Assembly (NCBI GenBank): GCA_021234155.1
Contig: JAJEKV010000145.1
Location: 372,001-436,000, forward strand
Source: Isoetes taiwanensis
Taxonomy: Eukaryota > Streptophyta > Lycopodiopsida > Isoetales > Isoetaceae
Length of the DNA: 64,000 nt
Direction of reading: 5' to 3'
The position numbers were made by a program, and so were the translations under genes. Numbering within the stretch: position 1 is the first letter of the stretch; each line of letters opens with the position of its first letter. Under the pieces are notes generated by a model. It was not told the origin of the DNA. It worked only from the letters and a program-made list of their open reading frames with translations, and did not search any database. Positions 1-64,000 of the stretch are shown in pieces.

Positions 1-1114
1 ATGTCATAGCTGTTATGGCTCCATTAAGGGCCATCCGATCACCATCGAAATTGGTCTAAATCCTCCATTTTCATAACAGGTGTTATGAAGTAGAAGTATG
101 TCATAGATGTTATGGCTCCATTAAAATCACTGATCAAGATTGATCTCAACCATTGGATCACTATAAAGTTGAGGGGGCGTGTGTTAAGGGTTGAAGGAAC
201 AATTGCATCAATTGCAAATTTCATGCAAAATTTCTGTGTTTTGTAAAGGACGAGGACAAATATATGTGTCCATGGCATCTCTAGCATAATTACAATGGCA
301 TAAGATAAGTTGTTGCCTCCTTTGACAAGCTGTTAAGTGAGGCTTTAGCTTAAGCTTCAAATTTTTTATCTTCGCAAGCATTCAACAAGTGAAATTCCAA
401 AGGTCCACTTCCATGAAAATACAAAGAGTGCTAAGGATAAAGAAGCATAAAGCATATAAAACTAAGGCCACAAAAAAACTGTGGATTCAAAAGACATGCA
501 AAGTACCATTCCATCCAATGTGTAGAATTATGAGTAATATCTTCTTCTCCAATTGAAAGATTGATATTCTAGATTCTCTCTCTCTCCCTCTCTCTCAAGA
601 ATACTGCCCCTCAAATTTGTTCACTTTGTTCACATATTCAAAGCTCGGGATAAAGGAGGTTTGTTCTGGTTGAAATTAAAAATTTTTGGTTTAGCTAGCC
701 ATTGTAGAAAAGATTTCAATAGATTTTATGCATATTCTTATAACGACAATACAATTTTTCGATTAAGAACTTGGAGATATTGGACTAGTTGAAGGAACAT
801 TAGGGAAAGTTCCAATTGGTCCCAACATTGGTGCTAAATATGCGAACAACACACGCAGTGGTTGGGTGCATCCAAGAAAGCATGTGTCTTGTCTATGTGT
901 GGTGATTAATATATTTAGCGTACACTTATTAGTCTAGGTATGCTCGCAGTTGCATGTTTAGACAATAAAAATTTATAAATTCCATGAAGAACAATATCTA
1001 AAGGATATGGCACATAAATAGGATACTATAGATGGGCAAAAAGTAGAAGAGGGCCATGCAAGATGCGTCTTTAGCATGATTTAAAGTTGCCGCCATATCA
1101 TTTATCAAGCCCTC
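1..1114. other. no gene recognised
   Basis: AT-rich stretch with many stops in all frames. It contains short simple repeats, such as a CT-rich run near 575-597, but no exon, RNA gene or mobile-element end that I can recognise. Confidence 0.5.
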
Positions 1115-1140
1115 GAGCACCAGCCACACTCCTATTTAAA
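1115..1140 (+). promoter_or_regulatory. upstream motif and TATA-like box of copy A
   Basis: GAGCACCAGCCAC (1115-1127) followed by TATTTAAA (1133-1140), about 65 bp before the ATG at 1205. The motif is a diverged form of the GCCAGAGCACTAGCCGC element found upstream of copies C and D of the same small-gene family. Function is inferred from its position and repeated occurrence only. Confidence 0.45.
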
Positions 1141-1204
1141 ACTCCTTCACGTATTATTTGAGCACAAATGTTACATACATAAACGATTTGCATTTAGTAT
1201 AGAA

Positions 1205-1515
1205 ATGGGCAAATTAGCAAGGCTTTTAGAATTGAACCGAATTGAATTGGCTTTTATCGTCTGTGAAGACCAATAAACCCCTAAGGGAACAAACAAAGAC
1301 CACAATAGATGTATTTTTAGAGCGATGCTTACATCTTTGCTTAAGAAGCAATTCTAAAAAAGCGGCTCAACTTTGTGCATTTTATCACATAAGAGAGGAA
1401 TGTTCTTGTTGCAATTCTTCATTGGGCAATTGCTTCCGCTATTTTAGGACAAGAATGCCAAAATGGCGCTCTAACAGAATTAGGCAGGATGATGAGTAGC
1501 ATTTTGGATAGGTAG
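1205..1515 (+). pseudogene. small CRCC-family protein, copy A, broken by an insertion
   Basis: Broken member of an unrecognised small-protein family with intact copies at 2326-2553, 17845-18069 and 19533-19751. It begins MGKLARLLE at 1205, and the flank around the ATG closely matches copy D (TAGAAATGGG). About 75 bp of foreign sequence then introduces a stop. The family frame resumes near 1303 with DVFLER, then LRSNSKKAAQL and FYHIREECSCC. A further shift precedes the C-terminal GALTEL and SSILDR, ending at TAG 1513-1515. The insert (roughly 1236-1300) resembles the reverse complement of the LINE 3' ends in this window: TTTTATCGTC, then GAAGACCAAT, beside a short AATTG/GAATT repeat. This copy cannot encode the family protein without repair, so I call it a pseudogene. 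Confidence 0.7.
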
Positions 1516-1529
1516 AGGCATTCCTGGCA

Positions 1530-2320
1530 CCAAAGTATAAAGGTTGCAAATTAGTGTTTCTGCAGAAAACGTACACAGGGGAGCTACTGCAGATCTCTAC
1601 GCAATATAGAAAAAAAGAACCTGGAATGGAGAGATATTGATAATGTGATATACGCAGATTTGGTTTCCAAAGGGTTACATCAACAAGATAGTTTTTTAAA
1701 ATTTTAAATTGATACCAACATGAACATAGGACCTAAAAGTAAAAATATACCAACTATTCACTTGTAGTTTGGAAGGGAGACTGGTTACATTAGTGTAGAT
1801 CCATTTGGGTTGTATTTCTTTGAAGAGATAAAAAAAAATCTTCATCTGTATAATCCTTCATGTTGCAATAAAACAAGTGTTAAACTGAAATAGTTTTCTT
1901 GTGGTCCTGAGCACATGTATCTAAGCTAGTACAAGTTGTGGACCCAAGTTACCCTTGTATGAGCACATTCCTCCACACAATTGATGCTTGTTCTTATCAA
2001 TTGGATGAGTGTAACAAAATGTGTGGTCAATATGCTATTGGATTGAATGCAAAATTAATAAGAAATACTTATCAATACCTTTCCTCCAAATTTCAAACTC
2101 TTCTATCACAATATTATGTGACTTGAAACCACCAAAGTCAAAACCTAGAAGACCTATGTTGCATTATAGAACATAATCAATCAATAGATTTAATGATAGG
2201 AAAAATGAATGTTATTATTTCAAAATATGTAACAGACAATCGCTTATTCCTGCTCCTTTTTCCACTGCTCTAAGATCGACAAGGGTCCGATTGGCCACAG
2301 CAATCAATAGAAGTAGAGTG
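1530..2320. other. intergenic, nothing recognised
   Basis: AT-rich spacer between copies A and B, which converge on it. No coding motif, RNA gene or transposon end was recognised. The short open frame at 1938-2126 has no family resemblance. Confidence 0.45.
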
Positions 2321-2325
2321 TGCTT

Positions 2326-2553
2326 CTACTTGTCTAAGATGCTGATGACCAACCAATCAGATTCGGTAAGCGCATTAATGTTGCTATGCTGCAGAATGGG
2401 AAGAAGAGGGGGTGGAGACGTTGATCTGCAACAACGACATTCGTCTCTCATCGCATAGAAAGCAGTGAGATGAGGCATTCGTCGAGGATTAGTTCTAAGT
2501 CTGGAAGAAGCAGTGCTAAATGCATCCTCCAGAACTATTGCCAATCGGCCCAT
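2326..2553 (-). CDS. small CRCC-family protein, copy B (75 aa, unknown function)
   Basis: Intact single-exon frame of 75 residues. The N-terminus is MGRLAIVLEDAF, the central block is FYAMRDECRCC, a Ser/Pro-rich linker follows, and the C-terminus is NALTESDWLVISILDK. The same three blocks occur in the same order in copies C and D, while the linker varies. No signal peptide or membrane segment is apparent. The basic N-terminal half and the paired cysteines (CRCC) could suggest metal or nucleic-acid contact, but that is speculation. I do not recognise the family. Conservation of both ends with a variable linker among three open copies argues for a real translated gene. A TATA-like box and the family upstream motif lie 70-105 bp before the start. 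Confidence 0.65.
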   Translation of the reverse strand: MGRLAIVLEDAFSTASSRLRTNPRRMPHLTAFYAMRDECRCCRSTSPPPLLPILQHSNINALTESDWLVISILDK

Positions 2554-2620
2554 TTTGGTTGAATCAGAGCAGCGACTTTACGAGCAAGAATAGGAATAAT
2601 TTGTGAAAGGCTAAGAGTGC

Positions 2621-2656
2621 AATAAATACGGGGAAGTGATGGCTAGTGATCTGGCG
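2621..2656 (-). promoter_or_regulatory. upstream motif and TATA-like box of copy B
   Basis: On the minus strand CGCCAGATCACTAGCCATC (around 2638-2656) precedes a TATTTATT box (around 2622-2629), with the ATG at 2553. The core CCAGAnCACTAGCC matches the element in front of copies C and D. Confidence 0.5.
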
Positions 2657-2659
2657 GCC

Positions 2660-3254
2660 CGAAGAGTATGGCGGTTGTTGGACATCTAGATCTGTTTTGC
2701 TTTTCGTTTTTTATTGACCTCGGACGGCCGCCATTATTTTCAACTTTCCATCATTCTTCTAAAAACCCACGTTTCAACAATATCATAATATATCATAAAT
2801 TACTTTGGATGCCCCATGGAATAGATATCTATATATTCAAATCGATCTAGGCCATTTATCATAAATGCCACGAGGTGGCAAAGCTGCAATCCTTGAACCT
2901 CTAATGGGCGCTGCAATCCTTGAACCTCTAATGGGCATGCATGGGGCATGAACCCCATCTTTGAACGGTTGGATCGGGGAAGGTGCCTTCGAAATAAAGG
3001 TAGACTTATTTCATATAATAAATTAAATCAATCTCAAGCAGTTGCTTAGGGATGGCGAGGTGGCACACCTTTGACTGTCAATGGTGCACCGAAAGTGGCA
3101 ACAAGGGAAAGTTCATTAATTAAAGAAGTTGCAAGGAAAGTTCTAAAAAGAAGGAAGTTGTCATTTATGTCGTCATTTATTAAAGTTTACTGTTATCTTC
3201 CTAAGGAAAGTAGCAAAGATTTTAAAGCTAAGGTAAGGTTATCGGACTGGCCGA
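2660..3254. other. no gene recognised
   Basis: Short open frames at 2668-2850 and 3071-3277 show no recognisable domain. A short direct repeat, CTGCAATCCTTGAACCTCTA, occurs twice between 2884 and 2932. Confidence 0.4.
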
Positions 3255-3320
3255 GGCTGATAACTAAAAATGCGTGACCAATGCTGTACGTCCGAGGCCA
3301 CACATTTTTGGTTATCAGCC
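3255..3320. repeat. 22-bp inverted repeat (hairpin)
   Basis: Arms at 3255-3276 and 3299-3320 are near-perfect reverse complements (core GGCTGATAACTAAAAAT / ATTTTTGGTTATCAGCC) around a 22-bp loop. The phrase TTATCGGACT or TTATCGGGCT recurs near 3239, 3341 and 3413, so a small fold-back element may cover about 3237-3425. No target duplication was established. Confidence 0.5.
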
Positions 3321-3429
3321 GAGGCAAAGACTAATAACCACCTTATCGGGCTGATATCTTATTATCTCCTAGTACTGATAATTAGTTACCACTCCTAGGA
3401 GTGATAACTTAATTATCGGACTCTTGGGT

Positions 3430-4560
3430 ACTCCAAGATTTAGAAGCGAATGCTCATTGGCCATGACTAACTACACCAAAGCTACCATTTGTGTTCCACG
3501 GGTCGTCAATGGCACTAATCTTCCTCTGGAATATGCATTAGGGTTTTTACAAGCGGCAATCCATTCCTTTGCATTGTCGTGATGCGGCTATAGATGCTTG
3601 GAATTTGTGGACTGCTTAGAGTAGTAGCTGTCATGCAACAATTTTCTCCTTTTAGGGTCTTTCCTGTATTTTTTACTCGAAATGCATGGACATAAGGTAT
3701 GTTAATTCTCAAAGCAAATTCAGCAAATTCAGATTCGTTGGAGGATTGCTTAAACTTCTGTCTCCAAGAATGATTGAAATTTTGTGTTTCTAGTAAATGG
3801 GTGTATTAATCACAAGGTTTTTCTTCCAGCACAAGTGAATCAAACGTTTCGTATATACATTTGCACTACGCCGAGCATAAGCACGTGAATTGCTTACCTC
3901 CGGGGAAGGCAAGCAGACAGTTACGGAAAACTTCTTAAGACCTTGTGAATTGTAAAAAAAGCCACATCTCAGGCTAATGTAGTACAGAATAGGGCAGAAG
4001 AATATAAAGAGGATGCCTTAGTTTCATCACCATCTTCCTGTTATTCTGTGTGTTTTTTTAGCTCATACCACTTTCTCTTCTTCTTTTTTCCTCCTTGGAA
4101 AGGATTGCTTATACATGTCCGTTTGAGATCTCCCATTAAGCTAAATCCATGTCTACGAAAGGGTTGAAACAAAAGAAGGTTGATGTAAGATGTTTCGTTG
4201 AAGTTCTCAACACCTTCATGGAAATAAGCACCGTACCTACCTTGTGGAGAAGGTAGAGTTCTATATGATCATATTTTTCTATCTTAGTATCATTTTGAGT
4301 ACATAAAATAAGCTCTTTCAAGTTATTATTACGTGAATGCACCAAGTTATTGCAGCAAAACACCATAGATCATTGTAGCATATAATCGTTTCACATAATA
4401 TTCCTTGACAGTTTGAAAAGCATTAAAACAAAGTAACTATTAACTTAGAAAGTGGCAGGGCCGATGTAGTTTCTTTTCCTACACTGAATGCAAGGACAAA
4501 TGTGACAAGAAGCTTCAGTATGTCTATAATCCAGGACATTCAAACAATCTCGCACGAGGA
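3430..4560. other. no gene recognised
   Basis: No supported exon or mobile-element end. The short open frames here have no domain signature. Confidence 0.4.
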
Positions 4561-4565
4561 GATTA

Positions 4566-5680
4566 AGAATAGAATAGAATAGAATAAGATTTTTTAGCGT
4601 CCACGGAGACCGATTGGCCTATGGGACCCAAACAAAAAGAGAGCAGCAAGCGTATTACTGACAGGATTAAAAAACCCCTGCCCCAAAGGGTTTTCGAGGG
4701 AAAAACCTTAGCAGTAATAAGTATGCTGGCACGCTGTACAATTATATAGGACAGTTCAATACCGTCCCGGAGGACACAACTAAGTCCGTGCATCCATAAC
4801 TTTCTGGAGATATGACCCCAACAAACCCACTGACGCCGTATTCAATAACTAACGGTTGGCCAGGCACTAGTAATCGAACATATCGCTCTCGGATATGGGC
4901 AACGCTGGGCAGATCTGGAGGGCATGACATTCATCCTCAATGGCACCTTGGTGGTAACACTGGCAAAGCCTTTGCTCTCGTGCTTCCCGAGCCCAACGTC
5001 CTGTCTCAATGCGGAGGCGGTGTGCACCGGTGCGAATGAAAGCTATAAGTCTGCGCGTCTACATGGGCAATTGGGTGTACAAGTACTGGTGTGGGCCTCT
5101 CGTGAGCCTAGGATTGACTTGTCACGATAGTGTGCCGCCTTTAACGCGTCGAGCATCCGCATCCCGTGAGCTTGCGAAAGAAAGTAGCATCTAAGTACAG
5201 CTTAAGTGCCTTGTGATCTTTCTTTGTCCTTACATTTACGCATTTGTTTGCCTGTACACCCCAGCGTGAGAATCACTGAGCTTTCTTGTCCTTCCAGCAG
5301 GCTTTCAGACGTTGGGGACGCATCGCCGTGGCCAAAGCAAGGTTGGACAAACGCGTATCACCCATAGCGACCACCTTCTGGAAGTAAATGATATGGCGTT
5401 CCAATGCAGCCCGTTGAAGGGGTAGAAAACCTGTCTCCTGGAGTATGATCTGGTATGGAACTGTAGACTTTACCCCAAAGGCTCGTGCCAAGAAGGCTTT
5501 TCGGCACCTGCTCGAGGTCATTCCAGGTGTTGAGGGATATCACCGGACCCCACACTTCTGCCCCATACAAAAGGACCGGCTCGACCAAGGCCCGAAACAA
5601 GTGGGACTGGTGGCCCCAGGCATACAACTCTGCCTTGTGGCTGTTGTTCTGCATGGCATATAGTGCTTTCCAACCCCCAG
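4566..5680 (-). mobile_element. 5'-truncated LINE, (TTCTA)n 3' end
   Basis: Minus-strand LINE fragment. Its 3' tail is the AGAAT-repeat run at 4566-4586 (TTCTA repeats on the coding strand). It is preceded by the terminal block with the elements TTGG...CTCCGTGGACG and by a C/G-rich hairpin near 4667-4709, both shared with the copies at 6041, 12968 and 31185. Coding remnants at 5273-5654 match the post-RT region of the larger element at 26.5-31.2 kb, for example LVEPVLLYGAEVWG, TWNDLEQ and ERHIIYF, but in shifted frames. Further downstream is a Cys/His-type C-terminal region (AIEDECHAL). The 5' end is lost at about 5680, where similarity to the larger element stops. It is not functional. Confidence 0.75.
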
Positions 5681-5694
5681 GGAATGTTCAAAAA

Positions 5695-5945
5695 TCGGTC
5701 ATATGAAAATTGTGACTATAATGCAGCACGAACAGGAGCTGGAATTGCTGTAAGAAAGTTGGAATGTGTTGTTGGAATGAGTTTCGTCAACTATAATATC
5801 CTATTTGATGCTTATGGGGGGGGCATGCAACATTCAGGAAATCGAACAAATAATCGAGAAAATGAAGAGTGAAACTTTGAAGGCTGACTCTGTCATGGTA
5901 GATGGGGTTGTAAGCATATTCTTGAATATTCTAATCTACTGACGG
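5695..5945 (+). pseudogene. pentatricopeptide-repeat (PPR) protein fragment
   Basis: A coding-looking stretch reads FVNYNILFDAYG and then, after a run of seven Gs that shifts the frame, NIQEIEQIIEKMKSETLKAD and SVMVDGVVSIF. The spacing and residues (YN.L.DAYG, then EEMKS..L.AD) fit the 35-residue PPR helix pair of plant organellar RNA-binding proteins. Only one to two repeats are visible, with no start codon and no continuation on either side. It therefore looks like a broken or captured fragment beside a truncated LINE. The family assignment rests on the motif pattern alone. Confidence 0.45.
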
Positions 5946-6040
5946 AAGAGATTTGCTAATACTAATAAAGGAAATGCCTTAAAGTGTAATATAACGATTT
6001 TAAGATTTTGTCTAGAATAGGATCCAATTATTGTTTAATT

Positions 6041-6235
6041 AAGAATAGAATAGAATAGAATAGAATAGAATAGAATAGAATAGAATAGAATAGAATAGAA
6101 TTTTTATCGTCCATGGAGACCAATTGGCCTATGGGACCCAACAAGAGGCGCAGCAAGCGTATTACTACTCGGGTTAAAAGACTCCCTCCCCGCCCTAAAG
6201 GGTTGTTTGGGGGAAAAATTGTGACAAGAATAGGC
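6041..6235 (-). mobile_element. LINE 3'-end fragment with long pentamer tail
   Basis: About twelve AGAAT units (6041-6100) followed by TTTTTATCGTCC, then GAGACCAATTGGCC, is the reverse complement of the LINE 3' terminus found at 13.6 and 31.2 kb. The G/C-rich hairpin block is also present (about 6176-6215). Only the last ~135 bp of the element remain. Confidence 0.75.
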
Positions 6236-6889
6236 TTACTGTCAAACCGTGACCCGGGTTAAGATATGAATGTATGCCTCAATTAAGTTTTCCATAAAAC
6301 TCAACTTAGAGCATTCGCTACTAGTCATATTAATGGTTTTACTATCATTATTTTCTCATAAGATGTCATGACAAAAATCCTACATGGCTATTTCTTTGCT
6401 AATTCATGTAATAATCATCAATTTTTTGTCCTACTTTCCTTTAGACTAGATTCACAGTCATCAAATTAAAAATAGCAACCATGCACGAACCTCAGGGGCA
6501 ATTCACTAGTCAACACAAAATAGCAAGTTCAAACGATAACCAGCAAGGTAGTTAATGTTGGTACTCTTGGCCCCAGCCATACACTAATTGCAACTCCTGA
6601 AAAATGAAGATTAAAAATAGTAACTGCAAAAATAACTAGTTTACTAATAGCACTTTGGAAGCGCCACCCAATCTATAGGGATGGTGTAATCCGAATATAA
6701 GAAATTGTGCCACCCATCCATGTTGAGAATTTAGCTTAAAACTTCATGACTTTTGACTAGATGCACATTCCCATTTGTGCGACAGGACAACTGAGAAGGT
6801 AAAATCCCAAACAAGATTTGCATTGAAGACACTAATACTTCACCATGTGATGACCTGAAGTCTTCTAATAAATTTTAAGGAAAGAAGAT
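6236..6889. other. no gene recognised
   Basis: AT-rich sequence without a recognised exon, RNA or transposon end. Confidence 0.4.
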
Positions 6890-6976
6890 ATGGATCCCTT
6901 GAATCAGTTCCTTGAGAGCAGATTCTCTTTGAAGGAAAATTATGGCAAAGAAATGGGATTATTACAGGAAACAAAG
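6890..6976 (+). pseudogene. exon-like start of an unrecognised protein
   Basis: ATG at 6890 opens MDPLNQFLESRFSLKENYG followed by KEMGLLQETK, ending at a possible donor AAAG|GTTGAG. It sits about 200 bp before an array of repeated exon-like units whose peptide (LYAKLVHEAEINLM...) has a similar amphipathic, coiled-coil-like composition. It may be the first exon of the gene that supplied those units. No family was recognised and no complete model can be built. Confidence 0.25.
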
Positions 6977-7187
6977 GTTGAGATATACAATGGAAGCATA
7001 GGTCAAATGGCAGGACCTTAAACTCCCACGCTCAAGGTCATGGGTTCAAGTATGGCCAACATCGGTCTAGTAATATGGACCTTAAAAATTCATTGCCCCG
7101 AGGTTACGGATTCAAGTATGACCAATTGATTTTGTGGCAGAGATCTTAAACCTGCCATATATACTAGATAATCACATGCAAAGCAGC

Positions 7188-8172
7188 TTTTATGCTAAGC
7201 TGGTCCATGAGGCCGAGATAAACTTAATGGCAAGGTTACAGGAATAATCAGAAGATGGATCCTCCTACTAGTTCCTGTCTGTGGTATCACAACTAGATAG
7301 TGGATTGGTTTCCATATAATATGTAGCATGCCGGTCTGTGGTATCACAGCTAGATAGTGGATTGGTTTCCATATAATATGTAGCATGGGGAAGAGAGGAC
7401 TCTTTATGCTAAGCTGGTCATGAGGTCGAGATAAACTTAATGGCAAAGTTACAGGAATATCAGAAGATGGATAAAATTGACAGAAGTGCCATGAAATTTG
7501 AGCACTTAAAATGGAAGGTAGAAGATGCCATTGAGTAGAAGGGCTCCTACCAGTTCCTGTGGTATCGCAACTACTAGATAATCACATGCAAAGCAGCTCC
7601 TACTAGTTCCTGTGGTATCGCAGCTAGATAGTGGATTGATTTTCATATAATATGTAGCATGGGGAACAGAGGACTCTTTATGCTAAGTTGGTCCATGAGA
7701 CCGAGATAAACTTAATGGCAAGGTTACAGGAATATCAGAAGATGGATGAAATTGACGGAAGTGCCATGAAATTTGAGCACTTAAAATGGAAGGTAGAAGA
7801 TGCCATTGAGTAGAAGGGCTCCTACCAGTTCCTGTGGTATCGCAGCTAGGTAGTGGATTGGACCGGCCATATGTACTAGACAATCACATGCAAAGCAGCT
7901 CCTACTAGTTCTTGTGGTATCGCAACTAGATAGTGGATTGGTTTCCATATGATATGTAGCATGGGGAAGAGAGGACTCTTTATGCTAAGCTGGTCCATGA
8001 GGTCGAGGTAAACTTAATGGCAATATTATAGGAATATTAGAAAATGGATGAAATTGACGAAAGTGCCATGAAATTTGAGCACTTAAAATGGAAGGTAGAA
8101 GATGCCATTGAGTAGAAGGGCTCCTACCAGTTCCTGCGGTATTGCAGCTAGGTAGTGGATTGGTTTCCATAT
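7188..8172 (+). repeat. tandem array of four exon-like units
   Basis: Units begin near 7188, 7398, 7672 and 7974, each with the phrase TTTATGCTAAG then TGGTCCATGAG. The last two are about 302 bp apart. The better units are open as LYAKLVHEAEINLMARLQEY, QKMDEIDGSAMKFEHL, KWKVEDAIE, stop, which looks like the helical C-terminal exon of a protein. The rest of each unit is a non-coding phrase with CTCCTACCAGTTCCTG and GGTTTCCATAT. The first unit lacks the later half and the fourth is cut at 8172 by a CACTA terminus. Other copies read through the same point as CCATATAATATG or CCATATGATATG. The host gene is not recognised. Confidence 0.6.
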
Positions 8173-8282
8173 CACTATAAGAGAAGGGGTCCATTAGTGT
8201 CACCAAAACGTCACCACAATATTGAAAAGTGTACAACATTTTTTTAGAAGTGATGCGACAGGTGCCACATTTTGTGTCACCT

Positions 8283-8640
8283 ATAGCCTGACTCTTTATG
8301 TCACCAACAATGTCAGTAACTTGGTTATGATGCTATAGATGTTGCTATTAGCATCAGCGTCACCAGTTGTTGTACATATAGCATCAATGTTAGTGTCAGT
8401 GCCCACTAGTGACGTTATAGGTAGTGTTATTAGCATCATATATAGTGTCAGTAATTGTCACATGTATAACATCAGTCTTAGTGTCATTGTCCATCAGTGA
8501 CGTTATAAGTGTTGTTATTAGCATCAAATATAGTGTCAGTAGTTGCTACACATATAACATCAGTGTTAATGTCAGGACCCACTGGTGACATTATAGGTGG
8601 TGTTATTAGCATCAAATATAATAGCACCTTTAGTATCACA
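8283..8640. repeat. CACTA subterminal repeats, 81-89 bp period
   Basis: The phrase TATTAGCATCA recurs at about 8346, 8427, 8515 and 8604. Each is followed by TATAACATCAGT-like and GTGACGTTATAGGT-like phrases. Reiterated subterminal motifs are characteristic of En/Spm elements, where they bind the element's regulatory protein. That role is inferred here. Confidence 0.65.
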
Positions 8641-8996
8641 CGTTTTGTCATAGCTGAGGCAAACTGGAACGATCGTTGAACTGGTTTTTATTGGCTTTGT
8701 TAAAGATTCAGCATTTTAGACAATCTACCTTATCTTTATTACTTATTGTACCATTCATAAGTACATAATCTTATTTGCTTCAACATTATAAATAATGTTA
8801 AAATATCAATAGTTGTGTTCATATCGCCTTTGATGTTAGCACTTGATTCATCATGAAAAGTCAATAAAACTATATAGTATTACATTAAGTCACTAAGATT
8901 GCATCACAAATACAAAAACACATTAATGATTACCATTAAAGATGGAATAGGCCATCATTAATATAGATAGGAACATACATGACCATTTGAAAAAAA

Positions 8997-9720
8997 TTAT
9001 ACAGTCAAACTTACAAGTGATTCCTCATCCCTTATATCTTGCTCAATATCCTCTAACTCATCATCACCAAGTTGTAGTTGCAGTAGATGTTGAGGCACAC
9101 TTTCAACTTCAACGTTCTCGTCAACGGCATAGTCCATGACAACATGATGCGATGATTGCATTAACAAAGATAACACATCATTCCCAATTGGACCGTGATT
9201 ATCTTCATATTGAGCCTGTGTGTCAACCTTGTATTCTGGAATACCTATTTCATCATAGGTTACATCATCAGTCAAGTGTAGGAGGAGGTGTCTGGTTGGC
9301 TTCCTCAAAAGATTCATCATGCAAAGTTAATGGATCAATCATACGACGAGATGTAGGGGTCGCATGAACCACAATCCACCAATCATTATCTTTCTGGTTC
9401 TTATGGAAGAAAACATGTTCAACTTGCCTTGGAAAAACAAAAGGCTCATCCATATCTCTCAAAAATTGAGTGGAGTTCACCTCATAAAAACCTGAAGGAC
9501 GTTGCCTCATTGTACGATTTCTTCCTCGATAAGATGCTTTGAACCACTTTGCCTTCAAAACATTCATTTTGAAGGAACGAAAATCAACTTCAATAATGTC
9601 TGTTATTTGAGCAACGTAATTGAGATCACTATCTACTGGTTGGTTGTCTTTGATAGAAGCTCAAAACATGCTGCAATGCCACAATCATATGTAACCCTGC
9701 CCTTGTCAATGCTCGCAACA
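8997..9720 (-). pseudogene. CACTA transposase C-terminal part (DUF4216-like)
   Basis: The frame at 9567-9268 reads MNVLKAKWFKASYRGRN, GFYEVNST, EPFVFPRQVEHVFFHKNQ and DWWIVVHATP. This matches the DUF4216 pattern that follows DUF4218 in plant CACTA transposases (alternating aromatic and acidic positions, then W.vV). An adjoining upstream stretch (about 9720-9633) with FRVASIDKGRVTYDCGIAA belongs to the same region in another frame. An acidic tail (VDENVEVESV, DDELEDIEQD) follows at 9320-8997. Frame changes between these pieces mean either introns I cannot place or decay. The function would be transposition of the surrounding element. Confidence 0.65.
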
Positions 9721-9919
9721 CGAAAATGTTGGTTGTATGCCCACATGGATGTGTGGAATCTTGTCTGCAATGCACATGTATTATCAACATGATCAACAAT
9801 AAAGATAACAAACTTAATGCAAACAATTGAATATATCTTTCTTGAACATCCAATTGCTACATTATAGGCATCTGGACAAATTTCAATGCCCTTCTCTTGC
9901 TCCTCTTCCATCTGACATA

Positions 9920-10480
9920 TTAACCACTCACTTGACATGATGTTAACTTCTCAGACACACTTGTGACCTTTGAATGTTTTCCATGACGAGATCGTTTTGC
10001 AAGGACTTGGTGTCTTCTATCATCCTCATCATTTTTTTGTGCAATCTCATACTTTTCTCGCCATTTATCTAAGCTATCACAATTTGCCATCACAAACTTG
10101 TTTATCTGTAAATACATCTCATCATCAAGTCTGCATTCTACCCCAAGGCCTTCAAGAACTTCTCCTATATCCTCCATATGTTGCTCTTATATATGTGGAG
10201 CATCCTCTTGTATTGATGTGGTGGCATCAGTCATGAAGAAAAGGATCTCCTGCACCAAATGCCCTTCTGCCATACATCCTTCTAGTCTAGCCATTTGACG
10301 AACAAAACCCTTTAAAACTTTCATATATTGTTCGAAAAAGAACATCCAACGTCCAGGAGCTGGTCCAACCAAATGAATCTCCTCTGGAAGATGTATTAAA
10401 AGATGCACTTGAAGATCAAAGAAGCTGGTAGGAACATCTCGCTCTAAGATGCATAATAACTCAATAACTTCAATCTCCAT
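9920..10480 (-). pseudogene. CACTA transposase middle part (DUF4218-like)
   Basis: 10480-10187 encodes FFDLQVHLLIHLPEEIHLVG, then GRWMFFFEQYMKVLKGFV and EGCMAEGHLVQEILFF. This is the hallmark order of DUF4218 (FFD..HLpiHLp.E, RWMyp.Er.mk.lK..v.n...pEgsiae.y...E...F). The next frame, 10177-9920, carries YLQINKFVMANCDSL, equivalent to the hyYvL.N...v segment, and then a basic stretch. It is part of the same element as the Tnp2 core upstream. Confidence 0.7.
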
Positions 10481-10820
10481 CTTTGATATATCAGAAGCAT
10501 TAATTCACCTACGATGCATAAATTGATATTAATACAATTTTACATACGAATTAAAAAACCATAGATTTTATACCTTGCAAAGTTTTCTAGTCGATAAATG
10601 ATATCCCGTATTTTTGGTGTCAAGCGATTATCTATAGTGCATGGTAGAACATGCTAAAATGAAAGGCAAATCTTGGTATCAGAAGATTATTTATCATGCA
10701 TTGCCGAATATGGTAAAGCAAGCTCTAAAGCAAATGCATGTAATTACTAATATGGTAAAGCAATGCGGATGTATATAATTACTAAATGCAGTTGATTTGA
10801 AATGTATCTACGAAAGGAAT

Positions 10821-11607
10821 TCAAATACCTACTTGTAGAAACTTGTGCCAATCATGTGTCTTCAATCCCTTAAGCTCACCGTCTTTGGTGAATGCCTTAC
10901 GTAAAGATGCACCATAACCCGTGGGTGTTCTCATACTAGATATTACTTGTTTGACTTGCTTCTCCTCCTTTTTGGTTAGTACCCAAGGTGCACTTTTGCG
11001 CTTTCGCCTATTTTGTGGTGCCCATAATTGGGGCATTATATTTTGATCATTCACTGAGTCGCTTCTACTAGCCAGAGTATCACAATCACCAATTATGTGT
11101 CTCCATAGCGAGTGGCCAACATTTTTAAAGATGTGAATGGGATCGAGCAGATGTGCAATTTTTAGTTCTGACCATTGAAAAGAGTTAGAAGATATGTGTT
11201 GCCAGTGCATATATATTGTACTTAAATTGAGATTGATATATACCTGGAACAATAAGAGTCAACATGAGGTGCCCTGCCTTTGTTGCCATCCAGAGAGGGA
11301 TGTTATAATTCACCACCACAACAGGCCACACACTATGACTTGAGGATATATGACCAAATGGGCAAACTCCATCTAAGCCAATGGCAAGACGCAAGTTTCT
11401 TGGTTCTGTTTTGAACATGGGCCACTTGTCCTCGATATGTTTCATTGCTTCACCATCAACTGCCAGTCTTAAAATTCCATCTGTGCTCTGTTGCTTTGAA
11501 TGGAACTCCATAAGTGCACTAAGTGATGGGCATCGAAACACCCTTTGCAACCTTGGTATCAATGGCATATGACGCAAGACCTTCCTTGGGACTCCAACAG
11601 TTTTCAT
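10821..11607 (-). pseudogene. CACTA Tnp2-type transposase core
   Basis: 11607-11185 contains VPRKVLRHMPLIPRLQRVF, GILRLAVDGEAMKHIE, RNLRLAIGLDGVCPFG, SVWPVVVVNYNIPLWM and LMLTLIVPGIYQ. This is the signature series of plant transposase_21/Tnp2 proteins. After an apparent intron or frame change, 11252-10821 continues with LKIAHLLDPIHIFKNVGHSL, then a basic segment (NRRKRKSAPW) and LKGLKTHDWHKFLQ, also typical of the family. The N-terminal zinc-finger-like CPKCN lies in a different frame near 11625-11640 and is followed by loss of similarity. Probably defective. Confidence 0.75.
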
Positions 11608-11639
11608 CTTAACATCACTCGTTACATTTTGGGCAAGTA

Positions 11640-11810
11640 GAAGGGCAAGAGAGGCCGAGATCTAGGTGAGTTTAGCAAAGACGTCGAAGGAACAGAAGAA
11701 GATGTAGATTTTGAAATTGATCAATTGTCCTCAAGTCAGAAGGCAATTGAGAAGGGAAATATGAAACATTATGGAGTTGAGGAAGTTCATGGATCATTCC
11801 TTAGTCTTTA
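11640..11810 (+). other. open coding-like stretch, unrecognised
   Basis: The plus frame reads KGKRGRDLGEFSKDVEG, TEEDVDFEIDQLSSSQKAI, EKGNMKHYGVEEVHGSF and then a stop. The acidic, low-bias composition looks like exon sequence abutting the broken end of the CACTA element. No start codon, splice partner or family could be identified. Confidence 0.25.
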
Positions 11811-11969
11811 GTTTGCAGCTCCTCCTCTTTCTATGGTTTCAGTTGTAGAGTATGAAACATCATGTTAATTCATGTACATGATTCATGTGCATGATGTACA
11901 ATGCTACCAGGCAATGTTGAGGAGTTAGATCATGCACTAAGGAAATAGGTCAAGTAGATTAGATCGTAT

Positions 11970-12550
11970 CAGTGTTGTTTAAGTACCCGTACACTATGAT
12001 TTTGTATTTATAGTACCTTGGGTAGTGTACAGTACGTCTAGTACCTCTAAAGTGTAGGGTAAAAAAAAAGTTTTTTTTTATGAATTTAAATCATATCCTC
12101 AAGACAATTTTGTGCCTCCCTAATGTCTAATGTCAATTTCAAGGCTAAAAAAACTCTAATTGTATGTTTCTAGCTCTTGTAGTGTTCGACAAAGAGCAGG
12201 TAAAATTTTTGTGCTTATATTTCTTTGCTTTAGTACTAATTTCAATCCATTTACATGAACTTCTTATTGTGGGTTCTTATTTGACCAGCCAGATCTCTTA
12301 ATCAACTCCTTATAATTCAGATCTTATAGAAAATCCTCAAAAAATCTAACCTCAAGTGCAAATTTGCAAAATTTGCATAAAGAACTTTATATTTTTCCCC
12401 TACGTAACGTACTGTACGTACTACACATAAAATAGAACAGCACATGGCAAACGTACATAACGTACTAAAAAACTCTAAAGTACATAAAAGGTACAGTACC
12501 TTGGAAGACGTACTGTACAAGTACTGTACACTAAGTACGTGACAACACTA
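11970..12550. mobile_element. non-autonomous hAT-like element with 8-bp TSD
   Basis: 581 bp flanked by GATCGTAT at 11962-11969 and 12551-12558; the duplication extends to 9 bp if AGATCGTAT is counted. Ends are CAGTGTTGT and ACAACACTA, near-perfect terminal inverted repeats of the CAGNG type used by hAT elements. The subterminal parts are mutually complementary and dense in GTAC and GTACGT palindromes. No transposase frame is present, so it must have been mobilised in trans. A 9-bp reading would instead suggest a Mutator-like element, but the terminal sequence favours hAT. Confidence 0.75.
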
Positions 12551-12967
12551 GATCGTATAAATAGCTAGTATATATATGAACAAGTATGTGGTCCTCAGAC
12601 TAGGGATATTTTGATAACAAAATGAAAGATCAATAAGCAATTACTAACTTGTGTTGATGGCTGCATTCATGGATGTATGATAAAGGTAATGATTTTTGGG
12701 TTACAACTAGTCATAACTTGTGTCCCTAATGATTTGAACATGATGATGCATGTGCGCGCCTGATGGGAGCCTTCTGCTTGCTTGCTTTGGTGGACAAGGG
12801 TATCTGCTAATTAATTAAGTGGTGGACTAGTCACATTGGAATAGCTTGGGGCTAAGCTTGTTTGATTGTTCATATTTCATTTATAGCAGCTTAATGTTTG
12901 TTGATTAGGACAGCCTCAGCCTCAGACCGCCACAGCCTTAGATAGCACCTTGATACATGCTTCCTCA

Positions 12968-13594
12968 TAAAGCTATGGGATGCCAGCACCCTTGAACAGG
13001 TCAAGACAGCACATTACCAACGCCATATAAATCCCATGCTGAAGCAGGGCCCGCAACCTGCACACCCATCTACCCATGGAAAAGCGCAGATCCATTATCT
13101 CTATCTGCACAGGTGCACATCATCTCTGGGTTGAGACAGGGAGATGGATTGGGGAGCCGGGTTAGGAGAGGCTTTGTCGACACTGCCAAGTTGGAGCTAT
13201 GGAAGATGAATGCCACACCCTTCAGAGTTGTCCGGCATACGATGAAATTTGAACACGCTATGCTGAGCTGGTCCGGCCTGGCCAGCACTTGCATGAGATG
13301 TTGAGCATAGCCTCGGTGCAGATGCTAGGATCATACTTTCAAGAGGTCATGGATCGCCCGAATCAGCTCGGCCCTCGGGCACTCGCCTGATATGTGTACA
13401 TATTTTCTTCCCCTCATGATAGATGTCTATACAGTTTGACAACACTCTTATTCCTGTCACGGTTTTTCCCCCGAAAACCCTTCCGGACGGGGTTTCTCTT
13501 AACCTGGACAGTAATACATTTGCTGCACCTCCTTTTTGGGCCATAGGCTGATTGGTCTCCATGGACAGTAAAAACTCTATTCTATTCTATTCTT
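12968..13594 (+). mobile_element. 5'-truncated LINE, (TTCTA)n 3' end
   Basis: Collinear with the end of the element at 26.5-31.2 kb from about 12968 (AGCTATGGGATGCC versus AGCTTTGGGATACA) through the Cys/His C-terminal coding region, the C/G-rich 3' UTR hairpin (about 13461-13495) and the terminal block CATAGGCTGATTGGTCTCC (about 13546-13564). It ends in a TTCTA-repeat tail at 13576-13594. The coding frame is interrupted. Confidence 0.75.
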
Positions 13595-13599
13595 GATTT

Positions 13600-14289
13600 T
13601 GCACAGTCGCCTCCAAGTTGGATTCAAGTTAACAATTATTACATGCTATGGTTGTTAGGCTACCTACTTGCAAATGAGTTCATCAAGCTGTTAACGAGTA
13701 AAATTAGCAAATGCAGGTATTTTACTTGATAAGACAATTGTACACACAAAGCAACAATGATTTTTTTCTTTTCTTTTTGAATGAATAAGAATTCTATTAT
13801 ATTAAGTAAAAATTCCATTACTATGTAGCAAGTAGACACCCCCCTGCTCAAGCTTGAAGTGGGGTAGCTATAGAGTCAACCTACAACGTTATATATGGTG
13901 GTGAGAATCTCAAGCCTCTAGAGTTTGATGAAAGCACCCCAGACCACCTCCTTCTGGGTAGCCTCACAGCCGTGCATATATTTGAATTTTCTTAAACAAC
14001 TCTCAAGAGCATTCACTAATTGTGTGCATGAGGTGTATTTTTCACGGAAGACGATTGCTCTCCTTCTTTTCCATATAATCCATAAAGTCCATGCTCTGGG
14101 TATTTGAAAGGCAGTGCATTTAGAGTGTACCCTTATAGTGTACCCACCCTACTGCACAATCCAACAATGTGATAGTGAAGAAATCATTAAGAAGCATATT
14201 CATATATTCATGTTCCAGCCCATTTCTTCAATTGAAATTCATAGGAACCCCCAACATATGCTAGATCTTCTTTGAATAAAGAAACTTTA
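13600..14289. other. no gene recognised
   Basis: AT-rich spacer between the LINE fragment and the ribosomal-protein gene. The open frame at 13925-14107 has no recognisable domain. Confidence 0.4.
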
Positions 14290-14413
14290 CATTTTATTTC
14301 GGGGCAGGAAAAAGCGTACCAGCCAGCCGCATGTGCCGATTTTGAGGAGATTTCATCCTCTGTTTTTCGGTGCCTGGATAGGTTCGGCCTGTAGAAGTGT
14401 GATCAGAGATCCG
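14290..14413 (+). other. probable 5' UTR exon of the uS8 gene
   Basis: A GC-richer stretch with CCAGCCAGCCGCATGTGCCG ends at a canonical donor, GATCCG|GTAAGC. The intron would run 14414-15704 and rejoin two bases before the ATG at 15707. Plant RPS15a genes commonly have an intron immediately before the start codon. The 5' boundary is approximate. Confidence 0.4.
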
Positions 14414-14464
14414 GTAAGCTCCTAGGACATTGTTTTCCGATTTCTTGAAATCGTTTATCATTCG

Positions 14465-14481
14465 TTTAGGGTTTAGGGTTT
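14465..14481 (+). promoter_or_regulatory. telo-box-like motif
   Basis: TTTAGGGTTTAGGGTTT near the start of the leader intron contains the telo-box (AAACCCTAA on the other strand), typical of plant ribosomal-protein and other translation genes. This supports the identity of the downstream gene. Confidence 0.6.
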
Positions 14482-14857
14482 AAGGTGCCGGAATGAAGTC
14501 GTTTACCATTAGTTTAAGATTCATGTTGCCGGATTGAAGCTGCTTTGGCATAAGCATCTATGCGGTAGTAGGTCAAAGGTCTGAAAATGCTTTGTGGTGT
14601 AGCCAATGCAACGTGCCGGGTTTAAGCATTTGTGCAAAACGTTTAGCATAAGCATCTCTGCAAAACATTTTAGCATTAGAAATGAAAGCCAATCCACGTA
14701 ATTTTCCCCCGGCTACTGAATAGAAACTGTGCATTTCTGTTGAAGAAGATTGAGCTTGTGTTCCAGAATTTCAAAGTTTAATGCTTCTCTTGTAAGCTGC
14801 ATACTTAAGGTTTAGCTTTTTTTTGTTGTATGAACAGTAAATAACGAATACGCATCG

Positions 14858-15048
14858 TATGCCTTTGCTGCGTAGTAGCCATCAGATTGAAGTTTTGGAA
14901 ATGCCCTGTACTCTAGCAAATGCACCCATTGTATCTGGTATTTTTTACCATCACTATGTCTTTGCCGCAGAGCCATCAGATTGCAGTTTTGGAAATGCCC
15001 TGTAGTCTAGCCAATGCACTTATTGGATTTGTTTTTTTACCATCACTA
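14858..15048 (+). repeat. ~95-bp tandem duplication in leader intron
   Basis: Two diverged copies each carry GCCATCAGATTG, GTTTTGGAAATGCCCTGTA and TTTACCATCACTA, one starting near 14858 and the second near 14956. No coding significance is evident. Confidence 0.55.
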
Positions 15049-15706
15049 ATACCCGCAGCACATAATTGTTCTAATTCGTCCATAACTTCATACACCGCCC
15101 TTACCAGCAATGTCTATACTTTCAAACTTCCAAATTCCTATTTCTTGAAATTTGCTATAGGTTCCATAGTGTAGCTTCGCATGTGCATCTTTAGCAAAAT
15201 TGGATGCGTTTGCTCATATAAGAGGATGATTTTGATAAAGAATCCCTTAGCTCATTGTTTTAGAGGAATTATTTTAATTAGCACCATGAAAATAGTGACA
15301 GCAATCGGCTTCTTGCATTTACCATGCCTATAACAGCGCCATCCAAGATTGCCTCTTTGAAGAATGTTGGTTAATGGGCCTTTAAAAGTAAAAAATTTCT
15401 GGCCTACTTTTTTTTTTCGTTTGTTCAAGTCTGGTCTGCATCAGTTTGTTTTTACTTATAAGGAAATCCTCCTTTTCAAACAAATGAGTATGCCAAGGAG
15501 GGCTTTGCAACTCAACCAATCTGTTGGTCGACATTAATATTTTACATTATATGAGTGTGGCAACTAGTTATCAAACATATGATAACAGCTTATGACAGGA
15601 ATAGAACCGATTCCTGAAAGATATACATTAACTACAGTATTGGGAGGATGGATCTGTGGCTGATTCCAATCTAAACGTTAATGTGTGGCATATATACAGT
15701 GCAGAG

Positions 15707-16240
15707 ATGACTCGGCTTAGTTCCATTAATGGTGCAATAATGCGCAGGAGATGTGAAGCAGTTGTGAAGCCATCATCAGTTTTGCTACTTGAATTTCTGA
15801 AAGTTATGCAAAAGCATGGTGGGCCTATATTTAGTGCATATTGATGGTTTAAAGCTTATCTTTGACTTCAAAATATTTAAATGTCGCTGTGGCTAAATCT
15901 GTAGGCTTTGTGGGGAAGTTTCAGTCATTTGATGGCCATGGAGGTGGAAGAGTGGAGATTGAATTAGCTAGCAAGCTTAAGAAATGTGGGTTCTTTAGCT
16001 ACAGGCATCACACTACAGCTAAAAATATTCCATTTTGGACAGAACGCCTTCTCTCACCCCGCCAAGTTCCGCGGCAGGTTGGCAATTTCAGTTTGTTTTT
16101 TATTTCCTTATGAGTTATATCATGCAATAATTGTTTTGCAGGTTGGTTATCTTGTGATGACAACATCATCTGGGCTCATGGACCATCATGAAGCTCAGGA
16201 GCGTAACATAGGAGGTGCATTTGTTGGGTTCTTTTGCTAA
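15707..16240 (+). CDS. ribosomal protein uS8 (RPS15a-type), divergent, 3 coding exons
   Basis: Small-subunit ribosomal protein of the uS8 family. Exons: 15707-15818, 15905-16065, 16142-16240; about 123 aa against 130 for typical RPS15a. Seen: KPSSVLLLEFLKVMQKHG joined to FVGKFQSFDGHGGGRVEIEL, then CGFFSYRH, PFWTERLLSPRQ and VGYLVMTTSSGLMDHHEAQE, ending IGGAFVGFFC. All match the family pattern (MQKHGYIGEF, WTARLLPSRQFGYIVLTTS, MDHEEA, GGKVLGFF). The exon 2 donor is ambiguous: 16065 restores family spacing, while GCAG|GT at 16077 adds VPRQ in frame. About eight residues seem missing after MTRL, and several conserved basic residues near the C-terminus differ. It may be a divergent, possibly organellar, paralogue or an early pseudogene, although the frame is open throughout. 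Confidence 0.7.
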
Positions 16241-16259
16241 TATCTCTTTATAGAGGGAC

Positions 16260-17840
16260 TACACCAGGGCCTCTGATTATTCTCCATGTACTTGTCCAGT
16301 CTAAGGAAATTGTTACTCGCGTGCTTTTGTCATTACTATGAAGCTCATTTTTTATGATCCATCAATGTGACCTTTATTCATCTTAGAAGACAGGTTGCTT
16401 ATTGACGCGGTTATTGTGTATCCCGTTAAAGACCACATAGGAAGATTTTTGCAGCATCTGAATAATATTAAGGTTCAGATACAACAAAACCTGATCACAT
16501 TGAAGTATTTAGGATAGAAAGGAAATGTAGACTTAAATTTGCTCTAACTGCACCATGTATGTATAGTTAGTGACCTGTAGCAATCTGCAAGTAGAGCTGA
16601 GGTGTATGTTACAAAGGCAAAGGTTGCAAGAACTATTGCTCCTTCCATCCATCCTAGTTGAGCCATGCTCCCTGCTCTCAGGGCCAATTACCAGTGTTAT
16701 GCATTGGTTATGGCAGTTCTCTGCAAAATGTGTGAATGCAATTCTAATCAAAGGTATGCTATGGTCAAAATTGCACATACACATTCCATCTCGTCATGAA
16801 GTCCATGACAGAGAGACTTCTAGGAGGAGGAGGAGGATGGTTTATAATCACATCTGTAGTACTTAATGTATATCTAAGAAGAATTGCGCAAAGACTTCAT
16901 AAAGGTGACAAATTTATGCATGTACAAACGCTATATGAACTTATGATCAACATATCAAAAAGAACTCGAAGAACCCAAGCTGTACTGAGCATGAAAAACA
17001 AGGACTTTTAATCAACATATCAAAAAAACCCGAAGAACCCAAACTGTACAGGCATGAAAAACAAGTCCTCCTACGGGACTGTCACATAATGTAAAAAACT
17101 TGGGCTCAATATCTCTACGCCAGTAGACATTGCTCCTTGCATGCATCTTCCCACCCACTCTGAATCTGTAAAAAAGACTGGTTGCTCCTTGCATGCATCT
17201 TCCCACCCACTCTGAATCTGTAAAAAAGACTGGTTGTAAGATGGCCGCCTTGTTTATTTATGTTGCATTCATTGCACAATCTATCTGGATAAAAGAAGTC
17301 TCTTTTATTATTATAGCTTTTTTTTATCTTCTCCATATTTGTAGTTCAAACGGGTCCAGTTTTATATATGATACCTGTTCATACATTTGTAAAGCTGCAT
17401 TGAGAGCAGAGAAATCTAGACAAAGCAGGCAAATATGCAGGTTGTTTTGCACACTGGATCACAATTTCTCTTTCAGAATGCTATTTTGCAAACACAAAAA
17501 TCAGTAATTTGCAGCATATCATATCTTTATTACTCGATGAATATTTATGTCTATGTGCCTCCAAAGGCTAAGCATACAGATGAAGAAAACAACAAGTATG
17601 GAACAAGAGATATTACTTTCACTTTGCATTATAACAAAAACTGAACAATTTGTCTTCACTTTGTACAAGTGCTGAGGAGGCTTTCAAAATTGAGAAGCTC
17701 AACTTCTATTTACAAATATTAGACTCAAATTGAGCATCTCCTTCTCTTGATTTTCGAGATTTAATCTGAAGCAACCACAACAGCACTGATTTGCAGCTGG
17801 ATTATACCTTCCCACATTGGATATTTAATCTTCTTTGGGA
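16260..17840. other. no gene recognised; 52-bp tandem duplication at 17130-17234
   Basis: Downstream of the uS8 gene. The only clear structure is a perfect or near-perfect 52-bp tandem duplication (17130-17181, 17182-17233) containing GCATGCATCTTCCCACCC. Just before it, at about 16950-17075, is a diverged duplication with AATCAACATATCAAAAA. The open frames here are by-products of the repeats. Confidence 0.5.
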
Positions 17841-17844
17841 TTTT

Positions 17845-18069
17845 TTACCTGTCCAAAATGCTTATCACCATCAAGTCTGACTCTGTTAGGGCATTATTTT
17901 TTTGAATTTGAACTGCAGAAGCAGCAGCTGCGGATGAAGAAGTGCAACAGCGGCATTCCTCTCTCATCTGATAAAACGCAGAAAGCTGAGCCATTCTTTG
18001 AGGATTGCTTCTTAACCTGCTAGAAGCAGTGGTGAATGCATCCTCTAAAACTCTTGACAATCTACCCAT
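17845..18069 (-). CDS. small CRCC-family protein, copy C (74 aa, unknown function)
   Basis: Intact frame of 74 residues. It begins MGRLSRVLEDAFTTASSRLR, continues SNPQRMAQLSAFYQMREECR-CC, then an Ala/Ser-rich linker, and ends NNALTESDLMVISILDR. It matches copy B and especially copy D across the N-terminal arm, the FYQMREECRCC core and the C-terminal ALT.SD.MVISILDR block. The linker (residues about 43-57) is the variable part. It is soluble by appearance, without signal peptide or membrane helix. Copy D lies about 1.46 kb away in divergent orientation, with a Tourist-like MITE between them. The upstream motif and a TATATATA box precede it by about 105-145 bp. Function unknown. Confidence 0.7.
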   Translation of the reverse strand: MGRLSRVLEDAFTTASSRLRSNPQRMAQLSAFYQMREECRCCTSSSAAAASAVQIQKNNALTESDLMVISILDR

Positions 18070-18173
18070 ATTCTGATCAAATGCAAGCCTATAATTCAGA
18101 ACTTAAATCGAAGGTGCAGAAGTGCAAACTTTTTGTGCGAAGATTCGAATGCTGAAATAATCTGCGCGAGGGG

Positions 18174-18216
18174 GCATATATATAGAAGGCCAAGAAGTTG
18201 CGGCTAGTGCTCTGGC
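18174..18216 (-). promoter_or_regulatory. upstream motif and TATA box of copy C
   Basis: GCCAGAGCACTAGCCGC on the minus strand (18216-18200), then a TATATATA box near 18183-18176. The same 17 bases occur unchanged upstream of copy D. The start codon is at 18069, giving a conventional TATA-to-ATG distance of about 110 bp. Confidence 0.6.
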
Positions 18217-18300
18217 AGCAATGTGGCGGCCAGTCTTTTTTTCCACATTTGTTGTGGCCGGGCCCATTTTTTTCAAATATAATAAGATAGATAGTATTTA

Positions 18301-18709
18301 GGGTGATTTTCTACTGTAGTCGTAAAATATGACGGTCACATTGAGATATGACACCTTTTATGACTCCAAATCAAAAAATACGACACATATAATTGAAGCT
18401 GTTTTTCTACTATAAGGTGTCATAAAATAAGACACCATCAAAATGCAAATGGAAAATCATCAAAAAATAAGACATGTCTTATTTTAATGATATTTTTAAT
18501 ATATGTGACACTGTCTTATTTTATACCGGGGGAAATCCCCCGGTATAAAATAAGACTCCATTCTCCTTAAAAGGAGGAACCGAACCTATCCAAGCCTAAA
18601 TAGGACATGTCTTATTTTTAATAGTAGAAAACCAATTTTTCTTTTTTTGCTTATGTGGCCCAATAGAAATGACTAAAATATAAGACACCACTCTAGTGGA
18701 AAATCACCC
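18301..18709. mobile_element. Tourist-like MITE, TTA target duplication
   Basis: 409 bp bounded by TTA at 18298-18300 and 18710-18712. Terminal inverted repeats are GGGTGATTTTCTACT and AGTGGAAAATCACCC. A TTA/TAA duplication with GG-starting ends is typical of PIF/Harbinger-derived Tourist MITEs. Internally there is a perfect 21-bp palindrome arm pair at 18513-18533 and 18536-18556 (core TTATACCGGGGGA), plus several ATAAGACA-type inverted repeats, so a transcript would fold tightly. No coding content. Confidence 0.8.
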
Positions 18710-19397
18710 TTAAACGGCTTAAATAATGGATGATAAAATCCCATTCAATTCAATTCGGTTTTTTACTCAAATATATATAAGTCTGTAAAATTATGTTTAT
18801 CCAACTATTCGTGAATAAAGTGCATTTCCACTATAACATTTCATTTAGGTACATCTTTCATCTTAAATACCTCACTCTATTTGTGATATGGATTTCTAGG
18901 TTTTTTTTTTTTTTTCCACATCCGTGGTCTTCTTGTTTCATATCTGGGTGGCTAGAATAATTTGCCAAATTTTGTGAATTTAGGATTTGAATCCCAAGCA
19001 CAGAAGTAACTTGTGGAAAAAGAAGGTTAGAATATATTAGTACAGTGCGGCTGGTACTCTTGCGGCTCGGCATGAGAATAATATATGGATATGGAGACGA
19101 TTTGGATGTGGGACATCCATTATTTTATGCCATTTATTCTTGTCTTGTTTAGAATACCACTTTGTTTTCTTCTTAAAGATTTGTCTTCGTTCCCTAGAAT
19201 AGCATATATAGAATACAAATTGGTCTTCCTATCTACTAAAGGCAACAACTCATATATAGGACCACAATAGTACCACATACAAAAGACAAAATATACATAA
19301 GATTTGATGTCCCACACATCTGGGCATTTGTTTATTTGAGGTCTAAAATCCTATGGATAGATAGAACAAAATCAGCCTCCAATATATATGTTGAACT

Positions 19398-19414
19398 GCC
19401 AGAGCACTAGCCGC
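19398..19414 (+). promoter_or_regulatory. upstream motif of copy D
   Basis: GCCAGAGCACTAGCCGC, identical over 17 bases to the element upstream of copy C, about 120 bp before the ATG at 19533. A CT-rich run (CTTCTCTCTCTCTAG) follows. No strong TATA box is obvious here. Confidence 0.55.
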
Positions 19415-19532
19415 CTTCTCTCTCTCTAGCTTTCTCCATTTCAACACCTTCACATTACTTACATAAAGCATTGCACTTTGGCGCTTCCTATTCAAATTTT
19501 ACATACTCAAAAGTTTGCATTTGATCATAGAA

Positions 19533-19751
19533 ATGGGTCGATTGGCAAGAGTTTTTAAGGATTCATTAGCTACGGCATCTAGTCGATTAAAAAGCAATCC
19601 TCAAGAGCTGGCTCAACTTTCTACCTTTTATCAGATGAGAGAAGAATGTCGTTGTTGTAGTTCTTTATCTTCTGTTATTGAGAATCAGGAATATAAACAG
19701 GGTGCTCTAACAAAATCAGATTGGATGGTCATTAGCATTTTGGACAGATAG
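19533..19751 (+). CDS. small CRCC-family protein, copy D (72 aa, unknown function)
   Basis: Intact frame of 72 residues: MGRLARVFKDSLATASSRLK, SNPQELAQLSTFYQMREEC, RCCSSLSSVIENQEYKQG and ALTKSDWMVISILDR. I chose the ATG at 19533 because the family consensus starts MGRL. The in-frame ATG at 19515 would add six residues absent from the other copies. The 5' flank (TTTGCATTTGATCATAGAAA) closely matches that of broken copy A, so A and D look like the nearest relatives by flank. Three open copies with conserved ends and a tolerant linker argue for purifying selection. Family and role are unknown to me. Confidence 0.7.
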   Translation: MGRLARVFKDSLATASSRLKSNPQELAQLSTFYQMREECRCCSSLSSVIENQEYKQGALTKSDWMVISILDR

Positions 19752-20114
19752 AAATTCCCAAGAGCTGGGCACAATGTGTATTTTTCCACTTGGATCTTAC
19801 AATGGAAACAAGGAATTGGACTCCTTTGATTAAAATGTAAATGAACAAATTAAATTTCACACTTATACAGTTGTAAATGAACAATATTACGTCTGTTTCT
19901 TTATTGTGCAATTTCATTTGATCTGCATTTTATTTTTATCAAGTCGTGCAAATATTTCTTGAAGCTTTAATAGGTTGAAACAACTATAAAGTTTTACTTA
20001 TGATACTATTATGTGGTTAGTGGTGCACCGAACAACATGGGCTGTACCGGTGAGATCCAATACAAGTCGCAACATTGTTCTAGGAATAGAACAGAATAGA
20101 ATAGTCAGTAGATG

Positions 20115-20423
20115 ACAAGACTAATAAAATCAAGAGCATTGGGTCTTCTTCCTGCAGGAGCCCTGAGGAACTCAGAGTAATCATCATCAACAATTGGTGC
20201 TGAGATAGGATCCTCTTTTTCACCAACCTCAATTAAGTAGTTGTGGAGAATGCAACAAGCATATATAACATTTGTCAAGTCTTCAACGTTCTCGCATTCT
20301 AACTTTTTATAAAACAGTCACCACTTAGTCTTAAATATACCAAATGTTCTCTCAGCACAAACCCTGCTGCTACATAGTAAGTAGTTAAAGCTTTTGAAAT
20401 CATCTTGGAAGTGACGTCTAGGA
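20115..20423 (-). pseudogene. PIF/Harbinger transposase, 3' part
   Basis: Continuation of the nuclease domain beyond the copia insertion. The minus strand reads SRVCAERTFGIFKTKW-like sequence with the third catalytic acidic residue (E of CAERTFG), then LECENVEDLTNVIYACCILH, NYLIEVGEKEDPISAPIVDD and DYSEFLRAPAGRRPNAL, ending in a stop near 20108. This matches the C-terminal portion of plant Harbinger nucleases. A frame slip lies just after the E motif. Confidence 0.75.
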
Positions 20424-20637
20424 TATTAAATATATGGTAATATATTGATATGAAGCAGGAAGAGCCCCTGCCGTGGCTTACAGAAGATAAGATAATAGAA
20501 TTGAATGAAAACGGTTTTGAGGTTAAGCGTAGGCATGCCGTTTCCATCTAGCAGTCATGTCTGTTGAGGATGTGGCGTCTTCGGCATCGTCTGACTCAGC
20601 AGGGCTGCCAGCAGGACAGCCGAACACCTCTCCAACA
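20424..20637 (-). repeat. copia 3' LTR
   Basis: 214 bp, starting TGTTGGAG at 20637 on the minus strand and ending TTTAATA. It is preceded by a short purine-rich tract (CAAGTGGGAG) as a candidate polypurine tract. It matches the 5' LTR with a few differences. Confidence 0.85.
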
Positions 20638-20639
20638 CT

Positions 20640-23600
20640 CCCACTTGTTCCAGGTCCTGCATCTTCACTTATTCTGATCACTCCAAGAACAGCTCGGCAT
20701 TTCTCAAACTTTTCTTTACTCAATGGCTTTGTAAAGATATCTGCAGTCATCTCTTCAGTCCCAATGAACTTAAGCTTGAGAGTGCCATCACCTACTCGTT
20801 CTCTGATAAAGTGATACATGGTCTGAATCAGAATGATATTTAGGATTTTCTGATAATGCAATTGATCCCTGATTATCACTAAATATCACTGTTGGTTTAC
20901 ATAGATCTTCAGCCCATAATCCATGAAGAAACTTCCTCAACCATATCGCTTCCTTCGCTGCATGTGTGGCAGCAATATATTCAGCCTCGGTACTAGATAA
21001 GGCAACTATGCTTTGCCTCTTTGAACTCCAGGAGATAGCTGCACTTCCAATTCTAAAACAGTACCCAGAAGTTGATCTTCTAGTTGCAATGTCCCCTTCC
21101 CAATTGGCATCTGTGAAACCTTCAAGGACAAATTCTGATCTCCCTCTTGCTTCAAAATATAAAGCATAGTCTACTGTTCCCTTCAAATATCTGAATATCC
21201 GCTTAACACTTTGCCAATGTGTTGTCCAGGGTTATCCATGTATTGTGATACAACACCTACTGCATATGTCAAATCTGGCCGTGTGCACACCATAGCATAT
21301 ATCAGACTTCCAACCGCTTGACGATACGAGATACTCTTCATGTACTCAATCTCTTGTTGGCTGGTTGGAGACTGCTCTCTAGACAATTTCATACCAGTCT
21401 CCATTCACGTGTTCACTGCCTTGCTATCTTGCATGCCAAATTTGGAGAGCATGTCATGGATATAGCGACGCTGAGACATCATGATCTGCCTTCTCCCCCT
21501 GTCTCTAGTCACTTCTATCCCTAAACAATAATGTAACTCTTCAAAATCTTGCATTTCAAACTGCTTGCTGAGCTGATCCTTTAACCACTGAATTGCAGAC
21601 ATAGAATATTTAGGATGATACAATCATCAACATACAACGCAACAATAAGGATATGCCTCTGATCAAGTTGGGTTTGATAGACATTGGAGTCTGCTGCATT
21701 ATGGGTGAAGCCTAAGGATGCTAAATAACCATCAATCTTGTGGTACCACATCCGAGGTGACTGCTTCAATCCATACAGCGCGCGATGTAGCTTGCAAACC
21801 AACTGTTCTTCGCCAACTTTCACATACCCTTCTGGCTGCCTCATATAGATCTCTTCGTCTAACTCACTATGAAGGAATGTAGTGGTCACATCCATTTGAT
21901 GGACATGATAATCATTGATCGCAGCAAGACATAATAAAGTTCTTATAGACACAAGTTTAACAACTGGAGAAAAAGTGTCAGTATAGTCAATACCTTCAAC
22001 TTGCGTGAATCCACGAGCGACTAGTCTTGCTTTGAAGCGATCAATTGAGCCATCAGATCTGAACTTCAGCTTGTAGATCCACTTGCAAGTCACAGGCTTC
22101 CTCCCTGGAGGTAAAGGAACCAAACTCCATGTCTTGTTCTTGAGGAGGGACTGAAATTCGGCTTCCATGGCATCCTGCCATTCACTTGCATATGGACTAC
22201 ACACTGCTGCAGCAAATGAAATGGGCTCCTCTATAATGTCATGAGCAAGGTACATGCGAGACTGCTTAGAAGAGTGCGACTCAAGGGATGCTTTGGCCTT
22301 CGCAGAGGATTTGCTTACTCTTCCATAGCGACTAACATATGGTCTGATGCGCACACCTCCCCCATGCACGTGAAACTTGGGCCTATGTTGAGAAGAACTA
22401 GCACCTTGGACTCCCACTGACTCAGAATCATAGGGTACTAGTGGCTGGGCCTCAGGGATTACATGATCCATGGGAGGCGTAAGACTAAGGTCTTCTCCTT
22501 GCTGATCCACATGACCTTGTACCTCGGGGACCCAATCTTCAGGAAATTCTTCTTCATCCTCTAAAATTACGGCATCAAGTCTATGTGCAGCAATAACCTG
22601 AATTTCCAAAAGATCTTTATAGAGAAGATGCTCTCGAAATACAACATCCCTACTGTAAAAGATGCGGTGAGTGCGAACATCATACAATCTGCTCCCCTTG
22701 ACACCTTCACCACCACCATCCGTTCGTAAGACTTTGACACGCCGCTCAGTTTGAACTTGGGCTGCAAGTTGGTACCGCTTGAAAGCCATGAGAGCTTCAG
22801 ATTTGCGGGCCAACAAGTAGACTGCAACCTTTCTGGAATGGTGATCTATGAACGTGATGAAGTTCTTCTTGTGGCCAATTGTCTCTTCTCTCATGGGCCC
22901 ACATATCACTGTGAACTAAATCCAGCAACCCTTGTGCTCGCTCAGACTTCTTCTTAGGAAAGGATTTTCTGCTTTGCTTGCCAAGGACACACGCCTCACA
23001 AAAGCCTACCTTTCCTTGTGTATGTATGTCCAGCCCACTGACTAGCTGTCCTTTCTGCATCTCCTTAAGAGCTTGGCAATTGTAATGAGCAAGACATCCA
23101 TGCCATAACATCAACTTGGAGTCACCTTCTTGCTCTTGAGCAATCATCATCATGTCTGTGGTAAAGCATTGGTTGATAATACGAGCATTCAATCTGTACA
23201 GTGAAGCATGCCGCTCTCCTAATGCTACCACCCGCATTTCTGATGACAAAATTTGGCATCCACTACGGTTGAAGCATACTGTATAATCGAGATCAGCCAA
23301 AGCCCCAACGGACAACAAGGTGTGCGCTATCCTTGGGAGATAAAAGACCTTATGAATTGTCTTGTTACTGCCATTCTCAAGAGAAATCTTGATACTGCCT
23401 TCCCCTAGGATCACCTTGTTAGAATTGTCTCCAAGTATGACTCTCCTTGTTCCGCTGACAGGCTGCAGGTGTTGAAAGAACTCCTTCTTTGGACACATAT
23501 GTTGTGTAGCCCCTGAATCTATCCAAATAACAGCCTGCTCATGATCTGTTATACTGTCATCCACACGTGCCATGAAGTTCCTTTCATCTTCTTCCTTTTC

Positions 23601-24368
23601 TGCAACAAAAGCTTTCTCCTTGCCTTTTGCGACCCGAAGTGGACACTCTCGTGCAAAGTGCCCTTGTTGCTTGCAAGTGTTACAAGCACCTTTTCTCTTG
23701 CCAAAAGGAACAGAAGATTTCTTGGCTGACCATTTGTTTAAACCTCCCTTAGTCACCGTACTACTACTGCTGCCTGCTTCCACTTTGCCTTTGTTCTGTC
23801 TCACACCCTGCTTGAAACCTTGATTGGCAAACATTGCAACAGAAGACGTCTCTCCTGCCTTTTGTTTCCTCTCTTCTTCAAGCAAAGGTGCAATTATCTG
23901 ATCCAGTGTAATTATCTGATCCAGTGTAAGACTCTTGACAATCTGCAATGTGGTGACAACATTGTTGAATGATGATGAGAGACTATTAAACAAAACCGCT
24001 TTTGCATCTTCATCTTCAATCTTAGCATTGATCCCAGCCAATTGGTGCAGCAGGAATCTCATTTTGTTAATGTGCTCAGCCAAACTTGCATCTTCCTGCA
24101 TCTCAAGATCAAAAAGCTGTTTCTTCAGAAGCACCTTGGAATGCTTAGCCTGCGCTCCAAATATCTGCTCCAATGTATCCCAAACTTCTTTGGCATTCTT
24201 TGAAAAATCCACATGATGTATGTGTGTATCTCCAAGACCAAGGCCAATCATAGCCATGGCTTTCTTATTTTTCAACTGCCACTTTGCTAGTTCTGGAGCA
24301 TCTATAGGCTTCTTTTCTGATTCATCAACTACTGCAAACAGATCTTTTTCTATGAGATGGAACTTCAT
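20640..24368 (-). pseudogene. copia gag-pol polyprotein, decayed
   Basis: 24368-22797 encodes gag with a CCHC knuckle (CNTCKQQGHFARECP), the protease motif WIDSGATQHMC, the pre-integrase HHCC region (LMLWHGCLAHYNC ... CEACVLGKQSRKSF) and the start of integrase (LVHSDMW). A frame change leads to 22909-21581. There the integrase core (FITFIDHHSRKVAVYLL, VLRTDGGGEG) jumps directly to its C-terminal part (YSRDVVFREH); about 100 residues are missing. RT follows (CKWIYKLKFRSDGSIDRFKA, FSPVVKLVSIRTLL, ALYGLKQSPRMWY, LYVDDCII). Further frames carry SRDQ-type LGIEV, TRPDLTYAVG and RNase H (GFTDANWEGD, SSTEAEYIA, FSDNQGSIAL, ADIFTKPLS). The product would copy the element through RNA; multiple breaks and the integrase gap mean it is dead. 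Confidence 0.85.
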
Positions 24369-24595
24369 TTTAACCTGCCATGTGTGAAAATTCCTGCCAT
24401 TAAATTTCTCAAGAACATATTTGCCATCTGCTAAATTTCTGCTCTAAAACTGCAATCGATTGAAGACACTAATCCTCTTCTTTTTCTTCAACTTCTTCAA
24501 TCCCCTTTGAACCAGTTTCTGATTCAACCGGTTAATTGCCCTCTGGACCCTAAGGGCTTGAAAAAGCTGCTGCTCTCTATTGTGCCCCATTGTTT

Positions 24596-24608
24596 GGCTC
24601 TGATACCA
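24596..24608 (-). other. copia primer-binding site
   Basis: TGGTATCAGAGCC on the minus strand, complementary to the 3' end of plant initiator tRNA-Met, immediately downstream of the 5' LTR. This is the usual primer of copia elements. Confidence 0.85.
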
Positions 24609-24821
24609 TATTAAATATATGGTAATATATTGATATGAAGCAGGAAGAGCCCATGCCGTGGCTTACAAAAGATAAGATAATAGAATTGAATGAAAACGGT
24701 TTTGAGGTTAAGCGTAGGCATGCCGTTTCCATCCAGCAGTCGTGTCTGTTGAGGATGTGGCGTCTTCGTCATCATCTGACTCAGCAGGCTGCCAGCAGGA
24801 CAGCCGAGCACCTCTCCAACA
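24609..24821 (-). repeat. copia 5' LTR
   Basis: 213-bp copy of the LTR, directly followed on the minus strand by the primer-binding site. The start TGTTGGAGAGG abuts the Harbinger reading frame at PYS. Confidence 0.85.
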
Positions 24822-25650
24822 CAGAATAGGGAAGCACTAGCCATGGCAGATCAAAGTATCCTGCATCTGCTATAATGTACTCAGGAAATGTGAATCCTCC
24901 TCTTGTAACTCTTGGCCCATTGAAAAGCATTCTATGAATAGCATTGTTATACAAAGGTGATTTACGAAGGATATTAATATCATTGCAGCTACCTGGGGTT
25001 CCAACGAAGACATCTAAGAACCTCGCTCGAATGTCCACCACTGCTTGTAAAGATATTGAATAATTCTTGTCCTTATCATAGTAATCGATAGCACAAGCAT
25101 TTGCTGGAAGATCTAACTCGAAATGAGTAGCATCCATTGCCCTGTAGCAGTTGAGAAATCCTCTCCTCTTTGAATCCATTCTTAACCTCATTCAAGTCCT
25201 CAGGCCACTGCAAGTAATGACTCATATGTCTGACAACTGCATCACTAATGTTTCACGTACTTGTGAACAGTTGCTGGTGCTAATCCTACTTGTTTAGACA
25301 CACTCAAATAGATGTTTTTGGTTGCTATTCTAGATAGAGCGGCAGCTACCTTCAAACCCACTGGAACATTTCTTGTTGGAATGTTCCTTAATCCAAGAGG
25401 TGGGCTCGAAGTCAGGGAGGAAGCTAATATGGAGCATAGATGCTCAAACTGCTCTAAATTTACATGGAAGAACTCTTTGTACCTGCGAGGGTCAATTCCA
25501 TTGACCTCTGATGCAAAATGCCCGCACCCATGAATGGACCGTGGTCTGATATAGAAGACACCCTCTGTATATCTGAAAATTCTATGAACCCAGGTCATTG
25601 CAACTGAGAGAACGACCTGGTATTGAGAAGCAAGAACACTCCCGGGTGAA
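24822..25650 (-). pseudogene. PIF/Harbinger transposase, main part
   Basis: DDE nuclease of a PIF/Harbinger element. 25650-25245 gives the N-terminal region: GCGHFASEVNGIDPRRYKEF, FHVNLEQFEHLC, VPVGLKVAAALSRIATKN and VSKQVGLAPATVHKYVK (helix-turn-helix-like). 25191-24822 carries the first catalytic Asp in RAMDATHFELDLPANACAID, YDKDKNYSISLQAVVDIRAR, FVGTPGSCNDINILRKSPL and the second Asp in PEYIIADAGYFDLPWLVLPY. It is cut immediately after PYS by the copia LTR. A frame change separates the two pieces at about 25195-25245. The gene is inactive as it stands. Confidence 0.8.
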
Positions 25651-25658
25651 AGCATGCT

Positions 25659-25950
25659 AGGGTGTACCATCTAAAGTACTTTTTAGGGAGTGTGAAACTA
25701 CCCAGAAAAGTACCCAGCACTGGGTACTGGGAACTTGCATAAATGTTGCAATAAATAATAAGTTTGAGAGTTAATTCATTTATTTTAGTCTCTAATAGTA
25801 TTGCTATCCTCTATTACTATAGATTAACATGTTATTGACCTTCAATTCAAATTTTTTTTATTGATTTTAATGGAAAGAAAAAACAGAAAGTACTAGTTTT
25901 AAAAGTACCTAGTGTAGATACTTTTGAGGGTTCCAAAAGTGGTACACCGT
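25659..25950. mobile_element. hAT-like MITE inside Harbinger gene
   Basis: 292 bp with inverted ends AGGGTGTACCA / TGGTACACCGT, flanked by AGCATGCT on both sides (25651-25658 and 25951-25958). An 8-bp duplication is the hAT size. Here the duplicated octamer is itself palindromic, so its orientation is not informative. The interior is AT-rich with no coding frame. Flanking transposase codons line up when it is removed. Confidence 0.8.
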
Positions 25951-26129
25951 AGCATGCTTTTACCCTCCCACTACTTCCACCATCCAGGAGCAGCTGCAAA
26001 ATTCTTGATCTATGCTCAAAATGAGCCAGCACGAGCTGGAATAAAACAAGCATCATCTGCACTAGTTGGAAGAAGGCAGCACGGTTAAATCTCGTCGGAC
26101 CTCTCGTTGGAGCCATATCCAATACCGGC

Positions 26130-26500
26130 ACGAAATTTGTTACCAGTTAGAGGCACAAAAATGACAAAACCCTAAATCCTACAGGAAAAACAAATGACGT
26201 CCAGCATGTGAACGCCCCAAAATTTTTGTCGTACACGTTGACGTTGGTGGGCCGCCGGAGACGTTACATATGAGGCGTCCCTAACCAAGTGCACTTAATT
26301 TGGTACTTAAGAGAAAAAAGCATATTATACACCCACTTGAGCCCATTGTTTAAAAGATACGGGATGCCACATTGCTTGTTGGGCCCTCTCAATGGCCTTA
26401 TGTTGCACAACATTTTAATCTACAAGGAAGCATCATAACGTACACTTGCTTATAAGACTCAAATTAATGAGGAATAATTTGTTCGTCTCTTCTTACGAGG
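26130..26500. other. no gene recognised
   Basis: Spacer between the Harbinger remnant and the LINE, with no recognised feature. Confidence 0.35.
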
Positions 26501-26529
26501 GTTGAGGCCAACAGTGCACGCCTTGCAGG

Positions 26530-29500
26530 CCTCCCGACAGAGGTGGAGAACATAACATCTCGGATGTTGCGCAGGCAGTTGGTGCCAGAAAAACGACGAA
26601 TCACAGAATTGGAGGATCGCGTACGATAGGCAGATGATAACATCCACTTGCTACAATTTGACAGACAGCAATACCAGCAGGAGCTTGCAAATATGAGGGG
26701 GGATGTAGACACCGTGTTGGCAGCTATGGAAGCCGGGGGCCGGACGAGAACCGCAGAGCAGAGACACCGTAACCCTATCTCGGATCCAGGCCGAGGTTGA
26801 GGAGGCTAAGGCCACGGCGACGAGGAGCACAAAGCCACCCTCCCCGCCGAGGTTGGCGAGGCCGCCATCGTGGAGACAAGGAGTCCGTGCCGCTTTGGAA
26901 GCTAGCCAGCGTAACCGAAAGCCTTCGAGTAAGGATTTAGCACGATCGGAGCTACAGAGCCGGGCGGCCAAGCCTGCCCGGCAAGGCAAGGGCCTCCGTG
27001 CCGAGGCACATGAGCAACTCGCCATTGCACGCTGGAGATGGCAAGACATGACAACGCCCCGCAAGAGCCGAGCCCGCACCGGAGAACGTAAACCACAAAG
27101 AAAGAACACACCAATCCCGCTGAACCCACCAAACCTACGTGGCCAACCCGCAACACCCGGCCGCGACACATCGCATCACACCGCCACCACCACCCCGGGC
27201 GTCGGCCACGGCCTTATGCCTCACCCACCTCAACCAACACACAGTGGCCCCCGCCAAACTCGAGAACAGAGACGCAGGAGCCGCGATGTGGTAGTGTGAG
27301 GCTTGATGGAGGAGTCGGGAGAACATCTCACTTCCCGGACTCCGCATACGTGATCTTCGACCGGATGATGTTCCCGGACTGTGACCATTAGAAAGGCGAA
27401 GTCGTCATGGAATTCAGCCTTGACGCCCCGGATGGTCATCTTCACAGCTTGAGAGCTGCAGCGAGTGGGTGGCCATCCCGTCCGTGGCCGAAGTTGAAGG
27501 GCACGGCTCGCCAAAGTCGTGGACCTTACCCTTGACATGGAGGGGCAGCGGGGCTGGTCCGGGGAAGGATGCGGGAATTCAGGCAGCCAAACAGGGATGC
27601 AGGCACTCCAGCCCCTCGAGTCCCCTTTGAGGGGGCCCCAGCGGCACAGGCATCCACATCTGCCGCTCCCCCTGGGACCACCACTACCACCGGACCTGAA
27701 GTGGCGATGCATGCCACTAAATAGGGATCGTGCCTCAGCGTGGTATCCTGGAATTGCCGTGGCTTTCCATGGCAGAAGGGGGACAGTCTCAATTCCGTCG
27801 CCATGGACATGGACCTTATCTTCCTCATGGAAACATGGGAACATGCTGGTCACAGGCTACCTGATTTGCCAGGATACCAGCGCTACTTCGTCTTCAATGA
27901 GTGCACCGGAAAACGAGGACACGGAGGAATTGCGTGTTACGACAGCCTTGGCCCAATCGGTCTCCCTGTGCAAGGCAGACAGGCACAACAGATACCTGTG
28001 GGTACGAAAAACGTAATGATGGCAGCCCTTTCTTTGTGGCGGCTTGCTACTTCCCACATGCCGAGAGCAACTTTTACCACACGCGACTTGATGTGGACAA
28101 AGGCAGAGCCCTATGTCGATCTATATGATGACATACGCCAGCAAAGATGCATAATTGGGCAAGGTCATGTTGCTTGAGATTTCAATGCGCACAGGGGCAG
28201 AGCAGATCCCAAAATTCGCACCTCTAGCTGAGGATGTGTTGCAAATGGACCCCGCAGAAATGGTTTGGCCAAGGGCGCCGATGATAGCCGTGTGACACCC
28301 AGATGGCCGGCACCGCCGCTGCCGAAAGCAAGATCTTTGACCGGTCATTTGCAATGGGTCGGCACGGTGGCCCGCCCCTCCACCGCTTCACTTGTCGGAC
28401 GGAGAACCAGGGGCGGCACCAAAGGTGGTGGATCACGTGCTAGCGTGGAAAGCAATGCCTACGGTGTGGCGGGACGAGGAAGTAGACCACCATCAGCCCC
28501 CGTTTGCAGATAGATTGGCAGTGCCAACCGAGCACCCATTGCCCCAACACCCCATGTACCATGGTTAAGCGTCGACTATGATCATGCGGGCGGTCTATGC
28601 GAGGATGCTTGAGCATGAGCTGCCAGAGTGCCGCAGCCCCACACTTCAACAAACAGACGCCCAAATGAACCAAATTCTTCGAGGGTAGGGGACGATGCTT
28701 TGGGAGAGGCCACTCTCGACGATCCACAGGGGCTGCAACCACCTTCCCCGCAATCATCGGTTCGGATGATCTAATGTCGGGAGTTGAAACGATGGCTCCG
28801 CCAAGTGCCGACCCCACCATTCGCCCTTGCAGTCCGTCCGTCAATATCGCCCTTCCTCAAGACCAAGAAAGCCGTGTATCTTGCGAGAACTAGCAACAGA
28901 TGTTTGGTCTACTAGACCACCACCCTAGGACCTTCTGGAGAAAGGTCTTGAGTAAGCCTGCATAGCCCACAGGAAATATTACCCCTAACAATGGGTGACA
29001 TACTTGCGCCAGCTATATGACCCAATGGGAAGCCGGGCACCAAGCCTCTCCGCAGCACAGGCCTAGCACCGGGTCATTACTGAAGGGGATGTCATAATGG
29101 GCCTGCAACGCCGCCAAACAGAAGGCGGCAGATTTGGATGGTATGCGTGGCAGAGCTTCTCAAGTGGGCCGGGCCCCCAATAGTGCCGGTTCTCACAAAG
29201 ACTTTCAACAGGGCATTGCAAGAAGGCTTCCCCGACCGACTACCAAGAGAGTTGTGCCCATATACAAAGCGGGGACCCCCACGTTTCCGATTAACTATCG
29301 CATTCATTATGGTCGGGCTTGCCTTTTGCCAAGTTGCTTGCCGGATTCTTGAGCAAATGACCGACACTTTGGGCAGAGGATGGAGAAGTGCGCTCTCACG
29401 CTAGTGTGCTTTATTGCATTCTACTATTGACCATATCTTCACTCTACTAACACTCATAGAGGATAGCCGGAATCAACGCCAGAATGCATCGTTGCTTTGT

Positions 29501-31185
29501 GGATTTCGCGAAACCTTTTGACACAAAGGCCTCGCTAAGTTGTGGGACGATTGAGACAAACTAGGGACCCCGCCGACTTGCGTGCATGCTATATACGTAC
29601 TATAATGGTGCTTGCTCCTGGCGTCTCACACCGTCGGGGAGCCCGCTGTTAGTAGCATTGGGGTGTGCCGTGGCTGCCCTCTATCCCCTCGCTCTTCGGT
29701 TTTGTACATTGACCAGCTAGAAGAATGGCTAGCCGAGCATGGGGCTCGGTTATGCACCACATAATCCGCAACTCATATATGCCGATGATGTTGACCTGCC
29801 GCATATACCCCAGAGGACATGCAACGCCACCGATGCTTTGGACACTTTGTGCCAATTCACCGACATGAGAGTTAACTTGGCCAAGACAAGGGTGCCGCTG
29901 GTCCCATCATCCCAAGACCACGCCTTCCCTCATTCACTTACCAGTAAGTGTAGTGGAGGTGGCTCGGTCTTATAAGTATTTGGGCATTGAGTTTTCTACT
30001 ACCACACACCGATGCATCCATCGTTACGGTCACCGCAGTCCGGAAAGCCCCAGATGCAATGCAAAACAACAGCTACAAGGCGTAGTCAGATGCATGGGGT
30101 CACCAGCACACTTGTTCGTGGGCCTTGGTTGAACCGGGTCCTCCTCTATGGGGCGTAGAAGTGTGGGGGCGATATCACTCACCACTTGGAACGATCTAGA
30201 GCAGTACGTAAGGCCTTTTTGGCCCCGCACCGGGAGTGAAGTCCACGGTCCCATATCGATCTTGCTCCGGGAGAGACAAAGCTTCCTTCCATTACGAGGG
30301 GCTGCTACTGAACGCCACATTATTTACTTCCGAAGGTGGTGGCTATGGATGAAGCCCGCTTCCCAACCTTGCTTTGGCAAAGGGCGATGGGCCCGGCAAA
30401 TGACTCAAAGCCCGGGCTGGAAAGACAAGCAAGCCCAGTGGTTCTCGCTATGGAATGTGCGCAGCACACCGATGTGGACCGGTGCAGCATACACCGAAGG
30501 AACGCTGCCTTTGAAGCAAGATTTGATGCTTGCTTCATGGCCAAGCTTTGGGATACAGAGAGGCCCCGGGCACATGTCAAGGTGGCAAATTATCGACAGC
30601 AGGTTAATCCCATGCTCACGAGGGGCCCACACCACTACCTGCGCACCCATCTACCCATGAAAAAGCGCAGGGTGATTGCTTCCATTCGCACAGGTGCACA
30701 CCACCTCCGCATTGAGACAGGGAGATGGATTCGGGAGCCGCGTGAGGACAGAGTCCGCCGCGCCGCCAACGTGGCGCCATTGAGGATGAAAGTCACGCCC
30801 TTCAAAGTCCGTCTGGCCGCACCAAAGATATCCGGCTCGGTATGCTCGGTTAGTTGTGCCCCATCGTGCCTTGCATGAGCTGCCGAGCACGGCCTCAGTA
30901 GGCTTGTTGGGATCGTTACCTCCTGGAGGTAATGGATACGCGGACTCGCTTATGCCCCCCATCTGATATTAACCTCAGCTGTACTTGTGATTATGTATAT
31001 AACTGTGCAGTATGTCAGCATCCTTATTGCTACTAAGGTTTTTCCCCCGAAAACCCTTCGGGGCGGGGGTTTTTTAATCCTGGTAGTAATACGCCTGCTG
31101 CTCTCTCTTTGTACTTGGGTCCCATAGGCCAGTTGGTCTCCGTGGACGATAAAATCATATTCTATTCTATTCTATTCTTATTCTT
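26530..31185 (+). mobile_element. near full-length but decayed LINE, (TTCTA)n tail
   Basis: GC-rich relative to its flanks. The 5' part (about 26565-26745) has an ORF1-like coiled-coil stretch (RRQLVPEKRRITELEDRV, then FDRQQYQQELANMRGDVDTV). ORF2 remnants follow: AP-type endonuclease from about 27740, then RT and a Cys/His C-terminal region. The 3' UTR contains a C/G-rich hairpin (31043-31070), the terminal block CCCATAGGCCAGTTGGTCTC, CGTGGACGATAAAA and a TTCTA-repeat tail (31158-31185). The 5' limit is approximate. Confidence 0.8.
27735..30890 (+). pseudogene. LINE ORF2: endonuclease-reverse transcriptase, decayed
   Basis: Endonuclease motifs in a plus frame: VSWNCRGFPWQKGDSL, MDLIFLMETWEHAGHRLPD, GYQRYFVFNECTGKRGHGGI. 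After frame changes DFNAHRGRA appears near 28178 (the EN catalytic DFNAH-type motif, following a stop). RT remnants include LLKWAGPPIVPVLTKTFNRA (about 29160) and the active-site YADDVDLPHI with DMRVNLAKTRVPLVP near 29775-29900. Then come LVEPG and EVWG, TERHIIYF and finally AHHLRIETGRW with a downstream Cys/His cluster (to about 30880). At least several frameshifts and stops break it. It would have nicked target DNA and copied the element's RNA in place. Confidence 0.75.
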
Positions 31186-31479
31186 TCAAATGCATTCTAG
31201 CTTCTATTCAATCAACATAAATGCATCATGTACAACATCGAACATAGATATGAGCACATGGATGACTACATAAATGTTTCATTGTCTACACTTACATTCT
31301 CGTGCAAAGTAACTCATTGTGCTTCTGTCCCCCTTGTCTTCCTTCTGTAACTCATCGTGCTTTTGGTTATCTCTTCCCTACATGTTATCTTTCTTTCAAT
31401 GCACAGCTGTTTGCCAATCGTTAAGTCCTTTAACGTTTTAGGCATGTTCTGAATATTTACGTCAAGTTTTCCCACCTTA

Positions 31480-33310
31480 GGCGTTGCCTGCACGCACAGG
31501 CCCCGAAGGCCTCCTCATGGGATTTCGCACAGGGGGAGCATCAAGCCAGCAAGCCTTAGCATAAGGCATCGGCAGCAACATGACAAGATTCAGCAGTCAG
31601 AACCGACTCTGTAGCACGATTTTGCATCTTCAAAGGTGAGCTTCAACAGTACCTGCTTAGCTTTGCTTTTGGCCTTTTAGCCACGCAGACCCCAGCTCGG
31701 TTTGGATTTGATTTCGCCCTTGCCCAGTAGCTCAATTTCTATAGGAACCAGCATCAAGGAGGATCGGCTGGATCATGGTTTGCCAGGCATCGATTCAGCC
31801 CGCCTCTGGCCCCCTTTGTCACTCACAACCTACCTTGAATCCGGCGGGGATTGTGTTTTGCTTTGTTCTGGTTCATCCCTTGCCCAGCTATTGGCTCTGC
31901 TTTCTTTGTCTTCGCTCTTGGAGGTACTTCTGTTTTGTGGCTTGTATCCTACAGTTTTGATTCCTTGAAGCTTGGAGCTCCCTTTTGTTCTTATAAGCAG
32001 TTCTGCTCACCCATCCTCTTGTTGCTCCGATGATTTTTTTTGTCATCTTTAGGTTCGATTTGCACTGGTTCATTGCATCTGCTTCATCCCTCACCACCTT
32101 CTCATTAGAATGGCTCGTCAAATCAAGCGCATGGCCAGGGAGATCCATAAAGAAAAGAACCTCGTTAGGATGTCTGAGCCGGTCTTGAATAGGCCCTATG
32201 ACCCCGCGATTGCACCATATCTTCAGGCAGCCCCATCATTTGGGCTCGGCCCTATACCGCACACCCCATTACACCCCCGTGACACGCACCGCCCGTGATG
32301 CATCTTTGGCTGCAGCCTTGACCAGGATTGATGCTCGGATCCATTGTCTGCCTCCAGATTTGGTGGTCGGGATCCGCACGGTCCAATCGACAAATACACT
32401 CCACAGAACATCGCTCGCTGCCGTTTGGGAAGCCGGGTCCGCCTTCTAGAGATGCCGCTACGCCGGCAGAGCTGATTCAACAAGAAGACGGCAGCAGGCT
32501 ACACTGCACCTCCCACGTGGTTAGCGCCCGAGCATGTGGATGCTACATCCCGTGCCGATGATATCACACCTATGCCCACACGCCGCCATCATCCGAGGAT
32601 TGTTTGCCCACCGCACAGTCCCGCCAAGCTCGACCAGGCCACAACGCACACCCGCTAGCCCTGAACCCACGCATTGTGGGTTTGGAGGAAGCAAGCCGAC
32701 ACTCCCCGGGACATGAGGTGACCCGCTTTTTTCCGAGGTGATGCACGAAAGGCGGATGGCATTCTCTACTGCCGCCGAGTTGGAGCGAAGACGGCCTCGA
32801 CCGCCCCGTCCATTTGGCCGGGTCGGTTTAGGGATGCTTTGTCCAGGCTGCACATCCTCCGCCATGGCAATCACTTGCAAGGGACCTCCTTCTCCGTCCA
32901 GGAAGACCTTACCCCAGCACAGCTCTGCCGACGGAAGGATGAATTATGTCGAGTCCGCGAGGCTCGTTTGCACCAGAAGTGGGCTGTGTATAGAGGCGGC
33001 CAGGCTATCATTCGGGATCACTGGCCACTTGATCCATGGGCAGTGTCTGTGTAGTTGATTTGATTCCGAGATCTGCTTGGGCTTATGCCCTTTTGTTTTA
33101 TTCTAGTATTGTGATTTGCTACGGGGCATAGTCCCCCGAGTTCTGTGTACTGGGGCTAGTCCCCACGTTGGATTTTGGCTTCGGCCTTTTTGTGGTCACG
33201 GGGCTTGGTCCCCGAGTTTCAGTCTGGGCTTTTGCCCTATCTTTTGTATTAGGTCCCATAACCCGATTGGGTTACGCGGACGTTAAAAATATCTTCCTTC
33301 CTTTCTTCCT
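31480..33310 (+). mobile_element. ORF1-only LINE derivative (HAL1-like) with related 3' end
   Basis: A separate element directly downstream of the previous LINE. It has a GC-rich body with plus-strand coding remnants: MARQIKRMAREIHKEKN (32110) in a basic N-terminus and, near 32840-33050, LHILRHGNHLQGTSFSVQED, LTPAQLCRRKDELC, REARLHQKWAVYRGGQ and AIIRDHW. That last block fits the C-terminal domain of LINE ORF1 proteins (sI.eDltp..r.rR..L...r.....G..a..r). No endonuclease or RT is visible. The 3' end (33251-33310) reads GGTCCCATAACCCGATTGGG, TTACGCGGACGTTAAAAA and a CTTC-rich tail, and is clearly related to the 3' block of the RT-encoding LINE. Confidence 0.6.
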
Positions 33311-33872
33311 AGTTTTGTAAAGTTGTTTTCAATTTAGAAAAATTTATAACACATCAATCAATCTTCTGCTTCTTATAATTGCTTGTGACCATAATTGCTG
33401 TTTATATTGCAGTTAGATGTAGAGGTACTTCCTGTCAATCTCATTGTACCTATTTTTGCTTATAAGGTTCTAGAACATTTGAACAGCCCGTCTTTACTTT
33501 AGCTTTGCCAAGCTCTAATACCATGGCAATTGTACGTCAATACTCTTACAATGTTTATCAATGCATATGGTCTTCACATGAAGCATTGTCCTAGTCCGTT
33601 GGTCTTCACATGAGGCATTGTCCTAGTCCGTTTGGTAGTGTTCTTACAATCATTTTCCTTATGCATGCATCATCTCCTTAAGGGCAAAACAGCTGCAGGT
33701 ATTTCTCAAAAAAAAAAGGTGCAATTTTGTGGAAATTTTGTACAGAATGAAGCTCTTATGTCATATGTTTTAACCCATGATTGCAAATTTCCCAGGTTGA
33801 CAGAAATTCGCATTAGGATTATAGATCATAAAATTTGATTTCTGAGCAAAAGGGATAGCAACGAAGAAAAGA
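33311..33872. other. 3' flank of P5CDH; 32-bp tandem duplication
   Basis: Non-coding. 33568-33631 holds two copies of a 32-bp unit (TGGTCTTCACATGA...CTAGTCCGT). It probably includes the 3' UTR of the downstream minus-strand gene. Confidence 0.4.
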
Positions 33873-36800
33873 TTAGGTACAGTGTGGTAGTTTCCATTGT
33901 GGGGGTATTGGACCAACATCTTGTATAATTTCTCGATGACAAGACCAGACAAGTCTGATAGCTTCTGGGGTACCTATTCCTGCTCCTCTTGGATCTCCAG
34001 CTGGCCCAAACCTGCAACAAAAATTTTGTTGAACTCCCGACGTAAAAAAAACTTATCTACATAAAATTGAATTGAATACAGTAGCCTAATCAACAGCATA
34101 CCAGTGATTTTGTGGTGCACCAGTAGTCCTTGCTCGAATCCCTGCATATGTGGTCCCATTGATAGTTGATCCAATAACTCTCTGCACAGGCCGCAGCTCA
34201 GGTTAAAGAAGGAAAAACCAAGGCCTTCAGATTACAGAACAGTATTTCCCAGGTACGTAACAGACTTACATGAACAAAATTAATATCATTAGAGACCACG
34301 GCAGCTGTCAAGTGGGAATGCATTCGTTCACATGCCTCTAGGACAAGAGGCAAGTTCTCCTGAGTATAGTCAGTAAGTACCTGCGCACCAATTACCACAT
34401 CAGAATCGTCACTCAAGGCACACGAAAGAAATTGAACAGGCCAAGATACCTGGAATGGGCCAAACACCTCCTTAGTTACAAGACCAAAATTCTCATCTTT
34501 CAAAATCTCATTGAGGGGCACAAACACAGCAGTAGGCTGAACGGCACCATAGCAATTTGGAATATTGTGATTTGCTAAGGGCTTACCACCAAAGGCAACA
34601 TATGCGCCAGGTATTAAAAGGAGCTTATGTATATGGTCCATTATGAAATCGGTGGTCACCTGGAAGATCAAATGTTTAGAGCACAAGTGTGTCAGAAAAT
34701 CATAAAATACTCCAGCAAAAACAAACAATGAAGTAATTTCACAATAGAAACAAACCGTAAGCACTGGACCAATTGTTAAATCTTCAAGTTTTCGCCTTTC
34801 AGCTAGATTCTTCAGCTTGTCGACAAAACCTCGTTTATGCCAGTTCTGCACAAAGTGTGATGACTGCTATAACTAAAGATTGATTTTGACGCTCGTGGTA
34901 GCTTAAGGACTGTAAACAGACCTATGGCCACGAGAACTTTGAGGCTTTATGCAGTCCAAATTATCATATATTCCTGGAAGTATATATACCTCGTGAATGA
35001 ATAAAATTGACTGTGCAGAGCACTTTTGGCCACTGCATGCATACGCATCCTGGTCACAGACCCATGCAACATATTCTGCCTGCGACAGAAAGAGCAAAAT
35101 TTGATGGATGTGTCTCAGAACATGTGCAGATCAAACTTACTATCAAGAAGACGAATTCTTAAATAACAATCCAAGCATTTCAATAATGAACTAGACTGAA
35201 ACAAATCATTGTTGGGAACAAAAATAACTCCAGTTGGTTCAAACACTAAAAAACCTGTACCACGAGCAATCAGCTACGATACATTAACTGTAACTATAAG
35301 AAATACGATGAAGTACCCAAACAGCATATTGTTTTCATGCTCCATTTAAAATAATTGCTAAAAGGAAACCAAACAGTGCTGGCATCCAAAGGCATCAAGC
35401 CTATGTGACCCAAGGACAAATCCCTGACCACCTGCCAGACATATCTAATAGTATTGACATGGTATCCATGTCCAAAAAGTTCATCCACAATAAAAAGCTC
35501 ATGCACAATAATTCTACCCAGCTTATGTTAGATCATTGAATCGACTCCTAATACAGCAAAATGCCATTATTTATCAGCATATTTGGATGTCAAACCATAG
35601 CCTGCAAATCAATTAGAAGTTTGAAGACTATCTAGAGCATTCAAGCGAATTGAACAGCAGGATCATGAAATCCAAGGGGCTTGACAATGATCCTGGACTC
35701 GACGTATGAAATGTGGTGCAATGTTTTTGCTTGCCTGAAAATATGGCACAAATTCACACGAAAACTAAATGGAATTTTGTAAGAAAAATTACAATCTACA
35801 TAAAATTATAACAGTCTCCTACAATTCATTACAATACCTCATGGACATCTGGACCAAGTATTTTCCAATCAAACCCAGCATCCTCCAGCTTTATCCTCCC
35901 CCGCAAATCTATTGCCAGTTTATCAGCAACTCTTGAACTCCCAGTAAAAAGAGTCATTTTTGGTTCAGCCTGAATAGATAGCAATATCAGCAAGCTTCAT
36001 CAGCATCTCCTCAACAGAACAAAAAAATGAAAAGCAAGCTTCATCGCACTAAAAAAACAGAAAAATGAAGAACAAGAAACAAACAAACATGTAATAGGGG
36101 ATTTCAAGCAAACCTTTAAAGCCAAGTCAGGAAAGGCAACATTGCAGCAAGAGTACAGAGTCCATGAGTCGTGAATTATAGCATCGAACAAATTCAAGAG
36201 TTTGCTAAATGAGAACATTAAAGACCTTTATATTAAAAAATGCAAGACTTACCTTCAATAAAAGCTTATTCATAGCCGGTCCATCACAATTTATAAAATC
36301 AGCATCAGTGGGCGGCATCCCACAGCCATGTAGCAATTTTAACATTTGTTCCATAACAATGCTGACCTAAGCATTATAACCAAATGTTGTAAGTTTAAAA
36401 AACAAGGCAGTGCTACAGCTCAGAGTTACAGACTAAAAGAAGCTAATTGACAAAATTTAACCAATTAATATTACTCCATACAGCCCTTACATATTAAAAA
36501 CTGCAGTAAAATAGTTATATATTTTGTACATTGTATGTCCTGAAATTTTGCTTCTAAAACATGAACTTGGGATCCAACTTTCGAAAATGAGTTTACTATT
36601 TAAATATAACCTTGCTATCTACTTTCAAAAGAGCCTTATTCCCCATAAATAGGGCTCCCATGAGTTGCAAGACAGGAATTTCCAAAGGGAAGTTGAAAGG
36701 CGTAATGATTGCAACCTGTGAAAGACTGAAATTGTCAGTTACATATAGAACGTCATAAATACCAAAAAGACAAGTACTTGAACATGCAAAACGCAGCAAA

Positions 36801-38818
36801 TTTTACATGTTGCTTTATGATTTATTTTATCTCTCAAATGCTTGTTTCATGACTTGGTCTTTATTAGATTTATATCAAAATCATTATGTGATAGGCCACT
36901 GTAAATTAACAATAGTGAATGCTGGTTGAAAGAACTTAATAGATCTACATACAGGACCAAACGGCCATCTATAGCCATGGCTCTCTTGTCCGTGATGATT
37001 TCCTGGCACAGAAAATGATCTTGACAAAAAGCGAACCTGCAAATAAAAACAACCTAATAAACAACATAACCAAAAGCCATACCTTGCAAGATGAATTTGT
37101 GGGCAAATTCCATAATGAAACATAAAAGTAATGCTCTTACTTTATGTGGAGTAAATATAATATGACTCAATAAAATTATAAGAGTGTTAAGCGCCTTTTC
37201 TATTACGCATAGTGATTATTTCTTCCTATTTCTAAACTAGAATGATATAAATGAATGCACACACTCCTGACTGTACCTGATCCCCGGAAAAGTTCTCAAA
37301 AAACTTCTGACTCACTGTAACCTCAGCAACTGCTTGAGGAAAACTTTTAGGTGATACTCTTTGTATCAGTCTAGCAAAAAAATGTTCAACCTGTGAAAAT
37401 AATCGTTTATGCTTATTATAGTCAAGTGAAACACATAACAAGCACAATCCAGACGGCAGTCACACTTAACATCGTGAAGAACAAAAACACTTCTAACCAT
37501 TTAATTCTACGGAAGCCATGAAAATATGAAACCTCAAATACAAGTAACAAATAAATTATAAATGTCATACAGACAAATGGAGCAGCTAGAGGCCCTTACT
37601 TGCCCCCTAAATTTAATCTAGTGAATAATGAAACAACTGATAGAAAATGTTTGGAATGGCAAGAAGAAGGGATTTGAATGACCATTTCAGTTATAAAGAA
37701 TGTAAGGTTAAAAAACAAAGGTTGTATCGAGTGAAATACCATACATCTAGAAACATCTTCCAAAAGAGCTAAAAGCGTAATAATATCTAACATCAAGAAC
37801 TACATAAGAATGTTATGACCTCAGGATCTTTCAAAGCAGACGCTACTTTTGCACAAACATCCCCATACAGAAGATACCTGTGAAAATAGTGAAATCAGAA
37901 TCAGCTCTAGTGTTTATCAACGTCCTACTAAACCTATGTCATCTTACAAAGTGCACCTACAGAAAAACGTCTTAGACCCTGGCTGATAGATTCCAACCAT
38001 GCATAGCATATATATTGACTAACTATTGAAGTTTCTGTAACCAATAAAATATACACAACTCTGATATCTATAATTCATGCAAGAAACTCATTAATAGCTT
38101 TATGTGCATTAGCTGCATGTACACCGTAGTCAATTCAAAGATGAAGCTAGTTAATCCAAAACCAGAGTCATACCTCTCAGGGTTCTTGAAAGGATTGTGC
38201 AAACCAGGTTTTGGGCACAACTGCAAGCTTTTAAAAAATGGCTGGAAACAGGTAAAAGGCATATTAGACCTGAATGAGGAAGAAGTAATATGCACTAGAG
38301 GCGAAACAACCTCTTCTTGTCCGCTATATTTATTAATTAAATCAAGGTCGGATATAACATAGGCGTACATGCAATTCTGATTCAGAAGTCTCTGCTACTT
38401 TGATGAAGTGTTGGCCATTCAGAGGATCTACTATACTCGCAAATTTTGAAGCTGAAGTCCACTCTCCTCCAACTACAGGAGCCAGAAATTTTAAACATTT
38501 AGCAAGGATACTACATGAATGTGGTTAGTAAAGCGCTTAAAGATAGGCATGCAATATGTGAGTAAATTTGGACAATAAGATAGGATATACCAAAATTTTG
38601 AACTTCAGCAGGCTTAGAGCCTGAGAGCTCTTCAGGATCAACTGTGGCAAAAGATGGTAGACTGCGAAACAGAAAAGTGCATGAGGAATCAAGTAATGCA
38701 GAGTTAAATAAGACTTCAAATCAAGCTACCATGAAATGGGTTGAGGTGTAGCAGCTGAACGAGCATATTGCCTAGTGGCATATTTGGAAATGGATAAGTG
38801 AGCAGACCGCCTCCACAT
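33873..38818 (-). CDS. P5CDH: delta-1-pyrroline-5-carboxylate dehydrogenase, mitochondrial (ALDH12), 16 exons
   Basis: NAD-dependent oxidation of P5C/glutamate semialdehyde to glutamate, the second step of mitochondrial proline degradation. Exons on the minus strand: 38818-38730, 38661-38591, 38472-38369, 38241-38174, 37877-37820, 37390-37277, 37036-36953, 36715-36611, 36366-36253, 35969-35838, 35079-34990, 34845-34756, 34659-34450, 34380-34270, 34181-34102, 34011-33873. They sum to 1659 nt (552 aa), in frame with GT-AG introns; the Arabidopsis enzyme is about 556 aa. The N-terminus MWRRSAHLSISKYATRQYAR is basic and hydroxylated like a mitochondrial presequence. Seen: CPKPGLHNPFKNPER, PFNFPLEIPVLQLMGALFMG, FTGSSRVADKL, KLEDAGFDWK (general-base Glu about 298), ACSGQKCSAQS (nucleophile Cys about 333), FGPAGDPRGAGIGTPEAIRL. 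All landmarks are intact, so it is probably functional. Confidence 0.95.
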
Positions 38819-38885
38819 TGTGCCGATGTTGGTGGCAATCAGGTACAGAACAATGTCATGGCATCTACATCCACACCGTCATTGC

Positions 38886-38893
38886 CACGTGTC
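38886..38893 (+). promoter_or_regulatory. G-box/ABRE-like motif upstream of P5CDH
   Basis: CACGTGTC, 68 bp upstream of the P5CDH start codon. It contains the ACGTG core recognised by bZIP/ABF factors. Stress and ABA control of proline genes makes it plausible, but one motif is weak evidence and it may lie in the 5' UTR. Confidence 0.3.
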
Positions 38894-39049
38894 ATTTCCC
38901 GAATGAGAAAAGAACCGGCGCACGCACAGCTTTATCATATTACCTCGTTATGTCATGTAGGTCGAGAATGCGAGTTAAACAGCTCCGGTACTCTAGATCC
39001 GAGCTTTCCTTATCTATCTCTTATCTTATCTTATCTATCCTAGATGGTA

Positions 39050-40240
39050 GATTTAGGTGCAAGCTCCCCATCAATTAAATTGTCCATGTGAGAAACTTTC
39101 GTCATCTACTAGTTATGATGCCCAGCGTTGCTAGGCATAAGTTGGAAATATGTAAATGTTTACTCGTCAATATTTGCATCCATAAGTTACTTATTTGTAT
39201 TTCTAAAACCTTTGATGTAGACAAATACTCTCTGAAAACACAGATACACCCTATTAAATTTTAAAACCTTTAATCTAGACAAATACACTCTGACAGCACA
39301 GATACACCATAAAATTTCATCATATGTTTATTAACATGTAAACAATGCTTTAAAAGTGACGTGTTAAGGTGTTGCTACAACTCTTAAATGGCTAAAGCTA
39401 AAAACCTATCAACCAAGACCTCCTCACCAACATGAAGCAAGAAGAGTGAAATTTCCCAAAAATGTCAAGGAATAGCAAGACAATGCAAATTGTCAAAGCA
39501 AAAATGCAGTTGTATTGTATGGGACAGGTATTTAGAAATCTATATGATGCCATAACGAATATTGAATGGCACAAAACCTTCCGTGCCTCTTCTCATTCTT
39601 CTCACTCTACTTACCAAGACTTGCAGTGATAAACTGTTGGAGTTGCCCTTGACACCTCTTCTCACTCTACTTTACCAAGACTTGCAGTGATAAACTGTTG
39701 AAGTTGGTTGCCCTTGACACCGCTTCAACAACTCCATAAAAAAAGAGCCACCTATTAATGCTTTTGCTACATCTAACGAATTCTAACAAATTCATCCCTT
39801 ACGAATTGATGCTTCGACCATTTTTCTTTGAGATGCATTATGATATAAGCCTTGGTTGACATAAATTGTGCAGCAAATTTATTAAGAACGTTTTGGTGAT
39901 TGCATGGTTAAAATCATACGTTACATTTGGAGGTTAATGGAGGGAGACCTTATTCGTGAGCTGGTGTAAAACCATGCACACATAATTCACCCCATTTGGA
40001 TTTTGATATTTCAATCTAACCACATTTGTGATTTTGCGTTTACCTCACGCATAGACAGAATTTAATTGGATGTGCATGTACCTGATGAGTATAGCTTTTT
40101 TTAAAAGATAACTTGTGTCAGCAAGTAAGATTAAGTTGTGAAGGAAAGCTTCTTATAAACACTGTACAATTACTATAAATTCAAGGCAAAAAACGAAGCT
40201 ACTTCAATTAACTTGTGGAGGTGCAAGCTCTCTTTGAGAA
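39050..40240. other. no gene recognised; ~67-bp tandem duplication
   Basis: At 39595-39723 two copies of a ~67-bp unit contain CTTCTCACTCTACTT, ACCAAGACTTGCAGTGATAA and GTTGCCCTTGACACC. Otherwise AT-rich with no exon recognised. Confidence 0.45.
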
Positions 40241-40309
40241 GAGCTATACTGGTCCATTGTCTTTGTCTGCTTATTGGGTGTCAAAGCTATTGAAAAATTG
40301 TTTCCTGAA

Positions 40310-41018
40310 GAATTTTAACTCTCTAGCATAGCACAATGCATTCTCAAAGATCCATGCTCCCATATTCTCGCTATCACCACTTCCAGACATGCCTAATGTG
40401 GTTTGCAGCATCATAGAAATAGTGCTAAAACGTAAAATACAAATCTTCCACATCAGATTTCTTACCTAGATATCTAGGGATGTTTATGCAAATTTAATCT
40501 ATATTTGCGGATAGAAATGAAAACAAATGTCATCAAGCTAGTCCCATAGTAAATGAAGTTTGTCTCTTGGATACAGATAAATACTTCCCAATCTGTTGAA
40601 AAGCACAGCAAAGATTTAAAGCAAACGAAATTGAAAAATATGAAACAAAATGTATGAGATGTTAAAAGCTCTTGTTTAAACTCTAGTTTCAGAAGATCAA
40701 AGTACCTGTTGCAGGTGATCCTAGCCCATGAACTTGGGGCTGCATCTGATTTTGCTGATCCATTTGAGTTGGGAATGGTTTTACTTAATGGAGAAAAGCC
40801 TTTCCCAAGTGCTCCGGATAGAGCAGGAGTTGAAGCGGCCTGTACAATAGAGCATTCATATTTATGTAAGGTTATTTTACCCAATTAGACAACAATAATA
40901 GAAGAAATAACACTCCACATACCTCACTTGTTCTAAAATTCTGAGATGATTGTTAGCTTCCAAAAACGGTTGCCTTTGAGAGTTCAATTCTTAATTCGCT
41001 AAAAGAGCTCCTGCCTGC
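40310..41018 (-). pseudogene. exons of an unrecognised protein, possibly broken
   Basis: Three exon-like blocks with matching splice phases. 41018 starts MAGRSSFSELRIELSKATVF but meets a stop (GS*) before a donor near 40920. The exon at about 40841-40707 reads AASTPALSGALGKGFSPLSK, TIPNSNGSAKSDAAPSS and WARITCN, with acceptor TACAG and donor CAG|GTACTT. An AG acceptor near 40431 then continues in phase as STISMMLQTTLGMSGSGDS, ENMGAWIFENALCYAREL. The last two blocks join without a frame break. I do not recognise the protein. The stop in the first block, or a different true first exon, leaves its status open. Confidence 0.35.
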
Positions 41019-41556
41019 CATGGTAGCTCCCCAAGCCAGAGGAATATTCTATGCTTTGTTTTAACAGACAACAGGGAATTGAATCCTGCTCTCAGCACCA
41101 ATTACCGCTTCAAGAAAATGCCAACTTTTTCACAACTTTGTTGCTTACCTCTGCCTCTTATAAGATGCAATGTGCCAAAGAACATTTGCAGTTCTTACTC
41201 ACCTGAGACAAGTTGTCCTTTGCTTCATTAAGAGATTATATACGCACCTAAAAGAGAGGTCAGAAGCCACTATTTAGGACTGTTCTGCGACACAATCCAC
41301 TGGCTTTTTGACAAAGCCCAAATAATGATTCCAGCATGTTGCTGGCAAAGCGTTGTTCTGATGTTGCGAAGCAGAGATCCAGGAGCCAAAGGTACATCAT
41401 TATGGCATATAATGATGCTGCTCATCATGATGCAACGACATATGTGGAGGATGCTCAATGCTAAGTGCTTGATCATGTGCCATAAACTGATAATATCCAT
41501 CGAACATCCTATATTATCCTATATTATAAAATTATTGACAGAAGTACCCTCAGAAT

Positions 41557-41684
41557 CTTGCATAAGAAAACTGCCATATTACACAGTGCTCACAAACCAT
41601 ATCACGAACAACACATGAACCTTGCATAGGTAAACTGCCATATTACACAATGCTCACAAACCATATCACGAACAACACATGCTG
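41557..41684. repeat. ~64-bp tandem duplication
   Basis: Two copies, each with AACTGCCATATTACACA, GTGCTCACAAACCATATCA (or ATGCTC...) and CGAACAACACATG. Non-coding. Confidence 0.6.
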
Positions 41685-41948
41685 TATGCCAAGCTTCCCA
41701 ACCAGCTTTCAAAAACCTGCCATGATGCCCACTGCAAAACAAATCCCGAGGAAGACGCTATCCATTGCTTCCTGGACCTTATTCAAGTTCTTTAACATCC
41801 ATTGCTTCCTAGTTGCTCCATAGCATGGTCAGCTCGGCCTCACGATTTGCACAGGCTTAGAACCAGTTTTATAACCATAGTGCCAGACACCATTTCGGCC
41901 ATAGCCTGGATCTGTAAGCTCCATCAAAGCTCTGTGATCGAGCTTATA

Positions 41949-43250
41949 GTCTGATACCATTCACGGAGGTGACCATCTTGGCGCTAAAAAACATATAGCA
42001 TAAGGTCCAAAGCCAGAAGAGGGCATCGCCATGCCTGCACCAACAGAGGAATTCCAAACGGATTTCCAGAATGGGAGGATCCTGGCCCGATATATCAGAA
42101 CCCTAAATGTCGAAATTAGGATTAGATAGGATTAGGGTTTTTTTGACGACATACTTACTCAATAATTTTATAATATAGGAGGATCTTCACATCACGTGAT
42201 GATACATAGGTCCTAGAGGCTTGATTTATGGCCGCTACTACTGGGAGCATATTACTAATGCATATTTATTACCCTTTTAGCTAGGGATATAACTACTCTA
42301 AAGGAGTACTTTTCCATGCATAATGCGAACAATCATCCATGACCAATAGCAAAGATCATACTCAAAGAGACTTCTTTCTCTTTTTTCTATTTCTTTTTTC
42401 TTGAAGGACAGAACAAAAGTTTATTAATCTAAGGTAATAAATATTACAAGATGTACATATCCCATCCAACCGTATGTACTTACTCCAGCATAGAAGATTA
42501 ATGATAAGATTTAATTTGAAGATACTGAATCCAAATACGGTCCCTCGCTTCTTCCTCAAAGGAGGAAGACTTATAAGCCATCAGTATCTTATAACAAACG
42601 CACAAAGAAGAAATGGTGGGAACAAGAATTCAATTGATAAGTTGCATAAGTTGCACAATACAAAGCTCGAGATCAAGCAGAAAGCGAAACTCTTGTTAGA
42701 GTTCTAAATCTCATTTTATAATAGATACTATAAATCAAACAACAAAATCTAGTAAATGTCAACAGTAATCTGATGTAACCACTAATATGCAAACTGTCAT
42801 CTGATGCCACCATCTAGATCTATGATCTACAGTTGTGCCTTGTCAACACCTCCACTCAAATGGAGATCATGGAGAGGGAAAATCTAGAGAAGCTTTGGAT
42901 GTGGCAAGGCTTTGGTCAATATGTATGCAAACAATTTACCAGTAGGGCAATATGTCAAAGTGATGACGACTTGCTCCACAAGATCTCTGATCATAAGATA
43001 CACATCTATGTGTTTGATGTGTTTGCGCATGATTGGATTGTGTGATCTAACAATAGCTCCCTCATTGTCAACAAAATGGGCATTGTTTGATGAGAAGTGA
43101 TTTTAATTCAGTAGCAAACGTTTGAAGCCATATGGCTTCATTTCACTTCCAGTATGGACCAATGAAATATATTTAGCCCTAGTGATTTGACTATGCTATA
43201 CATCTTTGTTTGGAGTTGTTCCAACTTATGACACCTCCTGCTAAGTAAAA
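41949..43250 (-). mobile_element. degenerate copia remnant (RNase H end, LTR-like region, primer site)
   Basis: On the minus strand about 43050-42830 reads HIDVYLMIRDLVEQVVITLT, YCPTGKLFAYILTKALP and LHLSGGVD. This is the classic C-terminal end of copia pol (HIDV.yH.iRd.Ve.g.i ... ADilTKaL ... GGVD). Downstream is an AT-rich region with a TATA-like TATTATAAAATTATTG near 42178-42163 and CCCTAATCCTA, then TGGTATCAGAC at 41959-41949. That last sequence resembles the initiator-Met primer site. LTR limits could not be fixed. Confidence 0.5.
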
Positions 43251-43739
43251 TCTATCCACTAGCTGATTTTTCATATTGGAGAGCAGACATGGCAGAGGTA
43301 TAACTCTTTTTATATATAGTTCATTCAATAAAGCATTTGGTAACACCTCTGTCTATGCAGGTCCAAGAGGCTACACCAGCCATCTCTTTGAACCAGAATG
43401 TTACAGATAAGATATGTCATCTGCTGGCCTGTGATGAGGGATGGACAAAATCGTGTGCTTTATTACTAAATCCTATCAATTAATGCAGGGTGATTATGAC
43501 TCGGACGAGACAGTAGAAGAATAGAAGATATACTTAACGGCCAAAGAAGCCATGATAGAAAGATAAGGACAAAACTGTATGTGGTATCAGATTTTGTAAT
43601 GCAATAATATATTCCATTCAAAGTGCCTCTCGGGCAATTGCATTGTTGCTTCCATAAAATGCCTTCACAAAACTCCCTTGCAAAATGGCACTCGTTCAGA
43701 ATATAAATAACAACATAAATAAAAAAAACTAACAGTAGG

Positions 43740-44381
43740 GCAGGCTTGGGGCAAAGGTTTAGGGAAGGTTGAGAGTCTCTGTACTGTGGTGGCAGGTTAT
43801 CCATAGGTGCCTGCGGTTAATGCCTTTCGACATCGCTATGATCCTCGCATATCTGCAGTATGCCCGCTCTGTCTTTCGGACGTTGAGACTCTTGAGCATT
43901 GTCTCTTTGATTGTCCTGAGGTTCAACCAGCGTGGTGCTGGCTATAAGGTTTGTTTAACAGTACATTGGACTGTCGATGCATTCTTTTGGCGTCCTATCC
44001 CAAACCATGGCCTCCAGCTAAACAAAGGGCATTTCATCTTGGTTCCGGTTGGCTCCTATGGTCGATATGGGAGCGTCGCAGACACCACATCTTTCAGGGC
44101 ATTTATTCATCTGCACACAGTGTTATTACGGTGGCCCAAAAAAAGATATTGACAGCCTACGAGTGTTCCTCCCTTGAATCAAAACTGATGGAACGCATCT
44201 GGATTCAGTATCTTCGAATTGATTCTTATCATTAGTCTTCTATTTAGGAGTAAGTACATTGTGCTCCAGGCTCGTGCTCCTGTGGCATCTTTTTGTGCTT
44301 ACACAGTTAGATGAGACATGTTTATTTTGTACTTTTTCTCTAATTAATAAACTTTTGGCTTTCGTCCTTCAAAAAAAAAAA
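43740..44381 (+). mobile_element. L1-type LINE 3' end with poly(A)
   Basis: The C-terminal zf-RVT-like region of a plant L1 element in broken frames: LWWQVIHRCL, then NAFRHRYDPRISAVCPLC, LSDVETLEHCLFDCPEV (CPLC...ET..H..F.C pattern), WSIWERRRHHIFQG and a stop near 44233. The element ends in an 11-A run at 44371-44381. It is clearly a different LINE lineage from the (TTCTA)n-tailed copies. Confidence 0.65.
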
Positions 44382-44384
44382 GGG

Positions 44385-47300
44385 TTCAAAGGAGATTGGA
44401 TGTAGAATAGTTATTATGCTTAAATTATGGTCTTTTGGCATGGTACAAGGATTCAACATCATGAAACATATCTCAATCATAATGGAATTTCAATTTTAAT
44501 GGTTGACAACCATATGCGACCTGATTTTGAATTATTTTGACACAATGATTACAACTACTTCCAAATTTTGTACTCGCATGGCAATGCATAGTTGTGGTTT
44601 AACTAGGGAAGGGTCTCCAATTCTTTATTTAGTAGGATTCTAGTGGTTTAACTAGGCAATGTATGGCTATGATTTAAATTTAACTGGGAAAAGGTCTCTA
44701 ATGTCTTAAATATGCAAAGCATAGTAATGATTTTACTAGGCAAGGAATAATAGTGGGCAAGGTTTCAGCCAATTATGCCGCCATAAGGCATGCGAATGAA
44801 AACAAACAAAATGGGCAATCAAAGCCACTTTTAGAAATGAGAAGATCAAACCCCCATCTTATATGTAAGAATCCTTCAAATGGTGCAAAGCTATCTGGTG
44901 GGATAAAAAAAATGAAAAAGTTTACATGCTTCATTTTGCATCAAAATGAAAAAGTTTACATGCTTCATTTTGCATCAAAATGAAAAAGTTTACATGCTTC
45001 ATTTGCGTAGGTGCAACGTTATCTGTTTTCAAAAGGTTCTAAAACTTGTGATAGCTAGATGTACCAAGATGAACATAAAAATGGACGCCTCTGAATTATA
45101 AAAGCCATGTTTAAAGGAACGCATCTAAATTATAACAACCATCAAAAAAACATTAGAAAGATAGAATTTATTTTCCTACTTCCAAAATAAAATTCATGTT
45201 ATAGATTAGAAGAATGTCTTGCCATTTGCAGAGAATGATCAGCATGATCCTTGGAATAAAACACAAAATGGAAGAATAAAAAGGCAAGGCCAAACCTAAT
45301 AAATTTCATCCTTCTTTGTAGTCCTATGGCCATGGAGCTAGCATACTGTGTAGAGTTAGCTAAAACTGTGTTCTACATCTACTTGACTCCTCTAAGTTCC
45401 AAGTTTCTTTAACATATTATATAACAACATGTCTCAAGTTTAAAGCTTCTTTTTCCAAATCAAACCATATGCATATGATTTGCCATGGTTGGTTGCACGG
45501 TGGCAATAACAGCATTACGAGATTGGTAGAGATTAGATTGCAGTTCCCTCATATATAAAGCACGTGTTGAAAGTAGCAAAAGTTGTCAAACCAGATTAGC
45601 AACCAAGATCTAGTTGATACACTTTAGATAGGGTTTGAATTATAGTTTTTGATAGATTCTAAACCAATAGAGAACCCCAAACATTTATACAAAAAGGAAT
45701 GGATCTAATTCTTAATTCAAATCAATCTTTTGGGAACCCATCACAAACTTGACATTGTCCAAAACTAATATTCCGTTAGCATTTTTTCGTTTACGCTTTT
45801 TGGTTATGCTATGGAATGAAGAGCCCCTAACAATGATCCTCCTCCTGAAATTAGTCATTTTAATCACATAAGACTTCTACATCTGTATTCCAGTGTCATT
45901 GTACATTCCTTGTCTGTATTCTAAGGCAAGTCTAAGGCAAGTGGTAGGTTGACCCATATGGGGGAATATGGGAAACTTAGAAATAGGCTTTGCATATAAA
46001 GGAAGCAATACTGCCTATAAGGTTAAAGTAAAATAGTAATGCTCATTTGGACATATGCCTACACGCAAATATGATGTTGAGTATGAAGTAATGCTCCCTC
46101 TTGTTGGCATGGTTTAAAGAGAACAATTGTATAGAAGCAGTTCAAATGTCAAACATGTTAAGGTTACTAGTCTATGTTGTGATGGCTGTTACAAGGGCGA
46201 CAATGTTGGCAGCACAAAAAAAAGGATTGCAACCTCTATATAGATCGTGCATTCATCCACAACTTTGTATTGCGCATCCCGGATTAGAGATGATCAAAAA
46301 GAATGAAACCAAGTCATTTTAGCACTAGAAAATGCAGTTGAGTCCGTGAACAGCTCATACTCGGACAACTCTTTCCTTCTTCAATGGCAGAATGGAAAGA
46401 AGCCAAATCTTAGAAAGGCAGCAGCTCTGCTTGACTGCATTCAAATGCCATTGAGCTTTTACAAAGAACTAGACAAGAGATTACAACAATTGAGGATAAT
46501 GCAAGACTGAGAGATGCAAAAATATGGGATATTTATACACGGATAAGTACGGTACTAACCCATGTATGTGAGGTTGGCAACAAATGCAAGGTCTAATATA
46601 GAGAAGCAGCTGAGCAAACTGCTTGCTTTGATTTTCATAGTCTACTAGAAACGTGTGCCCGGCGATGCCGGGAATTAGTCACGGATGTATGGAATGAGTA
46701 GACGTAAAATGCTTGTAGCTGGAGCTAAAAGCACTAAATGTTATTGTGTCTATGGACTAATAGAGTCCGTACAATTTAGGGTGGTTTTGTGGAAGATCGT
46801 AGATCAAATCAAGTGTGGGTCCTATTATTAGATATTGCAATATAAGGATGCTATCATTCTATTTATTCAATTGTTTTGGGTGGAGGAACACACACCCATT
46901 TCAAGCGCATCTTAAATTCAAAAATATCCTATGATGTAAGCCAGGTGGCCTATGATGTTTGTATGTCTGATCTTGGGTTTGGGATTGTGGCACATGACTC
47001 CTATGAAACTCCGATGACTGAATTTTCCTCCCCCTGACCATTACATGGGAGAAGGTTTGCCCAAAGATCTTTACCTGAGGTGCGGAAGTGGCTCAGCCTG
47101 GCGGGCTCGCCAATCCTTACCTTGCGTAAGGGTATGGAGGTGGACGTTATCCCTAACATAAAATCCAAACTTATCTACACTTATATAATTTATTCACACC
47201 AAGATTCGATTCTTTGATTCTTTGATGCCTTAGATTCCCGGGTGATTCCTTTGAGTGCGATAGATGCAAGACCTAAATATTGTGGTTGGATATCCTATTG

Positions 47301-47740
47301 GAGGAGAGAAAATATTTATAACATTTACCACAAATTGAAGCAAGTTGCAAATATAAATCCATACATATATGATGTTGCCTGTGATGTTTTTCTGTTAACT
47401 GAGGAACACCACTGAAGTTAGCTAGGTCCTGCAAGTTTACAGCCAGGTCCAGCAAACAAAGAAAAAAATGAAGAGAAGAAAATCAAACCACTTGCACAAA
47501 GCAAGCTTTTTAATCCAATAGATATGGGTATATAATCCAGTTTGCAAATATCGCGTCTGCCATTCTCCAGTCTTTCCAATCCTGGCAATGGAAAGAAAAA
47601 ATTGAATTTGTGTTAAAATGTAAATGTAAGATGATCAGCATTAATCTGTGTCAAACGTAAATGCAAAGATGGCCGCAATGCTTGATTTACGTAGCTAAAG
47701 AAAACAATCATAAAACGCCATAAACATACAATGCAATAGA
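44385..47740. other. no gene recognised; 35-bp tandem triplication
   Basis: At about 44909-45005 a 35-bp unit (AATGAAAAAGTTTACATGCT...TTTTGCATCA) is repeated three times. Around 46650-46675 there is a short GC hairpin (GCCCGGCGATGCCGGG). No exon or RNA gene was recognised in the rest. Confidence 0.45.
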
Positions 47741-47817
47741 TAGATATGCTGCTTGATTTTGTGGCCAAAATAAACAACCACAAAATGTGTGAAGCCTATT
47801 TACCTATGAGAGTGCAC

Positions 47818-48860
47818 AACATAATAAACTTCAATGGGAAAGATTGTATAGCCTGCTTATCTATAATAAACTTCAATGGGAAAGATTGTATAGCCTGCTT
47901 ATCTACTTCTACTTTACAGGTTGGAAGTAAGTTTGCTGAGGGTATGCTAAAGTTTCAGTCAATCACAATAGATGGTTGATTGAAAGATAGCAATTTCCAC
48001 TATTGGAGATATACTTCCAGTCAAAGCAACATGAATATTATCATCTCTCACCCTGTACATTTTTTTGCTTCAAAGATGCATCATGTTTCTACACTTCTGG
48101 AAGAGGTAGTCTCCAGTCTCCATCTAAACCCATACTAACATACGCTGCTGCCATATTAACATGGCAGCAGTGTATCCTTAATGCATTTCTATAAGGATCA
48201 TCTTTGCACAAAACTTGAAAGCTGCATAATTTGACATCCAGTATGATAAAGTACCATGGTTGAAACCATTGTTGCTACCTTATTCATGATCTGCTTCATG
48301 CATTTGCACTCTTCTTCAAAACCTTGCCTTGCAACAGTGGACAATACATCAATATTTCACAACATGAGAAACTCTCTGATACATGACAATTGTAGTAACT
48401 CTTCAAGTATGTTCTGGTGTTATGAGATTGCTAAAGCAAAAGCATTTAGAAGCTTATGTAAACACAAAATACACATTCCAGAAATGATTGAGCAGTTAAG
48501 GCAACCTACTAACTTGCAATACATGAAATAAAAAGACAAATCTGCCAACATAAACTATTGTAGAGGCAAGTTTTTGATGTCGAAAGTAAAACAATTGACA
48601 TTGTAGCATATTGCCTACAGGAAATAGCTATTTGATACAGGACCATTGAGAATGTCCAAGTCTTGTGAACAATTACATGTAAGGAGGTAATGCAAATAAT
48701 GCAAGAAATTTGAGAATGGAAATATGCTTCTGCATGGTACATTTAAAAACTTTTTGGATGGTAAGAAACTTCTTGGATGGTACATTTGAACCTCTAAAAA
48801 ACTTTTTGGATAGTAAGAAACTTCTTGGATGGTACATTTGAACCTCTAAAGGATAGAACT
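47818..48860. repeat. short tandem duplications
   Basis: A 42-bp unit with CTTCAATGGGAAAGATTGTA occurs twice at 47818-47903. A 52-bp unit with TAAGAAACTTCTTGGATGG occurs twice at about 48748-48851. The intervening sequence shows no recognised exon. Confidence 0.5.
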
Positions 48861-48869
48861 GGATGAGAT

Positions 48870-50400
48870 GGAGAGTAATTTGGACAAAAGGTACACTTAC
48901 CTGATCCGCCTTATTGCTCTTGAAATTCGTTCCTTGCTTCTAATAAGCCTGCAACTAACAAATTAGAGAGAATATTCAGGTGTACAATGAAATAGCTGCA
49001 CAATGAAATAGATGAATATGGGTGTACAATGAAAATAGATATACACTGTCTATGAACCTGAAAATTGGAGCATTATGTCCCACCGTGTAATGCTCAAAAT
49101 TAAAAATACCAATCATATTATGGAAAGAGCTAGCCTCACCACGATAGACCAAGCTATTAAAAGACATCAACAGACAAATCCAAATCATCATATGTGTCAT
49201 ATCTATTCATGTTATATATTCTTAACAGCTCACGAACATGCAGCTTCATTATATCTTCTTCACCCTTCTGGATTAAGAAGAGATAAAACATCAGAGAAGG
49301 GAAGTGAAAGAAAGATGAAAGACATTCAAGAGGGTGGTTGAAGGTAGCCTCTAGCTCCTCCTTGTGAAGCTGCACAGCGAAATCCTGAAATATGGAGGGC
49401 ATGTTGAAATCTAAAGTATCGATGGAGGCAATTAGGGGGAGCTCCTTTCCTGCAAAGTTCCAGATATAAGGCCTTTACATTGAAAGAGGTTCTGTCATCT
49501 GCAACACAAAACACTAAGGATGCAAAGAAGCGAAATCCCTCCTCCTAAAGTCGGCCAATGCCCAGTAGTTTGATAAAGATTATTGAGCGAAAAAACTGAG
49601 GTAAACCTGCTCACCAAGATGGGCAAAGGAAAAAAATCGTTCTTCAATCCTGTGACCAAACTGGCTTTGCATGTCAAATCAGGTGTTAATCTCGAGCCGA
49701 GCATTATCACCTTTAACTCTTCTCAGAAACGGCAAAACCCCTGCTGAGCGTTATTTTCCCATCGGGGAAAGAAACAATTTTGGCCGGAAACCCGAAATTA
49801 CCAGGTTCACATACTCCATTATTTCGGTTCTCTGCTACGAAATCACAGAAATCACGAAATCACAGAAATCAAGAAGTTAATGGATGCCATAGATTAAATC
49901 TTCAGCAATGAATCCTTATCTGTGAAGAAAGGGTCCGTATAGTTGCTTCATTCAACCGGCATAGCTGCCAAGTCTTCAAGGGCCATCACCATACTCCTTA
50001 GAACGATTCATGTGAAATAAAACAGATCAGAGAAATAGAAATAAAAAAATAAGCATTGCTTGAGAGCAAGTGCCATAACCTCTGAGATTGGAAATACGAC
50101 TTGGTAGCACCATCGCCAAGCGTAAGAAATTTTGTAGAGGATCACGGCATCCCTTCAGTCTAATTTTCTTATTCAATGCTGGCGCTAAAGTTCAAATTTA
50201 GTGGAATTTAATTCCGGCATCTCGATCCCGCAGGAGGCAACTTGGATCCGGCAGGGACCGCAAGATGAAAGGGAACGCCGCATGCGGCGTTACATGCGGC
50301 GTTCCTGGCACGACAACCAAAGCCATCAAAAAATAAAAAAGAAGATGAGCGAAAAAGCTCAAGTGCGTCGTCAGTGTTTGTGGGCAGGAATAGCTATCCA
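48870..50400. other. no gene recognised
   Basis: Mixed AT-rich sequence. No domain-bearing frame was found in either strand. GC rises near 50215-50310, with a short duplicated CGCATGCGGCGTT/ACATGCGGCGTT. Confidence 0.4.
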
Positions 50401-50458
50401 AGGTGGCTGAAAGACGCGGATACAAAATTGCTGCAATAATGGGATTATTCTTCACAGC

Positions 50459-51357
50459 AGATGCGATTGTAGCAAAGGATGGGAGTGGAAATTTTTCCAG
50501 CATACAAGCAGCAATTGCAACAGCGCCTGCGATGAGCAATAGAAGGTATGTCATTTACATAAGACAAGGAACTTACCAGGAGAGTTTTGACATGCCCAGC
50601 AACAAGCCCTTGATCATGTTGGTCGGAGATGGTGTTGGCAAGAAGAAGCATCTAGGACCTTAGCATCACGACCTTTACCTCAGCAAAAGTAGGTATGTAT
50701 AACCTGATTTTTACCCTTTAATCTTTCTATTCCAAAATATGCCTTCGATTCTTGATATAAAGAATTGATCTTATGCAGCAATAGATGTAGAAAGATTTCT
50801 GGCCAGAGATCTGACAATTGCAAACAAGGTGGACCAAGAGCGCACAGGCAGTGGCATTGCGAGTTGCTGCAGACAGAGCAGCTTTCTTTCAGTGTGCGTT
50901 TGAAGGCTATCAGGACACATTGTATGTTCATTCATTTCGTCAATTTGTATTTGGAAATGCATCAGCTCTGTTCCAGTATAGCAGCCTGATAGCCAGAGTT
51001 CCCCTCAATTATCAAAAGAACACCATAACTGCTCAAGGACGGACTGACCCAAATCAGAACACATGCCTAGTTTTTCAAGAGTGCACTTTTAAGGGAGTTC
51101 CGAAGCTTCAAAGCAAGATCCCAACGTATCTAGGCAGACCTTGGAAGGAATATTCGCTCACTGTTTTCCTCTATTGCCACAAGTCCTCCATTATCCCAAT
51201 CCAAAAAGATGGATGCCTTGGAATGGAGACTTTGCCCTCAATTCTTGGCAATTTTGGAAGAGGCTATTTGTGTGGACCATGGGACTCTAGCAGCTGCTTG
51301 AGCATCCGAACCATCACAGAGATGCTCTGCATAGAACAAAGGAAAAAACAAAGATGA
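50459..51357 (+). pseudogene. pectin methylesterase (pectinesterase) pseudogene
   Basis: Pectinesterases de-esterify cell-wall pectin. The first block reads AIVAKDGSGNFSSIQAAIAT, RRYVIYIRQGTYQESF and LIMLVGDGVGK, followed by a frameshift before TTFTSAKVG and a donor at 50693. The intron is 50693-50778 (GTATGT...GCAG). The second block starts ERFLARDLTIANKVDQE, changes frame to AQAVALRVAADRAAFFQCAF and EGYQDTLYVHSFRQ, then jumps straight to FVFGNASALFQ. The GTVDFIF segment with the catalytic Asp is deleted. It continues KNTITAQGRTDPNQNT and TYLGRPWKEYS, then shifts again. Retention of the intron shows it is a decayed gene, not a retrocopy. No signal or PMEI domain is evident upstream. Confidence 0.85.
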
Positions 51358-51399
51358 TGAATTTGGTCTACCTATGGGCCATCGATAATACTTCGTGGC

Positions 51400-52780
51400 A
51401 CTAAAGAATGCCTAACTACAATATGAGTAGCCTCATTTCCCAATGAGCATCAAAGAAGATGTTGAGATTTTGTTAATCTGGGCAACAGTTGGAGCACTAT
51501 TAGAGTTAAATGAATCTTGCCATGGTTCTATCCTGGAACGGCTTCCTCCATGGATCCCCAAATGCAAAGCTTCCATCTGAAAGTAGTTGAAGTAGTGAGG
51601 AACATTTAAAAGGCAAATGCAATTTTATGCCAGGGACAAAGAAATGTAAATGAAGACAATCAAATTAGTTGCCATACCTGGCCAATTCGCACGACCTTAA
51701 GGAGGCCAGCCATTCTAGCACTCCATCATCAGGTGCAGCTGCCCATAGCCTTTTTGTAGAAGAAGCAGTCATGCATAACAAAGTATCAGGAAATGTTCAT
51801 ATTTTAGAGATAGTATATATGCCAAGTATAAGTGTACATAGCGTATATATTATGAGTGAAATTGGCAGTGATCTACATTTTCCCTCTGTTTTCAGCAAAC
51901 GGAAGGCCACACGTTTTAATATCACAATTCTCGCACACTGTCAGGTATCAAAATATGATGAATTATAAGGGCCAAACCTGCTTCCAATAAGAATAAGTAA
52001 AATATTAAAATTTACCTTGATGGATTAGAACCTCGTTCCACTCAGTCGACTTTTTACTTTGCATATACAATTTAAGTACATTATTCAGTCGTCTACAAAA
52101 TCAATATTTTTAAGGTTATAGAAAAGTTTAGAATATCTGTTGCCAAAACTCTGCAGAGGTTAATTCACAAGAGGAATTACACAGAGGTGGAAAAAAGCAT
52201 AGGAGGCGCATCGAATTCCCTTTCATGAACGATAAAAAATAGATCTTGCACTCACTGAAAGTTTTGATTAAAAATGTCTATAATTTCATGATGGCAATGT
52301 ATAAGTTGCGATGTTAAAGATGAGGTTTCTAGCATTCTACCTTGCTCGGGGGTTTGCTGAGCAGGATGTGCAGAACCAGCTTTGAAAGCAGTTGTATCTT
52401 GAATAAACCATCTGGAAATAAAGAGGAAAGATTAACTTATACCATGCTTATATGCCTGAACTGGTGCCACGACACAATTCTTACCTTATTTGAAATAAGA
52501 CCACGTGCAAACTAAGGCTTCTTGTTATGTAAGTCATGAAAGCCATTCGCAACTTGTGCATCCATCCCTGGATAGCAAAAATGAATTCAACATATCTTTT
52601 TTTTACATTCTTTGGACTGCAACTTTAGTGAGCAACATTCTCCAAACAAAGTGAATGCTGTAATGCCATAGCATATGAAGGGTGTGATTTTCCTATGCAA
52701 AAAGGACATCAGTTACAATTGTTTTATTTTTATCTCTTGTGCATTAACAACCATCTCCATCGACCTTGCATTTCCAATTC
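51400..52780. other. no gene recognised
   Basis: AT-rich. The open frame 51669-51968 lacks any recognised domain. Confidence 0.4.
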
Positions 52781-52789
52781 CCTGTATTA

Positions 52790-52985
52790 TAGCTCTTTCC
52801 TTGTGCCTAGACTAATACAAGAAGTAAAGTAAATGTCTTGATTTTGATTTTGATCTTGAGTAATTAGGGCAACAAATGTCCATGCTCTAATTACTGCATC
52901 ACCACCTAATTCAAGAGATTTCTTTGCACAGTCCAATGATGCACTCAAATTATGTAGACTTGCATATAAAAGCACTCAAGTTTCG
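52790..52985 (-). pseudogene. possible TPR exon of an NPG1/NPGR-like protein
   Basis: Minus frame: LLYASLHNLSASLDCAKKSL, ELGGDAVIRAWTFVALI. The pattern (yA..rNl.aALdyAk..le..gg...kaW.llAL) resembles a tetratricopeptide segment of the plant calmodulin-binding NO POLLEN GERMINATION family. Only one exon-size piece is visible. After the ALI the sequence becomes a Gln/Asn run (DQNQNQD) unlike the family, and no neighbouring exons were found. It is therefore most likely a fragment. Family placement is tentative and from memory of the motif. Confidence 0.35.
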
Positions 52986-52999
52986 GAACAGTCAAATAA

Positions 53000-54400
53000 G
53001 GTGAGGATCCTCTTATTCTAGAACTGTCAGTTCCTGCAGTTCTTCTAATGCGTTTGATTCTAATATTGTTCCACACTATTGGCTTTTTTTGTTTAAAGCT
53101 TTATTTAAAGCTTTTTTGTTTGCCAGCTTCCCATAAGTTAGGACCTGCATTGGGTAAATAGATCTACCAGTTATCTTTGACTATTTTGCCGCAAGATATC
53201 TTCAAAGCCAATGCATCCTTAGTTTTCAAAACTGAAGTACTGAATAAATTATCCCTTGCCATCTTAGCCTCCTATTTTATTGCATTTGGCCGTATCATTT
53301 TAATTGTTGCAACCTGCATTCTAAATTCAGGTATCAACTTCATCTTTAGGAAGTGCCCTTAGCTCGTCTTGCAGATTAGCAGCTGACCGCTTTTCAAATA
53401 CTATAAAATAACACTAATTGTGTCGTCCATATCCATCCTTAATATGTGATGTGGTATCAACCTTCTTGCTACATTGGAAAAACTTTGCATACCGTATCAA
53501 ACACTGTTGTTGAAATTCGCATGAGAGTCAAAGAAACTCCTTTTGCAAAAATCCATGTAGGCACTAAGAACAACATTTTAGAAGCAACATTTCTTTCAGT
53601 TTCTACAACTCTAAAACTCTCTTCAAGCTACAAATATAAATGCAGAGATATTTGGCCTAAGACAATCATGGAAGGAACAATATAAAGATGGCAAAAGAAG
53701 GCGGCCAAAATCATAAAGCCCTTAGATTTAGATTACATTACCATTTCGGAGCTCGTGATCTGCCGGTGCACTAGCATATCAGACCTACCACCTCTTCAAA
53801 TTGTAGTGGATATACCCAACCGCAAGAGGTCATTCTAGCTGCATTATAACTGTAAGATCTGCAAGTGAAAGAAACTCAAAGCCCCAAAATCTTAAACCCA
53901 AAACAAAATCCCCAAAAATAAAAAACTAAGCTAGAAAAGAAAGAAACATAAAAAACCATCATAATCGCATTTATTTCATCAAGCCCCATTCAATTTTTTC
54001 TTCTTTCAAGCTTGCTCCTGTTAATAATAGAATAGAATCAATCAACAAAAGGAATTCAGATAATAAGAAAATTAGGATATATGAAAAATCATACCAAGAT
54101 ATACCAAGATATATGATCATTGTCTTTCGAGATGCTACAATCAAAAGCTTGAAAATTTTTCACAAGCATTCTCCATATATTGATATGACTTCGATTTGGC
54201 AAAACAAAACCACGTTTCAAGCTTTATCTCCGAACTCAACACGACACTAATCTCCGGAATACGAGTTTGAGATGCTCGAAGAAAGTTTTCCTGGATTTTT
54301 CTAATTTTGTTGGCCGTTAGATGCAAAATTTAGGAGATCCACGGCTTGAAACCAATTTAGATGACGTGGCAATGCACGTGGATAGCTTAGAATTGAAGAT
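53000..54400. other. no gene recognised
   Basis: Open frames at 53177-53362 and 53446-53685 show no recognised domain. An 11-bp unit (ACCAAGATATA) is repeated at 54091-54114. Confidence 0.35.
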
Positions 54401-54490
54401 AAACTTGCACCTCTGGTTAGGCAAGCCTGCTAAACATAGAAGGGCAGGTTTCAAAGGGTCGTCCATTTAACCAAGGATCACCAGCATAGC

Positions 54491-54826
54491 TCAGGTCTCC
54501 TGATTGACAGGACTTTCAAACTTTACATTGTCCCCCTCAACAACCGTGACACTGCAGTGCACCAGATCATGCTCACCCTTTGCATGCTGGATCTGATCAC
54601 AGATCTCTAATGTGACCACCACATTCAGGTTCGATCCGGCGGCAGCAGAGATCTCCTCATGATTCACAAGGCAGTTCTTCAAAGTGAAGGACCCAAGCTC
54701 CTCTGTCTGCACAGACGCATCAGAATAACGGCGCTCCCTCTTCTTTGATGGAGAGGGTGTCCCTGGAGGGGGCTTGTGGTAACCACCTCCTGCAATGCAT
54801 TGACCATGCCTCCATTGCCCTTCCAT
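54491..54826 (-). CDS. hypothetical protein, 111 aa
   Basis: Open frame starting MEGQWRHGQCIAGGGYHKPP, with a Pro/Ser-rich basic segment (GTPSPSKKRERRYSDASVQ), then TEELGSFTLKNCLVNHEE, AAAGSNLNVVVTLEICDQIQ and HCSVTVVEGDNVKFESPV. The C-terminal half looks beta-rich, the N-terminal part disordered with a possible nuclear-localisation-like KKRERR. The start is 12 nt after a probable acceptor (TTTGCAG at about 54843-54837). A donor (AAGG|GTAATG, about 54902) and a TATAAAAA box near 55004-54997 fit a 5' UTR exon and leader intron. I do not recognise a family. The coherent promoter-UTR-intron-ORF layout is the main support. Confidence 0.5.
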   Translation of the reverse strand: MEGQWRHGQCIAGGGYHKPPPGTPSPSKKRERRYSDASVQTEELGSFTLKNCLVNHEEISAAAGSNLNVVVTLEICDQIQHAKGEHDLVHCSVTVVEGDNVKFESPVNQET

Positions 54827-54996
54827 GCTGCTGCAAACCAAAAGGAGATGAATTAGATAAACTGAACACTACAACCACAGTCTATGCAAAGAGCAAACAT
54901 TACCCTTGAGCTCGGTGTTGATCAAATGCAGGAATGCTGGGAGATTAGGATGTCGGAACCAGGTGCTAGGATGTCAATTGAAAGAAAGCGCGGCAC

Positions 54997-55004
54997 TTTT
55001 TATA
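54997..55004 (-). promoter_or_regulatory. TATA box of the 111-aa hypothetical gene
   Basis: TATAAAAA on the minus strand in the context GGCTATAAAAAGTGCC, about 95 bp before the putative leader-intron donor. Its position fits transcription starting near 54970. Confidence 0.45.
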
Positions 55005-55179
55005 GCCAAGAATCGCATGATGAGGGGTCTGCCGATTTGTGCGAGGTGCTAGAATCTATAATCCTCCCAAATTCTGCGGAAAAACCCGAGTTAGGGGTAG
55101 ATCGAACGCCTGGAGGAGGGAATTGTTCGGCAAAAGCTCGAAACGGGGCCAGAAATGGTAGCGAATGATGGTCCTTGTA

Positions 55180-56940
55180 TCCTCGTTCAGTGGACCGTTG
55201 GGCCATGATGGCCATTTCGGGTTGCGCGACCGCGAGCACGGCGTGAGGCCGTCGAGTGAGCTACCACCACGACACCAGTAGGCAAAGGCACGTGAGACGG
55301 ACCCTTGGGTCGCGAAAGAGGGTTACACACATGGCGTTAATAGGTCTCCATAATAGCGAAGGCTGGAACATGCCAGCGCGATACCTAGCTACCTAGGTAG
55401 CGACAGGAGGCCGTTGGGGGGCGCGAAAGTAGGCCACAGCTATGGCGTGAGAGGCAAGGTGTATGGCGATGGGGCACTCCCACACACACACACTTTGACA
55501 CTTTGGAGCCCCATAACTTTTTAATCATAGATTATTTAAGGGCAATTTCTTGACAAGCAAATGGCATATCTGATTAAGTATCCAATGACACTTGGATTAA
55601 AGAATTGGACCATTTTTTGACAATTTAATGGGTGCATGCCTCTTAAGTGCGCAGAACATGGCAACCCCACCCTAGGTAGATTTCTCCAAATCGGTCAGAA
55701 CTCCTTTTTATTATTGGAAGCCCACACGTTTTTCAGCGAAATCTTTGGTTTAACCCTTTTGGATTTCGTAGGGTCCCAAAGAGAATGGTTAGATTTGTCC
55801 AAATCGGCCAGGATAAGAGAATTGCAATCCAGGTTGCGTTCTGCACCTTGAATGAGAGATAGAAGCTTGTAGAAGCGTCAAAATCAGAGGTAGATGGTCA
55901 GAATATACAATAAATCCTCAAGAATGCAAGGTAAGTTCAAGAACGGTGGCTTGAGCCTGGTAGGTCATAAAAAGAAACTGGGCCAGATGGCACAGTGCTA
56001 TTGGCGGATACGGCATAATGCAACCTCAGTTGCATTTACGTATACAGGAAAGGCATGTAGATCGCCTTTCTTGTAACGTGGAAATCGGTTAGGAGACACT
56101 CTGCAGATCGGAATCGCCTGGAATGCAAGTAGAAAGCTTCGAAGTGCATAAAATTTGTGGTAAATTTTGGTTACAGAAGTGCATCGCCGGAACGCAGAGT
56201 CTCTTGAGCTTCCTGGGTTTGAAACAGGGCCAAAAAGTGCCACATGGCACGATATAAGTGGACGATGGGACAGAGTGGCTCCTAACCGGTTTTTACGTGA
56301 GATGCAAAGAGGAAGCGCATTTCAGCCCCTGCCAAGTCGGTATTGGCATTTCCACGGCATTAGCAGGTGCTTTGGCACAGATCTAAGGATTTTGCCATAA
56401 AAAAAGGTCGAGGAGAACTAGCAGAGACAGGACTTGCTGGCATATGGCAATGCTTGATCTTAAGGTTGCAACAGCTCTAGCATACGAGCAACAGGCTGCA
56501 ACAGGTCATGCGAAATGCTTAGCCATTTTCCATTCTGGTTGCCACATAGCAATCTCCCATTGGAGATAGATAATACGAAGACTATATTAGCAGGCATCTT
56601 ATGGAATTTTGTCAACGATTTTGGAGGACAAAAGTTTTCATTGAAGGAAATGCCATTACGTATTTTAGGAAATTCTACTGGGGGAAGAGAGAGAGCTTCA
56701 CATCCAAACAAAAGACTACGAAGTTCAAACAGAATAAATTAATGTATTTATTGACCGTAAACATTGATGAGGAAAATCTATGCAGTGGTTTCCTTTGAGC
56801 TCTCCAACAACGAAGATGAATAAATAGTGTCATAAATGTGATTGTCCCAGTTGCGAAGGCAGCTCATTCCTGTAATCACTATTCATATTGTAACCACACA
56901 TGCAATCCACACTTGACAACAGGTCGCATGCTTTAGTTAG
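55180..56940. other. no gene recognised
   Basis: Locally GC-rich (55190-55470) with a 14-bp palindrome GCTACCTAGGTAGC near 55388, then unremarkable sequence. Several open frames lack domains. It includes the 3' flank of the acetyl-CoA acetyltransferase gene. Confidence 0.4.
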
Positions 56941-56941
56941 C

Positions 56942-59178
<2,237 letters not shown>

Positions 59179-59289
59179 GTGAAGGCTGAAAAGGCGATAA
59201 TATATGAAGCGAGGAAGTTGGAAGGCGATGCGCAGACTGTTCCGGCGACGCTTATGCTGGGACAAGAAGGAGCTTAGCATCACATGGGC

Positions 59290-60165
59290 ACCTTATGGGA
59301 GACCTGCCGGGAATGTTTCCTAGACATCCAAAAATAACTCGGCCATTTTCCGTCTGCCACGTAGCCTTCAGAAAGCCTTTTTCTTGTCAAAAGGTATTTG
59401 ATTTTATTGTTCTAAAATATGATCCTCGTATGGGCTTTGAGTTTGTGTTCCTCAACATACGAGAGGGAGTGTGTCAAACGCCTATTAAAAATTGAGTGAT
59501 CTGCAAACACTGACAAAAAATATTATTTGCACCATAATAATATGAGCTGTTTTATGTTGTGTGTATCATAGGTAGTTGTTTTATTTCTTGATACGATTCG
59601 CTAGGTATCTCATAAATAGACATCTAATAATTTTACACCTACTTCTACTACCCTAGTCTAAGCCTATAAATGCCCATGTGGCAATTTGACTATGAAACTA
59701 TAAAAGGTTCATGACCTTGTAGCGCCTATATATAGCATATATCATTACAAATAGATAACTAAAAAAAGGTAACATGTATGCAATGTTCATAACTGTACCA
59801 AAACCTTTAAGTCAAGAGAATTGGCTCATGATAGTTATACCTTGGATTTGCGGATTCCGGCACAAAAAAGGTATGCCTCAGAGAACCTCGCCCGTCGCTG
59901 ATGGGGCCATTCTTGCCACTCTATTTTTGGTAGCAGGCTTGTGTCAGCCGGGACCAGTCAATCACAACCGTCGTCAACTTCAAATCCCAGCAGTTCCCAC
60001 GATTCTGGCTTTAAGGATCTCCCCCGGAGTATTTCGCATTCGGAGAGCGCATACCACTAACCCTTTCAGTCTGGATACCCTCTCGGGAGATACCGGAAGG
60101 CGGTGGCCACTTGGGATTCACGGCCGACCACCATACCGATAATGGCCAGACCATACCAGACACCA
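59290..60165. other. no gene recognised
   Basis: 5' flank of AACT followed by a GC-richer block (59870-60160) that is open on the plus strand to 60142 but matches no domain I know. Left unassigned. Confidence 0.35.
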
Positions 60166-60179
60166 GTTAACACTAATAA

Positions 60180-60440
60180 GATATAATATAGTTTGTCACA
60201 CTTTTTGTAACGAAAAATACATTAATAAGTATTTTTTTATTTGCGTCACAAAAGGTGATTGGTCACGTATTACTAACGAAAAACCACTTGTAACACGTTA
60301 TAAAATATTATTTTATAATGCGTTACTAATACATTTATTGTAGCGCCTAACAAAATTTAATCGTGGTTGTCACACGTTTTACAAATATAATTTTAAGTTA
60401 CAAAAATGCGTATTTGTAATGCGTCACTTTCATCATGCTT
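60180..60440. repeat. cluster of GTAAC/GTCAC motifs with palindrome
   Basis: Repeated phrases TTTGTAACGAAA, GCGTCACAAAAGG, CTTGTAACACGTTA, AATGCGTTACTAA and TTTGTAATGCGTCAC occur in both orientations. They include a near-palindrome at about 60292-60328 centred on TAAAATATTATTTTA. A similar phrase recurs at 63297-63342. This looks like the subterminal region of a DNA transposon, type unresolved. Confidence 0.4.
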
Positions 60441-60587
60441 AATTATTAACTGTACCATAGTCTGTTGACATGGGTGTCAATTGCAAATAAATTAAATAAA
60501 AAAAAAGGGGGGAGAGGAATGAGAGCCTTCAAAAAGGAGTAAAAAAAATACACTGAGAATTTGAATATCTAGCATAATAACATGGGG

Positions 60588-61165
60588 TTCCAGGGGGATT
60601 TAATAATAATTCCTAAAACCATAAACCATATATCCTCAAAACAATTGATTGGGTTGTTATAAAAGAAAAACATAGATTCAATATAAAAAATAATCACATT
60701 AGCTCATTGGATATATTGGTTAAAGTAGTCTTATTAATACATTCAGTTGTTTTGATAGAGATTCAAGCCCCCGTATTTTATATTCTAAAATCCTAGGCAA
60801 AGACATATAGAGGTTCGATATTCCCTCAAAACCTTAGGCGAACTCGTATTTCATATTTCAAAATCATAGGCGCCTCCAATCATAAATGACTATAAACGAA
60901 ACGAGAGGTGCCCAGAGGGTCCAACATATGATCTAGGTCGTAGGATCGACGAATCCGATGATTGTGGTAGTCCAGGGTGCACCTTTTAGAATATGTAGCA
61001 CATTAACAGGGGGTTCCAGGGGGATTTAATAACAATTTCTAAAACCATGGACCATATATCTATAAAACAATTGAATTGGTTGTTATTAAAAAAATATGAA
61101 TTCAAGATAAAAAATAATTACATTAGCTCACTAAGTATATTGGTTAGAATATGTATTAAAGTATA
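60588..61165 (+). repeat. ~155-bp direct repeat, 420 bp apart
   Basis: 60588-60745 and 61008-61165 share GGGGTTCCAGGGGGATTTAA, ACCATATAT, AAACAATTGA and CATTAGCTCA in the same order, at roughly 80-85% identity by eye. They could be remnants of short terminal repeats or a segmental duplication. Confidence 0.5.
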
Positions 61166-61169
61166 CGTA

Positions 61170-62140
61170 AAATATAGTTCGGAGTTTTTCAACATATTTA
61201 TGCAGCATAACAACTGCTCTTATCGTCCCTTCTCATAGCCAACAACAATAAGACCATCCTCTTTCCACAAATTATATTGTACAACTTCCATTGGTTCCCC
61301 ACCTAATGCAGAATCTTTTCTCTGTTCTACACATAAAAGGTACATAAATAATGCAAGATTCATGGTTCTTTAAATAATGCAGGATTCATGGAGTTGCAAT
61401 CTTACCATGGAGTTGCAATCTTACCAACGACGCTTCAATTGAAAAACCTTAAATGATATTCTGCAAATTAAAATGTACATTGATTAGCAAGGAATAAAAA
61501 ATTGAGACTTAATCGCAACGTACCTGCTTATCATTGAAACGGTATGTGTTTGGGCTTTGCCACATTGAGATATCCATGACAAGTTCTCGTGTTTAAGTTG
61601 TTTTAATATGTAGTTTTTTCTACTCTACCTCTTGCACGACACACAAAAATATCACGGAGTTATAATGGCAGTTGAGAAACATAGATATGTAAGAGCAAAA
61701 AAAAGATAACCGATACCATGCATCTTCTACCATCTACCTTCTTAACTTCCCAACCCTTTGTAGCATAGTTGGAATGGCATATACTAAAAATTAATAAACT
61801 AAGAAGGCAATGGCTGCGATAGGGAATGAAAATTTAGCTCGCCCTTCCTCAAACAACTACAAGCCATGTTAATCCTAACATATGCCAAATTAGTTTTTCA
61901 GGTGAAGTCGAGGTTGCATAATTATCCCTCAACAAATTTGATAACCAACAAACTACAAAGATAAGTCCATCGGTAGTGCTACGACATATTAACAACAGCC
62001 TTGAACTCATAGAACATTCTAGTTCATGGTATCTAGATGCGTTCAAAATTAGCATGTATATGCAAGAAGAAAGTAACCAATGTTTTTTATGCACCATATC
62101 TATTGTGGCATTTTAGAGATGAAAACTTGCCAAAACTATA
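61170..62140. other. no gene recognised
   Basis: AT-rich sequence with small duplications (ATGCAAGATTCATGG / ATGCAGGATTCATGG near 61355-61390). No exon was recognised. Confidence 0.35.
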
Positions 62141-62142
62141 TC

Positions 62143-62392
62143 AAGCAAATTTACCTGTCTGGGAAAGACCATCAGCCACCTGCTTCCCTAACTTGTCTAA
62201 TTCCCCAGGATCCCGTTTCTCCTGCTCGACACATAGAGATATCACAAAGTAGAGGAAGATATAAATAGGGATAAGCAAATTTACGTCCTTGAGATCGGCC
62301 ATGTGCTTCTCTAACTTGCTAAATCCTTAGGATCCGATTTCTCCTGCTCGACACATAGAGAAATCACAAAGTAAAGGAAGATATAAATAGGG
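62143..62392. repeat. ~126-bp tandem duplication
   Basis: Two copies each contain CAAATTTAC, the CTGCTTC or GTGCTTC...AACTTG phrase, CTCCTGCTCGACACATAGAG and GGAAGATATAAATAGGG. Both copies end in a TATAAATAG TATA-like box. Confidence 0.6.
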
Positions 62393-62399
62393 CAAGCCT

Positions 62400-63430
62400 G
62401 TGCGGCATTCTAATAAAAATGCTTCAATTCATCCCTCTGCTAATGTTGACGAAACTGAAAAATGTTAAGAGGAAAACTCGGCGAAAACTGGACTTGCTTC
62501 CATGACTAGAATTTATTACCTATTTACAACGGATGAAATAAGACTTGTTGCTTGATTCATATGATGTAGCTGTGTATGGAGTTATGTTCTTGTGACAGAT
62601 TGGAGATAGTTTACAACATCACCTGTTCCTACCAGAAAGAGCAAATGTCTTGAAAGAATACTATGTTGAAGAACATCTATCATATCCTAAAATAATCCGG
62701 CAAATTTCTTTCCAACTACGAGGCTTATACTAAGAAATTTTAGGAAATAAAGCATCATAAAATGTACCACGGACAAGGTTGTAGTCAGAATAGCTCCCTT
62801 CAACTGCAAATTCGGATACATTTTTTATGTGGCCAAGCACAAACTTATACCAGGTTTTAATGGGTTTTTAGGGGAATTGTCGCCTCTAACTTCTATGAAA
62901 ATAAAGCATCACAAAACATACCAGGAATAAGGTTGTACCCAGAAGAATTTGCTTCAGCTGCAGATCTGAATCGGCCTTCAAGAATATGCTTCTATTCAAA
63001 TTGATTCCCAGCTCTGCATTCTACGACAGCAAGCAAGGCGTTTTAACGGCGGGCAAGGTCTTGAGCGGCCAAAAAAATATGGGGGCAGGCAAGACGAAAA
63101 TCTTGCACAAGACTCAATCCATGGCGAAGCTGCTACCTTAAGCCCGCAACATTATACATAGTGTGCCGGGCTTTTACCCTGTTCTCAACTCATTTGGACG
63201 AGCGCCTACAGATCGTCCCAACCATGTCGCACCTCGCAAACAAGATCACGCCATGATTGACAAGAATCAAGAAATAGCGAACAATTTCGGATCAGTTTTG
63301 TAACGCATGGGCGCCACTTGTGATGCATTACACGTTTTGTAGTTTTTCTTTGAGAAGCCTAAAAAAGATAACTTGAGGAATTTACCATATTTCAAGTCTT
63401 CTTAGCCAATTTGTTCATACAATAGAACAA
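62400..63430. other. no gene recognised
   Basis: No recognised exon. It includes a second occurrence of the GTAACGCAT / ATGCATTACACGTTTTGTA motif pair at 63297-63342. Confidence 0.35.
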
Positions 63431-63435
63431 TTATA

Positions 63436-63554
63436 TAGGGGAAAGGAAGCAGGGGCTCCCCTTCCTCAAAATCGGCAAGGGCCCCCCGGCCGATAGCAAT
63501 CGGGAGTGGGTTTGCCGATTTTGCAGAAGGGGAGCTCCTACTTCCCTTCCCCTA
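63436..63554. mobile_element. small fold-back element (MITE-like)
   Basis: 119 bp whose two ends are inverted copies over about 44 bp. The left arm contains GGGGCTCCCCTTC and AAAATCGGCAA; the right arm, read in reverse complement, contains GGAGCTCCCCTTC and AAAATCGGCAA. Outer ends are TAGGGGAA / TTCCCCTA, so a TA target duplication is possible. No coding capacity. Confidence 0.55.
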
Positions 63555-63559
63555 CAAAA

Positions 63560-64000
63560 TAGAAATCGAGGAACGGATTTGGTCAGTTTTGGTTTTTCTG
63601 TAGATTTTTTTAGCTCTTCTGTAGATTTCTATTGGATTTGGAGCTGTGAAATCTTGCTCAAACTGTGATTTGAAGAACTGTGTCTGCTTCAACTGGCAAC
63701 TCGAATGGCATTTGAAGAACAACTTTCTACCAAATTCCCTACATTTGAAGAAAGTCGAACTGCATTTGGAGACTTGCTCTTTGAAGCACTGCCGGATCTG
63801 CACTTGTCCGGATCTCTGCTTGCATTGTTTACTCGGCTTCTTGTGTTTGCTCGGATCTCTGCTTGGATTTACTCAGTTTCTTGTCTCAGATCTGCTCAGA
63901 CCAGATCTCTGCTTGCTCGAATTGGCATCCTCTGTTTTAGATCAGTTTGCTCGAAGAACTCTGTGGACCTAGAGTCTAGAGAACCAAAAAAAAAAACTTT
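63560..64000 (+). other. repetitive, unassigned
   Basis: Open on the plus strand from 63646 to 63972 but made of reiterated phrases such as GATCTCTGCTTG and GCTCGGATCTC. It looks like repeat sequence, not a domain-bearing gene. Confidence 0.3.

Follow-up and report, generated by a model that had tools for sequence, protein, structure and literature searches.

Small-protein families restricted to a single plant lineage are a known kind. Such orphan families are short, arise as tandem duplicates, have no recognised domain and carry a stress-type promoter core, and the family described here is similar to them in these respects. It also has points in common with three other known systems. The genes controlled by AP2/ERF factors through a GCC-box have a GCCGCC core near the TATA box, as this family does. 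The AIM/LIR (ATG8-interacting) proteins have an acidic residue followed by W-x-x-I, which most of our copies have at the C-terminus, and plant metallothioneins are equally small and have a C-x-C-C group. Small plant proteins are easily overlooked by annotation.

Results

The window, meaning the whole stretch of 64,000 nucleotides that was analysed (G000:C958:372001-436000), belongs to a genome of 1.66 Gb in 1110 contigs. The initial annotation had placed three open copies and one broken copy of a small-protein gene near its start. At these positions B, C and D were indeed intact and carried the described motifs, A was decayed, and the strands, previously unstated, could be added:

1089-1139, plus strand: remnant promoter module of A (GCCGCCATATCAT, GAGCACCAGCC, TATTTAA), with GCCGCC at 1089
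1205-1516, plus strand: copy A, decayed pseudogene with frame changes, stops and an extra stretch of ~80-100 nt near the start
2326-2553, minus strand: copy B, intact 75-aa ORF, MGRLAIVLEDAFSTASSRLRTNPRRMPHLTAFYAMRDECRCC...NALTESDWLVISILDK, stop
2622-2658, minus strand: promoter module of B, GCCGCCAGATCACTAGCC then TATTTAT
17845-18069, minus strand: copy C, intact 74-aa ORF, MGRLSRV...FYQMREECRCC...ALTESDLMVISILDR, stop; L replaces W in the SDW position
18178-18230, minus strand: promoter module of C (GCCGCC, CTGCCAGAGCACTAGCCGC, TATATAT)
19383-19415, plus strand: promoter module of D (TATATAT, CTGCCAGAGCACTAGCCGCC), with a 19-nt exact inverted match to the module of C
19533-19751, plus strand: copy D, intact 72-aa ORF, head to head with C, MGRLARV...FYQMREECRCC...ALTKSDWMVISILDR, stop

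D and B share 68% and 65% identity with C, respectively. When the 1.66 Gb genome was searched in six frames with C as the query, B was retrieved at an E-value of 3.5e-22 and D at 1.2e-22, far beyond chance. In copy A, MGKLAR, FYHIREECSCC and ALTELGRMMSSILD each lie in a different frame, the ~80-100 extra nucleotides follow the first codons, and the allele (C667:246031) is decayed too. The allele of B on the same contig is identical in protein and CDS, in surrounding DNA that is 95% identical between haplotypes.

Between C and D lies a MITE-like element (~18264-18717, repeat body ~18298-18713) with the ends TTTAGGGTGATTTTC and GAAAATCACCCTTAA and a perfect inner palindrome at 18513-18556. This site is empty on C667, and 40 places out of 966 candidates were scored in the genome search for the element. 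On the minus strand at 20523-25670, the ORF list contains, by eye, fragments of a Copia-like polyprotein (20.5-24.4 kb) and part of a Harbinger-like transposase (24.8-25.7 kb). Minus-strand exons at 56942-59025 resemble, by eye, acetyl-CoA acetyltransferase.

Genome-wide protein searches placed A-D at the end of a cluster on C958 (217,876-391,748) with 11 intact copies, and found 10 intact copies on C667. We treated these contigs as allelic because the order and flanks of the copies correspond, the aligned flanks being mostly 88-96% identical. One copy, L014 (C958:337839), has no counterpart on C667 and is a haplotype copy-number difference; CRCC is replaced by CCCC in this copy, and its promoter module is lost. 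Most of the cluster falls into two clades, MGRL...ALTxSDWMVISILDR and MSRL...AFTxSDWMLISSLDR. A further paralog, L028/L031, starts with MAAL and has kept the C-terminal motif and an open frame without CRCC. More distant members occur outside the cluster on C512/C928 and C1032, with head-to-head pairs among them too, and decayed ones elsewhere. Altogether, the family proteins are 67-96 aa long, and A-D represent a real family of small plant proteins of roughly 75 aa.

The three motifs that the initial annotation regarded as shared held to different extents. The MGRL start is common to B, C and D, but genome-wide MSRL, MAAL and MSRV also occur. The CRCC core is nearly invariant, except for the two lineages named above. 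The C-terminal motif is present in the open copies, apart from an L for the W of SDW in copy C and the three-exon copies described below.

As a side observation, the assembly contains two different open RbcL sequences, L032 (C1052) and L033 (C840), both ending in FETIDTL, an ending known from seed-free plants; the host is a land plant and probably a seed-free one. The one in a large contig may be plastid DNA in the nucleus, and for the other a plastid or contaminant origin is possible.

In the MGRL/MGRV-type copies on C512, C928 and C1032, the frame seems to stop after GSDW. The same GSDW codon is split in phase 2 by a GT...AG intron of 81-145 nt, and predicted splicing restores the C-terminal motif exactly, as TVIGILDK or LVISILDR followed by a stop. 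A third subfamily has three predicted exons with an intron of 60-63 nt at the same codon, giving LTLSDLTILSILNMF and LTLTDLIVLSILD, each before a stop. These intron-bearing structures are gene models predicted from sequence alone. The cluster copies are without the intron that splits the codon before the C-terminal motif. An intron common to distant subfamilies is most simply ancestral, which would mean that it was lost in the cluster. Recombination with cDNA, or a deletion, would be a likelier route of loss than a retrocopy landing elsewhere, because the promoter module, too, is retained in the cluster.

Under a GY94-type codon model (F3x4, one omega, FastTree topology), the overall omega was 0.31, far from neutrality, and a value of 1 was rejected (2dlnL 94.7). 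Selection is purifying. The earlier suggestion of selection on both protein ends with a freer linker was borne out, omega being 0.11 for the C-terminal 16 codons, 0.24 for the N-terminus and core, and 0.59 for the linker (2dlnL 4.8). The branches to B (0.28), C (0.29) and D (0.23) each have an omega below 1, and the stems of n_L020, n_L022 and L028 are indistinguishable from 1. Between alleles, 20 synonymous and 16 non-synonymous differences correspond to a pN/pS of 0.22 (Fisher p 6e-6). DNA homology between B and seven cluster copies (C, D, L003, L005, L009, L012, L019) covers the ORF and little else, beginning at most 3 nt from the ATG and ending within ~7 nt of the stop; some close paralogs, for example L003-L005 and L009-L012, have more flank in common.

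Upstream alignment revealed a module of CCGCC(A/T) boxes and GGCCGCCRGAGCACYAGCCGC, along with TATTTATA or TATATAT. Most copies keep GCCGCC plus GAGCACYAGCCGC near the TATA box, a combination almost absent from the rest of the genome, and nearly all have their own TATA-like box. The GAGCACYAGCCGC half is not known to correspond to a named element. At up to 2 mismatches, the 21-nt element occurs nine times in 1.66 Gb, eight of them at family copies, and the head-to-head copies C and D have 19 nt of it exactly in common. Of 11 lineages, 10 have GCCGCC no more than 200 bp from the start, compared with 4-6% of random 200-bp windows. Some modules are incomplete: the MSRL clade is without the GAGCAC half, and L028 has only ACCGCCAT and a TATA box. 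In copy D the sole TATA-like box precedes the element rather than following it. The presence of this promoter in several lineages is retention, not a series of independent gains, and selection appears to have kept it and both protein ends almost unchanged. The full AGCCGCC, the sequence bound by ERFs (PMC3585223), is present in D, the L012/L011 pair and the n_L022 group, and most copies have GGCCGCC or ACCGCC. Control of the family by ERFs is only a guess, because most copies carry the GCCGCC core alone.

AlphaFold2 models built from 18 or 24 paralogs placed helices at residues ~3-14, 23-36 and 63-73 with low confidence (mean pLDDT 60, pTM 0.2-0.3). In seven of the eight copies examined, the amphipathicity of the N-terminal helix exceeds that of ~95% or more of shuffled sequences; it is weakest in B. 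The C-terminal segment is hydrophobic and, as a helix, not clearly amphipathic. Because the N-terminus is a charged amphipathic helix, apparently without the hydrophobic core of a signal peptide, as judged by eye, a secreted peptide seems unlikely.

No Pfam match rose above the gathering cut-off (best CRF1, 17.7 vs 25 bits, and DUF4298, 15.8 vs 27), the PDB sequence search gave no match (best E 0.71), and the prokaryotic and viral collections held no relatives. Rfam had no match within the window, and nothing on the family was found in the literature. The 19-residue C-terminal sequence, used alone as a query, retrieved family members only, which indicates that no recognisable larger protein has the motif in common with them. 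The family, not recognised in the initial annotation, appears undescribed as far as Pfam, PDB and the prokaryotic and viral collections go.

Discussion

Our preferred explanation, with a probability of roughly 40%, is that A-D are members of a real and undescribed family of small intracellular proteins of intron-bearing origin, which expanded as a cluster and would act as stress-inducible, disordered adaptors. The ancestral gene would have lost one intron before its local expansion. Through the GCCGCC core, the genes could be targeted by ERF-type factors and thereby induced under stress or upon wounding. The product would be a mostly disordered intracellular adaptor with two conserved contact sites, a reading favoured by the low-confidence helices, the amphipathic N-terminus and the hydrophobic C-terminus. 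One site would comprise the N-terminal helix (residues 3-14) together with the helix that runs into CRCC, and the other would be the C-terminal [LF]T-x-[ST]-D-[WL]-x-[VIL]-[IL]-[SG]-[IS]-L-[DN], a putative motif by which a partner protein would be docked. Between the two, the serine-rich linker would act as a spacer only. Several observations speak against this explanation: the low AlphaFold2 confidence, the full AGCCGCC box in some copies only, the loss of CRCC in L028 with the C-terminal motif kept, and the stems whose omega is indistinguishable from 1.

The conserved ends could also be read differently. If the C-terminal SDWxxI were an ATG8-interacting motif, the protein would be a small autophagy adaptor or receptor. 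W-x-x-I directly follows an acidic residue in nearly all copies, and B, L028, n_L020 and n_L022 satisfy the strict xLIR pattern. However, D, L005 and L012 fail this pattern despite their WxxI core, the L in the W position of copy C and the three-exon copies means that the aromatic core is not conserved, and motifs this short often arise by chance, which makes this role quite improbable. The CRCC cysteines might also be the functional part, either by metal or redox binding or by palmitoylation as a membrane anchor. This is unlikely: CRCC is nearly invariant, and CRCCQKH and further histidines are added in the three-exon copies, yet a monomer with three cysteines has too few of them for a normal metal site, L028/L031 dispense with CRCC while keeping the C-terminal motif and open frame, and L014 has CCCC. 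The paralog that lost CRCC and kept the C-terminal motif weakens a purely metal-binding role in particular, which the initial annotation had offered alongside a peptide and an inhibitor.

Two further readings question whether the ORFs encode an independent protein at all. The transposon-rich surroundings, with the Copia- and Harbinger-like fragments, would fit ORFs that are part of a transposon or arose by chance. The copies, however, sit at few loci and mostly in one cluster, a dispersal unlike that of a transposon, whereas a true dispersed repeat nearby gives hundreds of candidate matches genome-wide. Together with the omega of 0.31, the conserved intron and promoter, and no Pfam transposase match, this placement refutes the idea, to which we give next to no credence. 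The small size, conservation and short leaders of the ORFs might instead suggest conserved upstream ORFs regulating a downstream gene. Since the nucleotide homology of B with the other cluster copies breaks off at the stop codon, they have no downstream ORF in common, and with nearly every copy having its own TATA-like box, we count this very improbable reading as refuted.

Tentatively, and at the same less than even odds as the adaptor reading, the family may be an undescribed regulatory small-protein family of land plants with its own C-terminal docking motif and promoter element, in which intron loss and local duplication would have produced a cluster of variable copy number. The sequence support is unusually complete, including coding conservation under purifying selection, an intron position held in common by distant paralogs, homology bounded by the ORF and a conserved, family-specific promoter module. 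Furthermore, the two protein ends provide short motifs that lend themselves to testing. Should the family prove stress-inducible and dock to a conserved partner, it would add a new regulator to a plant lineage in which few genes have been studied.

Among known systems, the family would be a well-supported new case of a lineage-restricted small plant protein family. It differs from other orphan families in that its distant paralogs retain an ancestral intron position and a family-specific promoter element, and in that selection is strongest at both protein ends. Unlike the GCC-box genes, most copies carry GGCCGCC or ACCGCC in place of AGCCGCC. The difference from AIM/LIR proteins is the replacement of W by L in copy C and the three-exon copies. 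Metallothioneins have many cysteines in repeated C-x-C groups, whereas this family has three, and none of CRCC in L028, so that a metallothionein identity was rejected; the remaining protein is also dissimilar and has no Pfam match.
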